Positions 1-64,000 of a stretch of 64,000 nt of DNA are shown here, piece after piece (within the stretch, counting starts at the first letter, position 1; every line of letters begins with the position of its first letter). The notes under the pieces are model-generated. The model searched no databases, was not told the DNA's origin, and saw only the letters and a list, made by a program, of their open reading frames with translations. The translations under genes and the position numbers were made by a program. The stretch spans positions 18,675,704 through 18,739,703 of the forward strand of contig OX419343.1 of NCBI GenBank assembly GCA_948470475.1, read 5' to 3'. Origin of the DNA: Galaxea fascicularis (taxonomy: Eukaryota; Cnidaria; Anthozoa; Scleractinia; Euphylliidae).

Positions 1-1460
1 ATCTTCCATGTTGCCTACAGAAGCTTGTATTGTCTCCAGCATCTGGGTTAAGAAATGTATTACAAGGTTAGAGTGCACTGCTAATATGCACTTCTAAATA
101 AAACATAAAAAGCTTAAAAAGCCATATCATTTTACCCTTCATTCGTTTTCATTTCGTTTTGTTTCGTTTCATTTCGTTTCGCAAAATACAGTAAGCCAAT
201 CAAATTAATAAAAAATTTTAGCCGAGTGGACGCATCCTAACACACATTTGAAATTAGCCTTTGGAAATATTCAACAGTCGGAACTTATGTCTGGCTTATT
301 ATGCATTCAAATTTCAAACTAAAATGTCCTGCATAATTATATAAACATTTTACCTTAAGAAAATCTTCCTGCATTTGCTGCTGGTTACTCAGAATCTTGG
401 CGTTTGAAGCTTCGATCCTTTCCAACTGCTTTTTCAGGTCACGGCATTCATCTTCTTTGGCGACGAGCCGTTGCTGAAGGACTGAAACCTGATCTTGGAC
501 GCCCGATGTCAGTGGTGCTGGTACTGGTGTTGCTGGTGCAACCGCTGGTGTGGAAGCTACCTTGGTTGCTTTCTTAGCGTTCCACTGTCTTTTCCACCCC
601 ATCTCTCGCTCACTTTGTTCGGCCAAAAACAGATCATAGGGATGGAGAATTTCCACGTCATCTGTCTGAAAGATAGAAAATCAAATGATCAAAATATATT
701 CAATGAAGAGGCGAACACTACCAGATATTTACTGAGCAGCGATTTATTCTATTATTCCAAAATCAGAACAGCAATTTCTTTAAAGAAAATTTACATTTTT
801 TTTTCGCTGGTAGCTCTTAGAATTTAGGTCATTCATCTAGCAGCAATCTAGTAATCAGCAACATAATAGACTTTACCTGCTCTCGTGCAACTCTTTTCTT
901 TGGAGGCTCTGACACTTCCGAAGCGTCCATCGGTTGTTCCAATGTCACCTGCAAGTTCTTCTCTGACCACTCCAAATCTTTTTCGGCCAGTTTAGTCTCG
1001 TCATCTGTGAAATGTACATGTAGAGTTATGGGTACACTGTACGTCGGAAGGGGTGGTCATTTGTAAAAGTATCAATAACCATAACTTACAACACTTCAGA
1101 GTATTTTCGCATTTAGTGAATAATTTTTCTCGAATCAATGACAGTGTGACATACTGTAATTTTTATGCTACCATTTGATAGAGTCCAGGCGAATCGACTG
1201 CCTGGCGAAACGGCCTCGAACTGTAAACAGTATGAAATTAAAAATTGGATCAGTAGAAACTTACCGTTTAAAGCAATGATCTCTGCTTGTGCTTTTTTCC
1301 CTTCCCAATTAACGTGAACAGACTGTCCCACGGTAAAATCGACGTTTTTCTCTACAATTAGGCGCGTTGGTGCAATGCCAGTTTTTCCTTCCTTCGGAAA
1401 GAAAAACAGTGCTTTGGAAACACATTTTGTTGTTTGCTTGCAAAGCTGTCTGAGTGACAT
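1..1460 (-). CDS. BEN-family-like gene, 5' part (four exons, cut by the window edge)
   Basis: I read four exons on the minus strand: 1460-1265, 1004-877, 665-354 and 42-1, all with GT-AG introns and a continuous frame. Exon 1 starts with the residues MSLRQL and contains FFFPKEGKTGIAPTR and VNWEGKKAQAEIIAL. The same pattern, with the same phase-1 intron straight after it, opens the gene at 8,396. Exon 2 is acidic and ends in a basic PPKKR patch that could be a nuclear signal. Exon 3 has an Ala/Pro/Val stretch and then a coiled coil (about residues 160-210, with heptads around LQQRLVAKEDECRDLKKQLE). Exon 4 continues the helix. The C-terminal BEN domain would lie beyond the window, so the family call rests on the paralogue at 8,396. 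BEN proteins usually bind DNA or chromatin. A TATA box lies about 80 bp upstream. No lesion is seen in the visible part. Confidence 0.6.
140..182. repeat. TTTCGTTTCA-type short tandem repeat
   Basis: About four imperfect copies of a 10-bp TTTCGTTTYR motif lie in the intron between exons 3 and 4 of the minus-strand BEN-like gene. Confidence 0.6.
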
Positions 1461-1540
1461 TTCGTGGTCAACTGAATCAATGAGACTGGAAACTCTTACA
1501 GGTGATTGAAGTAGCTAACGAGTGTGAACTAACAGAGTTC

Positions 1541-1548
1541 CTTTTATA
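1541..1548 (-). promoter_or_regulatory. TATA box of the minus-strand BEN-like gene
   Basis: The minus strand reads ATATAAAAGGAACTCTG about 81 bp before the ATG. The paralogue at 8,396 has CTATAAAAGAACTCCG at nearly the same distance, so the two promoters look homologous. Confidence 0.55.
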
Positions 1549-1754
1549 TGCTTCACCAAGGGTCTAGCGGATCAAACGTCCAGCATTTTGATTGGATTAA
1601 CAGGGTCAATTTGCACATGAATGATCCAAGCGAGATTTGTTTGCATGTTAATTGGCGTCCTCGAAAGGTTCATGCGACGTGCAGTTTTAATAGTTTCTCT
1701 AACAATTAGCGCAGAAGCAGATTTTTCTCCGTGTTACGAACATTAAGCTGTTCG

Positions 1755-3275
1755 CAAATCGCTGATTTCTTCGATGCTTTCACCAATTAAAAGTCTCGTG
1801 TGGAAGTGCGTGTAAAAAGTAATGTAACCATTTTCATTGAGACCCAGGTGAAATGTGCGAAGTTATGTAAATTCGAGGTGAGAATTTTATTTCGTCAAGT
1901 TGTCGGTTTATGTCCATTGTATACTGCATCAAAGACTCGCGCAATTAAATCGAATTCATTCAGCAATGTGAAATTTTCGATCCTAGGGCTGTGTGTTTAT
2001 AAAGGCAGACTTTGTTTTGGGTGCATATTAGCTTTATCAGCAACAAAAATCAACTCACTCAAGTTATCCTGCTATCGATTACCAAATGATCGCCAATCAA
2101 ACGTTCGTGTTACAAACAGTAACCTGATCGCAAATCGCTGATTTCTTCGATGCTTTCACCAATTAAAAGTCTCGTGTGGAAGTGCGTGCAAAAAGTAATG
2201 TAACCATTTTCATTGAGACCCAGGTGAAATGTGCGAAGTTATGTAAATTCGAGGTGAGAATTTTATTTCATCAAGTTGTCGGTTTATGTCCATTGTATAC
2301 CGCATCAAAGACTCGCGCAATTAAATCGAATTCATTCAGCAATGTGAAATTTTCGATCCTAGGGCTGTGTGTTTATAAAGGCAGACTTTTGTTGTGGGTG
2401 CATATTAGCTTTATCAGCAACAAAAATCAATTCACTCAAGTTATCCTGCTATCGATTACCAAATGGTTGCCAATGGCTGGTACTCAATCGAACGTTCGTG
2501 TTACAAACAGTAACCTGATCACAAATCGCTGATTTCTTCGATGCTTTCACCAATTAAAAGTCTCGTGTGGAAGTGCGTCAAAAAGTAATGCAACCATTTT
2601 CATTGAGACCCAGGCGAAATGTGCGAAGTTATGTAAATTCGAGGTGAGAATTTTATTTCGTCAAGTTGTCGGTTTATGTCCATTGTATACCGCATCAAAG
2701 ACTCGCGCAATTAAATCGAATTCATTCAGCAATGTGAAATTTTCGATCCTAGGGCTGTGTGTTTATAAAGGCAGACTTTTGTTGTGGGTGCATATTAGCT
2801 TTATCAGCAACAAAAATCAATTCACTCAAGTTATCCTGCTATCGATTACCAAATGGTCGCCAATGGCTGGTACTCAATCGAACGTTCGTGTTACAAACAG
2901 TAACCTGATCACAAATCGCTGATTTCTTCGATGCTTTCACCAATTAAAAGTCTCGTGTGGAAGTGCGTCAAAAAGTAATGCAACCATTTTCATTGAGACC
3001 CAGGCAAAATGTGCGAAGTTATGTAAATTCGAGGTGAGAATTTTATTTCGTCAAGTTGTCGGTTTATGTCCATTGTATACCGCATCAAAGACTCGCGCAA
3101 TTAAATCGAATTCATTCAGCAATGTGAAATTTTCGATCCTAGGGCTGTGTGTTAAAGGCAGACTTTGTTTTGGGTGCATATTAGCTTTATCAGGAACAAA
3201 AATTAATTAACTCAAGTTATCCTACTATCGATTACCAAACGGTCACCAATCGTACTCAATCGAACGTTCGATTAC
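1755..3275. repeat. Tandem array of four units of about 376-391 bp
   Basis: The phrase GCTGATTTCTTCGATGCTTT recurs at 1761, 2137, 2528 and 2918, giving spacings of 376, 391 and 390 bp. Copies differ by scattered substitutions and small indels. The first three units carry GTGTTTATAAAGGCAGAC, which resembles a TATA box. The fourth has lost three bases there and is more diverged at its end. Open frames across the units (for example 1800-2141 and 2176-2532) arise from the repeat itself and show no recognisable protein. The array lies about 300 bp upstream of the minus-strand BEN-like gene. Confidence 0.9.
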
Positions 3276-3526
3276 CGAACTCCTGCTTGGATGTTTTTCT
3301 GTTTGTTCCATTTAATAAAGGTTGATTATGATTATTCCTATGTGCTCTACTTATTTTCAGGCGTCAAAAGAGATGGATTTTGAACAAAATTGACTCGTTA
3401 ATCGAATTTTAGTTCAATTTTGTTTGGTTAGATACATCGGGAATAAAGCTAATGTCTTGTGTTGTCTTATTTTAGTAAGAGGCCAGTGAGGGGAACAAGA
3501 TAAAACAGTAAACCTTTCTTCAAGGC

Positions 3527-3990
3527 TGTTACGAAAAATTATTGCGTGACTCGCGTTACTGTCTGGAAGTGTCTAGAATGTTCTGCATATTTAATTAGTG
3601 CTGAATCATCGTGATTCCGTAATTCTATTTTTAAGCCGTTTGCGTTTCTAAGCAGCGTGTTTATTGAAGTGTGACAGAGGTCGTTTATACAGTTGGCGGA
3701 GGCCGTGTTTATTGAAGTTGACAGAGGTCGTTTATACAGTTGGCAGAGGCCGTGTTTATTGAAGTGTAACAGAGGTCGTGTACATTTGGCAGAGGCCGTG
3801 AGTATTGGAGTTTGACGGAGGTCGAGTGTAATTTTACAAGCCTAGAGTGAGCTTATTGTGAAGTCTTGTACGGAGTTTACTACTTTCGTTTGGAATAAAT
3901 AACCTTGTTGCTGTTCCGACAACCCTGCGTTCCGTTTAGTCTACAAACAACCCACTTCTCACTCGTCACAACACAATCGAACTCGTAACA
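3527..3990 (+). mobile_element. Solo LTR, 464 bp, with target duplication AAGGC
   Basis: The element starts TGTTACGA and ends TCGTAACA, a perfect 8-bp inverted terminus with TG...CA ends. It is flanked by the direct repeat AAGGC (3522-3526 and 3991-3995). A polyadenylation signal AATAAA is at 3894. Inside are three to four copies of a degenerate 45-50 bp repeat built on GGCAGAGGCCGTGTTTATTGA. A 640-bp relative with the same termini lies at 24,862-25,501. Compared with it, this copy lacks a middle piece that contains the TATA box. Short open frames on the minus strand are LTR sequence, not genes. Confidence 0.88.
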
Positions 3991-3995
3991 AAGGC

Positions 3996-4412
3996 ATACA
4001 GATCTGTACCCTTGCGTTACCGTAACAAAAATTTCGTTTACACTCGAGATTAGGCTCGATTTCTGCTGTTCGGGAAATGAGACAAAACCTGACCCGAGAG
4101 AGACCCAAAAAAGATACATCATTAGAAATAGGAATGTAGCAAGCGGACTGATCCCGGACTTGATGAAACAAATGAAACGAACACCTCCATGATATTGCAA
4201 CACAACTTTATTTCCGAAATCTAAGACCTACACTGAAAGAACTGGGAATGCAACTGCATTTAACAAGATACACTGAAAAGCCGAACAAATCAAAGAAAAG
4301 TTATAAATTATATATATACATTATAGGTTTAATAAAACTTCACACCAAGTCATTATCTATCTTATCATAATTATTTACAAAAGAAGCCACTGTTTGTTAG
4401 TCCACTGTCAGT
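3996..4412. other. Spacer and 3' flank of the DUF7869 gene
   Basis: No gene is seen. The minus strand has AATAAA at 4212-4207, about 200 bp beyond the stop codon of the DUF7869 gene, so part of this stretch is probably its 3' untranslated region. Confidence 0.4.
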
Positions 4413-5171
4413 CTATGGCGGTGGTGCCACAAGATCTTCTGTTCCTTTCTTACAATACTGTCTTATTTCATTAAACAAGTATCTTTTCCTCTCATCACTT
4501 AAGCCCGCTGGTTTAATCTGATTGGGAAGGACGCCTTGCTGCGGAACAAGTGATGGATCTTTCAGTAACATAAACGAGTGTTCAGCGGAGGAACTGTTCT
4601 CTTTAAAATAGAGCTTTCCAGGTTCATCGTTAGAGAAACGAAAGTGCTGATACTTTTTGATGTTTGGCAATTTGTTAAAGTATCCTCCAAGAAATGATGC
4701 CCAGTCGTATACTGGCACAATAGTTCTGTTGTCATGAGTTCCGACTAACTGGGCTTTGTTTACTCCAACGGCGCTAGAGGCCTCGACCATTCCAGCAAGT
4801 TCGTAAATTGAGGAAAGAAAGTTCACTTTGTAAGATTTTTTTATCATCCCGAAGCAGCGATCAGGTGCAAACTTAGTATGACCGGCGAGTAAGAAAGAGT
4901 AAGTAATGTGCTGGTGAAGTTGCAGTATTGTTCTCCATGCCAAGTACCACAAAAAGAAGTTATTTTTGTTCTGGCCGGCACAATTGTCCGCGTGAAGATG
5001 AACGTGTGTTTCTCCCAGACCATGTTTTGTGAAAAAGTGATGTACGTAACTGATCGTAGAATTTGCGCCCTTTCCAACGTTGGCAGCCTCGTCGATCAAA
5101 TAGTTAACTTGTCGTGGGATGGCTTCGCAGATCATTCCAAAAATTCCACATTTACGGGGTGTTTTAAAATA

Positions 5172-6043
5172 CCGTATTTATTCACTTTTAAGGCGCACTC
5201 GGTTATAAGACGCACCCTAAACTTTTGAAGACAATTGTGACAAGTAAGCAAAATGAAAATTTCACCTAAATACCCTGTTATAAGGCGCACCCAGAATTAC
5301 GGGAAATTTTGCTGACCATGTTCGCTGTACTTACAACAATTTGCTTCCAGAAGTGATTACCGTTAATTACGGTGCTTTCAGTCTAAAAACGAAAGCATTA
5401 CAAACAATAGCAAAAAAGTCACACATGGACATTAGCATAAAAGTCACACTTTTTAATTCCCTTAATCTTCAAGGATTCGTTCAGCGCACTGTAAATTTAC
5501 CGTAATTATGCCAAGCACTCATTGTCATTCCTATGATCTAAACTTCAAGTTGAAGATCGTAGCAGAAGCGGAAGCCGTCAACAACAATTGTGAAACTGCT
5601 CGCGATTATGGCATATCGGAATCGAAGGTCGGTAAATGGAGAAACCAACAGCATGTCTTGTTCTCCGGCGAGTTAAAGATGACTGCAAAACGTGCCTGGA
5701 TGGACAAAGAACGTTTTTTCTTTTTCCTTTATCATTTTAGGAGTATTTAACCGCGGCCATAACATTTTTCGAACGATTTGTAGTCAAGTTTGCGTTATTT
5801 CATGGGAGCGAGGTTAGAAATTTGTTTGATTGTTTCTGACGTCAACAACTTCAAGCACGTGCTTTTGAGCACGTTCCCTCGCGTTTCGCTTCAACTCGGC
5901 TTTGTTTACGTTTTGGGAAAAATTATATTCTGTTGCGCGAAAATACTCGGTTATAAGACGCACCCCAAGTTTTGAGCAGATTTTGATCGAACAAATGTAT
6001 TTTCTCGGTAAAAATGGTGCGCCTTATAAGTGAATAAATACGG
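5172..6043 (+). mobile_element. Pogo/Tigger-like DNA transposon, internally deleted, TA duplication
   Basis: The element begins CCGTATTTATTCACTT and ends with the inverted counterpart AAGTGAATAAATACGG. It is flanked by TA on both sides (5170-5171 and 6044-6045). Just inside both ends are GGCGCAC and CGGTTATAAGACGCACCC blocks, so the inverted repeats are long but imperfect. It carries only the start of a transposase gene (5508 to about 5715). A full pogo-family transposase is about 500 residues with a DDE domain, which is absent, so the copy is non-autonomous. It sits inside the DUF7869 reading frame. Confidence 0.88.
5508..5715 (+). pseudogene. Pogo-like transposase, N-terminal helix-turn-helix only
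   Basis: The frame starts MPSTHCHSYDLNFKLK and continues through VAEAEAVNNNCETARDYG, then ISESKVGKWRNQQ. This is the helix-turn-helix (BrkDBD/CENP-B-N type) that pogo transposases use to bind their terminal repeats. After about residue 68 (AKRAWMDKE) the protein similarity stops and the frame ends in low-complexity sequence at 5750. The DDE catalytic domain is deleted. The fragment could still bind element ends if expressed, but I see no sign that it is. Confidence 0.72.
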
Positions 6044-7038
6044 TAGATGGGTCCGGGCTGCATCGGATTGCTTGGTATATGCACTTGCTGGGCATAATCA
6101 AAGGAATAGTGCATTGTTCCTCTTAGTGAACAAGGGGCGTGGGACGTACTTAAGTCAATAGTGTCTTCAACAGTTTTAAAATTGACCTCCGCTGTCTTGC
6201 ATGCTTCCTTGTAAACATTCCTCTCAGCTAACGTTAAGTTCAAATGTTCCTGTTGTTCTCGTACGCAATCTGACTTTTCGCTATCAGGAAGGTTTGCTGC
6301 TCGAAGAAGTTTCGTTGTATTCTGCTGACATCTCACGCATAGATCACTCATGGGTTTAGCAACCACGACATTTGGGTAAAATTGCTGCCACAGTTCAACA
6401 AACTTTGAGTAGGTTACTGTTTGACGTCCAGCTGCTCTGCAAGCGTCTCCAAAAGTACGCCAAACCCCCATTTTCGTTTCGTGAGATGATAACAGTTTTA
6501 TGTCTTCATCTTTATAGCCCGGAATCCTCCCAGGAAGTGAAATCGCGTTCTCCTCTACATAATTCGTAAGAAACGATTTAACATCTTCTACTACGGTGTG
6601 AGGAAAAGTGTTTGAGGGTAGCCGCTTTGTGTTCCCATGCGTTCTGGATGAAAGGCCATGGTTTTCGTAGTGTTCTTTCAGCCGGCGAAACCGTGAGTAA
6701 CTCAAACCGTAGAGAGTGAGAAACATTTCACGACAGATTGGCTTCGATTGAAACAAGAAATTACAGCGAGGGCTTCTACTTCTTTTCTCTCCAACTTCCT
6801 CGAAACGAGTAACAGCTTGGATGTTAGCCAAAATAACAAGGTCCAGCTCTTTAGTTGTCAGCTCGAGACAATTATTCAAGTTCGCAAGAACTTCTCTTTC
6901 CGTAAACTGCGATGAACAAGGGCTTTCCTTTGGACCTCTGGAGCATTCGCATCTCTTTTCAAGTAACCCCTTCGCTTTAACAAACAATTCTGTTGTTCCT
7001 TCTATGCATTCGGCGCGTAATTCTTCGTCATCCATCAT

Positions 7039-7499
7039 CGTAATAATTCTAGGTTAACAGCTGATTTGGTCGATAAATTGCAAAACTTCGAACGTTGCTA
7101 TAACGACGCATTACGCGGTGGCCCTGGGGCTAGTGTTCATTACCGTAAACATGATCTGAGCATATAAAACAACTTCCGAGGATTCGTGTTTATTCGTAAA
7201 CGACCAAAGATCCAACAGAGAGAAGATACGAAGATTCTTCGCTGGGATAACACACATTATAAAGGCACAGTTGGAAGGAAATGGATAAAATGTGATTGTG
7301 AGTGGTTGACAGAAATAATGTTTTCGTTCGAGTTTTTCACGTTTGCGTTCATTCAGTGAATTCAGAACACTGCTTTAAACTTTTTAACGACGGTTATTAT
7401 GAGATTATATTTTCTGACGCTTTTTATGCCCCAGACACGCTATTTACAAAATTTAAACGATTTTTCCTTCCCAGTTGTCTAACATTTCGAACGGATACG
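7039..7499. other. Intergenic stretch without recognisable feature
   Basis: I see no coding similarity, long repeat or palindrome here. It includes the 5' flank of the DUF7869 gene (7,039-7,200). A 66-codon open frame at 7302-7502 has no recognisable content. Confidence 0.5.
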
Positions 7500-7845
7500 T
7501 AAGTCATCAAACGGATGCAAATTTCTGGTGAACGGATGACGCAACCCGTTCGAACGGGTGGTGATTTTAACCGAACGGATACCAGAACGGCTCGCACGGC
7601 TGCTCAAGTCGTTCGAACGGACGCAAATTTTTGGTGAACGGATATCGCAACCCGTTCGAATGGGTGGTTATTTTAACCGAACGGATACCAGAACAGCTCG
7701 CACGGCTACTCAAGTCGTTCGAACGGATGATCAAGCCACTCAAACGGATACGCAAGTCGTTCGAACGGCTAAGAAACGGCAAGCGAACGGAATTCCGTTC
7801 TAAAACGGGAACTCGTTAGTGTACGTTTTCCCGTGGAAGGTCACA
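7500..7845. mobile_element. GAACGG-repeat element fragment with one terminal repeat
   Basis: About 300 bp are built from short direct and inverted repeats of GAACGG and CGTTCGAACGG. The stretch ends at 7821-7845 with a 25-bp sequence matching 21 of 25 positions of the right terminal repeat of the element at 60,891-62,642 (shared core ACGTTTTC and AGGTCACA). I find no matching left end, so the copy appears truncated or rearranged. Its outer edge abuts a Tc1-like transposase fragment at 7846. The open frames here are repeat artefacts. Confidence 0.6.
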
Positions 7846-8044
7846 CATGCTCTGCGGGCCGGCCAGGAATTGGTGCGTTCTCGAAAGATTGCCACTCTTG
7901 GAAACGCCTCAAAAAACGTCTGACACTAAGTCGACTTATCTGACATTCATCCTCGGCGAGAATTCTTACAATCTCACAGATATTCTTATTTTTGGATCGT
8001 AGCCTTACGATTTTTGCTTTTTGCTCGTGTGTTAATCGACCCAT
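7846..8044 (-). pseudogene. Tc1/mariner-like transposase, N-terminal HTH fragment
   Basis: From the ATG at 8044 the minus strand reads MGRLTHEQKAKIVRLRSK, then ICEIVRILAEDECQI and SVRRFLRRF, and ends near PGRPAE. This is the paired-like helix-turn-helix of Tc1-type transposases, including the typical Gly-Arg-Pro linker after the first domain. Similarity stops at 7846, exactly where the GAACGG-element terminal repeat begins. The second DNA-binding subdomain and the DDE domain are not found on the other side. It is a dead fragment of about 66 residues out of roughly 340. Confidence 0.6.
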
Positions 8045-8312
8045 TGTTATTAAGTGGCCTAGCGTCCCAACAACAGAAATAAACTGTTTCATGCCGTTAA
8101 ACAATAGACAAAAAGAAACTAACTAGCCATTCGCTTTTGGAAACAAAGAAGCTGAAAGGAACAATAGCAATTTCAATTGAAAATATTTTGCATATACTAC
8201 AACCAATGAGATCCTTCGGATTTCGATCCACCTAAAACAAAAGTGATTATTTGACCAATGAGTTTCTCGGATTTTCGATCCTCCACTAACCATAGGCCTT
8301 CAAATCGAACAC

Positions 8313-8320
8313 TATAAAAG
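8313..8320 (+). promoter_or_regulatory. TATA box of the plus-strand BEN gene
   Basis: TATAAAAG lies 83 bp before the ATG, in the context ACTATAAAAGAACTCCG. It matches the promoter of the paralogue on the opposite strand at 1541-1548. Confidence 0.55.
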
Positions 8321-8395
8321 AACTCCGATCCAACATTACATTGCAGTAATTTGATTACATTCCATAAGTCACGACGCGCACTATACTCCGCCAGA

Positions 8396-10654
8396 ATGTC
8401 GCTACGAAAAGCAATCCGAGAAACACAGTTGCCTTCAATGGCACTGTTCTTCTTCCCCAACGAAGACATGACGGGAATCGGGCCAACCAAGATTATTCTC
8501 AACAAAGAAAAGGCCAGTGTGGAACAAATGGTTTCTGTGAACTGGCAAGGAAAAGTGGTGTATGCGAGAATCATCGCGCTAAGTAGTAAGTATTGATTAC
8601 ACTCGTGACGATACATTGAAATGCTTCAGTTCTGAGAATCATTCCAATCGGGTTAGAGATACATGTATCTTTACTTACCATTCACTTTTCCTTTCGTCTC
8701 TGCAGATAACAAAGAAGAACTAAATGAGAGAGACCTTTCCTGGTCAGCCATTCATTTGACGGGCAAAACAGATGACGCCGAGAGTGAGGCGACGGGGAAG
8801 AAACGAAAACGTTTGGTATGTTAAGTTTAACTTTGTGACGGAACAATTATCTTATTTTAATTCCTTTTGGAAGCACACTTCCCAAGTTTGACTCGATTGT
8901 GGTGAAGCAATTAGTGCATTAACAGTCTTACTTTGGAAATCTGATTACTTTAGAAATCACGCACAGTTCATTAAATCAACTCTCGAAATGTGCAAGACTC
9001 GCTCTGTTTGCTTTCTGACTTGTATTCATGGGTGCCACACAGTGTATTTTTTGTTCATTAAGTCGCCTGTTTACTTTGTGACGGAACAATGATCTCGCTT
9101 TAAAATAGTTTTTGGAGGCACGCTTCCGAAAGTTTCACTCGATTGTGATAAAGCAATTAGTTGATTAAACTCACTTAGTTTAGAAATCACGCTTCAAAAA
9201 AAATCCATTTACTCAACATCAAATAGAAACCGAACTAGGTCTTTTTATGTGGTTCATCTTTATTTGTTTTGACCGTCGGCCGCCATCAAATTCAAGCTGA
9301 ATTTGTTATGCAAATGCGAAGTGCAAAATATGAGCTGAAGCTATCCATTTCATAGCACGTCTTCGTGTATTCATTTTTTTTTTTTTGGAAACCCACCTAA
9401 CCGTGCTTTATTTTTATTTTAGGAGAAAAAGGTAAATAAGCGGCCAAAGGAGGCGGAATGCCAGCAAGAGAAAAAGGCCAAAAAGAACACAAAGGGCAGC
9501 TGCAGTGTTGTTGTCTCGGCAGCACCTTCCAGTGAAGTGGAGGAATTGCAGGACGAAGAGGTAAATTTACCATTGACAACTAAGCGTCCTTTTCTGTAAA
9601 CCAAAACCTAAACCCAACCTGTTTTTCTTTTCTTTTCGGTGAAGAAGCCCACACCAAACCTGTTAAGAACAACAGAGGAAATTAATTCATTTACTGTACT
9701 CCCTTGTTTATGACCTCTGTTCATGAAACTTTCCGCATCAACATAGCAAATGCAAATTTATTCCTTGTTCTTATTCACATCTTTTTGTTGTAGGATTTCA
9801 TATACAATGAGTTTGATGACTTAACCATCCCGCCCGCTCCTGCAACATCAACGTGAACATCCACTCCACCACGTTCGCCATCAGGCGCAAAACAGACTGG
9901 TGCGTCTTACCTTGACGACTTGCTGGACCTTCAAGAGGAAACGTCCCTTCACAAGAAACTTGATGTTCTTATAAACAACCAAAAAGTTTTATTTAAGTTA
10001 TTTTCAGATTTTATGAAGGATAGAGTTTGTTATTGTAACGCAAGTACGGGAAGTTCAGGGGGTTTTTCAAAAAGGGATCAGTCAATAAATTCAAGTGAAA
10101 TCTTTGGGAGGGTAAGCGGGCTTTCAAATTCAAGCATTGGTGGGGGCGAGTTTTCGGGAAATTCGGGGAGGCTTTCGAGCATCGAACCAAAAAGGCGGGA
10201 TTCATCAAATTCAATCGGAGGGGTTAGCGAGTTGTCTGGTTCAGGCATTCTGGGGGACGATTTTTCGAACGCAAGTTTAGTGGGTGGTAATGAAATCTCA
10301 ACGGGTCTTAATAACTTTGGGTTAGTTTCGGGAGGCGATGTTAACAACATGGGGGAGGAAGCAGATAATTTTTTTCGGGAGGCAGTAAAGTTAAAAAGTA
10401 AGAGTTGTAGTGTAGGGAATTTCGCTCAAAAGTTACTGAAGTGAGTTTTTCAACCAGAGGAGATGTTTAATCGAAACTGTACGGGGACTAGGGGAAAAGA
10501 AGCTTTAGATCAGGTTAAGTTGGGGGTGGTTAAAAGTTACGTTTTTAAACTGTATCCTTGTGCAAAGGCACTGGAAGATGCGCAATGGCGCAAGTGCATC
10601 ACTTACATGGACGAGTTCTTAAGAAGGAAGAAAAAAGATTTCAGGGGCGATTAA
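8396..10654 (+). pseudogene. BEN-domain protein gene with two in-frame TGA codons
   Basis: Four exons can be read: 8396-8585, 8706-8815, 9423-9560 and 9794-10654. All splice sites are GT-AG and the phase fits at every junction. Exon 1 starts MSLRKAIRETQ and has FFFPNEDMTGIGPTK and VNWQGKVVYARIIAL. Exons 2-3 end in lysine-rich KKRKR and KKAKKN tracts (probable nuclear signals). Exon 4 carries a helical segment (LDDLLDLQEETSLHKKLDVL), a Ser/Gly-rich linker, and a BEN domain from about NFAQKLLK through FNRNCTGTRGKEALDQ to the end. BEN domains bind DNA or chromatin factors. Exon 4 is broken by TGA at 9854-9856 and TGA at 10442-10444. Translation resumes with clear family similarity after both. 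Decay of CGA codons would explain this. An unseen intron or readthrough is less likely. Confidence 0.72.
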
Positions 10655-10939
10655 AAGGGCTGGGAAAAAGGTGTTTCTAAGGAGGTTTGCAGTGGGTAAG
10701 GGTTAATGAAAGGGGTTATTGTAAGTAAGTTGTAATATGCTGTAGTTGTTACTTGTTTTTATTCCTTTGTAAATATTTGTAAGTTTATAGCGTAAATACG
10801 AACGATTATTATGATTATGAGCAAGTAGGTTAAAAAGTATATAACATTTATTGTGAAATACGGTAGATTTTCTATAAAGATTAACAAGATATATTCAGTG
10901 ACTTTTCTTTCATGTAAAGCTTGCTTGATTTGTTTTGAT

Positions 10940-11335
10940 TGATTGTTTTTGCGGTTATGCAAATCTCTTATCTGTGGACGGATTTTACTTAGCACGAATT
11001 TTAGAAAACTTGATCATTCTACCGATCAACGCCACACTCAACCGTTTAAGCTTCTTGTGCGGTATTGTATGTACGTAAAAGGTTTCAAATTACACATGCC
11101 AATATTTTTGCGGCTATGCAAATCTCTTATCTTTGGACGGATTTGTTTGTCTGACGCTTGATTTAACTTCGCACGAATTTTATAAAACTTGATCATTCTA
11201 CCGACCAACGACAGATTCAGCAGTTTAAACTTCTTGTGTGGCCGTGTCTATGAATATTGTATGTACGCCAATATTTTTGCGGTTATACAAATCTCTTATC
11301 TGTGGATGGATTTGTTTGTCTGTCGCTTGATTTTA
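10940..11335. repeat. Tandem repeat, about 2.5 units of 159-169 bp
   Basis: The phrase GCGGTTATGCAAATCTCTTATC (with small changes) recurs at 10951, 11110 and 11279. Each unit continues with GGACGGATTT, CACGAATTTT and AACTTGATCATTCTACCGA. The third unit is partial. No coding content is seen. Confidence 0.85.
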
Positions 11336-11559
11336 CGCCATTTCGACACATGACGACCTCAACGAAGGGCACAACATGTACATGTGTGGACAGCTCAAAT
11401 TTCGGTAGGACAACAGCTGCAATTGTAAGCGCTACACGAAATTGATACGCGATATTAATTGATTTCGCATTGTGGTAATCTATAATTTATGCCAGAAATT
11501 TTCACTTCAATGAGTCTCGCGCTATGCAATTCGCGTCGCGCAGGAAACGCGATGCGACT

Positions 11560-13740
11560 GGTAACTTACTTTTGAGCGGTACTGTACCTCTTGAACGTAG
11601 GGCTCTCCATACTGATTGTTCTCAAGCTGGGCGTTCTGCACTCTGTTCTTTTAGCCTGACGACAGCCCTGAAGCATGGGTCGCGGAGCTGGGCCTCCCTT
11701 ATCTCTCATTGGATAACGTCAGCAGCCAACACTGCTCGCAATGTCTACAATTGTCACAGGGACGTCTGGAAAGACCGTCTGCATTTCTGTGGTTTCGCCC
11801 TTGGTGGTGCTTAACTTCCAGGTCATATATGCTGAGGGTCTCGATCCACCTTGCTGTTTGCCCTTCCCGGTTCTTGAAGGTCATCAACCACCTTAGTGCC
11901 CCGTGGTCTATTTGCACCTTGAAGTGTCTTCCATAAACGTAGTGGTGAAAGTGCCTCACAGCAGTTACCAGGGCCAGCAGTTCCTTCCTCATCACACAGT
12001 ACTGCCGATCCGACTTCGTTAGGGTACGACTGAAGTAGGCAATAACCCTCTCCTCCCCGATGCCCGTGTTGCTAGCATCAGTGTCTAAAACGAAGGTTCC
12101 CTCTGAAGTTGGGTAAACTAGCACTGGTGCCTGGGACATGACTTGTTTGAGCTGATGGAATGTAACATCACATTCATGGGTCCACACAAAGGCTTTGTCC
12201 TTCTCTGTCAAACGGTGTAAGGGAGCTTCATCGAGACACGATATAGTTCTCTGGTAGAGGTCATCCAGATGGGCTGGCAATGGTATGGTAGAAGGAGTTA
12301 CCTGGCAAGCTCTCCCAGCAGGTGCCTCTCTGGTCTTCACTGCCTTTCTGCTGGCTTCGGAAACATCTTCCACTGGTTCACACAATGCAGCAATAGTGTC
12401 TCTGTACACAGTTTGGGGTTGGTTGGTTGGGTTAAACAGCCTCAAAGGAACAACATCATTAGTAAAGTCGATGAGAGCTGTTGCAACCAGTAGTTGACTC
12501 CTTCTAGTGAAACGTTCTTGTCCCCCTGTAATGCCAAGGGAAGCTTCCCCACAAGGGTCGATTAGCCTAGCTGGGACGAGGCTTTCACTCCCACACGTTC
12601 AGTCACATTACCATTTAAAGCTAACTCATAACACCCCTGTCCCTAAGTCAACCTACAATTATGTGCCCTAGTAAAATCCATGCCAATGATATCTCCGCAA
12701 CCCACACGTCATGCAACACCTACTCTTTCCCTAAACTAATGCGCAAACGTCCACGGCCCAGGAATGGAAGGGAGCTACCATCAGCAAGAAACATGCTTGT
12801 CTCCACTTGGTCGAGGGGTGGGCGTTCTGAGGCAGTTATCTTGTTGAAAACAGAGGATTTGACAATTGTGACATTTGCTCCCGTGTCCACAAGAAAAGTC
12901 ATCGCCACCCCGGAGATGCTTCCTTTAACCAGGGGCGCATCCTCAGTGCTGGCTACTTGTCCTACTGCTGGCTGGAGGGTCAGGAGCCTTGCGTGAGAGG
13001 GGGCAGCCGGGCTCTGACTTGCAAGCCCGGCTGGGAGCCGTTTCCTGTCAATCTTCCTTCTGGACAATCTCGCTACATGTAGTCAAGACCACCACATCGC
13101 TGCCCATCACGTGCAAGGGCCGTTCCTGTTCTGTGAGGAGTTTGTTGACAATTTGCTGCAGTTCTCCTACTTGCTGTTGCAGGTCATCCCCTTGAGATGA
13201 TGTGGAGACTGGTGCTTCGGGAGAAGGTGGGAAGACAGCTCTCGCCTGGATCCTGGTTTGATGTCTATCAGCGACATAAAAGGCTTCAATCTCTAAGGCT
13301 GTTGTTAATGCTTCTCGCACAGATCTAGGTCTGGCTTGATGGATGCGCCACCATACCTCACTCTCAGGCAGGGTGTGTATAAAATGGTCCCTCGCCAGGG
13401 TATCCTGTAGGTTCGTTGGGGCGTTTGGATTTGGATAAGCTTGGCGGGTGAGACGCTGGACTGCCTGGCCCAGTTTGGGCAATGTCTCCTCGCATTTCCT
13501 TATGCAACAGCGAAGCTGAGCCCTATACATCTCGGTTTGATGTTTTGAGCCGAAGCTGGATTCTAATGCCTCAATTAACGCCGAGAAATCCTTTTGCTTA
13601 CTGGAATCTAGATCCCCTAAAATTGTGCGGGCAGGGCCTTGGAGGGAGGCTGCCAGATAAATGGCCTTGGTGCAACCATCCCAGCAATTCAATCCAGCAA
13701 CCAATTCAAACTGGACGTGGTAGTCGTCCCGGGAGCTCAC
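11560..13740 (-). mobile_element. Ty3/gypsy-type retrotransposon, internally deleted and decayed
   Basis: On the minus strand the order is a gag-like region (13740 to about 13070), an aspartic protease (13067-12720) with the LVDTGAN active site, and an RNase H-type region (12445-11699). A short piece upstream of integrase follows (11700-11560). Gag is recognised by GPARTILGDL, then MYRAQLRCCIRKCEETL and LARDHFIHTLPE. The RNase H region shows FVLDTDASNTGIG, RKELLALVTAVRHFHHYVYG and HHQGRNHRNADGLSRRPC. The reverse transcriptase core with its YxDD motif, and all of integrase, are absent. The frame passes directly from the spacer before the polymerase to the region after it. I could not identify LTRs at either side. 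Confidence 0.85.
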
Positions 13741-13929
13741 TCCATTGTAAGGACTCGGTTGAATACATGGTTTTGTGCGTAGAGCTGGCGTCAGTGTTGG
13801 CGGGAGGAAAGACTGTTGTACTCCTGGATTGCTCCTTTGTGCCAGCTGGTTGATCTGTTCTAAGGTATTCCATAGTTCATCCTCGTTGTCTATTTCATGG
13901 TTCCATTCGGGTTTTGTAGCTCACGGTGT

Positions 13930-14620
13930 AAGAGTGCGTAAATCGCCGGTGTCTTGCGTGATTTGGTGTGGGACGGACCTTGGAGGACGAGATATGTCCA
14001 GAAATGCACCCAATAATGACAACGGCAATTTTGACGAAATTTCGCCACCCGTTTGGAAATATAGTATACACTAAGTGAAATTGGGGAATATGGCGAAAAT
14101 GGTGAATTCGCCAAAATGGTTGGCAATGGAAATGAGAAGACAAGAGGGCCCCCTTGGAAGGCGGCGAAATTGGCGAAAATGGCAAATTCACCAAAATAAC
14201 CAACGAATGTGTGGCAAATGCAAATGAGAAGACAATAGGGCCCCCTTGGAAAGCGGCGATTTTGGCGAAATGGCGAATTCGCCAAAATCACAGGTGAATG
14301 TGTGGCAAATGCCAATGAGAAGACAAGAGGGCCCTGGCGAAATTGGCGAAAATGGCGAATTCCTCAAAATCGCCGGCGAATATGTGGCAAATGCCAATGA
14401 GAAGACAAGAGGGCCCCCTTGGAAAGCAGCGATTTTGGCAAAATTGGTGAAAAAGGCAACTTCAACGAAACTTCGTCAACAGTTTTAGAAATATGTATAC
14501 AGTATTTGAATGTGGCGAAAATGGCGAATATGCCCAAATAGCCAGTGACTGAAATGAGAAGGCAAGAGTCTCCCTTTCGTGAGGGTGATCTTGGTGATAA
14601 TGGCAAATTATGCAAACAGT
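13930..14620. repeat. Minisatellite, about five units of 82-92 bp
   Basis: The phrase GAGAAGACAAGAGGGCCC recurs with the GGGCC at 14146, 14238, 14329 and 14411, plus a decayed copy near 14560. Between copies the sequence is GGCGAAATTGGCGAAAATGG with its inverse GAATTCGCCAAAAT, so each unit can also fold on itself. It begins next to the gag end of the gypsy element. Open frames on both strands (for example 14246-14488 and 13890-14315) are products of the repeat. Confidence 0.85.
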
Positions 14621-14639
14621 TGTGGAAAGCTTTTAACAA

Positions 14640-17208
14640 ATAGGAGTAAACATATTAGTTTACATGGACAACAATGACATTATTTAGTAGTGGCTTGGGA
14701 AAGATTTCCAGACAGGCATAAACATTAAATGTACATGCTTTCTTTTCGTGATAACCATTCCCAAAAATCCATCATTTGAAGGCATAAAATGCGTGAGGCT
14801 TATACATGTAATTCATGTTTCGTGCTGGAAATCCTGCATAATTTTTATGTACTGCCTATTGTAAGAAATAGTTTAGTATAAAGTGAACATCGTTGTACTT
14901 ACCAATTTTTTTTGCAAAAGTTGTGTATGAAAATTTGGGTTTCCCGTAGTGTTTCCCACACAGCAGAATTGTACCTGAAAGGTGTAATGGAAGGCCTTGA
15001 GTCTTTCTTCTTCAAAATTCTGATTGCACATGTGTAACAACTGTTGCAGAAGATTATCCAAACCATTAAGTCTATCCCCAGCCCTGTTCGCAAAGGTATT
15101 TTAACATTGCCGTTTACTCTTCAATCTTAGCACTGAAACCAATGTTGCTTTATGATAAGTACTAATCTATGATAAATCCAAAGTATTGCCATGTCACTGC
15201 TTTTTTAGCGGATAACGTCAACTGTTGTTACAATGTGCTAGTTTGGTTGTAAAATTGCTTCGAGGGATAACCTGGTGATAGTTAACACCAAACGATCTGT
15301 CATAGACGCCATTTTGAAATGTGTTGTGATTCCAAACAACACTTTATGTAAGCAACGATGAGGATGGACAAGCGTCACATGATAATTTTTCACCAATCTG
15401 TTTCTTTGTTTGTTTTGCTAATGGCGAATGCCAAAAATTTTTCAAAAACTAGAGTAGTGTTAGCAATTTCTTGTTGTCTTTTGTGTTTGTTCAGTGATGA
15501 ACAAAATGTAGATGAATGAAATTTTTCGAAAAAATGTGACTCTGAGCAGTATTTCTACAAATCATAGTGCTTCACTCTAACGATAAGATGGAATCAAATC
15601 ACACGCAAATCGGCCAATTCATGACTAGAGATTTAGAGGTAAATTACGCGAAGACAAAATATTTCTCTCACAGCGTGGCGCGACAAACAAATTCAGTGAA
15701 ATCTATTTTTAAACACAGTCAGTCGAAAGAAAATTAACATCCATGACCTCCCTTCAGCAGTTCCCTTAAAATATGCCTGAAAATTCTCCAAAAGGAATAA
15801 TGCATCAAATGAAAAAGTACCACTGATCGAGGTCATACAACAATTATGACTCGATCAAATAACACATCCATGCACATTCATCAAATTTTACAAGAATTTA
15901 TAGCGCTGCGTGACAAACTTGACCATGATTTCGTGAAATCTGTTTTAAAACACACTCAATCGAAAGAAGAAATTAATATCGATGATCGCCCTTCAGATTT
16001 CAGTTAAAAGTGTTAAAGAAAGAAAAGCTCTGTCACAAATATTCGGCGAGAAATTATGGGCCTGAAATCAAAATAGATCTACCGGTAAAGAAAGCTAAAA
16101 TATGCTTTCCTTAAAGATTCAGACGTGTCAAAACTTAATCGCGCGAAAAGTCCTTTGTTTTTCCCACTCGAAAGTCTCGAAACTCAACTCGATAAATTCT
16201 TGAAAGCCCTCGAACGTTTCGAAACTCGTATGTACTACGGCATAACTCAGTTGAATTCTTTTTCCTTAAAGGGTGTTGTCGTCCATGATATCTATCAACA
16301 AGGAATTCCATTGTAGTGCTTACATAAATATAACCTGAACAAGAAGTCTTGGAAAGCAGCAGTCATGAAAATCATTCGAAGGGAAGGACATGTTTTCTAA
16401 TTTGCAAAACCTATTTTAACAGCTTTTCATCTTCAGTTACAAAGCTTATGCTGTATTTATAATAAAAGCTTACAGTGTTGATGTATTAAAATGGGGCAGT
16501 TGTCACAATGGCAATTATATAGAGAAACGTAAGTTGATTCATATATGAGAAGGCCAAGGGGATACTTCCACGTGGCCTATTTTGGCGTGAGTCATGGGAT
16601 GGGGATGGTTTTTGTGAATAAAAAATGTCTAAGTAAGGTAACAATTTGCCATCAGGTTTGTAACAGATATACTGTAGTACCCATCTTTATGGCATTTTTG
16701 CCTTTTGTTAGTGAGCTAAACTTTGGCACAGCAAATAAGTTTATCTTCTTCACGGTTCAAAGGAACACTGTCGGACAGTTTTGTTGTTCTCCGCTGCAAT
16801 CTTCATTGAAATTGGTTCTGCATGAATTTTACTCTTGCTGAGACATTGTGATTCATGGCTGTTGTTAAGTTTTGAAGTAAGCGGGGATATAAATAGCCAT
16901 TGATAAAAGTTGCTGCAATGAAGTCAACCTCATTTTATATTAATGTATAGTGGAGATCCTGGCCCATGGCTGATAATGGCATCCTTTACATTTGTTTGAA
17001 TGGGAGGAGAAAGATATCATTTCCATCATTTTGGCAAAGTGCAATCATTTTCCATCCTTGCCATCCATAATAGAAGAAGGCTGTATTTAGTCTCAGTGGG
17101 GTGAAAAAATCCTCCCTTGCTGTTTAGTGTATATTGATCAATGGCTCTTAAGCTTCACTAGACTGTTTAAATACGAATGTGTAAAAATAAACAAATAAAT
17201 AAAGGGGG

Positions 17209-17244
<36 letters not shown>

Positions 17245-17251
17245 GAAGTAG
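14640..17251. other. 2.6-kb stretch without recognisable feature
   Basis: The sequence is AT-rich. Short open frames occur (for example 16125-16316 and 16545-16841), but none resembles a known protein and none is spliced convincingly. Two stretches near 15,690 and 15,930 share a diverged phrase (AGTCGAAAGAAAATTAACAT versus AATCGAAAGAAGAAATTAAT), which suggests an old local duplication. Confidence 0.5.
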
Positions 17252-17970
17252 TACACAAAGATTTTGGTATTATCAACAGAGTTGATAAATGTAAATTGAC
17301 CACCGTGCAGGGATTCTAAAAGCTGACGTTTCGAGCGCTAGCCCTTCATCAGAGCGAATCGAGGAATTGTGGGTTGTGTGTAGTTTTTATAGTGGAGTAG
17401 GAGCTACGCTATTGGTGGTAACATGGCAACGTGAAAAATAGGAATACATTAGTTAAATGAAAAGCGTTCGTTAATACCGTGGGGATTAAGGGTGCCGATT
17501 TGGAAGATGAATTTTTGTTCCAGATTCTTGCGGCTTTCCGTCGTACCTTGATGTAGGGAAAGGCCGCAGATAGCCATGTGTTGTTTGGAGTGGTTAGGGA
17601 GATTAAAATGACGAGCGACTGGCTTAGATGCATCCTTGTCATTCTTCTCTACATCGCGAAGGTGTTCGACGGAAGGTACGACGGAAAGCCGCAAGAATCT
17701 GGAACAAAAATTCATCTTCCAAATCGGCACCCTTAATCCCCACGGTATTAACGAACGCTTTTCATTTAACTAATGTATTCCTATTTTTCACGTTGCCATG
17801 TTACCACCAATAGCGTAGCTCCTACTCCACTATAAAAACTACACACAACCCACAATTCCTCGATTCGCTCTGACGAAGGGCTAGCGCTCGAAACGTCAGC
17901 TTTTAGAATCCCTGTACGGTGGTCAATTTACATTTATCAACTCTGTTGATAATACCAAAATCTTTGTGTA
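17252..17970. mobile_element. Head-to-head palindrome of two Penelope-like 3' ends
   Basis: Bases 17252-17549 are the near-perfect reverse complement of 17673-17970. The arms are 298 bp each and I noticed only a few mismatches. A 123-bp spacer separates them. Each arm is the 3' end of a Penelope-like retroelement. The left copy reads on the minus strand to a stop at 17449 and encodes the C-terminal part of a GIY-YIG-type protein (EHLRDVEKNDKDASKPVARH, then LEQKFIFQIGTLNPHGINER). The right copy reads outward on the plus strand from about 17676 and repeats the last 30 residues. Both continue into a shared untranslated tail. This is a known layout for truncated Penelope copies and yields a potential 300-bp hairpin. 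Confidence 0.82.
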
Positions 17971-19785
17971 AAAATAAACGATCCACAGCAAGGACAACCT
18001 TACAATGTCCAACGCTTAGTAGTTGAATTTCTAAATATCTCTGTCAGGTGGCAAAAAGTTCTTTCCTTCTAAATCCCAAAAAAGAGTTGGAACTTCACCC
18101 AAAAATAAGATCATACAGGTCCAGTCTTCCCTCCTGGACACCTGATACTGGAGTATCCATTCCAGTCAGTGCCATTTAAATGGGTTTGATGACTAGAATT
18201 ATTTTTAGCACGATTACAAAGTTCACTGCCTTGTTGAGGCAAGGGAAGGGTTTCCTTTTAATATAACTGCAATATAATGCCAACATGTTATATTGCACAC
18301 ATACCTATTATGCTTTCAAGTATCTGCTTGTCTGGGCATGGCTTTCCATTTGCTCCAGTCAAGTTCATTCCTACCAGCTCATCATTTGTATAAAAGCAGT
18401 TTATATCTGCGAACATCATGATTGTGAATTGCGATCATATAAAAAGACGATTTCTGTAACGATTCTCCGTATGTCACATTCACGGACCGTACCAACTGTA
18501 CGGTCCGTGAAGCCATCTACCACTTGGAGAAATTGATGGACCGAAACCTTACTTTTACAGACCGTTACAGTGCGGGGGTATTGGACAACCCTCTGAAAGT
18601 TTCACTTCAAGTACATGTACATGACAGATTTACTGAATTGGAAGTTGTCTTACCATGAAGAGAGAGAATTTTTCCATTCCAGATTTCTCCATTATATTGC
18701 ATTTCAGCAAATTGGCCCAACTCCTACACTTCCTTTGAAAGCTAATTTTTTCACACTAATTGCTTCCAGTTCACTTCGTCCATTGGGTCGATTCCATTCA
18801 ACTACTGCAAAACCATTTGGTTTTACCTATAGGTGGAAAACTTTTATGAAAAGCACTCGTTTACTTTATACCAACACTGGCTAGCTAGTATACTATGGCT
18901 ACAACTATTTCAGCTTGCAGCTAGAGGCATAGAAGGGGAGGCATTGCGCTGGTTTTCAAAATCAAGCTACTACTCCCATAGATTGTTTGAAAATTGAACG
19001 GTTGGTCATTGTCGATATCAGATTCATGTCTGTATTCCTGCATGCTAATGGTAGTAAATTTTAAAATACAACTTCTTTGTCCTCGATCTGACTTTTGAAT
19101 ATAAAATTCCTAACAGAAATTTGAAATATCCTTAATTACAGGACGCTTTTAAATGTCTAATAAAACTTTAGGATTGCTTAAGTCTCATACTTCTTGAAAA
19201 AATCACGAGTTGGTCAAATATCAAGCGTGTCTTGGTCAGATCATGCTTAAATCTCGCCTCACCGAAACATAGATGATAGAACACTCGATTTTCTACAAAA
19301 AATTAAGAAGAAGATAGAGTACTTGACGAAATTAAGCTGCAAATGTATTTCCCTGGCTTCAACGCTACGTTCAACCTGAACGAAGAAGGTAAATTTTGCC
19401 TTTTTTACCACCGATTGAGCGAAATATATACATGTAAGCTTAACCAATAAGTTAGCTTTAAGTTAATATATGCCACACGCTGAAACATGACCTAAATTTA
19501 GGGTTTTCACGTGGTCAAATGTACTCACCATTTTCCTGGATGCTCGATTGACTGAAAAAGAGTAGAAACAGTAAACTTTCAGTTGGAAAAATATGATGAA
19601 CTAATTTGCAATACACGTTTCACAGGTTGACACAAGCGTTCACAAGCGAGATCTAACACGTACCGACTATTGTGCCGAAAAATCCCGCCAAAACGAAAAC
19701 AAACTGAGCATGCGTAATATCTGCGAAGGCCTGGGTCGGAACCTGTGTCAGCTTGCCTCAAACACGTAAACATGGCGGCTACAAA
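17971..19785. other. 1.8-kb stretch with only one short hairpin
   Basis: Apart from the perfect inverted repeat at 18,479-18,511 I see no gene or repeat. Open frames at 18285-18536 and 18615-18884 have no recognisable content. Confidence 0.5.
18479..18511. repeat. Perfect 14-bp inverted repeat, 5-base loop
   Basis: TTCACGGACCGTAC is followed by CAACT and then the exact reverse complement GTACGGTCCGTGAA. The stem is GC-rich against an AT-rich background. Its role is unknown. Confidence 0.9.
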
Positions 19786-22412
19786 ATGGGAAAGAGACCA
19801 GTAACTCGAAAAATTGTAAGAAACGAAGAGGTATTTACTTGTCTTATTTATCTCATCCACCGTTTAAAGTTCCCAGAACGTCTGAGTATCGCCAGAAAGT
19901 AGCTAAACCTTGTGATGGAGAAACGAACGCGGCCTTTCATGGTGACAATGTTGAACATCACGAGTCAGACTGCTCTTTTCAGGGGATCGAAGAACACTCT
20001 CTGCAAGACTGTAATAGCGTCGATTTGTTGGAAGAAGTTGGCCAACCAGCTGAGACAGAAAGTGACAGAGAAGACATGCCAATTAGAGGCACCATCGTCG
20101 ATGAAACATTTAAGGAACTCCTGAACAGCCCACTTAGATCTGTAGAACACGACAGACATGGCAGTGGTGTAATTCAGTCACAGGATTTCCCTGAAGATCC
20201 TGCGCTTGATGCTACGTACGTAACCTGCGAGTTCCCTGAGGATTTGAATGATCAAGATGATGGAGTGAATGAACTTCCGGAAGAGGAAGATACGAATGAA
20301 AGCAACACTCAAGATGACTGCGTGAAAATTACCGAGCTACCATCATCGCGAGACACACCATTATATGCTGGCTCCCCCGTTACATTCTCACTTAGCTTGC
20401 TGCTGATCATTACCTTCGCCATGAGGCACAATTTGAGTGGATTGGCTTTTGACGGTGGTTAACGTTCACCTTGTCGTACCCAACTGCTTTGCTAAATCGA
20501 CAGCTGTTCTCAACCGATTCTTTCGACAACTTAAGAAGCCTATCGAGTACCACTATTATTGTTGTTTCTGTTATCAGTACATTGGGCTGAAAAAGACGTC
20601 CTGCTGTTCTAACAAATATTGTCTGGCTGAATTTACGAAAAAAGGTGCACTGGCCTACTTCATTGTCCTTCCCCTAGTTACACAGGTCCAGTCATTGCTA
20701 GCAAGTAAGTTAATTATCTATCAAGGTTTTGATCATTCAATACCCTTAATTTAACTTGAGTATGAAATGTTTTCTCAGCAGTCAGTGAAAATGATAATTA
20801 CCTCTATTATGGAAAATCTTGAATGTGCTATTGCAGTGTTTTTAGAAGTAACATTTTCCCCTTATTTTGGCTGGTTACTTCTTTTATAGTGTGTGAAAGG
20901 CTCTTTTAACCCTGGTTGATACCTTAAGGGATACACTGGAACAACGTAACATTAATAACTGGTCAAAATCACTTCTTTACATGTCTATTGGACTTTAACG
21001 TCAGTGGTTCTTGATCAATAATTTGAAAACTGTTAGGATTCCAATGGAATACATTTTCATCAGTTTATTATTTGTAGTAATGTTGCATGAATTCAGGAAA
21101 ATTATCATTTTTTGTCAGTTTAACAGACCCTCTGTATGAAATTTATTTTCGTACTTTCATGTACAAGTTATTTTAAATATTTGTTTTTGTTTCTTAGGAA
21201 CAGAAGTACCAGATTTGCTGCAGTATCCTGTCACAAGACAAAAACAAAAATCAGATGCCATTGAAGATGTCTTTGATAGACGACTGTATAAGAAGCACTT
21301 TGGGGAAGATGGATTCTTTAGGGGTTCACTGGCAAATGAGAAAAAGACAGATTCATTTGTCCTTGCAAGTAAACACGGATGGAGTTGCAGTTTTTCGGTC
21401 TTCAAAATTTTCCATATGACCAGTGTATTTTATTGTCAATGAATTGCCTCCAAATTGCAGGTACATTTACATACATTTAAATCTGTACACGTACACCCAT
21501 TTGCTTACGGCATACTCTGCATGTGATACACATGCAAACGTTTTGATGGGGATGTAATATTTTACGTATGGTGTGTGGCCCCTGGTCCCAATGAAAAATA
21601 TGCAAACATGTATTTCTTACCTCAGAAGAAGAGTATTATGCTGAGATTTGTCCTGTAAATTACCAGAACATTCTACTATTATATGAGTTATGAGTTAAGA
21701 AGTTTATTCCATGGCACTCAAAGTGTGGAAGACCAGATTGTGACAGCTGTCAGTGTGCAACAGAGAATTCCTGAATTGGTAACTCTCCTTGAAAGTGGTT
21801 CTGCTGCTCAAGAGCTTTACAAACACCTTTCAAGTAAGCAACCCCTTGCTTCCAGGAAGGAAAAACTTCCAGGCAACAGCAATTGCAGTATTGTGGGCAA
21901 TTTACAAAATTATGTCTTAACTGCTGTTGAGCGAGCTGAAGTAGAATCCTTAATTGGGCCAGTTCGAGAAGTGTATCAGTTTTTCAGGTTACTCATTGGA
22001 GATCAACTGATTCACTGCAAATCATACAAAAGCATGACAAGGAGAAACAACTATACAATAGAATTTAAAGGCAGCACTGGGGACTTACCACCTTCTTTTG
22101 GGCAGATCCTGTTTTATTCCAAAATTTATTTACATTGCCCAAACCCTTCATTTTGTGGTAACTCCTGTAAATGTAGGAAGGCACTGTTTTATGCCTTGGT
22201 CAATGTTCAAAAAACCTGACCAGACTTAAGCAATTGCTAATGATCCTTACACTGGTACTACTGTTCCTCACCTGGTTCCAGTGATCAGGAGTGACAATTG
22301 TATCACTGCAATTCCAGTGGACAACATTATTCGATTATGCTTTTTTGTTGACTGTGGTCACAACTGTACTCCATTTGTGGGGATGTTTCCCAATCAGTAT
22401 GAAAAGGACTGA
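19786..22412 (+). pseudogene. CACTA-type (Transposase_21/DUF4218) transposase pseudogene
   Basis: The N-terminal part starts near MGKRPVTRKIV and has a long acidic region, then the segment SPVTFSLSLLLIITFAMRHN. A shifted frame follows with Cys pairs (YHYYCCFCYQYIGL and KTSCCSNKYC, a likely zinc site). An intron (20705-21197) leads to TEVPDLLQYPVTRQ. Next comes, in another frame, the Transposase_21 hallmark TDGVAVFRSSKFSI, where a TGA replaces the expected Trp before PVYFIVNELPP. The frame 21683-22219 has the DUF4218 part (YELRSLFHGTQSVEDQIVTA), and a degraded end reaches 22412. Such transposases cut CACTA elements at CACTR ends. Several frameshifts and the stop make this copy dead. I did not find its terminal repeats. 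Confidence 0.7.
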
Positions 22413-22554
22413 AGCATTTTAATGTTTATTATACCAATGTAAAGTTTGTTATAGAGAGCACTGTCACAGATAAGATGCAAAATTATGATTCTTAGAACTT
22501 AGATTTAGTATGCCCATGAGCTAATACTGGGAGGGAGTGGTCAACAGTTTAGAG

Positions 22555-22715
22555 CCTGCAAAGGTGAAGGGGGCACCCTTAGTGATCTAATGGCAGGCAA
22601 AGCAATCTGCTTAAAGTAACTTAATGTGTTGCTTGACATGACTCTATACGGGAGGAGATTCCATAGACGAATGGTTCTTGGGGAAAAAAAGAGCAGTTAA
22701 AAGATGAAACATCAG
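22555..22715 (-). mobile_element. LINE 3' fragment (end of reverse-transcriptase ORF)
   Basis: The minus strand reads SPRTIRLWNLLPYRVMSSNT, then LSYFKQIALPAIRSL. This is the typical C-terminal end of CR1/L2-type LINE proteins (the RTIRLWNxLP motif). Nothing more of the element is seen on either side. Confidence 0.55.
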
Positions 22716-23499
22716 CATATAACAGTTGGTAACATAGATAATGGCATCAAGTAGTTTTAAGTTTGCAATAAGAGATTACACCAAGGGGTACGTCTCAAGT
22801 GAATTTTAGGAGAGAAAGGAAATGTGTGCTAATTTGTTACAAGCTGCAATCCTTTTCTTTCAGGGCATGTATAAGGAAATATTTTTTTAACAAAACTAGA
22901 AATTAATGTTTTTGTTACAAATGCATCTTCCAAAATTACATGGCAGTGACCCCTTAAACAAAGGTTGTTTGTAACATGTCAGTTACAAAATATTGTTGAT
23001 GTTGTAGTTGAATTTTTCACAATGCTTCTGTAATTTAATGTTGCATGTAAGGCATAGTATTTTAGAGCACACATGTTAATTTACACTAAAATTGTTTCCT
23101 CAACCTGTTCTCCCTTATAGTAGTAGCAAACAAAAAATCCAAATTTCATTCAACTGTAATGTTTGGGTTATTCTTGTAGACTCAAAAGTAAGAATGACAA
23201 ACGCACAGTAACTTTTTTATTAGTGTATAAGTCAAAGGGTTATGAACTTTGCAATAAACGTTTTGACATGATCATAAAATGACAGTCAACTTTCTTCACA
23301 GGATGGGTGCAAGAGTAACAAAATTTTTTTCCAGCTTTTATTGTATGTAATTTAGCCATCAGATGTACTTATTATGGTGATCAATCAAGGTATATGTTGA
23401 GGTTCAATTTTATCTTTGTCTAAATTTTATTTTCCTATGTTTTGGGGTAATGGTGTTAATTTAAGGTGACGAGTTTTCACTTAAAGAAAACTATTTGTT
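22716..23499. other. Stretch without recognisable feature
   Basis: AT-rich sequence. No coding similarity or clear repeat was found. Confidence 0.45.
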
Positions 23500-23835
23500 A
23501 AGCAAAGTATACACAAAGTATACATCAACGTGTCAATGAAGCTGTGTTGTATCAGATCTTGGCCTCAATGCAGCACTGATGTATACTTTGTGTATACATC
23601 ATTGCTGCTTGAAGGCCTTGGTGTATACTTTATGTATACATCATTCCTGCTTGAAGGCACTGATGTATACTCATAGTATACATCAATGCTATTGATGTAT
23701 ACTCATAGTATACATCATTTTTTATTGCCAAGGCCAAATCTTGCTTGATGTATATTTGATGTATACTAAATATATACACCTTGGCAATGTAGTACATACA
23801 GTGTATACTATTGGTATACAAAAAGTATACTAACA
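23500..23835. repeat. Cluster of short palindromes centred on GTATAC
   Basis: At least seven imperfect palindromes of about 20-26 bp occur within 335 bp. Examples are GATGTATACTTTGTGTATAC (followed by ATC), GGTGTATACTTTATGTATAC and GATGTATACTCATAGTATAC. Several are separated by similar spacers containing GCTTGAAGG. The pattern is a tandem array of hairpin-forming units and not a random AT tract. Confidence 0.8.
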
Positions 23836-23876
23836 GTGCTCTAATTTTGTTAAGGGTAATCTGCAGGTGATACACG

Positions 23877-23901
23877 TTTTTTTTTTTTTTTTTTTTTTTT
23901 T
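23877..23901 (-). repeat. Poly(T) run of 25
   Basis: A 25-base T run followed by GCAGCTTTATTGGCATTC. Read on the minus strand it looks like the A tail of a retroposed sequence lying to the right (about 23,902-24,170). I cannot name that sequence. Confidence 0.5.
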
Positions 23902-24594
23902 GCAGCTTTATTGGCATTCTACTCAGTTACAATAGTAATAAACGAAAAGTTACACGTACATAATTGTGAAGGGAAAAAATAAATTAATTTAACACGGTAG
24001 GGATGGCCAAAAGGGAGTAACGAACGGGACGTGAGTACCCATGCAAGGAAACTCCCTATGATGTTTCCTTTGAAGTTTTCACTATCTGAATTATGATATT
24101 CTCTGGTTTGAAAAACAAACAAGGACAAAAAAAGATACATCCATCATTGGTATTGGGTAACAAGGCAAGTTCATTTTAAATGATTTTATGGTAACAGGCT
24201 TTTAACTTATTTAGATTAATCTTCCAACATGAGTAACAAACATTATGTCTATTGGTGCAGTATCAACAGAATGAAAGAAGCCAGTTATAATTCTTAACAT
24301 ATCACTGGAAGAATGAAAATGTTTAGTTTATTTTGCCTGAGCTAAAAAATAAATGTAGTGTCACAGAACAGTTCCTTACATAACTGTTGCTTTTTTTTTT
24401 TGAATAATTGTCTGTTTAGTCGACATGAAAACCAATAGTTGACCATGTGTCATAATTTTATATTCAAATAATAATACAGTTGTGTAAAGAGGAAACTTTC
24501 TTTCATTAAAAGTTTGAAGATAAAAAAATAAGATTTGCCAAAAATACACAAGGTCAGTTGTTAGTTTGACAGGGTTTTACCTTTGTAACATAAC
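23902..24594. other. Stretch without recognisable feature
   Basis: It may contain a retroposed transcript next to the T run and the 3' end of the P-loop gene. No protein similarity is visible. Confidence 0.4.
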
Positions 24595-24861
24595 TCATTT
24601 TGACCATTTGGAGTAATTGTCAAGTGAATTAAGCATATTTAGTTTAAATTGAAGTAAGAATTTCTTGTTACCAAGATGAGTTGTAAAATTTTCTGCTGTC
24701 TCTTTATGTTCCTCATTGATTGACACTTCCAAGGCAGAAAATGGATGAAAAACAGGCCTGGGAAAAATCCACAAAAAGCGTGAAGCAAGCCCTTTGTCAA
24801 CATTTTTATTGACAATGAGGGGAGCTGCTGTGGCAGGCTGTGTCATTCCACGCAGTGTTAG

Positions 24862-25501
24862 TGTTACGAAAAATTATTGCGTGACTCGCGTTACTGTCTG
24901 GAAGTGTCTAGAATGTTCTGCATATTTAATTAGTGTTGAATCATCGTGATTCCGTAATTCTATTTTTAAGCCGTTTGCGTAGTAGCTGTAAATAGTTCTT
25001 ATTGTAATGTTTCTTTATTTAGCTGAGTTGGAAAGTTCTAGAATTTTATTGTGTAGAGTATATAAGCCGGTCGGTGTAGCTTTAGAGTTTTTCTAAGCAG
25101 TGTGTTTGTTGAAGAAAGTAAAGAGAAGTAACTTGAGAGCTGAGAGCTGAGAGCGTTTGGCGGAGGCCGTGTTTATTGAAATCTGACAGAGGTCGTGTAT
25201 ACAGTTGGCAGAGGCCGTGTTTATTGAAGTTGACAGAGGTCGTTTATACATTTGGCGGAGGCCGTGTTTATTGAAGTGTGACAGAGGTCGTTTATACATT
25301 TGGCGGAGGTCGTGAGTATTCAAGTGTGACGAAGGTCGAGTATAATTTTATAAGCCTTGTGTGAGCTTATTGTGAAGTCTTGTGCGGAGTTAACTACTTT
25401 CTTTGGAATAAATAACTTTGTTGCTGTTCCGACAACCCTGCGTTCTGTTTATACTGCAAACAACCCACTTCTCACTCATCAACACAATCGAACTCGTAAC
25501 A
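24862..25501 (+). mobile_element. Solo LTR, 640 bp, with target duplication GTTAG
   Basis: It starts TGTTACGA and ends TCGTAACA, and is flanked by GTTAG at 24857-24861 and 25502-25506. TATATAA is at 25059 and AATAAA at 25407, so transcription would run on the plus strand. It holds several copies of the same 45-50 bp internal repeat found in the copy at 3,527-3,990 (GGCGGAGGCCGTGTTTATTGA type). It lies antisense inside an exon of the P-loop gene. Confidence 0.9.
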
Positions 25502-26495
25502 GTTAGGCATGTGCGTGACATCTTGAAATTGGCATTTCCTGCATCTATAAAAACAAACATTAACAAGTGATGCAGAATTGAATATTTAGCTACTCCCATC
25601 ATAGATTTACTAGTGATGTAACTAATACTTCCCTACAAATGTAGTTTATGGACAGTTCTAGCAGGTGATAAGAAACATCTTAATGGCATTGAAAAAACAG
25701 TTTCCCTTATATACATTACATGATTTTGCCTTTCGTTTTGGAATTGCTGTCCATGGAAACATTGCAAGCAGTTTTTACGATAATTTATTTGCTACACAGA
25801 TACAAAACAGTTCAACCATTTATAATATCTTAAGGATTTTGCAAGGTAATGGTGGTGACAAAAAATGAATTCCAGAGCTATTAATAAGAAATTTTAAGTT
25901 ATGGGAATGAACTAACCTGTTTGTCTTGTCCATGAAGTGGCACTAAATAATTCAAGTAATGTAGTGAATTCATGCGTATCCAGTAACCCCTTGGCACCAC
26001 TGTACAAGTTCACTTGTGATAACCAATTGGTTAACTCATCATATAACCCCAGCATTTTGCCATCATTCTGTGACATTATTTCCCCCATTTTTTCAAAGGT
26101 TTGATCACTTATTAGCCACTCTTTCAAATCCTGCTCTTCATCTGCCAGCTTTACTGGGACTCTTTTGAGCATGTCTACCAAATACTTGTACACGGTGGAT
26201 TTTCCAGTTCCTTTAAAGTGCCCATTTCACCAATTTACTTTTATTCTGTCATTCAAAAGTCCACATTAAAAAGGGAACTTCTGCGAAAAAAATTTTTGAT
26301 TTGAACAAAATGCGATTGTTTTTGACTTTTTAAAAATGCTGAAATTGACCACCATTTTGGCACACCACTTGTATTAGTCTTCTCACGGTTTAGAGGACTG
26401 TGACGTAGGTTAAGGAACACGTGACTTCAAATGCTAACAAATTTGAGAGAGATTTGACCGAGAGTTCATCGAGTGACTGGTGAAAAAGGTCAAAA

Positions 26496-26711
26496 ATGCC
26501 TGAAAGATGTGTTGCTGCACTACGCGACAACACAGCAGATCCCGCAAAAGGAATTAGTATGCACAGAATTCCTTTTCTGAACTCTGAAAACCCTATTGCA
26601 CAGAGACGAAGGAATAACTGGATCGACTTCGTCCTGGCGAAGAGGAAGAACTGGGAGCCCGGGAAAACATCCTCATTGTGCTCGATACACTTCAAAGAGG
26701 AAGATTTTTAG
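26496..26711 (+). pseudogene. THAP zinc-finger exon, damaged
   Basis: The frame reads MPERCVAALRDNTADPAKGI, then SMHRIPFLN, NNWIDFVLAKRKNWEPGKTS and SLCSIHFKEEDF, followed by TAG. THAP domains (about 90 residues, C2CH zinc site) bind DNA in P-element-like and PIF-type transposases and in host factors. Here the second zinc Cys, expected four residues after the first, is replaced (CVAALR instead of CVAAxC). The frame stops inside the domain before the AVPxxF end. Coding similarity continues weakly after the stop. It is probably non-functional. Confidence 0.7.
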
Positions 26712-27612
26712 TTTCGTTTGGACTCAAAAATGAACGCTGTGGCTATATGGCCGGTAACCGGCCAAGGTGTTAAAAACACTAAATGACAGGCATTAGGAAA
26801 TTTTTCTAAAACTTGTCAAATCAAAGAATCCTGGCTATTCCAAACCATTGTATGTCATTAGGAAAAATTAAGCGATCCTGAAATGACTTTTAGATCTCCA
26901 GTCCAGTGCTTGCTTTATGCTGGGCTTATTGGATTAATTCAGGTCCACTGCCGGCCAAGCTGTTAAAAACACTAAATGACCGGCAAGTGACACAGTTGGC
27001 AACATTTCTTATGCCCCTTTTTTGGGTGCCATGGACAGTACTCCTTGTTCAAGTGGTGCAGTGACCCAACCAAGTTACCATGAAGAGTTTTTTAACAAAA
27101 TAATAATATTCTTACAGCAAGAATTCTTTTTGATTCTCCCACCTCAGAAATGAAATCCTAGATCGCCCTGGCCCCCAAGAAAAGGCGTCTGTCTGAAATT
27201 TTAGTCCTTACTGTGCCCTCTGCTGTCCAGATTGGTAGCTCCTCGTCATTTCAGTATAGAATGTTTGTCTTAATATGTGATACACACAGGCTGGGAGAGG
27301 TCTTGCATTGTCTCAGCCCATATAGCCACAAATCCACCACACAAGCCATCTGTAAGTAACTGCTCTCAGAAACCTAACAAAACAAATCATGAAGCATAGT
27401 GAATATGAGGGCTATTTGTTCTGGTTTCTCACAGTTGACTCATAGCGACAATCTGCAAATATTGGTAAGTGTAAAGCCTTGACAAATTTTTCTGATGCCT
27501 TTACTTCACATGCTCTTGTTTAAATGTTTGTTTTAAAACAGCCTCTAATTTGATACTCACTGGTTCTCAGTTTGCCCATCTCGACAACAATAACCTCTTC
27601 CATTTTTGTCTC

Positions 27613-28126
27613 TCAACAATGGCCTGACTTGAAGAAGCACCGTTTTGTTATCATTGGTGAAAAGTCACCGTGTTTTGTGATGCAATTCACATGCTCTATA
27701 CTTCCATCGAAAGTCAGCTTTTGGCAGACCTGGGCAATTTCCATACAGCATCGATACTCCAAAGTGCCTGTTAAATTTTCTTTCGCACATTCTCCACACG
27801 TGCACGTACAACATAAACAAATTGTTTGAAATTTTTGAGCGCAAAGCAAAAATAACATTCAGACGTTTCGAGGCTGCGGCAGCTGGTACTAACCAGTCAT
27901 TAACTGTAACTTCATCTTCAAATCTTGCCCGCAGAAAGGCAGGGGTGAGACCGTCTTGATCTTCTTCATCATCTTCGCTCTCATTGCTTGTGTGGTCTAA
28001 TGGCTCGTCTGCGTAAGGTTGGACAATACCAACAACTTGCATTTCGTCTGAAGAGCTTTCATCAGACGAGTTTTCTGTTAGGGACATAACTTCGTCTCTG
28101 TCTGACATTTCTAAGAAGAAATCCAA
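27613..28126 (-). pseudogene. Acidic protein with P2X7-C-terminal-like Cys-rich domain, frameshifted
   Basis: From 28126 the minus strand has an acidic Ser-rich start (SDRDEVMSLTENSSDESSSD) and VQPYADEPLDH, a phrase I know from cnidarian proteins of this type. A frameshift near 27,850 leads to CTCGECAKENLTGTLEYRCC, then IEHVNCITKHGDFSPM. The CTCGEC...CC...CIT pattern matches the zinc-binding ballast-like domain named after the C-terminus of the P2X7 receptor, which is common in transposon-associated proteins. There is no ion-channel part. The overlapping open frames on both strands at 27,572-27,858 come from this region. Confidence 0.55.
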
Positions 28127-28411
28127 CTAAACGAGAGGACCCAGTGAATAAATAGTGGCCGCCTCAATGGGGCTACAAGGAGATGTGAGAAGTAATAACT
28201 CTTCGAGGCATTTGCTACGTCATCAGTGGTCAGGAGCCAAGACTCGTTCCCAGTCCACGGGAGACGATTTGGTGAATTTTGAGGTTATTGGGAGGGAGAA
28301 AAAAAATGCGATTTTAGTACGTTTTGTCGAATTTCGTTTGTCATTTCGTAATCAAGACACAAAAAGCTTCAAAAATATGCAAATTTTTTTTTACTTCATA
28401 GGCACTTTAAG

Positions 28412-29149
28412 GACTGCTTCTGCTTAAGGACATGAAGTACTTTAGTTTGATGGTTTTTATAATTGGAGTGATCTTAATAATTAGATTATAAAGCAGATTG
28501 CTTTAAAGTGGGTGTTATTATCTTTACACTGAAGTGGGGTTTCGAACATTGTCCCTTTCAGCTCTTTCTAGAATTCAGAAATTCCGCAAAGGAACTCAAA
28601 TAAAAGGAAATATTGCTTATGTCTTCCAAAGGCACAGTCTGCTACATGGACAGAATTTTTTATCCTTTGCTAAGTTGTCTTTTATTATTAGGTAAGTTTT
28701 TCCTCAAAAACACCATTGGAAAGTATATGGTCTGTGTATTGTTAAGTGCAGTTTTTCATTTACTTAATGCATGTTCAGTGTAGCTACAGAATGACTATGA
28801 TCTCAAGAAACCTGTGGTGTTTAGTTTTGTACAGTGGTGAACAGTTCTAACAATTGTTTGCTCATGGTCCCAGTGGTTAAACACGAAGCAAAAGGCGGTC
28901 CATATATATTGAAAGGTCTTTATATACCGAGATTATGTTAGTTCTCCTTTGTGATGTCATGTTATTGTTTTCCCAAACATAAAGCGAAGATGGAGTACGA
29001 TGTAAACAATTATCTTATCTGAATGGATGAATAAATTTGGGAGTAATTGCTGAATACCCTTCCATTTGAAGTTATACCCCTGAAAAAGCTGGCTACATGG
29101 ATACACAGTTGTCTCCCGCTGATGCTTTGTATGTTCGTAGGGAAAAAGG
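28412..29149. other. Intronic or intergenic stretch without recognisable feature
   Basis: No gene or repeat is evident. It would lie in the third intron of the P-loop gene. Confidence 0.4.
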
Positions 29150-29290
29150 GGGGTACGTGGCTACGCAGTTAACCGTAACCCTAACCCTAACTCTAACCCT
29201 AAAACCTTATTCTAACCAGCTATGTGGCTATGTAGTTGTCATTTTTCCTAAGTTTAACCCTAACACTAAACCCTAACCCAAACCGGCTCA
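29150..29290. repeat. Degenerate interstitial CCCTAA (telomere-type) repeats
   Basis: Near 29,171 are CCGTAACCCTAACCCTAACT and neighbouring copies, and again near 29,260 (CCTAACACTAAACCCTAACC). They are separated by a repeated phrase of the type GGCTATGTGGCTAYG. The short runs and divergence argue against a chromosome end. Confidence 0.7.
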
Positions 29291-31430
29291 CAGTTGTGTC
29301 TGCATAGCTGCGTAGCCACACATTTCAAGATCTCTTCTCGAGTGGAGGGGTATTCTGTCTGATAGTTCCTCGCTGTCTTCCAATTTTTTGGAGTTTACTT
29401 TTCTGAAAGAATAAGCTACACTTAAATGGCTTACTGCGTAACCGGAGACAATGAATACATCATATATGCGCCTGATCTCTCGAAGACTTCCAAACTAGAT
29501 GGCATCGTGAATTGACATTGCCGAAACACACTTCAATGATTATTCACCCTTTTTGCAGGGAGACTGAAAAAATACTGCTGAAACCCATGAGATCTTTGCG
29601 TAAAAACATAGTGAACCAGAGTGATTGGGGTGGAAGTTAGAGGGGGGCTGGGATCTAGTCGTTTCGTGCCCACGCATCAAGGGCCTTTTCTCGGAACTCA
29701 TGAAACTTTCAGGGCCCAAAATGATTGCCAAAAGTGTCATCCGAAGGGCATAGCTGTTGACTCAGTGTGACTCCCCTTGGAAAAATTCTGGCTATGCCTA
29801 TGCATCCACCTATTCTCAGAAGCAAGTCTTTAACTGTAATTTCAAAATAGGAAAAATTTTGGCACCCAACGGGCCCAAAATTTGCGGGTGTTTCGGGAAT
29901 TGTCACCAGGCCTGGCTCTTGAGGATAAGGAAAAAATTAAAGAAAAATTCATTTCCCACGTGGTAGGATGGCATTTGTCGTCACTAATATCCCCGTTGTT
30001 TAAAAATTCCTAGAAAGTGCCAATGCTATGTTTCTGGTACTAGATGGGGAGCAAATATAAAATACCCAGCCTCTGTTATATGCCATAAATGTACTCCTTC
30101 ACTCACGGGTGTGAAGTCATTATACATTTTTGGCCATGTTATGGTTTGGACTATTGGTTTTAAAAGAACCAATAAATGGCAGTGACTGCGGGGTGGATTA
30201 GATAGATTTCTTTGAATTTTTGTAACTGTGGCAGTTCAGGAGATACTCAACATCCTTTCCGCTTTCGCTAGTAGAAAATGGGTAGGTTGCTGGGTCGCCG
30301 GTCTTCTTCGCAAACGCATGGAAAGTTGATGCTCAACTAGTTTTCCATTTATATTAAATGACAACAAAATTACAATTCTACCTGCAGGCATTCCTATGGC
30401 GAGCCAAAGAACTCCGGGTTCTTTCCATAGCGTGTCAGGCACATGAACCTGAGCGTGGGCCATGGCGAAGGAAAGTAATCCTTGGACTGCCATGAGCACA
30501 GATAGCAGGGGGACACTAAGCAGGCTGGCGACCGCTTGGCAACCCTACAAATAATATCAAACACACGTGATACATGATTTATCACAAGTTTTGAAATTTG
30601 AGGCCAATTGGGTAATAAAATCTTTCAAGATTAAAAGTTATTTCATAGCGTCAAGGTCTTGCTCTGGAATCGCCCTCTAATATTACATTTTTGGTCTAAT
30701 TTGAAAAGCGTAAATAATTATTGATTCTCCAATTTTCCGCGGCAATGTGCATTGTATGGAATTCTTGCCATTCACAGGAATAAACGGAAAGAGCAAAAGC
30801 ATTAAATTCATAACAGACCTAAAATTATAATCTAAGAATTTTTTCAATGCCGGTTGATAAGATATAGGAGAAAACATACCATGAAATTTAATGGCTCACA
30901 ATTTGTTTCTCAGTAGATTACAACCTCATAAAAATATAACAGTGGTTAGATAGAAATAAATACAACAATGTCTTAAAATTGCATGGATGGGTGTAAAAAG
31001 GCGGAAATGAAAGTGGTTGTCGAATGTAATCCCCAAAAGGAATGGGGGGTGATGCATTTGAAGTTGATGGTACAAGTTGAACTCACTTAAGTAATAATGT
31101 GGTCTACTGGGCGAATCACCCACTTGGATTTGTGAGATTATTGGATTGATAAGTGATAATAAATTATGGGCTACTTACTTTGCTTATATGGTCAGGAAGC
31201 AAACTCCAATCAAAGTCTTGTTGCCAGCATCTCTTCAACTGTTCTTTCAAATTGACTTGTCCGTAAGTTGAGTAAGCCATCGTTTCACAGAGAGGGCAAA
31301 GCATATTTGGATGGGGAAACGTTCCAGCCGTGTTATAGCTAATGTTGATCTCCTTGTTATGCAAAGTTAACGTGTCATGATTGGCTGATTTGAAATTGCT
31401 TTCCGCCTTTTTGTTCTCGTATTTTTGCAC

Positions 31431-32657
31431 CTTATGTCACGTTCCTTGCGTGATAAAATTTGAATACAAAGGGATTTATAACACCAAAGTGCGATAATGG
31501 ACGTTATTTGTAGCGGACGGAGTCCTTCAAACATTCCAGTCATTCTATTACTGCTCCGGATGCGTATGTGTTGGATGAGGATTTACAAGAAACCAAGCCA
31601 GTCTTTCTAACTAACCAATTTCTTTTATTACTTGCTTAATTTACATAAAAACTGAAAAGGTGATTACAACAAAACGTCTATTACTATAATTCATGCATAA
31701 CATCGATTGTACGATAACAACACAAACAGGGGCCGTATCACAATACTAGAAAATCACTGAATGTTTTGAATCACTAACAATACAAAGAACAATATCGAAC
31801 TAAAAACATAACTAAATCGGGCATGCAAATAAAACTACGAATCATACCTCTTTTTCCAATCTCAACTCTTGTTCTTTCGATCTTTCTTGAGAAAATGTAT
31901 CCTTCGTTCTGTAGTTCCGATAGCATGTATCTATTGAAAAAGGCGAATCTGATCTATATAGTACGTATGATCCTTGCATAACATCTTGACAGAACGTATT
32001 TCACCCGTTTTCAATCGTTTCAATTAAAAGTTTTTAGGGGTAACTCACAAGCCGAACTTAATCACCGTTTTTCTTGACCCAAATTAATGACTTCACCTGT
32101 TTGAGTCAAACGCCGAACTTAAGTAGATCATGTAAATACGAAGATACATTTGGTTAAGCTCCACTCAATGAAGATCGACGTTTCATTCAAATCATTTTCA
32201 GTCGGTTTTGTTTTTGGCATATTCGGACTTGAAGAACGTCTCAGACAACGCAAATAAAACGTGAGGAACTTAATTGGGTACTTCACATGCACTAAGACGG
32301 AGTTTAGTTCGGTGTTTGGGCTCAGCTTGAAAATAGACTTTATTGTATGAGCTAGGTACTATATTATGAAAGAATGAAAGTGACTTTAATGATGCTCTTA
32401 CAGGTCGTTATATTTTAATAAACATCAGAAGTTTTCGTGTTATTATTCAAGTATGAAAAATTGGGGCTTATAGTAGGTGAAGCTAACCTGATTTTTTTGG
32501 CCGAGCAATAAGATTAGTTTTGTCCATAACTTAATCCATCTACTTTGTCAGCAAAAATATTCTTGTTTATTAATTTTTACCTTGCTGGAAATAACGCGCG
32601 GAAACTACAAGGGTGTCTTTGGTGGAACTATCCGCTGATTTATTGCAGGCGCAACTA
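31431..32657. other. Stretch without recognisable feature
   Basis: This is the 5' flank of the P-loop gene, presumably with its promoter, plus AT-rich sequence. I see no TATA box that I would commit to and no coding similarity. Confidence 0.4.
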
Positions 32658-32873
32658 GGAACCTTTAGATTTGAGTATGAGTTCGAGTACGACTTTTCAA
32701 AACCTGTTCACGTGCTTTAGATGATCATTGGTAACACAAATCTTGATTCTACAATCTCAGGATCTACTGGTAAGTGATAAGGAAGAGCGAGGGTTCAGGG
32801 GAGGCGACTGGTTTGAAATTAGAAATTCGTACTCATACGCGATCTCGTACTCGTACTCAAATCTAAAGCTCCC
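32658..32873. mobile_element. MITE, 216 bp, TA target duplication
   Basis: The left end GGAACCTTTAGATTTGAGTA is mirrored by the right end TACTCAAATCTAAAGCTCCC (17 or more of 20 positions), flanked by TA on both sides. Inside the ends are repeated GAGTAYGAG triplets and their complements. The TA duplication suggests mobilisation by a Tc1/mariner-type transposase. Confidence 0.72.
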
Positions 32874-33311
32874 TATTATCTCACCTGAAATGGAATTAGG
32901 TCGTTCTTTTAAGTGAGCTTCTTGTTTAGTTCCATTACCCGTTTTCTCAGCTCTGCAGTTTTTTTAAGGCATCATGTCATTCTGTTGTCGCAGAGACATT
33001 GGCCTCCTCCCATTTTTACATAGCACATGATGACTTTTTTCGCATGTCGTCAATAGTTTCCTGAAAATCAAGAACGGAAAATGTTACAATGTCTACAATT
33101 AGAAAAGACGTTAATGTACGCCACCTTTAGATGTATATGATAACAACGGTACCTTTAAAGTTCTAGCATTTGGACTCGCAAGAAGCATCGTCACCAGAAA
33201 AAGCAAGGGGTTACTCGCTTTCATACAATAAATACCTTTCTCTCATTGACATCCTTGGAGGGAAAACAAGCTATCCATAGGGTTTCCAATTCCATGTTAT
33301 TTACCATCTCT
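32874..33311. other. Stretch without recognisable feature
   Basis: 3' flank of the Pif1-like pseudogene. No coding content is seen. Confidence 0.4.
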
Positions 33312-35260
33312 TCATATGCATTCATCATGCACGAGGTCTTGTTTGAATTTTTGAAGTGCCATTGAATTCATCAGGTCCACTCGAAGCTTTTCCACGTGCA
33401 TGAAAACCAAGAAACAATGATCCAATATATGGACAAGTCCCCTCTCTCTAAATTGCCGTGCCTCGGTTACCTCTAACGTTTCGTGGCGCCTTGATGTTTT
33501 CTTCAGCTCTTCATAAGGAACGAGAAGATTTTCCTCAATCATGTCACAGTTTGACACACTTTCTTGGACTTTCTTAAGTGTTCGTGAATCTTTGGTGTGC
33601 ATATTGTCCCTTGCGTATTTTCTTTCATCTTCAAGGATCGTTCTAATTGCCCATCCTCCAACGTGCCTGATTTTAGCCTTAAACATTTCATGCAAATGAA
33701 ACCATAACAGTTTGACGAAAGCCGCTGTCTTCTCTTGTAGATCTTCTTCTAAGACCTGGATACAATTGTTTTTGTCCTTTGCAAACTTACTTAAGGGCTT
33801 TGCAATTTTCATTGACTTAAGGATATCCTTAACCTCAAGAGTGGCTGGAGGGCTTGAAAGTTCCAAATCAGACTTTAGCAGTGCATCATACACCTGAACA
33901 ATATCTGTTACGGGGGAAAAGTGCACGTCTCATCGAAATCTTTCTCCTCCAAGAAAAATCTGTCTTGCACTTCAAACAACTCCCTTGGAAGATCGTTATT
34001 GCGATGACATTGCAGATCTTCATTCAACTGTCCGAGGTCAGTTGAACATTCACGTAGAACTCGTGAACTCGGGGGCAGCAAATTGTTTAGTTTGAAGTTG
34101 AACACTTGAAGATTCTTTGGATCCCTAACCTGTGATAATGCGACATAGGTTAGACCTGGTACAAATTCGTTAGAGCAGTGGACAACGGCTGCAGATAATG
34201 TAAGACCCTGAGCCTTATGGCAAATGACAACACGATTGGAAACTGGCAGATGCTGCCAACTACGTTTCCTTGCTTGTCTCTTTTAAACCATGTTTGCTTC
34301 TCGATTGTAATAGGACCAACGCCAGAAAACGATACTTTTAGCCGAATATCCAAGACACTCAAGACTCCTCGACTGCCGTTTCTCAATTCCTCGTTCAAAT
34401 TCCACACTAGTATGACCGGACAGCCTGGCCTTAAATGTAGCACTGAAGAACCCGGCCAATCCATCCCTCGCGTTTGATTCGTGTGTTCAGCCTCAAAGGC
34501 ATACTCTGGGAGAGGGAGATTCTGTAAGGCCAGGCGATTATGCAATGCTACTGACAACCTTTTAAAGTAGATGTCAATAATTTCATCTTGAGGTGTCTCG
34601 AGGGATCTTGAAAGGCATCTTGTATATTCCAGGGTGTTATCACTGCATTTCCCAACTCTTATATCTTTCAGTGCAGCGAGAAATTCAAGGTTGCTTTGTC
34701 GAAGGACATCAGTCAGTTCGTAGTGGTGAGATATGGTGCTCCGGAATATTGGTGCGTGGTACATGAACAAACCTTCATCTAAGTCATTTGGAACAGGACG
34801 TAGTTGGAGAAACTCTCCCACCAAAATCAGTTGTTTACCGCCAAAAGGATGATTGCACTGACTGTCGCTCAGACAGTGTTGTATTGCATTGACCAGTTGG
34901 AGCATATGTTGACTTGACATGCTGGCTTTATCCCAAATCAATACGTCGCATTTTCTCACTCTTTCAATGACAACGCTGTTTTTTGTCGATCGTTCCACAA
35001 GCTGATCCCAAGAGAGAGGTCTGCAATTCCTAGTCCATAGCACGAATGCACGATGGAGGTGACTCCATGATCGTACACTGTGCACGCTATGCCACTGGAA
35101 CACACCACGGAAACCTTTTTTCAAACAGCTTGAAGATTGCTGATGATTCTCTCACAACAGTTGACTTTCCAGTTCCACCCTGGCCGGTTACGAATAAATT
35201 ATGACCTTTACTGGCCAAGCTTATTATATCCGCCTGTCCATGTGACAAGCGAACGCTCAT
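33312..35260 (-). pseudogene. Pif1-like helicase pseudogene with C-terminal extension
   Basis: From the ATG at 35260 the frame reads MSVRLSHGQADIISLASK, then the Walker A motif VTGQGGTGKST. In the next frames come CSSGIACTVYDHGVTS, DQLVERSTKNS and the Walker B site, which reads LIWDKASMS where Glu is expected after Asp. GGKQLILVGEFLQLRPVP follows (Asp replaced by Glu in motif III). The C-terminal motif KAQGLTLSAAVVHC, then GLTYVALSQVRDP, lies near 34,200-34,110 in another frame. An extension to 33,312 has RQFRERGLVHI and VEKLRVDLMNSM. Pif1-family 5'-3' helicases occur in hosts and in Helitrons. At least three frameshifts (about 35,100, 34,990-35,030 and 33,920-34,200) and two altered motif residues indicate a dead copy. 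Confidence 0.78.
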
Positions 35261-35421
35261 TCTGCTGATCTAAATAACATCTTTCCCAGACAAACCACCC
35301 TAATGTAATGAATGTCGTGATGAGGGTGTTACTTTAGAGGACAACAGAAATGACTAAAGATGGTATGTAAACCGGACACAGCATGTTTTAATGGGGACAT
35401 AGTTTTTGGGTGAAGATGTTG

Positions 35422-35531
35422 TTAACCCTTTAACTCCCAAGGGCTTCTCCATTGACGAGTAAAATCGTCTGGTGTTAGACAGAGTAAAATCTATAAGTGC
35501 CATTTGGCACTATCGGGAGTGAAAGGGTTAA
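35422..35531. mobile_element. TTAA-flanked MITE, 110 bp (copy 1)
   Basis: It begins TTAACCCTTTAACTCCCAAG and ends with GGGAGTGAAAGGGTTAA. The inside shares GACGAGTAAAATCGTCTGG and AGAGTAAAATCT with the copy at 44,040, in opposite orientation. TTAA at both ends suggests a piggyBac-type origin. Confidence 0.8.
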
Positions 35532-35756
35532 AGTAATTGCTCCTTTGTTATTCCACTATGATGTCATTTTACCATATAAGGTCAAGAGGAGGCGTAGTAC
35601 TCTGTAGTGTCCTAGTTTAACCGCTTTACAACAGGGCAAATACTGCTTGATTATCATTTTTGAAGGAAAATTAATTGTAAAGCCTTTCTTTATTAATGAA
35701 GGAGTTGTTTTCGATGCCCGAAATGACCAAAAACTAGTACAAACATGCCAATCACC

Positions 35757-37247
35757 TACAATACAATACAATATTCTTTATTTAACGAAGGTGATGTAAT
35801 TAACCTAATGAGTTATCTAACTTACGGCCTTCACAACAGTACAGAACACATATAAAACAATGCCTAACTAAAACTAGAGATGTATGTATGGTTAAACATG
35901 AATATAAGGTGATATATGCTAATCACAATCTAATTACTTAATTAATTAACTAATCAATTAATTACCTTCTAATACAGTTACAATAAAGAGAAAAACTAGC
36001 AAACTTAAGGAATAATTGAAAGAGTTTATGCTTAAAATTATTTAATCTAGATGAAAAAGTAATAGAAGAAGGAGATGCACAAATTATTTGCTTAAGATCA
36101 GTATCAAGGCAATTGAAAAGGGTGGCAGCAGAGTAAGCAAATGTACGCTTTCCAGAATTAGACCGCGGGTAGGGAACTTGAAGACTGGAAGCACAAGCTC
36201 TTGTGCGCAAACCAGTTGAACGAACCGAAGACAAGAATTTGAATTTACGTTTAAGACAAAGAGGTGTATCAGGATTATCAAGGATAGTAAATAAGAGTAC
36301 AAATTTGCTTAGTTTTATAAGATCGAAAATTGGAAGCCATTTGAGTTGAGAAAATAAGCTTACAGATGGTTGATTGAAGTCAGCATCAAGAAGCCATCAG
36401 GCTGCACGTTTTTGAAGGTGAAGAAGACGAGACAAATAACTCGAACAATAGATAGAGGTTATGTATACAAGAGTTGAAGAAACGTAGAGCACAGTGATGA
36501 TTGAGAAACGGTTTGATCCTTCTTAAGAGAGACAATCTACTGTTGACAATTGAACATATATTATCAATGTGTTTCTCCCATGTAAGATGGCAATCAAGAG
36601 TAACACCAAGCAGTTTAGCATGCAGGACTTGTTCAATTAACTTCCCATTAATCACGACATTAAGAGAATGATCATTTAGATGATGAAACTTCTGTTGAGT
36701 CGTAATCAAGATAGATTTAGTTTTAGACGTGTTGAGGGCCATGTCGTTTAAATGCAAACACACCAGAAGCGTCACGATTTAGGCGAGCATTTAACTCGTG
36801 GATGGTAGAACTAGATTGAGTTATTGAAGTATCATCGGCAAACATAGTGAGAGATGTGTTCTTCGACAGAAATAAAGGGAGGTCATTTATGAATAATAGA
36901 AAGAAAAGAGGACCAAGAATGCTTCCTCGAGGAACACCGATAGATACAGGCAGAGGGTGTCAGAGAGATAAGAAGCAAACCACTGAACAGTGGAAGGTGA
37001 ACAACCATAGATTTGAAGTTTTGAAAGAAGAATGCTATGATTTACGAGGTCAAATGCCTTTTTTAGATCGACTAACAGGAGCCCATTCAGGACTCCGCTA
37101 TCCATATTGGTGAGGAGGTGATCGATAAGATCGGTAACAGCAAGCTCGCAGGAGCGTTACTTTCTGAAGCCAAACTGGGAATCAGAGAGCAGGTCATTTT
37201 CAGCGAGAAAGTTATAAAAAGAAATGTGGACATGGCGTTCAAGAATC
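35757..37247 (-). mobile_element. CR1/L2-type LINE, 5'-truncated, reverse transcriptase 3' half
   Basis: The minus strand reads SDSQFGFR, then DLIDHLLTNMDSGVLNGLLL and VDLKKAFDLVNHSILLSKLQ. The catalytic FADD box is at 36842-36831. Later come LNTSKTKSILITTQQ, LLGVTLDCHLTWEKHIDNIC and the C-terminal RLNNFKHKLFQL near 36,010. The 3' end at 35,757 has an ATTGT-type short tandem repeat, as in L2/CR1 elements. An in-frame stop after GFRK and frameshifts between the blocks make it inactive. No endonuclease domain is present because the copy is 5'-truncated near 37,247. Confidence 0.82.
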
Positions 37248-38048
37248 TTTCATTTTACCATTCTGTCTTATCCAATCAAATGAAGAGCATTTAACTGGCT
37301 TTTGTGTTGTTTACGTCATTCACACAGACAGAATCAGGATGATTTGGATACTCTTACCAGAAATTAGAAGCCAAAATAACAATTTTTTTTTGCAGTAGAG
37401 TAATCAACCTCTCATTCAATGGTTTGACATATAATACCTGCGAACATTTTGTTCATTGTTAACGTCATTTTCATAGATGGAATCAGGGTGTTTCTGAATA
37501 CTCTTACCCAAAAAATAGAAGCCAATTGCAAAATAATTTTTTTGTTGTGGAATAATAAACCTCTTATTTGATGGTTTAGCATAATATAATACAAGCTGAC
37601 ATTTTGCTCATTGCTCATTGCTACGCAACTCGCAAAATATCCGCATGTATTATATGCTGAAGCATCGAATAAGGTGTATTTATTGTTTCAATATTACAAT
37701 GAATTTCTGGTGGCTAACTTTAATGACCAGGGGTAGTTGAAGCGTATATCATGGGATTTTTCCCATTTCTCGGAGTTTAGAGGAATGACATCGAGTAGCA
37801 CTTTGATTTTAGAGGGGCCACTTTAAAAAACCCCGCAAAATATCCTAGTTAGCAATGAATTATATAACCTTACGGCATAAAACTTGACAGTAAATTACAG
37901 TAAATTTCCAGTAGTTATATCAAACTCGACACTTTTAAGATCCATTCAATTGATTCCTAACAAAACTTGAACCTTTGCCGCTCTTTAGTCTTTTTTAGTC
38001 GACGGGTCTCTTCACCTTTGATAACATTGCAGTGCTCGCAGTCGCGTC
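37248..38048. other. Stretch without recognisable feature
   Basis: AT-rich. Two diverged copies of a phrase with TTTTTTTGCAGTAGAGTAAT and AACCTCTYATT occur near 37,385 and 37,540, suggesting an old local duplication of about 150 bp. Confidence 0.45.
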
Positions 38049-38298
38049 ATGGGGAAGTCTCAGCTGGATCCACTCAATGTAGAGAAGACCAGGGGAACTG
38101 TGAGTGTGCGTATTCACGTGGAAAGAGTGATTGGACTGTTGCGTAGCAAGTATACCATTTTACAGGGTACCCTACCAAGACTTTCTCAGGTGTAACCCTA
38201 ATGGACCACCAGACTCACAAGTTCCAATAATTGACCATATTGTGAGGGTTTGCTCTGCTCTTGTTAATTTATGCCCTCCAATAGTACCCTTTGACTAG
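38049..38298 (+). pseudogene. DDE_Tnp_4 (PIF/Harbinger-like) transposase C-terminal fragment
   Basis: From 38049 the frame reads [20 protein letters not shown], then [20 protein letters not shown]. After a short non-matching stretch a second frame gives [20 protein letters not shown] and IVPFD before TAG at 38296. The block RIHVERVIG is the conserved end of DDE_4 transposases, with the catalytic Glu in HVER. The upstream catalytic Asp residues are absent. The roughly 30-bp gap between the blocks begins with GT and ends with AG-like sequence but is too short for a normal intron. Confidence 0.65.
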
Positions 38299-39387
38299 CC
38301 ATGTCTGCTGGTCATTACTTGGAGGCATGAAATGACAATGACAGGACAAAGGCATGTTGATTTCTTTTATGGTGTGCATGTGTCAGGGCTGGGTACATGT
38401 AATTCATGGGTTTGTGGGTCAAAAACGTTTTAGCTTGTGCTGCAAAATTTCTTTTGGAACAAGTCAAAGGGGTGAAAGGAGCAAGATAAGTTCTAAGTGG
38501 TTTCATGTTGAATTATAAGGGGTGTCACACATTTCATCAAGACATTAGTGACATGCTGATGTCCTACACACCATGGATAATTCTCTGCTTAAACACATGC
38601 AGTGGTGACAAGTTTATTATTTTCTGTCAATGAATTAATCAAGAGCTTTGAATTTTGTATTTTAAGTAAGCAATAGTTATTATTGGATGAAGTTTTCGAA
38701 TGTAAGTCTCTTTTTGTGTACATGTAAAATGTGTTGTAATTGTTCTTGCGGAGACCAAAACTTGATGTTGCTCTTAGAAATCATGCATTGTTTGCACAAC
38801 CTTCACTTTGCTTCTAGCAAATAAGTGAAAAATCTGTGGGGTGCACTAATGTCTAGGATTAAAACTGTAACCAATGATAAGACACATTGTGAGTTAACGT
38901 GTAGTTCCAAAAAATATCCACACCCATCCTCTGAAGGGTCATTGGAAATTCCAAGAGGATGGAAATTGTGGCCCTCAACTGGAATTTTCGAGGGGAAGAG
39001 GGGGTTCAAGCCAAAAACCCTCCCTATGGTTATTGGTTGGAGCCACACAAATGTAGTATATTTTAAACATAGTTAATAGAGGGAATGGTTATGATGCCCT
39101 GCAAATATTAAAGGAGTAAAACAACGCGGCCAAGATTTATGTTGGAAGGTCCATGGCCATGCACATTTCTTTGTTTTGCACTGATGTACTGTGCATGAAT
39201 TACATAATCGCAATGTTTCTGTTGTTGGTTTCATAAGCAAGCGTAACCACCTATTGTTATTGTTCACAGTTAAACCCAAAAATAGCAAACAAAAACACTA
39301 AAGATGATAAATTTGAATGAGGTTCACCTTGTATTATCCAAGAAAGGAAGCACAGGTGGTTCAGTCACTGAATTAAACTAGCAGTTA
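38299..39387. other. Stretch without recognisable feature
   Basis: 3' flank of the DDE_4 fragment and of the Ulp1 pseudogene. Open frames at 38803-39076 on both strands have no recognisable content. Confidence 0.4.
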
Positions 39388-40898
39388 AAACACTGGAAAC
39401 GTGCTCAACTTTTTGTCTTTTAGGCATCTCGCTAAATGTGGACGAGTGTCAAACGTTACATGCTTAGGATCTGTTCCAAAAACAAGAGAGACAGCAAAGG
39501 CAATGGCAAAAAGACCACAGTCACTATCATTAGTCTGCTGCTGAACTGGAACAAATTGCAGTTCAACCAAACCTCCACCTAGCAAGTCATTTGTTTGCTC
39601 CTCGATCTCTTGACTTATGACATCGTGAAATTAACTGTCATAAAGGTGTACCTTCCCAGGCAAACATCCTACAGAACTGATACAGACCCAGTGATCACTG
39701 CCTGTATGGAGAATTTGGATAAATTCACCTGAAACTACATCAAAATTCTGTACACGTTCAAGAGTTGGATGCTGTAGGCCTTCAAGTAATGGGTTAACTT
39801 CTTGCATTAACACTTGTCCTGCTTGAACAATGTCACAATTAAGCCACCCAGATGAATTATTGATAATATCATAGTCTGAATCTTCTAGGGCTGCTAGGGC
39901 ACCAAATTTGTTCACAGTACCTGTGGTTTCCATAGTGATGTAAATTTCATCCTCACTGGCACTGCTGGAATCACCTGATACTGTGGCAGTTGTTCCCACT
40001 TGAGTTACTAGGGATAAACAACTGGCAGAAGAAGTAGAAGTGGTAAGTTTAACAGACTTTACATTTGTTTTGTTTTTTTCCTGCAAGCCTCGCATTGCCA
40101 TGTTGTCTTGGAATTGTTTGGCATTCTTTTCAGCCCCAAACAACTCAAATGAAAAAACGTTCCATTTCCACAAGCTATACCATGACACTCTAGTAGTCTG
40201 TCAGCTGGGGTTGCCTTAGCATTACAAATGCAAATGTTGCTACACAGCATGGCAGCCTGGATCACTGCAGATGCTTTCTTGCATTTGGTGGAGCTTCTGC
40301 TATGCTTAAACTGTGGAAGCCTACTGGAGTGTGGGCAGTACCATGTTTTCAGTGTTGGCACCTCACTCAGAGATAAACATGTGACATGAAACTTTCCATA
40401 AGGGCAGACTACATTACTACACGAGACCACGTGATCACTGTGCTGGCCTCTGCAAAAACAAATGCCATTGTCACTGGGAACACTTGCATGGACATCACAC
40501 CTAGCATACCACCTTCCCAGGATCTCTGGCAGAATGCAAGTTCTCCAAAAAGCTTCAAGTTTTGGTAAGACTGTGTTTGAGTGCTGCTGGTCAGGATAAA
40601 TTCTCTCAATTAATAAATGTGCATTTTTATCAGAGTCAATTGCACAGACAACAAAGTCTCTGGCAGGGTAAACAACTGCTGCTGTACCTGACAGTAGTAG
40701 TTGTGTTTCCTTTTTAACATAAAGGTGCTATCAACCTTTTCCAAACAACAGCTCTTCTCCTGAACATATTTCTCAAAGTCACCATTTTGGATACTAATGG
40801 GGCATTTGACTTCTCCACATCCCAACCCACAACAATCACAAGACATTAAGAAGTCTGAAGTGGCATGAAGAAATGGTTACTCCATGTTAATAAACAGC
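39388..40898 (-). pseudogene. YqaJ-PHD-Ulp1 gene, C-terminal half
   Basis: On the minus strand the half starts with CGLFINME and [15 protein letters not shown], then the YqaJ nuclease block [20 protein letters not shown] and [15 protein letters not shown] linker (WRTCILPEILGRWYA) leads to a PHD-like finger CICNAKATPADRLLECHGIA and HLSCLGLKRMP. Then comes a Ulp1/C48 cysteine protease with HTGSDHWVCISS (His), VHLYDS (Asp) and QTNDSDCGLFAIAFA (Cys). Lesions are a TAA for Tyr near 40,880, frameshifts near 40,670 and 40,075 (T-rich run), and a TAA in place of Leu after VHLYDS near 39,630. The architecture suggests DNA-end processing plus SUMO/ubiquitin-like deconjugation, but the function of this multi-copy family is unknown. 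The N-terminal half lies 18 kb away beyond the CACTA element. Confidence 0.8.
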
Positions 40899-40901
40899 CC
40901 A
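40899..40901. repeat. Target-site duplication CCA, left of the CACTA element
   Basis: CCA directly precedes the terminal CACTGCG. The same CCA follows the other end at 59,247-59,249. Joining the flanks with a single CCA restores THCGLFIN in the minus-strand YqaJ frame. Confidence 0.85.
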
Positions 40902-41460
40902 CACTGCGCAAAAAGGCACATGTTCTCGACCGACTTTGCCCGAATACAGATAGGCACACGTGGAGTGTACAAGAATATCCTGAAGTATTCAAGCACGCAT
41001 GACGTGACGTACACCTAGAATATTCTACTTAGAATCCGGACTGTTTTTCCGAATTCAAATAGAATACTTTGGAATACTAAGAATGATTCGAAATGGCATA
41101 CCCCAACTCCTTTTCTAAAAAAAGTTCAATATTGGCCAGTCTCGAAGAATGATGATCATTAATCATTGGAACATCTTGAGCACGACAACAAATTTGCGAG
41201 TCCGCATGCAACGTGAATACAACAGTGATGAACGGTTTACCGGACTTGAACATGCCCGAATACATTGTACTAACACACATCAAGTGTTCGCCGCGTTTGC
41301 CAACACGCACCAACCCATTACTTTGTGGAACTTGGTATTCTGCGGTATTCATACTTGAACACTCTTCGTGTCCAAGAATATACGACCGCGAGTGGCAATG
41401 GTTGTATCTCGTTCCGGAAATTCAGTTTGCATATTCTTGAACACGAACGTGTTTCATGTA
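40902..41460. promoter_or_regulatory. Left terminal and subterminal repeat region of the CACTA element
   Basis: After CACTGCG come many copies of GAATA(C/T) and its complement, for example AAGAATATCC, GAAGTATTC, TAGAATATTC, TAGAATACTT and GGAATACTAAGAATG. CACTA transposases bind arrays of short subterminal motifs, so this is the likely binding region. Short open frames here (41077-41598) look like repeat products. Confidence 0.6.
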
Positions 41461-42375
41461 TTATTTGAATGTTTACGCTTTTGGGACGTTCATATGCTTT
41501 GGTCTTGTAGGATTGCCCTTTCTCATAGGGTCTGTACTCTACCTACGCGGATTACTGGAGTCTCCTTTTTGTCTAGCCTCCATAGCAGACGTTCTTAGGG
41601 CTTCGCCATGCGCTCCTTGGGGAAGGAACGCGTGATGAAGCCCTAAGAACGTCTTCGTGGACTACTTTTTTGTCTCGTGCAGTTCAATGAAGGAAGCCAT
41701 TGTAAGAATCAGCCAACAAAACTTTATTCAATAAAACTGACAATTTAGGTAGTTATACTGTATGTACAATACTAGTAAGTTGAATATCTTGATGTTATTC
41801 AATGCTACGTTTGTATGCTGGAATTCATTAGCTAACCGAACTGTTTTGAGTCCAGGTACCTTAACTGCATTTTAATGATTTGTGAGGTGCCTCAGGCATA
41901 ATTGGCTTTTTTGTAAAGGACAAAAACATGGAAATTATTATCATTACGAAAAACGCCCTTTTTAACTAATTGTAAAAAATCCCATTTGCCATTCGTTAAA
42001 AGTTTCCTCCTGGATAATTGCAAAGAGATAACAAGTCATTGTCTCTATTATTAACCTTAAAAGGAACACAATTTCTTAAAACCATCCAAGAAAGCTCCAG
42101 TACTGAATAGCAAGTCAGCTTTAGTATATCAATACATACACTAACCTTTGCATTCCAACATAAAAAATAAATGTTATTTCAATATTTACATAGCAATGAT
42201 ATTGCTATTCGTCAGCAATACAGCTGCAGTAGAAATAATTTACTTAAAAATTCTATTTAAAAAAATTGGGATGAAATCCTAATCTTGAAAGAGAAAAGAG
42301 GAAGAAATTTATTATGCAACACTATTCTCAGTATGTTGCTGAATAAACTGATTAAAAATATTGCCAGACTAAGAG
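41461..42375. other. CACTA interior without recognisable gene, one long hairpin
   Basis: Apart from the hairpin at 41,587-41,661 no feature is evident. The stretch is AT-rich and may include the 3' end of the minus-strand coiled-coil gene. Confidence 0.4.
41587..41661. repeat. Imperfect inverted repeat, about 30-bp stems
   Basis: AGACGTTCTTAGGGCTTC is mirrored by GAAGCCCTAAGAACGTCT. The inner stem has a few mismatches around GCGCTCC and GGAACGCG, with a loop of about six bases. It could be the remnant of a small foldback or MITE. Confidence 0.8.
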
Positions 42376-45300
42376 TTAATCACTTTCGGAGTCATGATTT
42401 AAATAATGGTATCTTTTTTTTCTACTCCTGGGTGGTGATGCCACAGGAGTTTCAGCCTGCACCTCCTCTTCTCTCGTCTGATCTATTCTTCTTTGTAGAC
42501 AGCTCATCAATTCATTGGCCCTTGGGGACCTCCATCTTGGTGACCTTATGATCCAATTTCCCTCTGGTCCATCTTCCTCATCACTTATAAAGTCATAGTT
42601 AAGTCCTTGCATCAACTCCTTCTCTTGCCCCCTCGCCACTTTAACTCGTGCACTGAAAAGCTGAAAGAGATTTTTAAAGAGATTTTTATTTTTAAAATCA
42701 AGCTACATACATTGTATATGCCCTGTACTACGATTTGGTTTTATCCAAAAGTCTTAATTCCAGTAATTAACTACTAATAACTGTAATTTGTCAATGCTTT
42801 TTACACATGCAGTGGCTGACAAAATGAAAGAAGTTCAAATCAACATACCCTTTTCCTTCTTGAACGTGCTTTGTTGACCTGTTTTGTCTGTTTTGTTTTT
42901 TGTCGGTTTTCAGGAAGTGACTGCAGGTAAAGCTTTCTTTTTGTTTCGTAGTACCTAACAATACACCTGCAAAATAAAAGTGGAAAGAGTGTTATAATAG
43001 TTATAACATCAGACCAGCTTCATTCTTTATAATTTCAGGCAGCTGCCTATATGTATAGCTATTGACATTTTTTGAGTATCTGCAAAGAACTTAAGGTTAA
43101 CGGATACCTTCGAGTTGTCTCATGTGCAAGTGATGTGTGTTTCAGTTAACCTGTAGAAACCTAAAACCCTATATCAAATTATTATCTCACGTGATAGACC
43201 AAGAGCTTTTAAAAAAAAATAGCATTGTCAACTTATTATTTTTTAATGTGAGGACCCGAATCACCTTTCCAAAGCTAAAATTCAAAGCAATTTTTGATTT
43301 TCATTAATTGATTTGTTCTATTCTCTAGGAAGTCAAAGCACTTATAAACATTTCGATTTTTATGAAAAGTTACAGAAAAATTTGTTAATACTGTAGGGCT
43401 AAAAATTTGGATAGTCATACAAAAATTCATTAATTCAAGTATAAAGCATATCTTTAAGTTGGAAATATTTAGAACGAACAATAAAAAAATCTCTGAGGGT
43501 GTTATCCATGTAGGCCTTCAGTCTAGGCAAGTCCCTTCTTCATCTGCTTAATTCTCTAATTTATACAAAGCCATATTCAATAAATTGCAAATGGACCTTA
43601 TTCACACAGAAGCCATATTGTCCTGAGAGACTGACCTCACAGTGAAAAATTTGGGAGAGAGGCTAGACAGGTAAAACAAAGCTACTTTAGTCTCTCGAGA
43701 CAAAATGGCTGCTCTGTGACAAGGGCCAATTATTGTAGCCTTAACCACGAGCCAGTCAACAATAGATACGTGGCCTCTTGCGCCCACAATATGTATGTTA
43801 TGGGAAACCCCTGAAAGTTTTGCACATTATTTTTCATGATGAGACTTACGCTTGACTGTCTTAATGGCATATCCCCTATCTTCATTAGCTATCTGCTCTT
43901 CCAGATGGTGTCGTACAGACATGTTGTGTGGTGAGAGAGCACTAGAAATTTCAAACCAATTAACAGTTATTGAATGAGGCTGAGAGTAAAACAATAATCA
44001 AGGATAAGAGTTACTATCTGTATAACTCCCTTTAATAATTTAACCCTTTCACTCCCAAGAGTGACTTTACAGATTTTACTCTAATGCCAGATGATTTTAC
44101 TCGTCAAAGGGAGACCCCTTGGGAGTGAAAGGGTTAAGGGAGATAGAAAAACAGCAGAAACTCAAGGATTTAGCAATGATTGGAAGTTTAGGGATTATTA
44201 TGTCTGAAAACTGTAAAGTGACAAGCCACCTTAAGCTACATATACGTTATATTCACAGTTCAACTATTTTTGAATAATCACAGCACAGGAAAACAAGTCA
44301 TACCTTTCCTCAGGCTTGTATTGTCTGTCTAATGACAAGTTGTTGTGAAGGAGATGTACATCTGCCTAAAGTGAACAAAGTGGGATTTTTTGTTTGTACA
44401 CTAAAATTACAACTGCACCAGTAATAATAATATTATTGATGAGGTATCAAACTACATTACAGAGCTGCAGTCATGATTCTAAGGGCCATACCCAGTAACA
44501 CCTGTCATTAAAAATAAAATTAACAACCCCAACAAACATAACAAGCAGCACACTCTGAGCAATCAAAAATTGGGTCTTCAGCTGATGAGAACTAGCACTG
44601 TTAGTCTGCCCTCTTAGCTGGAGACCTACATGTACTAGCTTGCAACATTACTATTCCATTTATCTTAGATGATACTTCGTTTCTAATCTGGTAGAGGAGT
44701 CAACTTTCATGCAATCATGAATGTCATCATCCTATGGTGTGAAAAGGTAATAAGAACAGTACCCAAAAAAGCGTTCATGGCTGGAGCAATTAAAAACAGA
44801 TGCCACAAACAGGGTTCATACACTTTTTCAGGCCAAAAATTCAAGGACTTTCCAGCACCCTACTTTGAAATTTCAAGGACCTTTTTTTTATGAGAATTTA
44901 CCTCAAACCAAGCAAAATGTTTGTCTTCAAACCTAACTCTTGAGCATGCAGAAAGTGCAAGCCTTGAGCAACACAAATTATCAACCATAGATCAGATTTA
45001 ACGCTTTGATATTTAAAAGCATTAGCAAGATTAAAAGCATTGATATTTTTCGACCTTGTTCAGTAAAAATTCAAGGACCTAAAAGCATTTTATAGCTGTT
45101 TTCTGCCATTGAAAAAAATTGTTTGAATAAATAAATTTGTCATTATATCAGCCAATCAGACTAACCTACAGTATTTGTGGTATTTTGCAATAGGAAGTCA
45201 TTCCTTCACATCCACAGCATTTTGCTTTCTTTAGTACTGACATTTCCAAGAAGAAGCTACATGTAACCAAAACAGGCATAAATAATGGCTGAGAGGTAAT

Positions 45301-48300
45301 TCTTAAAGTTATCTCGCAAGGGAGATACTCACCTTGAAATTTTCCTAAAATTCCCAAAAATTCATAGGAATTTCTGAGAATAACTTGGAATTTGTGGGAT
45401 TTTTTAAGAATAGCTTGGAATTTTTTGGAAAATCTGAGAAAAACTGGGAATTTCTCATGATTTGTAGGCCAGACAAATTTTGTTGAAATGCACGGCATGA
45501 AAATAACAAATAAAGTAATACTAATATCACATCAAACAGGTTTCAAATCAATACTTTAATTACACTGGCTTTCATGGCTGTTAAAATAAGAATAATTATC
45601 TTGTTTGATTGTTTTTTGTTTTACATCAAGGATCAAAAGTAAAACTGAAAACAGGTATGAAGGTCAAACAAAACAAAACAAAACAAAACAAATACTATAT
45701 TTCCTTGTTTAAAGAGAACTTTTTTAGATAATATTTTCTTGTTTCCAAAAAACAAGAACATTTACATGTAGAACTAAAAAAAAAAAAGGAAAAACAATAC
45801 TGAAGTCCAATGGGACTTAGCTCTGCTTTTTCAAAAATTGTCCTCGGAGCTTGCGCTGTTCCCCTCTAATAAAATTGTCCACCACTGCCCTCGTACACCC
45901 ATATCTCTTTTCCATAGCACCTAAAAATGAATAAATAAAGGTTGCAAATTAATAAGCACTTTGTTCAATGTTTTTAATTACACTTAAAGTGCAGGTAATT
46001 ATTCCTTGGTGATAAATGACCTCCTTTCAGGAATTTTTCACCTAGAAAGTATTTTTCTTTCACCTCTTATTTTGTTGTCCAAATGAACTATCAGAATGAT
46101 AGGGCTGTACTTGCTGGAACAACGGTACAACTTAAATTATTACTTTCAAACCAATCAGTTTCTCAAGACTCTACTTGCTATATATTCAGTGCAAAAGGGT
46201 TTTTTCCTTGGATTCACCTCTCTCAAGCACGGAATCATTTTACTTCTGATTTCCAGAACATTTACACAATGTAACTTAAACCTCCAACAAACTCTAACTT
46301 ACAGTAGATCAAGTCCAGCTTCTCCCTGTCCAGAGCAATACCCTCACCACCAGATGCTGTTACTCTTCCCTTGAGGGATGATAGTCTTACTTCATCTACA
46401 GTAAACATCTTGTAAAGTAAGACTTTCAATCCCTCAAGTGGCTTAGTTGTATTCTTTATCATGGCAAGATAAGTCAACTGTAAGAAAATAAAATTCTACA
46501 TTAGCGAGTAGACCTTTAATGTCTGCTTGTTTATTTGTACACTGGTTCAATAAAAATAAGAAATTTAGTCATTTCTCATTAAGTACCTCAGGATCTCCAG
46601 TACTGGTTGCTCCATCAGCTGGAGCGCTTGAACAGTTTGGGTTGGCCTTAAGAAATAAAGAGCTCATTATTAATTTGTAAAATTGTTTTGAGAGAATATA
46701 AACCATTACTAGTTTTGATACAGTCATATGAGAGTTTGAAATAAGTAACATACTTAAACTGCCTGAATCCGGTGGGTCTAAAACACAGGTCACACTGGTT
46801 CTTGTTTTACCAACACTGGAACAACCTTAACCCCTTCCTAATGCTAACTTTAGGCCAAAGCACTACACTAAGACCATGTATTAGTAAGGGGTTAGGGTTG
46901 TTCCAGTATTGGTAAAGCAATGACCTCTGTTTTAGACCCGCCAGCCTGAATCAATCACATTAGCCAGCTGCAATATTAGACTTAACTCAAGTAACTTGCA
47001 TGTGGTGTGACTTGTTTTTTATGAGAGTTTCTTAAAAACTTACTGCATAAGTCCTGGTCTTTTTTCAAGAGAGCCCTTCTAAAGCATCTTAATTCAAAGT
47101 AGTTGCAGGGCTTGAAGTTAAAAGTTGAATCCAGTACCTTTCACACTTTGCTACCACAGGGCCCTGATTTACCTTTTTTCAGCGCTTTGAATGGATAGCA
47201 AGCCATTGGCAAATGCATGAAGACAGAGTCACTAGCCCAAAAGGAAACTCAAATTGCTTCCAACTAAACTGGTCAGACCAGTTGTCATGAGTGGCAATAT
47301 TAGCAACTTTATTACCCCTTTCTTGAATGAATAATTAATCATATTTTTGTCCTTACCTTCAACTCCCTCACAATTCTTTTGAGGTGTTTCACTTCTGATC
47401 GAAGCCCCTCAACTTCTCCCTTCAATTCTTCAAACTGTTGAGTAAAATGAGTAGTGAATGAGGTCCATTCACTATTCACTTCACTTGATGGTAATGGTCC
47501 CTGGTCATGCCTCATGTCAAAGTCCTGTAGCTCCAAATCATCCTCCAGCAGTGAACTGTAGCTGGGGGAATGGTCATAGTGTGAAAGAGATGAATTTGTG
47601 TAATGGGTTCGTGGCTGTAGTGGAATGTGAAAAGGTGATGTGGTAAAGTGTTTTGCATAGGTGACATACGTTGTGTATTTAATGGTGTGATGGGATGGCG
47701 ACTGGCAGTGGGTGTTACTGCAGATGGATTATAAGTGGGTGGTATGGATTGTGTTGGTGTAATGATATGAGGGTTGGAAGTTGGAGTGTTTGGAATGAGA
47801 GATGGCTTGTGTATGGATGAGGGTGGTTGTGATGGTGTGAAAGTGTGAGGGATGGAAGTGATTGGGTGTGTGGCGTGAGGATCATGTGACAAAGATTGTG
47901 TTGATACAGTAGCTGATGGTGATGGTGACTGTTTATGGGGGTTGTTTGTGGTAGTGTTGGGTGTGACAGGAAGTGCTTGTGGCTTTGACTGTACTGATGT
48001 ATAGGTAGTGTCATCAGGAATTATAACTGTATTTGCAGGTGTTCTGCACTGTTGCAAAATGCTGTTTATCCTCTCTTGCTGTACAGATTGTTGCAACTTT
48101 GAAAAGAAAATAGTGAATTTTCTTTAATGAAAAGTAGTTCATATTAATCATAACACATATTATATGCAAAATATATTCTGGTATTAAAAGTTCACTACTT
48201 GGATACATGATACATGCAAAACATATGCTGGTATAAAAAGTTCACCCAAAAATAGATGGGAATGCACAGTTGAGACAGAGATGAGGGGCTTCGGCCACAG

Positions 48301-51300
48301 CTGGAGCTTCATCCAAAAGCTGGCTGGGGACAGACAGCTGTGGTCTGTGAGTTCCTTTGTTGCTGCCCTGTGTGCCAGTGCAAGATAGGCAGTAATTGAG
48401 TGAGTGAATGAAAAGTTCACAATTTGTAAAATAAGGGAAATTGACACCACTAAAATTAGGCACTGAAAGGTAATGAGTCTTTATCAATAGCATTAAATGC
48501 CCAGCCAATTACCTTTTTTCTTTCCAGCTCATTTTCTTTGTCTTCGTTGTCACCTACAAAAAGAAAATTTGAAAAATAGTCAGTCAAGTGACAAACAGTC
48601 AAAGGTGGCCAAAAAAATGGGTAGTACAGTGTTGAAACTCACTCACTCACCAATGCAAGTGTGAAAAGAGGTGCACGAGTACTGATCAGTTGATCACTGT
48701 GACTGTGGATTGCAACATGAAAATGATTGATGATTAAGTGTTACCTTTCGCTTTCTTGTCATTTGTCTTTCTTTTTTTCTTAGGGGGTTGCTGATCAGCT
48801 GAAAAATAAATCCCATTAACTACATATCAATCATACACCTTCGTAGTCTTTTGCAATAAGAACAAAACTCACAACAATGTGCACATAATATTATTTCTTC
48901 AATGGTTATTAAAATCCAAGACATAACACCACACGGTAAAATGAAATCTAAACCAAATCACTTAGTTATTTAACAAAAAGAAGCCTAAGCCATGTATAAG
49001 TATTATACTGTTATAAAACACACCAGGGAAATGTAGAAAGCGCCTGCGGCTCGTGTTTTCTACATTTCTTGAGTGTTCACAAATGTCCAGAGTGTTTTAT
49101 TACAGTGTAATACATGGCTGTGACTTCTTCATTTGCTTTATGATGTAGAGGTAAGGTGGTGAAAAACAATAAAACACTCTGATAAAACATGGATTTTAAC
49201 CAATCAGAGCAAGAGCAGGGTCCTATCTATATTTTTAAAAGTAAAAACAACAGCATGAGGAATAATGGGTAAAAAACTTACCGTTATCACCCTTCCCTTG
49301 ATTTCTGGAAGTCTCTGCCTCCTCTCTGTCCTCACTATTATCTACATTAGGTCAATTTGAGACAAGCCAAGTGGTTAGCTTTCAATACAATTAAGGAACA
49401 CAAAAATAAAAGAACTTGTAATACAGTTAATGCTCAAGGTAACCAACCAAACGTGCAGCAGTCAAACCCAACTGAACAACATTTTATTGTTCAAGTGATT
49501 TTAGGTTTTATTTCATTTGATTGAATGAGTATACTGAAATTAATATGAGATTTTTTAAATACACTTGGATTGAATCAAAATAGTATTTTTGTGAAACTGG
49601 TTTACATTCTATGCTTTTCTTTTTTACCTTGCTCCCATACATTTTCCCTCACTTTCTGGGATGGGTTCCATTTTCTTTTACTGCTTTTATCACCTGGGAA
49701 AATAATAAAATTGCTTCTGATTATAAATGTAGTTGTATGTTGCATTATTTTATATTTACAACAAGTGAGTCTATAAACATCAAAAATTAAAACTTTACCG
49801 TTAACATCACCGTGAGCGTCAGCAACTTTCTTAACCAAATTTGCCTCAAACTCCAGAGCCTTAGCCTTTGTTCCTTAAACAATAAAGAATAAAAAGACTT
49901 AAACCTTTTTCCTGACCCTTTTCAAAGAATGATAATGCAGCATGGAGAGTTAAGCAACTTTAAGTGGATAAAATTTCTCAATTAGCTTTTAAACTCCCGC
50001 CAATTGTTGCCCAGTTAATTTGAAGAAAGGCCGGTTAAGTTTTTTGGAATGTGGACTTTGGTCTGTGAGCCGATTTAAACGGCCATCTAAATTAAAGCTC
50101 ACTCTCGGTCTCGGTTTGCAAGTTCTAAGTTTAAGAAAATTCGACCTGGAGTATAAAGAGAATATTTAAAAAGGTAATCGAAACAAAATTGTTTCTTTTA
50201 GTTAATAACAGAGAAAGGCTAAACGGACTTGTGCTGCGTACAAAGGTCTGATTTCTCATCGTAATCCGGGCCGTAATGGCCTGCCGCATTTACGTGCATG
50301 TGATGCTTTCAATGTTTTGAATTTCAGCGCCTGGATAAGTGCATCTTAAAGCCTGAACCATTAAAGAGTTAAAGGTACATGTACTACTTAGCACTCACCG
50401 CATACTTTCAAAATTTCCGCCTTGTAAATGGCAATCTTTCCTTTACTAATACCCGCCGATACATCTACCGTACTGCCTTCTTTCAGTTCGACGTTCTCGC
50501 CAACAACTTTTTTTTCATTAACGACACTTACGCTATTTTCGTTCACCCATTGAACAACAATGAAAACCATCTTAAGTTAATTGCAGATTGAACGCGAAGA
50601 AAGAAAGTTTAAGTGCAATCGAATATTCCACGCACAAGCGACCAACCGAGAAGATTGAAAAAAGGCGCCAAAGTCACGTGAAATCATGCTTCGTGTGATT
50701 GGTTCACATGAGAGAATCCGCTGGATTAACCGATTGCAGTATCAATAAATCAATGACGGGTGGCATCCTGAACGATCCATGTCTCGAGGATGGATCCAAG
50801 TTGTGTTGGAAATAGTGCGGGAAACCCACTCTATACAGAGATAAATCACGAGAATGGAACATCGTTTAGATGCTCGATTTGTTGCCGATCGTTGTCGAGG
50901 AAACAAAGGATCGAAAGGCACTTAAGTTCTGTCCACGGCAAAGGTAAGAAATTGATCCATATTTTCGAACTGTTCTTGCATTCAAGAGGTTTTAAAATTA
51001 TTTTCATTAAGTCTTTATTTAATCTCTTTGTTCTCTAATAGTGGAATATAGCAAACGAAAGTATAAGAAATACCTTGATGTTCCCAGTGTTCCAGTACCA
51101 AAGTCGACCAAATATGACCTCACGAAAAATTCAAACTTGTCTTCACCATCCAACTCATCTTCTTCGTTGACACTTCAGTCTTACTTTTTTGCTCAACAAG
51201 AAATCGAAAGGGAACAAGATCATTGGACGTCATGTGAATATGAAGGCACATTACAGGAAATAGAGAACGCTTATTCGGAGTCCCAAACCAGCTTGGAGAA

Positions 51301-54300
51301 AATCGAGAGCACGGGCACTGTAAATGAAAATGAAGCCGAAACACTACCTTCTTGTGAAGCATTCACATGTTGTTCAGGAGACACTGACAGCGAGTGTGGT
51401 GAAATTTCGTCCGACAGTGACGCTGATTCAGTAGCTTCTGGGTTTTTGTCAGAGTCTGGGGGGGGGGGACTCAGATACCGATTGCCAAGATTCAGTCGAT
51501 TTGCCTGATGATGAAGCACAGAATGACAGCCTCCCACGAAAATCATTTTCAGCCCAAGAAGAAGCCTGTATGTCTATTCTTGCATTAATTGCAAGACACT
51601 GCATCACGATAGAGGCTGCAAAAGATACATGTATCATTGATTTGTTGAAATTGATCTGCCCAGCAAACGAGCTATTGCAATCTTTAACTTACTCAAATGT
51701 ACAGGAAGTGTGTGGAAATTGTACTGTTTTCACCTATGACATTTGTGAAAATTGTCTCGGTCTGTTTCCAACAAACGTGGAGGATCAAGTGGTCTGTTCA
51801 ATGCCAGGCTGCAATGGGTATGTACATATCAGCACTTTGTGGGCATATATAATTTGGAATACATCTGCTCAATAAATTACTGTTGTGGTGCGTCATTAAC
51901 CATTATTCATGCAAGAGTCTTTAACTGTACCCAAATTCACAATTAGCCCATCAGAAGTCTAGTGTTGACTGCATGCACTGGTATCCTATGATATCAAGTC
52001 ACTGACCTGATATTGCACAATACCAAGGATTTTGGGCTGAATTTGGGTATTGTAAATAACTAATTGTACCTTATTGTTATGCTTAGGTGGCTTATCAGAA
52101 TTATTTTGTCTTGGCATAGAGTAGTTTTGGCTCCACTGCATCTCTCCAAAATATGAACCATGGCTCCACAAAACTCACCTGATGTGCCACTGAAACATAC
52201 CAAAAAGGTACAATTACACATAAATTTGAAATCACTGGCTTGTCATTACATGATTTCATGGATTTTGTGCAATGACCAGGTGCCACAACTCAAATTCACA
52301 GTTGTACTTCTTTTTAACTTTGTTGATTAAAAAGTTTTCTTTTCCATCGGCCTCATGAGTCTTGTCAAAGCTGTAGTAAAGGTTGCAAAGAACTATTTGG
52401 TCATTTGAAGAACTTGTAAATGTCATAGTTTGTATTTTTGTGTGTACATGATTTCCTTAAGATGAGTTACACACAGTCACTCAAGATGAAAGCTAAATCA
52501 AAGGGACAAATGTCAGCCTGGTTTCTGAAGGCATGTGAAAAATCTAAAACAAACGCAAAACATGTTGCTCTGTTCCTTAGGAGTCCTTAATTAATATAAA
52601 TGTAATCACCATTGTAGGAAACGGAAGTTGTGGTCTCAATGTGCACAACGCGGGTGCCCACCTGGTTGACTATGTTGAAGGCTGGGGGCCACTTTGGGCT
52701 TGGTCCACCTTTGGCTTCGAAGATATGAATGGGACACTCATGGATTTTTGCCACGGCACTGGAAATGTTTGTAGACAGGTAAAAAATGCCATTCATATTC
52801 TTTAGTCAAATTAAGCTTGATAGGTCAATCTTTTGACCTTTTTTGTTTTAATAATAAAAATTTTTATCACAGAGTGACATACAGTGAAAAATTACCCAGT
52901 AAAGGAGCGACTTTTTTTCTAAATTATTGACTGACACTGTATTGTTTGTAATCTCAGCTGATTTGGATGTTGCATGCCCAGAGCCGTCTTATGAGTGATG
53001 TTGAGCTAATCACAGCTGGAGCAACCAAGGAGTTTATAACAAGAATGCTGATCACAAAAAGAGGGTATATCAACCATGATTGGGTTTTAATTGTATAGCT
53101 CTCTAGTTTTTAAACAAGCAATTAGAAATAATGATATGATATTTTACTTGCAGAAGCATTTAATAATGGTCTCTATGCTGAATTAAAGTCTCTACATAAG
53201 CCATAGTAGCTTAGCAGTTTGGTTCTTAACTTCCATTTCTGCAACAATGAAGGGACTTGAGTATTGTTTGTCTCAATTGGATGGGAAGCTAGTCCATCAC
53301 GGGCTACTTCCAAACTTATGACAGGTTTCCATGACAATTTGAAAGTATAGAAATATGCTAATTGGTGAAAAGAGGCAGTGTGAAATCATGTCTTGTCAAA
53401 TAACTAATTTGCGAGGGGCTCAGAATGCTAAACAGTTAGGCCTCCACTTCTCTGGAGTATATTCCTGGTGACTGCTTTACAGCAAGGTAGATAATGGCTT
53501 AATCTACATCTGAACTCTTCATTGGTATTATGACATGATTAATGTATTAATTAATTTGTTTACAGGTTGAAGAACCTTAAAGGTGCTAAGGATTGTCAGG
53601 TTGCTGGAGGAGCAAAAAAGCTGGAAGGGCTTCCAGTACATTTGGTGAATGAAGTCCTTTGCAAGTGTGGACCTGACAACTTCAACGTCTTGAGAATTGT
53701 GAGGAATGGGCAGGTTTTTTTCAGTCGGGAATACACTCGAATGATCAAGAGAAATGCCTCTGTGGTCTTGTTGTCAAATGGGAGAGTGGGAGACAAATTT
53801 CTTTATTTGGAACAAGGAGTCAGGAAGAATACTTGTGGTATATAAAGTAATAGAGCCCAACCTGGACAACCCATTCTTCTTTGATGATGCTGGTTGTCAC
53901 ATTCTACGAATGAAGTCTCAAAGGTACTCCATTAACCTCAATACTTATTTAACAGAGTCACCCAAGTAATAATAGCAATAAATAAAGTTACTTCTATTAA
54001 CAATAAACAGATATTTCAGTTGAAGACATAACTCTAAAAAAAAGTCTTTAAAACTATATAATTATATACGAGCTTGGACATAATAATTATATAAACTGTG
54101 AAACAAATTATTACCAACCAATATTCAGAAAGAGGATAAATTTAGTATATTAAAGTGTTTGTTGAAAACTCAATATTTTGGGCTTCCTTTTACTCCATCA
54201 TGAATTATTTTAAATTGTAATTTTGAATATTATTGTTTAAATGTTGTATTTTTATGTTTTATCTTCATTCTTATGTACGTGCAATATGCTTTTGATCATT

Positions 54301-55973
54301 GCTTTATGAAATTAGTGCTCTATTCACTGTATTAAAAAATATTTTGTGTATTTATATTGTATTTATTATTCATGATCAAGGGTTGTCTAATGTCATGTAT
54401 AATAATTTTATGATCTTCTAGCAATGAAACTGAACTTCAACTGGCAGAAGTTGCTGAAATTAAAGAAAAGGTGTTCTTTTTGGAAGGGAACTCTGACCAG
54501 CCATGCCTTGTACGCCTGCCAAATTTCAATGGAGTGTGTGGCTAAAGCAATTGGAGACATTACAAGCATAAAAAATATTAGGATGGAGTACAATGTAGTC
54601 TGAATAGTAAAATCCCAGCACAACAAAGGGGGTATTTACACCTGAAAAATTCAAGTTTCACTTAGGTGTTGAAGTTGTTAAAATAAACACAATTTAATTT
54701 TGTTATAGCTTATACTACATCAGTATACCCCACAACTTTTGATGTCAAAATATTGCACTAACAGTTAGTGCCTAAATGTGTTATCAACCTTGTCATACTA
54801 TTCTTCTTCTTTGAATTTTTAAAAAATGTACAAAAAATCAAGTGTTCACAGTTTAGTGTCCTCACTATATTTACATCATAGTTCTTGAATTACATTGGTT
54901 ATACTTTTAGTTTGGAGGATTGCTGGGCTATGTTTGGGGTAATATACTTAGTAAATTTACGTTAAGACTTTAGTAGTAAGTGTACCAGGCCATTCTATTA
55001 ATTTTTTCAGGCAATTAATCTCTCTGTCAGTAACAAAATTCTGATTCTCATAGATTCCCAAGAATTCCAAGTCCTGTCTTCAAGCTCGGAAGCCTTCAGA
55101 TTGAGCATTCTCAGAAATTCTCAGAAATTCCCAACAATTCCTAGAAATTCCCAGTAATTCTAAGTAGCATTTTTACAATTCCCAGATATTCCAAATAATT
55201 CCAAGGTTGTGCATTTGCTCTAATTTGCATGTCTTGGAAATTTTTGGAATTCTTAGGAATTCCAAGTTCACTGGGAATTTAGTTCGCAAGGGTTTGTGCC
55301 TTTCAACATCTACAGATGAGTTTATTGAATTGGAAGCAAACCCAGACATCTCCAAAATGACAGAAATAATCGTTTCAGGACGTCAAGAATGAAAGACAGC
55401 CACTTGAAAAATTATCTCCTCAAGAACTGGATGTAAAGCTAAGAAACTATACCACAGCCAATTTTTTCAGCTAGCTGTAGGAAAAAACAATAGAGATAAA
55501 TATGAGTAAAACTCTTCAAGGATTTACAACTTGAGTGCTACCTGAAAAACTGTGAATATAGCAAATCTAAAACCAAAACAAGGTGTGTTTAGGGAACGAA
55601 TTGCTCTAGTGTGCACTTACCGAAACTTCTGGCGGAATTTTTGATCCATCTTCAACCACTTTGCGATCATGCATCACTTCAATTTTTTCAAGAAGAGATT
55701 TCTCATTAGCTTTAAGGTCTTGCACCTCATCTTCCAAATCTTCCATTGCAGTTGTCAGTTTTTTTAGCATTTCCTCTTGAGTACTCATTTTATTGGACAG
55801 TGCGTTTATTGCATCAAATATCTTTCCTACTTCAGATGATGATATGACAATATTTGCAGCTCTGTGAGGGGAGTCTCGCTCCTACATGTAGATGTACATG
55901 AACTCGCTGAGCCTCTGTCCCTTCCAGAGCCAGATCTTCTATTGTTTCCAAAAAAAGAACCTGCTTGGGCCAT
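42376..55973 (-). CDS. Coiled-coil protein gene (C14orf93-like C-terminus), exons flanking the BEN gene
   Basis: Exons on the minus strand: 55973-55621, 44365-44304, 43941-43850, 42966-42849 and 42660-42376. Exon 1 starts MAQAGSFFGNNRRSGS, has a frame break near 55,870, and continues as a coiled coil (LKKLTTAMEDLEDEVQDLKA). Exon 2 reads ADVHLLHNNLSLDRQYKPEE and exon 3 HNMSVRHHLEEQIANEDRGY. Exon 4 is basic (YYETKRKLYLQSLPENRQK). Exon 5 has ISDEEDGPEGNWIIRSPRWR and RANELMSCLQRRI and ends YHYLNHDSESD. The GPEGxWxxRxPRWRS block reminds me of vertebrate C14orf93. Junctions 1-2, 2-3 and 4-5 keep phase. Junction 3-4 is off by one base. If exon 1 truly belongs here, its 11-kb intron contains the whole BEN gene. 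Exons 2-5 alone are safer than the joined model. Confidence 0.5.
44040..44137. mobile_element. TTAA-flanked MITE, 98 bp (copy 2)
   Basis: TTAACCCTTTCACTCCCAAG at the left is mirrored exactly by CTTGGGAGTGAAAGGGTTAA at the right. It is the same family as 35,422-35,531, in inverted orientation, and is nested in an intron inside the CACTA element. Confidence 0.88.
45330..45480. repeat. Array of GGAATT-type short repeats (left)
   Basis: Repeated words such as AAAATTCCCAAAAATTCATA, GGAATTTCTGAGAATAACTT and GGAATTTTTTGGAAAATCTG follow each other over 150 bp. A matching array lies at 55,050-55,290, also inside the CACTA element. Confidence 0.6.
45660..45692. repeat. CAAAA microsatellite
   Basis: Five to six tandem copies of AAACA lie beyond the 3' end of the BEN gene. 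Confidence 0.8.
45817..50570 (-). CDS. BEN-domain protein gene, ten exons, CACTA cargo
   Basis: Minus-strand exons: 50570-50399, 49873-49799, 49693-49628, 49341-49282, 48798-48746, 48553-48513, 48096-47357, 46646-46587, 46477-46303 and 45920-45817. All introns are GT-AG and phases match. Exon 1 starts MVFIVVQWVNENSVSV, with the same overall layout as the genes at 1,460 and 8,396. Exon 5 has a PPKKKRK nuclear signal. Exon 7 is Thr/Pro/Ser-rich and then forms a coiled coil (FEELKGEVEGLRSEVKHLKR). Exons 9-10 make the BEN domain (LKVLLYKMFTVDEVRLSSLK, then ALDREKLDLIY and YGCTRAVVDNFIRGEQRKLR) and end KKQS. BEN domains bind DNA or chromatin partners. The only lesion is a one-base frame change in exon 7 between about 47,690 and 47,590, which may be an unrecognised intron or an error. 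Otherwise the gene looks intact, unlike most of the window. Confidence 0.75.
46771..46942. mobile_element. MITE, about 172 bp, with 9-bp flanking duplication
   Basis: GGTGGGTCTAAAACACAGGT is mirrored by ACCTCTGTTTTAGACCCGCC with a couple of mismatches. GCCTGAATC occurs directly outside both ends (46761-46769 and 46944-46952). A second inner inverted pair is AACACTGGAACAACCTTAAC with GTTAGGGTTGTTCCAGTATT. A 9-bp duplication fits a Mutator-like origin. It lies in an intron of the BEN gene. Confidence 0.72.
50571..50789. promoter_or_regulatory. Shared divergent promoter of the BEN and transposase genes
   Basis: Only 219 bp separate the BEN gene's ATG (minus strand) from the transposase ATG (plus strand). 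The region has an inverted CCAAT box (TGATTGGTTC near 50,696) and an AGTCACGTGA E-box-like word near 50,672. No TATA box is obvious, in contrast to the two BEN genes at the left of the window. Shared regulation is inferred from spacing. Confidence 0.5.
50790..54545 (+). pseudogene. CACTA transposase gene lacking its catalytic middle
   Basis: Exons: 50790-50943, 51042-51817, 52618-52778, 52958-53064, 53566-53932 and 54422-54545. Exon 1 starts MDPSCVGNSAGN and has a C2H2 finger (FRCSICCRSLSRKQRIERHL). Exon 2 is acidic, then shows Cys pairs (VCGNCTVF and DICENCLGLFP). Exon 3 has the DUF4218 signature CGLNVHNAGAHLVDYVEGWG, then PLWAWSTFGFEDMNGTLMDF. Exons 4-6 are its C-terminal part, ending NGVCG. 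Between exons 2 and 3 the Transposase_21 core (catalytic Asp residues) is missing, and the phase does not match there, which suggests deletion of exons. An 11-G run at 51458-51468 shifts the frame in exon 2, and another shift occurs near 53,790. The gene would mobilise the element in an intact relative. Confidence 0.68.
55050..55290. repeat. Array of GGAATT-type short repeats (right)
   Basis: Repeated AAATTCYCAGAAATTCCCAA, TTCCTAGAAATTCCCAGTAA and TTCTTAGGAATTCCAAG words. It ends with GGGAATTTAGTTCGCAAGGG, whose TCGCAAGGG also occurs next to the left array at 45,330. Confidence 0.6.
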
Positions 55974-56289
55974 CTTTGGACTGTGGATGCCACGGATGGG
56001 CAAAACTGAAGAAGATTGAAACAGACTGAAATTAGGGTTTTTGAAAACTGTTCAGCTTAACCGTTTTAGAGAGTTGATCTCTGCTGTTTGCAACTTCAAA
56101 AATAATGCTCAGGAGACATAATTATTTGTTTGTCTAATCTCTGATTTTGTCATTTACATGTAACTTCTTTGCTTACTTCAAGTTCCATAGTGATTGAGGG
56201 CGAGTAATTGGGAAAATTAAACAAAATGAACTGGAATGCCGTGACATAGCTCCTTTAACTTGAAAAAGCAATTCTAAATTCTAAACAAT

Positions 56290-57764
56290 ATGGCAATTCA
56301 AAAACAAGCAGGAGATCGATATGATGATTATCAGGACATCTGTAAGTCTTATTCAGCTCGATCAATTCAACTGTCGACGATGAATTTGGAAGAATTCATC
56401 GCAGATTTAATAGAAAGATTAAAGGAGTTTAACTCACCTCTTTCGACGCCAGAAACACCTTATACTTTTTATACAGTTTACTCTTTTTGGTGTTTCTCCT
56501 TCAAGAGATATAATGGTATACTGGGGTCATATCACAAGAACAACCATAACATTGGTAAGTTGGTACAGTGTCTTACACTGTTTAGAGAGATTTGAATTTA
56601 GCTCGTGCCTTGCTTGAATTAAATTTTTCATTGCTAAGAAAATCCCAGGAAGTATTCGTATTGTTGTGGTTCACTTCTATGCTTGGTTTAAATGTTATTT
56701 TCCTTTGTGTCAAACTAATTATCATACAATTTCTAAAAATTATAATTATCAATATACTGTAATTATTTATAACAATAATAATCATCATTGTAGTGGTTTG
56801 CTTCTATGCTTGGTGCAAAATATTAATGTTATTTTCCTTTTTGTCAAACTCGTTATCATACATAACCATACACAAAAGACAACAGCAAAGAAAACCTAAA
56901 ATGACTGAACCAAGAGTAATAGTGAACACTGAACAAGATAAGCAAACACAGCTGGTGCATTGTGTGCTTCTTATCAGACACCTTAAGTGAGCATACACGG
57001 TGTAAGTTGTAATGATACCAATAAGTTCCAATGTATTTCTGATACATGTAGGTACACAGCTGATGCGGCGATTTCTTCGAGATAATGAGCTAAGGCTCAT
57101 CACCTTCCCAGAAGAATTCAGCGACTTTCAGACGCTGCTTTTGGGTGATCAGAGAGGCACTGTGGGTGAATTACTGAACAGGGGACCTGCTATGAACAGA
57201 TCAAGCCTTTTGAGTGGGCATCAAACTACAGAGGATCAAAGCAAGATAGTTGTTCCCTTCCCCCCTGTTAAAAGAATTGCCTTAGATGAAGATGATACTT
57301 CAGAGATGAAGAAGATGTATCAGATTTTGTTTCCTGATTGTGAGATTGTTAGTGTTCAAAGGCTTTGTGACAGTTTTTCAAGAGTTCAAATCAGTGGCAC
57401 TATATACAGATGTTCTTGCAATTATGGTGTTTTCGCCGAGTGGTTTTATGGGGAACATAGACCAGGAAGAGTACATAGATTCCTATGTAATGATGTGATC
57501 TTAAAACAGGGCTCGAGAAAAAGAAGGAAGGTCACATATATCCTAGCTGAAGTTGGTTGGTTCAAGAAACATCCAGAAAAGGACTGGTATCCTGACCCAC
57601 TTGAAGTGTGGTGTACTGACTTTGAAAACTATTCTGAAATGTCTTTTATTCCAGTGATGAGAATTCACAGCCAGTGTTTAACAGTGCAGAGAAAGGTTAA
57701 GTTTGGCTATGGAAAGGAAAAAGTGACTGTCACTATTCCATTAATTGGGCAATTTAGCACCTAA
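56290..57764 (+). pseudogene. Second DUF4218-type transposase, 3' part
   Basis: Two exons, 56290-56554 and 57052-57764, join in phase to give HNIGTQLMRRFLRDNELRLI. Exon 1 has a short unrelated-looking start (MAIQKQAGDRYDDYQ) and then the family block YSFWCFSFKRYNGILGSYHK. Exon 2 runs through FPDCEIVSVQRLCDSFSRVQ, then AEVGWFKKHPEKDWYPDPLE and VWCTDFENYSEMSFIPVMRI, to the stop. This is the C-terminal half of a Transposase_21/DUF4218 protein and differs from the gene just upstream. No zinc finger or catalytic region is found before it. It may be a remnant of another element nested here, or a second transposase of the same element that lost its 5' exons. The visible frame is open. Confidence 0.62.
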
Positions 57765-59246
57765 ACATTTTTATTTTGTTATTAAGAAAATTCATGTGAT
57801 TTCTTTTCTTGTAAGCTGTACATGCATTGTATCTCATGAAGTTTCAAATAGCCACAAATATTCCATACATTGCACTTTCTTTTATTTAAGTGATCCTTTT
57901 AAGCAAGCCTTAAAGTTGTATAACTTATGTTTGTTCTTACTCATTAAAAATGAGCTTTTCCTAATATATTTCTCTTATGGGCTGTCGCATCAGTTACAAT
58001 GTTACCATATTCTATTTAAGGTAAACAAAATAAAACAACAGAAGTAGCAAAAATGACTCAACCAGTTTAAGTTGATGGCAAAATAATAATGAAAACAATG
58101 TGAAATGAAGTATCTGGGAGGAATGAAACAACTAATTGCCAGTGCCCCAAGTCGTTTTAATGTCACAATAATGCTTTGTGCCATAGAGCTAACTATAGAG
58201 TCCAAACCAGCTTTAGTGACGTGTCTCCTTCATGTGACCCAGTGGGCTCTTAACTAGCTCCGCTGCCCCTGATGGAATCACACATTTGCTGCAAATAAGC
58301 TGGCTACATCTAATGACCCAGTGACCTGACTGGTAAAAGGTCGCACAAACTAACTGGCTTAAATGTCAATAAACCCAACTCACAAGAGAAAATCCCTTAA
58401 ATCAATTCAAGAAATTTAGATAATGTTTCAGCGACTGGGGTGAAATCTTACTTATAGTAAAAGGGCATTTACATTTCATGATGATTTAAGTTTCCTTTAA
58501 GTTATCTTAAACCTATTTTTATAATATTTAAGCCTTTTTTAAGCAGTCTAAAAATATACAAGTATATCAAATAACTTTAAAGATTTAACCATGGTTTAAG
58601 TGATCCTAAAGTCTGCTAAATCAACTGAGAGATTCAGGCTTATTTTGCGATGCTTCAACCACAGCTTAAACTCGCTCAGGAATTTAAAGTTTAAGTTGAC
58701 CTTTTTCTAAGACTTGTCAATAAATTACGGTGCGCAAGCTCTTTACGTTACTAGTGTAGTAAAAGTAGGTAATTATCGTAAAGACAGTTTGCGTTTCCGT
58801 TAAAATGAGAAAAATCTCCCATAGGCACTCTACGCTTCCGTTGATTTGTGTAAAGTTTCTTAAAGGCATCATCGACTCGTTAAACGCGTGAAAATGAAGT
58901 TACAGCCTAACTTTGCACTATAATACTTCACACAGACACTGACTGAGTATATTTCGCTCAGCGCTTCTCTATACAACCACCCCACTTGATAAACGGAAGT
59001 TTTCAATCTTTTTCATAATTATGGAAGAACTGTTACCAACAATAACTGGCTGACGACATTTGTTGAAGTGTGCGTTCTGGGAAATCTACGAATGACGCTC
59101 AACAAAGGACGTTCGGGTGTATTCGAGCTGAATATTTCAGTATACTTCACGTGAGGTGTGCGCCTTGAATACCTCAGGATTATACGGAGTCATGATCAGG
59201 TATGCTAGGCTCGGATATTTCCGAATATTTTCATTTTCACGCAGTG
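57765..59246. promoter_or_regulatory. Right flank and subterminal region of the CACTA element
   Basis: No gene is seen. Between 58,480 and 58,690 many TTTAAG/CTTAAA words form a loose array. From 59,090 to the end, GTATTCGAGC, GAATATTTCAG, GAATACCTC and GAATATTTTC repeats mirror the left subterminal region, together with CACGTGAGGTGTGCGCC, which resembles the inverse of GGCACACGTGGAGTG at 40,952. Confidence 0.55.
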
Positions 59247-59249
59247 CCA

Positions 59250-60675
59250 CAGTGAGTTAGTCGAAAGTTGACATGGCTGTTTTTCATATGCGTTTCATAT
59301 ACTTTTATAGCATATTCTTCATATTTGCATCCATGTTTGATTGTCTTACTGTCAACTTTGTACAGGTGTGGATAACAAACAGACTTAATCAATGACTGGG
59401 AAGGTTGTGCTACATTGCTATGATACACAGCACCACACACAGACGCTCCAATTCTTTCTGCTTGATGCCTAAAAAATCCTGGGCCTTTGGCTTGATCTCT
59501 TGTGTCCTATTCGACTATTTTATTGCCCTCATCTGACATGTTAATCTTGACTTCCTTACACTTCTGTAACAATTCTGGATACTGAAGATCTAGATTGCTA
59601 AGATCATAAAGATCTGACAAAACTGGCACATCTCGACTTTTAGCTACAAACTGTTCACCATATGGGTCAATTAAACTGAGCACTACAGCCTTTGTTTCAC
59701 AATGATTAAGAACTTCGTAAAATTTCTCCATCTCTGTTGAAGCCAGCTGTGAAGGAATGGCAGTTTGTGATTTACAGCCTTCACCTTCATGAGGAGTTAA
59801 TCTAATTTTATTGTTAAGGTTTTCTTTAAGCTTTTTGGCAGAAGCAAAATCAATGTCTCTAACTCTCTCATACGAAACTTCGTTCACATAAGTTGGGAGC
59901 AGCCATGAGCATTTTACTTGTGTGCATGCCATCTTTCCATTGATGTGTGCCCAGCATTCGATGTAAATTATGGCACTGGCGATATGCGAGCAAGATTCGG
60001 CGAGTCCAGCTTTACAGCCTGAACAGTAAGCAGAAAGTATCATTCCTTCGGTCTCAGTTATAATCCACACATTCACAAGAGGGTCATTCATTCGTTATGA
60101 GTGTCGAACTTTAGCCACAACAACATACTTTCCGGAAATTACCTTTCCTCTTACCGATGCCACAAACCTGGACATAACTTGATTATATGCGTCAAGACTC
60201 TTGTAATTCTTGACTGCTTGTGCATGTAGTAACTTGTCTGCAGAACAAGGTAGCCAAATAAATCGGACTGCTCCATTGGTGGTAAACATTCCGAATTGAA
60301 TTGCTCACATGGGATTTTCACAGGGTCAATTCCAACTACTGCTATCTTCTGAAGGTATCGCAACTTTACATGGCTTTCCAGGGATGATGTGTACTCAGAA
60401 AGGATAGGAATCTTCTGGTAAGTTTCTCTATTTCGTCTCTCTCATTTTCCTGGGATACATCCATGTTGAACCCACAAAACAGCCCAAAGAACGCAAAAAG
60501 TATATAGATACGGCTTACCATTACCATAAATTTCACACTTTGAGGGGCACAAAGATGGCGGATGCCCATATTTGGAAAGGGCTGTGATGTCATGCGAAAA
60601 CCCAGAATTACCTGAGGAAAAGTTTACGCAAAACTTTCCCTGCAATGATGAACATTGTTGTGGCCTTGCCGCCAT
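59250..60675 (-). pseudogene. SWIM-YqaJ-PHD-Ulp1 gene, N-terminal half
   Basis: From the ATG at 60675 (MAARPQQCSSLQGKFC), after a probable intron, the minus strand reads IPILSEYTSSLESHVKLRYL and IAVVGIDPVKIPCEQF. KNYKSLDAYNQVMSRF and a SWIM-type zinc site (ILSAYCSGCKAGLAESCSHI) follow. Lower down comes the start of the YqaJ nuclease (CGAVYHSNVAQPSQSLIKSV, then KHGCKYEEYAIKVYE). It ends at THCG, where the CACTA element begins. Lesions are a frameshift near 60,222 and a TAA for Gln before RMNDPLVN near 60,090. Order, strand and frame match the C-terminal half at 40,898-39,388, so both halves were one gene. Confidence 0.8.
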
Positions 60676-60890
60676 CTTGTACGAAATAATTTCGTGGCCA
60701 TTCCAAAATAGTTAAACAAGTGAAACGACGTAGATCTAGACCGAGAGCCGTCTAGATTACTCCTAAATCGTATAGATTGTATGGCTTAGTGACTCACTAT
60801 AAGTTATGTAGCATATCTGCATCAATACGAATGTTTTTTCAGTAACTTTTTAAAACTAAAAAGTGTGACAGCAAGCAAACTTTTACAAAA

Positions 60891-62642
60891 TGTGACCTCT
60901 CACGCGAAAACGTTCTGAATGGTAGCCGTTCAAATGCTGAACGGAACGGCAAGCAAACGGGTGACGAACGGCTAGGCAAGCCTTTTGAAATGGATACCGT
61001 GAACGGATGAACGGCTAATTGAAATTTTCGAACGGATTAGGTCGAACGGATGAACGGCTAACGAAAATTTTTGAACGGATGAGGTCGAACGGATAAACGG
61101 CTAATGAAAATTTTCGCACGGATGAGGTCAAACGGATAAACGGCCTATGAAAATTTTTTGAACGGATGAGGTCGAACGGATTAAACAGTAAATTAATTTT
61201 TTGAATGGCAGAGGTGGTACGACTAATCGCCTTTGCAAATTCTATGAACGGATGGGTTTGCCAACAATGAACGCCAACAACGGCTGAAGAACTGGAGAAA
61301 ATTAACCGATGAGTTCATACGGCTGGCAACATTTATATTATTATTGATCAAACGACTGAATAAACTTTCTTACCAAATAATTCAATGGTTCATTTGTGAT
61401 GAGAAAATAAAGATCGAATCCTCAAATAAACTAGTACTGCATTGAAAATCAGTCTTTTGAGAGTAAAGCGAATTTCTTTTCTGAGAATAACATCCCTGAT
61501 CAAGGGTCTGCCGCGTTCATTTGCTTAATCGTATCACGCAAACATTTCGAGAATGAGTTAAAGCAATGATTTTATACATTTCGCTCGTCAGAATGCTGTC
61601 ATTGAGTGGGTGACACTTCTCTCTATCTTATCTTTCCTCTTGGATACTTCAGTGCGAAGGAAATCAAAAGTAAACAAACAAGCGCGTGCCAATTTGTCGG
61701 CTGCGTTGATTTGCATAATTTTGACACAGCAACAACAAGTCCTAACTTCAATTCTAAAACACGTATTGACACAATCTGTGAAAAGATCACTTGAAACAAT
61801 CACAACTAGCAACTAACAAGATCACAGTGAAAATTGTTTGCTTCTTCGAGTCCTTTAATAGTGCCTGAAGATCGAAAATCTTAAGGTTTAATTGGACAGT
61901 TGGAAAACAATTGTTTCCAACTTGTGTTCGCATTGTAATGAGCGGTAAATTTCAAAAAAATTTCGGAAGCTGCCGACCTCTCGGAACACTATGAAATTTT
62001 GTTATTGGCAGATTACGATCCAAAATTATCTGCAAAAACACAAGCTAAACGGAGCGCATGGTGGAACGAAGAACCTGCAGCGAATGTTTATCTGCAAGCA
62101 ATGTTTATCTTGAAATTAATCTCTCTCACAAGGAAGAAGCGTGTGGCTTCTAAAGCTGTCACAAACAAACACATAAGGACCATAAGGCTTTCGATTTAAA
62201 AGGAGCTTGTGATTATTTTGTGAATCAAACGTTTTTCCGTAAACAATTAACTGAGTGTTATTTAAGCAAAGGTAAACTAAGAACAGAAACGTGACGACCG
62301 TATGTGTAATGTAAACATGACGACATGCGTCATTTAATGAAGCATGGAAAATTGTTTTGAAGTTGGAACGGCGGCCAAAATACATGTAACTTAATATTGT
62401 TTCTTTCTTGGACGGATAGCTTGAGCCGTTCGAACGGCTGATGAATTTTTTAGAATGGATAGCTCGAGCCGCTCGAACGGCTGATGAATTTTCTCGAACG
62501 GATAGCTCGAGCCGTTCGAATGGCTGATGGCTTTTTTAGAACGGATAGCTCGAGCCGTTCAAACGGCTGATGAACGGCTGGTGAACGGCTATCCGTTTAG
62601 AAACGGCTAACTGTTCGGAACGTTTTCGCGTGAGAGGTCACA
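60891..62642. mobile_element. GAACGG-repeat element, 1,752 bp, 25-bp perfect terminal inverted repeats
   Basis: The left end TGTGACCTCTCACGCGAAAA (plus CGTTC) is mirrored exactly by the right end at 62,618-62,642. Next to both ends lie arrays of GAACGG words. On the left there are about five units of GATGAACGGCTAATGAAAAT (40-50 bp each, 60,940-61,210). On the right there are about four units of GAACGGATAGCTCGAGCCGT (62,410-62,600). The middle has no recognisable transposase, so it is a non-autonomous element. I could not find a clean target duplication. A relative's end is at 7,821-7,845. The superfamily is unknown to me. Confidence 0.82.
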
Positions 62643-62725
62643 AATAACAAACGAATAACTAGTTCTTGCTTAAATAATGAAAATAACAAAATCAACCAAC
62701 AGTACCAAAAGACACTGTCTCAAGA

Positions 62726-64000
62726 ATGAAACTTTTGACATCTGGTGATATCGAGTTAAATCCAGGCCCTGAACAAAATTTAAACAGTCAAACTATATTG
62801 CCAGTTGGTTCCACTATGTTGTTAAACTTGTGATTACGTCAGTTAGGATTGAGACCTGTGGATGTTGGTGGTGAAGGCGACTGTTTTTTCCGAGCAGTTT
62901 CTCATCAGTTATATGGTGATCCCAATCATCACTTACTCATTAGACAAGCTGGTGTTCAATACCTTAGCAATAACCCTGAACGTTTTATTGAAAGCAATAC
63001 TGAGAATTCATGGAATGAATATACATGTATTAATAATATGTCAATGCAAGGTACATGGTGCGATGCACTGATTGTACAAGCAGTTGCAGACTGTCAAAAT
63101 GTAGCAATTCATATTATAGAATCTCATGAAAATTTTGCTGGGGAAACTTTGATAGAACCACATTATTTAACACAACATCCACCAACAACAATATATTTAG
63201 GTCATTTGGATGAATTACATTATGTATCAACAGCAGCAGTGACATGTGGTTCTTATGCAGTAGAAAATCAACACAGCACATATTCAAGGTCAACAGAACA
63301 AGGTGTTCTTTTTGAACAACCACAGAAAAGCAGTCCAAAAAGAAAACGTGATGCTTATGAGGACAAAGAGAAAAAAGATAGAAAATTTGACATCAAAGTT
63401 TCATGACAGTGTGTCCCGTGGCCCATTATATGTTTTTAGCTGTTGTCACCAGTTATGGTATAAACACAGTGTTTCTCCAGCTGATAAACTAACCAATTCA
63501 AATCCTGCTGCTGAAAGATATTTACATCAAAGAAAAAGTGTCAACAACCAAGAGTGGTTGTGTAAAACATGCTGCAATTACTTGGTAAAAAATAAAGTTC
63601 CTCCTATTGCTCTTCTAAATGGAATGCAATTTCCAGTAAAACCAGAGTTTTTTGACCTCAATGAATTGGAATGTAGACTTCTAGCTCCAAGACTCGCATT
63701 TCAAAAACTAATGCAAGCACCAAGAGGAAGACAGTTCAAAATCCATGGAAATGTTGTAAGTGTACCAGCGGAAGTCTCTGATACTGTTAATTTGTTGCCA
63801 AGGCTATCCAGTGAAACTGTTACAATTAAGGTAAATTTAAAGAGAAGATTACAATATAAAAGTTCAGCATTGTCTCTTAATGTAAGACCATATAAAGTTG
63901 TCCAAGCAGACAATTGGCTTATAAGTAACAGCAGCCTGTACAGGCAGGAAGGAATAACACTGAATCAAAACTGGGGAATGCAATGTATTGACAATTGTTT
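62726..64000 (+). pseudogene. Helitron-type gene start: 2A-like peptide, OTU protease, DUF6570 (cut by window edge)
   Basis: The ORF starts MKLLTSGDIELNPGPEQN. GDIELNPGP at 62744-62770 fits the 2A consensus D(V/I)ExNPGP. An in-frame TGA at 62831-62833 is followed by LRQLGLRPVDVGGEGDCFFR and AVSHQLYG, the Asp/Cys site of an OTU cysteine protease. The matching His lies in GHLDELHYVST near 63,220. A basic PKRKRD stretch follows, with a one-base frameshift near 63,380. Then comes the region I know as DUF6570 of Helitron proteins (PPIALLNGMQFP, then LLAPRLAFQKLMQAPRGRQF and VNLKRRLQYKSSALSLNVRP), running to the window end. Rep nuclease and helicase domains would lie beyond. Two lesions suggest an inactive copy, although neither is far decayed. 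Confidence 0.75.
62744..62770 (+). other. 2A-like ribosome-skipping motif
   Basis: Residues 7-15 of the ORF are GDIELNPGP, with every conserved position of the 2A motif present. 2A motifs cause the ribosome to skip the bond between the last Gly and Pro. That would release a 14-residue leader from the OTU-containing protein. In some animal elements an N-terminal 2A acts as a signal that changes the destination of the product. Confidence 0.7.

Follow-up and report, generated by a model that had tools for sequence, protein, structure and literature searches.

An insertion in a YqaJ gene

The window (the whole stretch of 64,000 nucleotides of Galaxea fascicularis DNA that was analysed) contains a minus-strand YqaJ-PHD gene in two pieces: a 3' half at 39634..40898, which meets a stop codon within a few codons of the insertion, and a 5' half at 59250..60094. 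They are separated by a CACTG-ended EnSpm/CACTA insertion of 18,345 bp (40902..59246), which includes a second, nested element. The insertion begins with CACTGCG at 40902, finishes with CGCAGTG at 59246, and is flanked by the target-site duplication CCA on the left (40899..40901) and on the right (59247..59249). Scored separately against the Pfam YqaJ profile, the two halves reach 20.9 and 22.7 bits (profile positions 5-73 and 82-144); when they are joined and a single TGG is kept, the score rises to 49.7 bits over positions 5-144. All three YqaJ paralogues found in the same genome are uninterrupted and have one TGG, equivalent to one CCA, at this site; they are 93%, 83% and 83% identical over the upstream piece used as query. 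The ends, the CCA pair, the rejoined profile match and these empty sites bear out the claim of the first-pass annotation that a CACTA insertion splits the YqaJ gene, which resumes in frame when one CCA is kept. YqaJ is a multi-copy gene in this genome.

The first 201 bp of the outer element recur at four further places in the genome (96-98% identity) and the last 201 bp at three (95-97% identity), so that, with the window included, the left end is present at at least five places and the right end at at least four. Similarity begins at window position 40900-40902 in all four other left-end copies; at the three further places with the right end it extends to 59246, 59240 and 59247. The boundaries originally proposed thus hold to within a few bases. 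A sister copy on contig C9 has both ends within 6,455 bp, is flanked by GTG on both sides, and does not contain the inner region. In the C8 copy the right end is altered and the 3-bp flanks differ (TTA versus AAT), and the tip of the C135 copy reads CACTACG instead of CACTGCG. Outer copies other than those in the window, on C9 and on C8 display one end only; single-ended fragments of the family lie at C8:21.43 Mb and C10:18.09 Mb. Sequence divergence among copies is 2.0-4.4%, and none of the copies located is a complete one in which the DUF4616 gene and the transposase are both intact.

The subterminal regions are rich in the motif GAATA/TATTC, with nine occurrences in the 400 bp of the left end (40902..41301) and four in the 400 bp of the right end (58847..59246), compared with a window average of 2.5 per kb or 1 per 400 bp (a count made without a shuffle control). 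Within the window the count is highest at the left end, while the right end (up to 5) ties with two other spots. The corresponding counts in the C9 copy are 10 and 5, against an average of 1.5.

Genes of the outer element

Two genes belong to the outer element. The plus-strand transposase remnant at 56329..57764 matches residues 550-875 of the 881-residue relative P0020 and represents the C-terminal part; the Transposase_21 part, located at residues 243-387 of P0020, is missing. The first-pass annotation had described the transposase genes as being of the DUF4218 type. It was right about the kind, as the C9 sister copy passes the Pfam cut-offs for both DUF4218 (29.7 bits, cut-off 27) and Transposase_21 (63.0 bits, cut-off 28.6), but Pfam made no DUF4218 call on the window's own transposase remnants.

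The second gene, on the minus strand, matches DUF4616, the Pfam family of human C14orf93 (also known as RTFC). Exon 1 (55624..55973), located by tblastn with residues 1-119 of P0056, contains a frame break; exons 2-5 lie within 42376..44365, at approximately 44365-44304, 43941-43850, 42966-42849 and 42660-42376. Exon 5 lacks 43 residues that are present in P0056 and in the C8, C9 and C135 copies. The joined exons, with X at the frame breaks, score 67 bits against DUF4616 (cut-off 27), and P0056 spans 100% of them at 74% identity, which marks them as one gene. Intron 1 measures approximately 11.3 kb in the window compared with approximately 560 bp in a P0057-like relative on C10. A structure model of the protein of moderate confidence (mean pLDDT 69) gave no match in the PDB at E values up to 0.001, the best E value being 1.1.

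A second element in intron 1

The enlarged intron 1 of the DUF4616 gene contains an element of a Transposase_21 family with CCC tips (45323..55292), whose left tip is rearranged and whose right tip is intact. A copy on contig C4 matches window positions 45323-55294 with 100 mismatches in 9,949 aligned sites (1.0%). It is 11,246 bp long, is flanked by TT on both sides, and includes three stretches that are absent from the window; an array of approximately 200 bp that follows its left tip is missing from the window element. Another copy, on C2, measures 2,477 bp and is flanked by AA on both sides, its transposase side being recognisable by DNA similarity only. The C4 and C2 copies carry the tip CCCTTGCG at either end; in the window it is present at the right end only. 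An exact CCCTTGCG tip was not found in the 10 kb fetched around a relative on C10. CACT-type ends were also searched for and not found; the CCC tips emerged from the C4 copy. To the left of the window element, 25 bp (45298..45322) are identical to the family's left tip and inverted, and to its right lies TT (55293..55294). The rearranged left tip prevents a two-sided reading of the element's own duplication. An exact 9-bp direct repeat flanking the inner region, TCGCAAGGG, proved not to be a target duplication: it belongs to the element tip, the left occurrence being inverted. Subterminal arrays are present on both sides, the left one (45331..45469) consisting of GGAATT units of approximately 10 bp and the right one (55045..55267), which also occurs in relatives, being inverted with respect to it.

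The inner element also contains two genes, which are transcribed divergently. The coiled-coil gene (45817..50570, minus strand) has 10 exons with GT-AG borders and one frame break in exon 7, and is 89% identical to P0062. Its label "BEN domain-containing" is the UniProt name of the relative P0065. No BEN match was obtained in Pfam for the window protein at E values up to 10 (the filters drop most weak matches) or for the relatives P0063-P0065 at E values up to 0.1, nor for the coiled-coil protein among PDB sequences; a structure model of the BEN-labelled protein was unusable (mean pLDDT 41). In the portions of PMC5704228 that contain the two terms, "CACTA" and "BEN domain" appear in unrelated contexts.

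The inner transposase gene (50790..54545, plus strand) has kept its N- and C-terminal exons, contains two frame breaks, and is devoid of its catalytic middle. Residues 45-237 and 634-884 of P0001 are matched in it, while residues 238-633 are absent, as they are in the C4 copy. We rejected the notion that the middle part is merely intronic, since a counterpart of P0001 238-633 is lacking in the window element and the C4 copy and present on C10. There, the inner relative scores 41.1 bits for Transposase_21 and its gene is divergent from a BEN-labelled gene; the same arrangement of coiled-coil gene and inner-family transposase gene is found at four loci. Pfam searches with frame translations of 50700-58200 (plus strand) and 41200-51000 (minus strand), whose exons are short, gave nothing useful, searches of NCBIfam and PDB sequences gave nothing convincing, and scans of viral contigs with P0001 and P0063 revealed no relatives.

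Origin of the insert and its accompanying genes

Very probably, a first DNA transposon entered this locus and a second, related to it but from a distinct family, inserted inside it; both would have moved by cut-and-paste and then decayed. The outer element, from a family with a Transposase_21 transposase and a DUF4616 gene, lies in the YqaJ gene with a duplicated CCA; the element of the second family, with CCCTTGCG tips and, in other copies, 2-bp duplications, lies in intron 1 of the DUF4616 gene. Complete relatives may have provided the transposase for both steps in trans. The window copy is dead, because both of its transposases are without the catalytic part. Because the second element jumped into the first, the "cargo" genes seem to be regular components of two element families and not captured passengers. 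What looked like a giant gene-carrying transposon is thereby resolved into one element within another, for which boundaries, sister copies and an empty site are known, and genes annotated as ordinary in corals (C14orf93-like; myosin-M heavy chain-like or BEN) are seen to travel with transposase families.

The first-pass annotation had instead proposed one 18.3-kb element with a BEN gene and a second gene as cargo. A single CACTA transposon with two captured host genes would explain why everything lies between a single pair of CACTG ends and a single CCA pair, and both extra genes have introns, as expected of captured host genes. However, the 6,455-bp C9 copy has both ends without the inner region, approximately 10 kb of the insert belongs to a separate family whose copies on C4 and C2 bear their own tips and duplications, and both extra genes recur with their own transposase families, the BEN-labelled gene with the inner one and DUF4616 with the outer one. 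We therefore regard a single element as highly improbable. Even harder to credit is a derivation of the two ends from different damaged elements, with an insert put together by chance or by a join in the assembly. Single-ended fragments of the family do exist, but CCA is identical on either side, the empty site is exact in all three paralogues, and the C9 copy has the same pair of ends with GTG on either side.

A more serious contender, which we nevertheless place clearly below even odds, accepts the nesting and holds that an ancestor of the outer family acquired DUF4616 from its host and that the gene is a passenger without a role in transposition. C14orf93 is a named vertebrate gene (PMC5322522), the host orthologue may be a divergent DUF4616 locus at C1:20.12 Mb (39%), and the 3.4-kb loci of the five other, more distant DUF4616 genes gave no transposase match. 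Against this, DUF4616 exons are retained at four of the five places bearing the outer left end (the window, C8, C9 and C135), and loss would be expected to come sooner for a passenger. The C8, C9 and C135 copies, like one on C137 (not checked for outer ends), have an open last exon, and two of the three other DUF4616 loci examined, on C12 and at C1:6.87 Mb, have a CACTGCG tip.

Returning to nested elements whose second genes take part in transposition, the DUF4616 and BEN-labelled proteins may act like plant TNPA, by analogy with which they would bind short repeats inside the ends, putatively of the GAATA type in the outer element and in GGAATTCCTA-type arrays in the inner one, and might help to bring the ends together or to overcome silencing. 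If so, animal CACTA elements possess a testable TNPA counterpart. A further idea, which we consider rather unlikely, is that two CACTA branches each recruited an opposite-strand helper reading subterminal repeats (DUF4616 in the CACTG branch and the BEN-labelled protein in the CCC branch), with C14orf93 as a domesticated descendant.

The outer element resembles EnSpm/CACTA elements (maize En/Spm and animal and fungal EnSpm) in its CAC..GTG ends, 3-bp duplication and short subterminal repeats, the first two features being described as consistent with EnSpm (PMC12730594). The combination of Transposase_21 and DUF4218 is also shared, as seen in the C9 sister copy and not in the window copy. The outer tip differs in being CACTG rather than CACTA, and whereas TNPA is alternatively spliced (PMC1636069), the DUF4616 protein comes from its own gene, which lies on the opposite strand. 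The inner family shares its CCC tip, 2-bp duplication and Transposase_21 with TRC elements, an animal branch of the CACTA superfamily (SmTRC1 of Schistosoma and relatives in Aedes and Tribolium; PMC1636069), but unlike them has a separate divergent coiled-coil gene and GGAATT arrays within its ends; it is also longer, with 11.2 kb on C4 compared with 9.2 kb for the Aedes element (PMC1636069). The soybean element Tgmt* (20.5 kb, likewise inserted in a gene; PMC2613891) and red-alga EnSpm elements (16-20 kb, 4-5 ORFs; PMC6431247) fall into the same size class as the window insert. The accounts given in these two sources treat them as single elements, whereas the size of the window insert is due to nesting.

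Our literature search did not find C14orf93 and transposons treated together, or DUF4616 alongside any other topic term. A helper role, if true, would turn the origin of C14orf93 into a concrete question. C14orf93 is described as a vertebrate gene for thyroid function (PMC5322522), whereas the outer gene lies within a multi-copy transposon family.

Two nested insertions

A YqaJ gene on the minus strand is split at 40902-59246 by an insert that begins CACTGCG, ends CGCAGTG and has CCA on either side. Separately, the two YqaJ half-domains reach 20.9 and 22.7 bits; joining them with one TGG retained gives 49.7 bits. We queried the genome with the upstream flank of the insertion and found four places, the window included; all three others have an uninterrupted site with no insert and a single TGG. 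The first-pass annotation had proposed a CACTA insertion with these ends and flanks, and had pointed to an intact YqaJ site as a check. Sequence, joined score and the empty site in the three paralogs bear it out. A stop codon soon past the insertion indicates that the window gene, one of several copies in the genome, is dead. The paralogs lie at C6:16733283, C9:15022464 and C9:6810060 (83-93% over the searched piece), and the multi-copy gene is possibly part of another mobile element.

The earlier view of the 18.3 kb as one moving unit was not supported: no second composite copy was found among the copies read. The interval contains two insertions: an outer EnSpm/CACTA element (40902-59246) and an inner element of a second Transposase_21 family (45323-55292), which lies in intron 1 of the outer element's DUF4616 gene. 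A copy of the inner element on another contig (C4:15.20 Mb), located by a search with the related protein P0062, covers all of 45323-55294; of 9,949 sites aligned, 100 are mismatched. The outer parts diverge from four sister copies by 2.0-4.4% (comparisons of 666 to 5,312 sites), and these values fit the order implied by the nesting. Target duplications are present for the outer element itself and for other copies of the inner family.

Both window transposases lack their catalytic part, and the DUF4616 gene, the coiled-coil gene and the inner transposase all carry frame breaks. Since the C4 copy shares the catalytic loss, the inner family was probably mobilised by transposase supplied by complete relatives. 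The CpG observed/expected ratio is 0.44 in the insert and 0.76-0.84 in the flanks, as if the insert were methylated and decaying.

The outer family and its DUF4616 gene

In the 416.6-Mb assembly, window included, the left 201 bp of the outer element occur at at least five places (96-100% identity) and the right 201 bp at at least four (95-100%), both counts being lower bounds. We compared four other left-end copies and one right-end copy outside that set. In each of the four left-end copies, similarity to the window starts at 40900-40902, and on the right it stops at 59246 (C9:11.96 Mb), 59240 (C8:19.45 Mb, altered tip) or 59247 (C10:18.09 Mb). The further copies of the termini that the first-pass annotation had suggested looking for exist as a repeated family, with boundaries at or near 40902 and 59246. 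The C9 copy has both ends, spans 6,455 bp and is flanked by GTG on each side. The C8:19.45 Mb copy also has both ends (13,521 bp); its flanks do not match, and it carries a distinct 6.8-kb insertion of its own in the last transposase exon (C8:19450322-19470321, L012+L013, joined positions 6299-13088). The C135 copy, on an 18,278-bp contig, has the left end only, and in the 20 kb read at C8:21.43 Mb and at C10 the outer family accounts for just 675 and 358 bp, respectively. GAATA/TATTC words cluster at both outer ends, in the window as in the C9 copy.

The outer minus-strand gene has five exons (exon 1, 55973-55624; exons 2-5, about 44365-42376) and encodes a DUF4616 protein (Pfam 67 bits, cut-off 27). 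Its nearest relative, the C14orf93-like P0056 of Montipora capricornis, is 74% identical and aligns with the joined exons in full (100%). The window's version of the gene carries frame breaks and is missing 43 residues close to its end. On the plus strand, 56329-57764 encodes a C-terminal transposase part corresponding to residues 550-875 of the related transposase P0020; the Transposase_21 stretch (P0020 243-387) is absent from the window's outer transposase. The C9 copy matches P0020 residues 270-875 in four stop-free aligned pieces and is above cut-off for Transposase_21 (63.0 bits) and DUF4218 (29.7 bits).

The inner element

In the window, intron 1 of the DUF4616 gene measures about 11.3 kb; the corresponding intron of a P0057-like relative (C10:16.50 Mb) measures about 560 bp. 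On the minus strand, the window's intron holds a coiled-coil gene of ten exons, all GT-AG, with one frame break; its protein shares 89% identity with P0062 from M. capricornis. On the plus strand, the intron holds a remnant of a transposase related to P0001. The element at C4, 11,246 bp long, has CCCTTGCG tips at both ends and TT on each side, together with three extra stretches (roughly 0.15-0.5 kb) missing from the window. A C2 copy of 2,477 bp has the same CCCTTGCG tips at both ends and AA on each side. The window element has an intact right tip; at its left end, the tip's first 25 bp are present but inverted, and the array is short by about 200 bp.

At C10:17.38 Mb, a relative carries the right-hand array, coiled-coil exon 1 and divergent transposase exons, which match P0001 134-884 in 12 pieces with no stops (Transposase_21, 41.1 bits); the 10 kb read contain no exact CCCTTGCG tip. 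The coiled-coil gene is divergent from the inner transposase gene at four loci (window, C4, C2 and C10), the C2 locus having 5' pieces only and a transposase side known from 71% DNA similarity alone. Coiled-coil exon 7 has a 93% match at C7:7393810-7394301 (L021); the match sits within an open frame of 3,514 aa and includes one stop.

Companion genes and neighbouring repeats

DUF4616 exons are present at four of the five left-end places (window, C135, C9:11.97 and C8:19.45, but missing at C8:21.43), and contig C137, counted apart, has them too. At two (C12 and C1:6.87 Mb) of three more distant loci examined for tips, a CACTGCG tip lies upstream of the last DUF4616 exon, in a layout different from the window's. 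For these reasons the DUF4616 gene appears to accompany CACTG elements repeatedly and not to be the product of a single capture. No transposase match was found at the five more distant DUF4616 loci read (3.4 kb each), which include the three examined for tips. The C12 (L059, position 963) and C1:6.87 Mb (L060) loci belong to a second, P0057-like DUF4616 group, and the tips beside them have related subterminal sequence.

Elements of the EnSpm/CACTA family move by cut-and-paste using a DDE transposase. The maize Spm element requires TNPA and TNPD together (PMC1636069). The DUF4616 and coiled-coil proteins may be animal counterparts of TNPA, one per branch. This proposal is not firm, because profile, structure-model and PDB searches gave no recognisable DNA-binding fold in either protein and because DUF4616 could still be a passenger gene.

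The outer ends and 3-bp duplication are as reported for EnSpm (PMC12730594). Animal TRC elements have CCC ends and 2-bp duplications (PMC1636069), and large CACTA elements are known in soybean (PMC2613891) and red algae (PMC6431247). A limited literature search turned up no paper that links DUF4616/C14orf93 to a transposon, and none with a BEN-labelled gene (the UniProt name of P0065, a relative of the coiled-coil protein) inside a CACTA element.

Outside the insert, a remnant of a more distant Transposase_21-type transposase lies at 21180-22200 (plus strand). By eye, reading frames at 33911-35151 (minus) and 62834-63998 (plus) resemble a Helitron-type helicase and an OTU plus Helitron-N-terminal protein, respectively. 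Tandem arrays with a GAACGGAT-like core and periods such as 43 and 106 bp occur at 7510-7772, 61001-61254 and 62412-62590, and a 390-bp unit is present in four tandem copies (95% match) at 1730-3270. A small palindromic repeat with TTAACCCTTTCACTCCCAAG arms occurs twice in the window, at 44036-44137 and 35422-35535.
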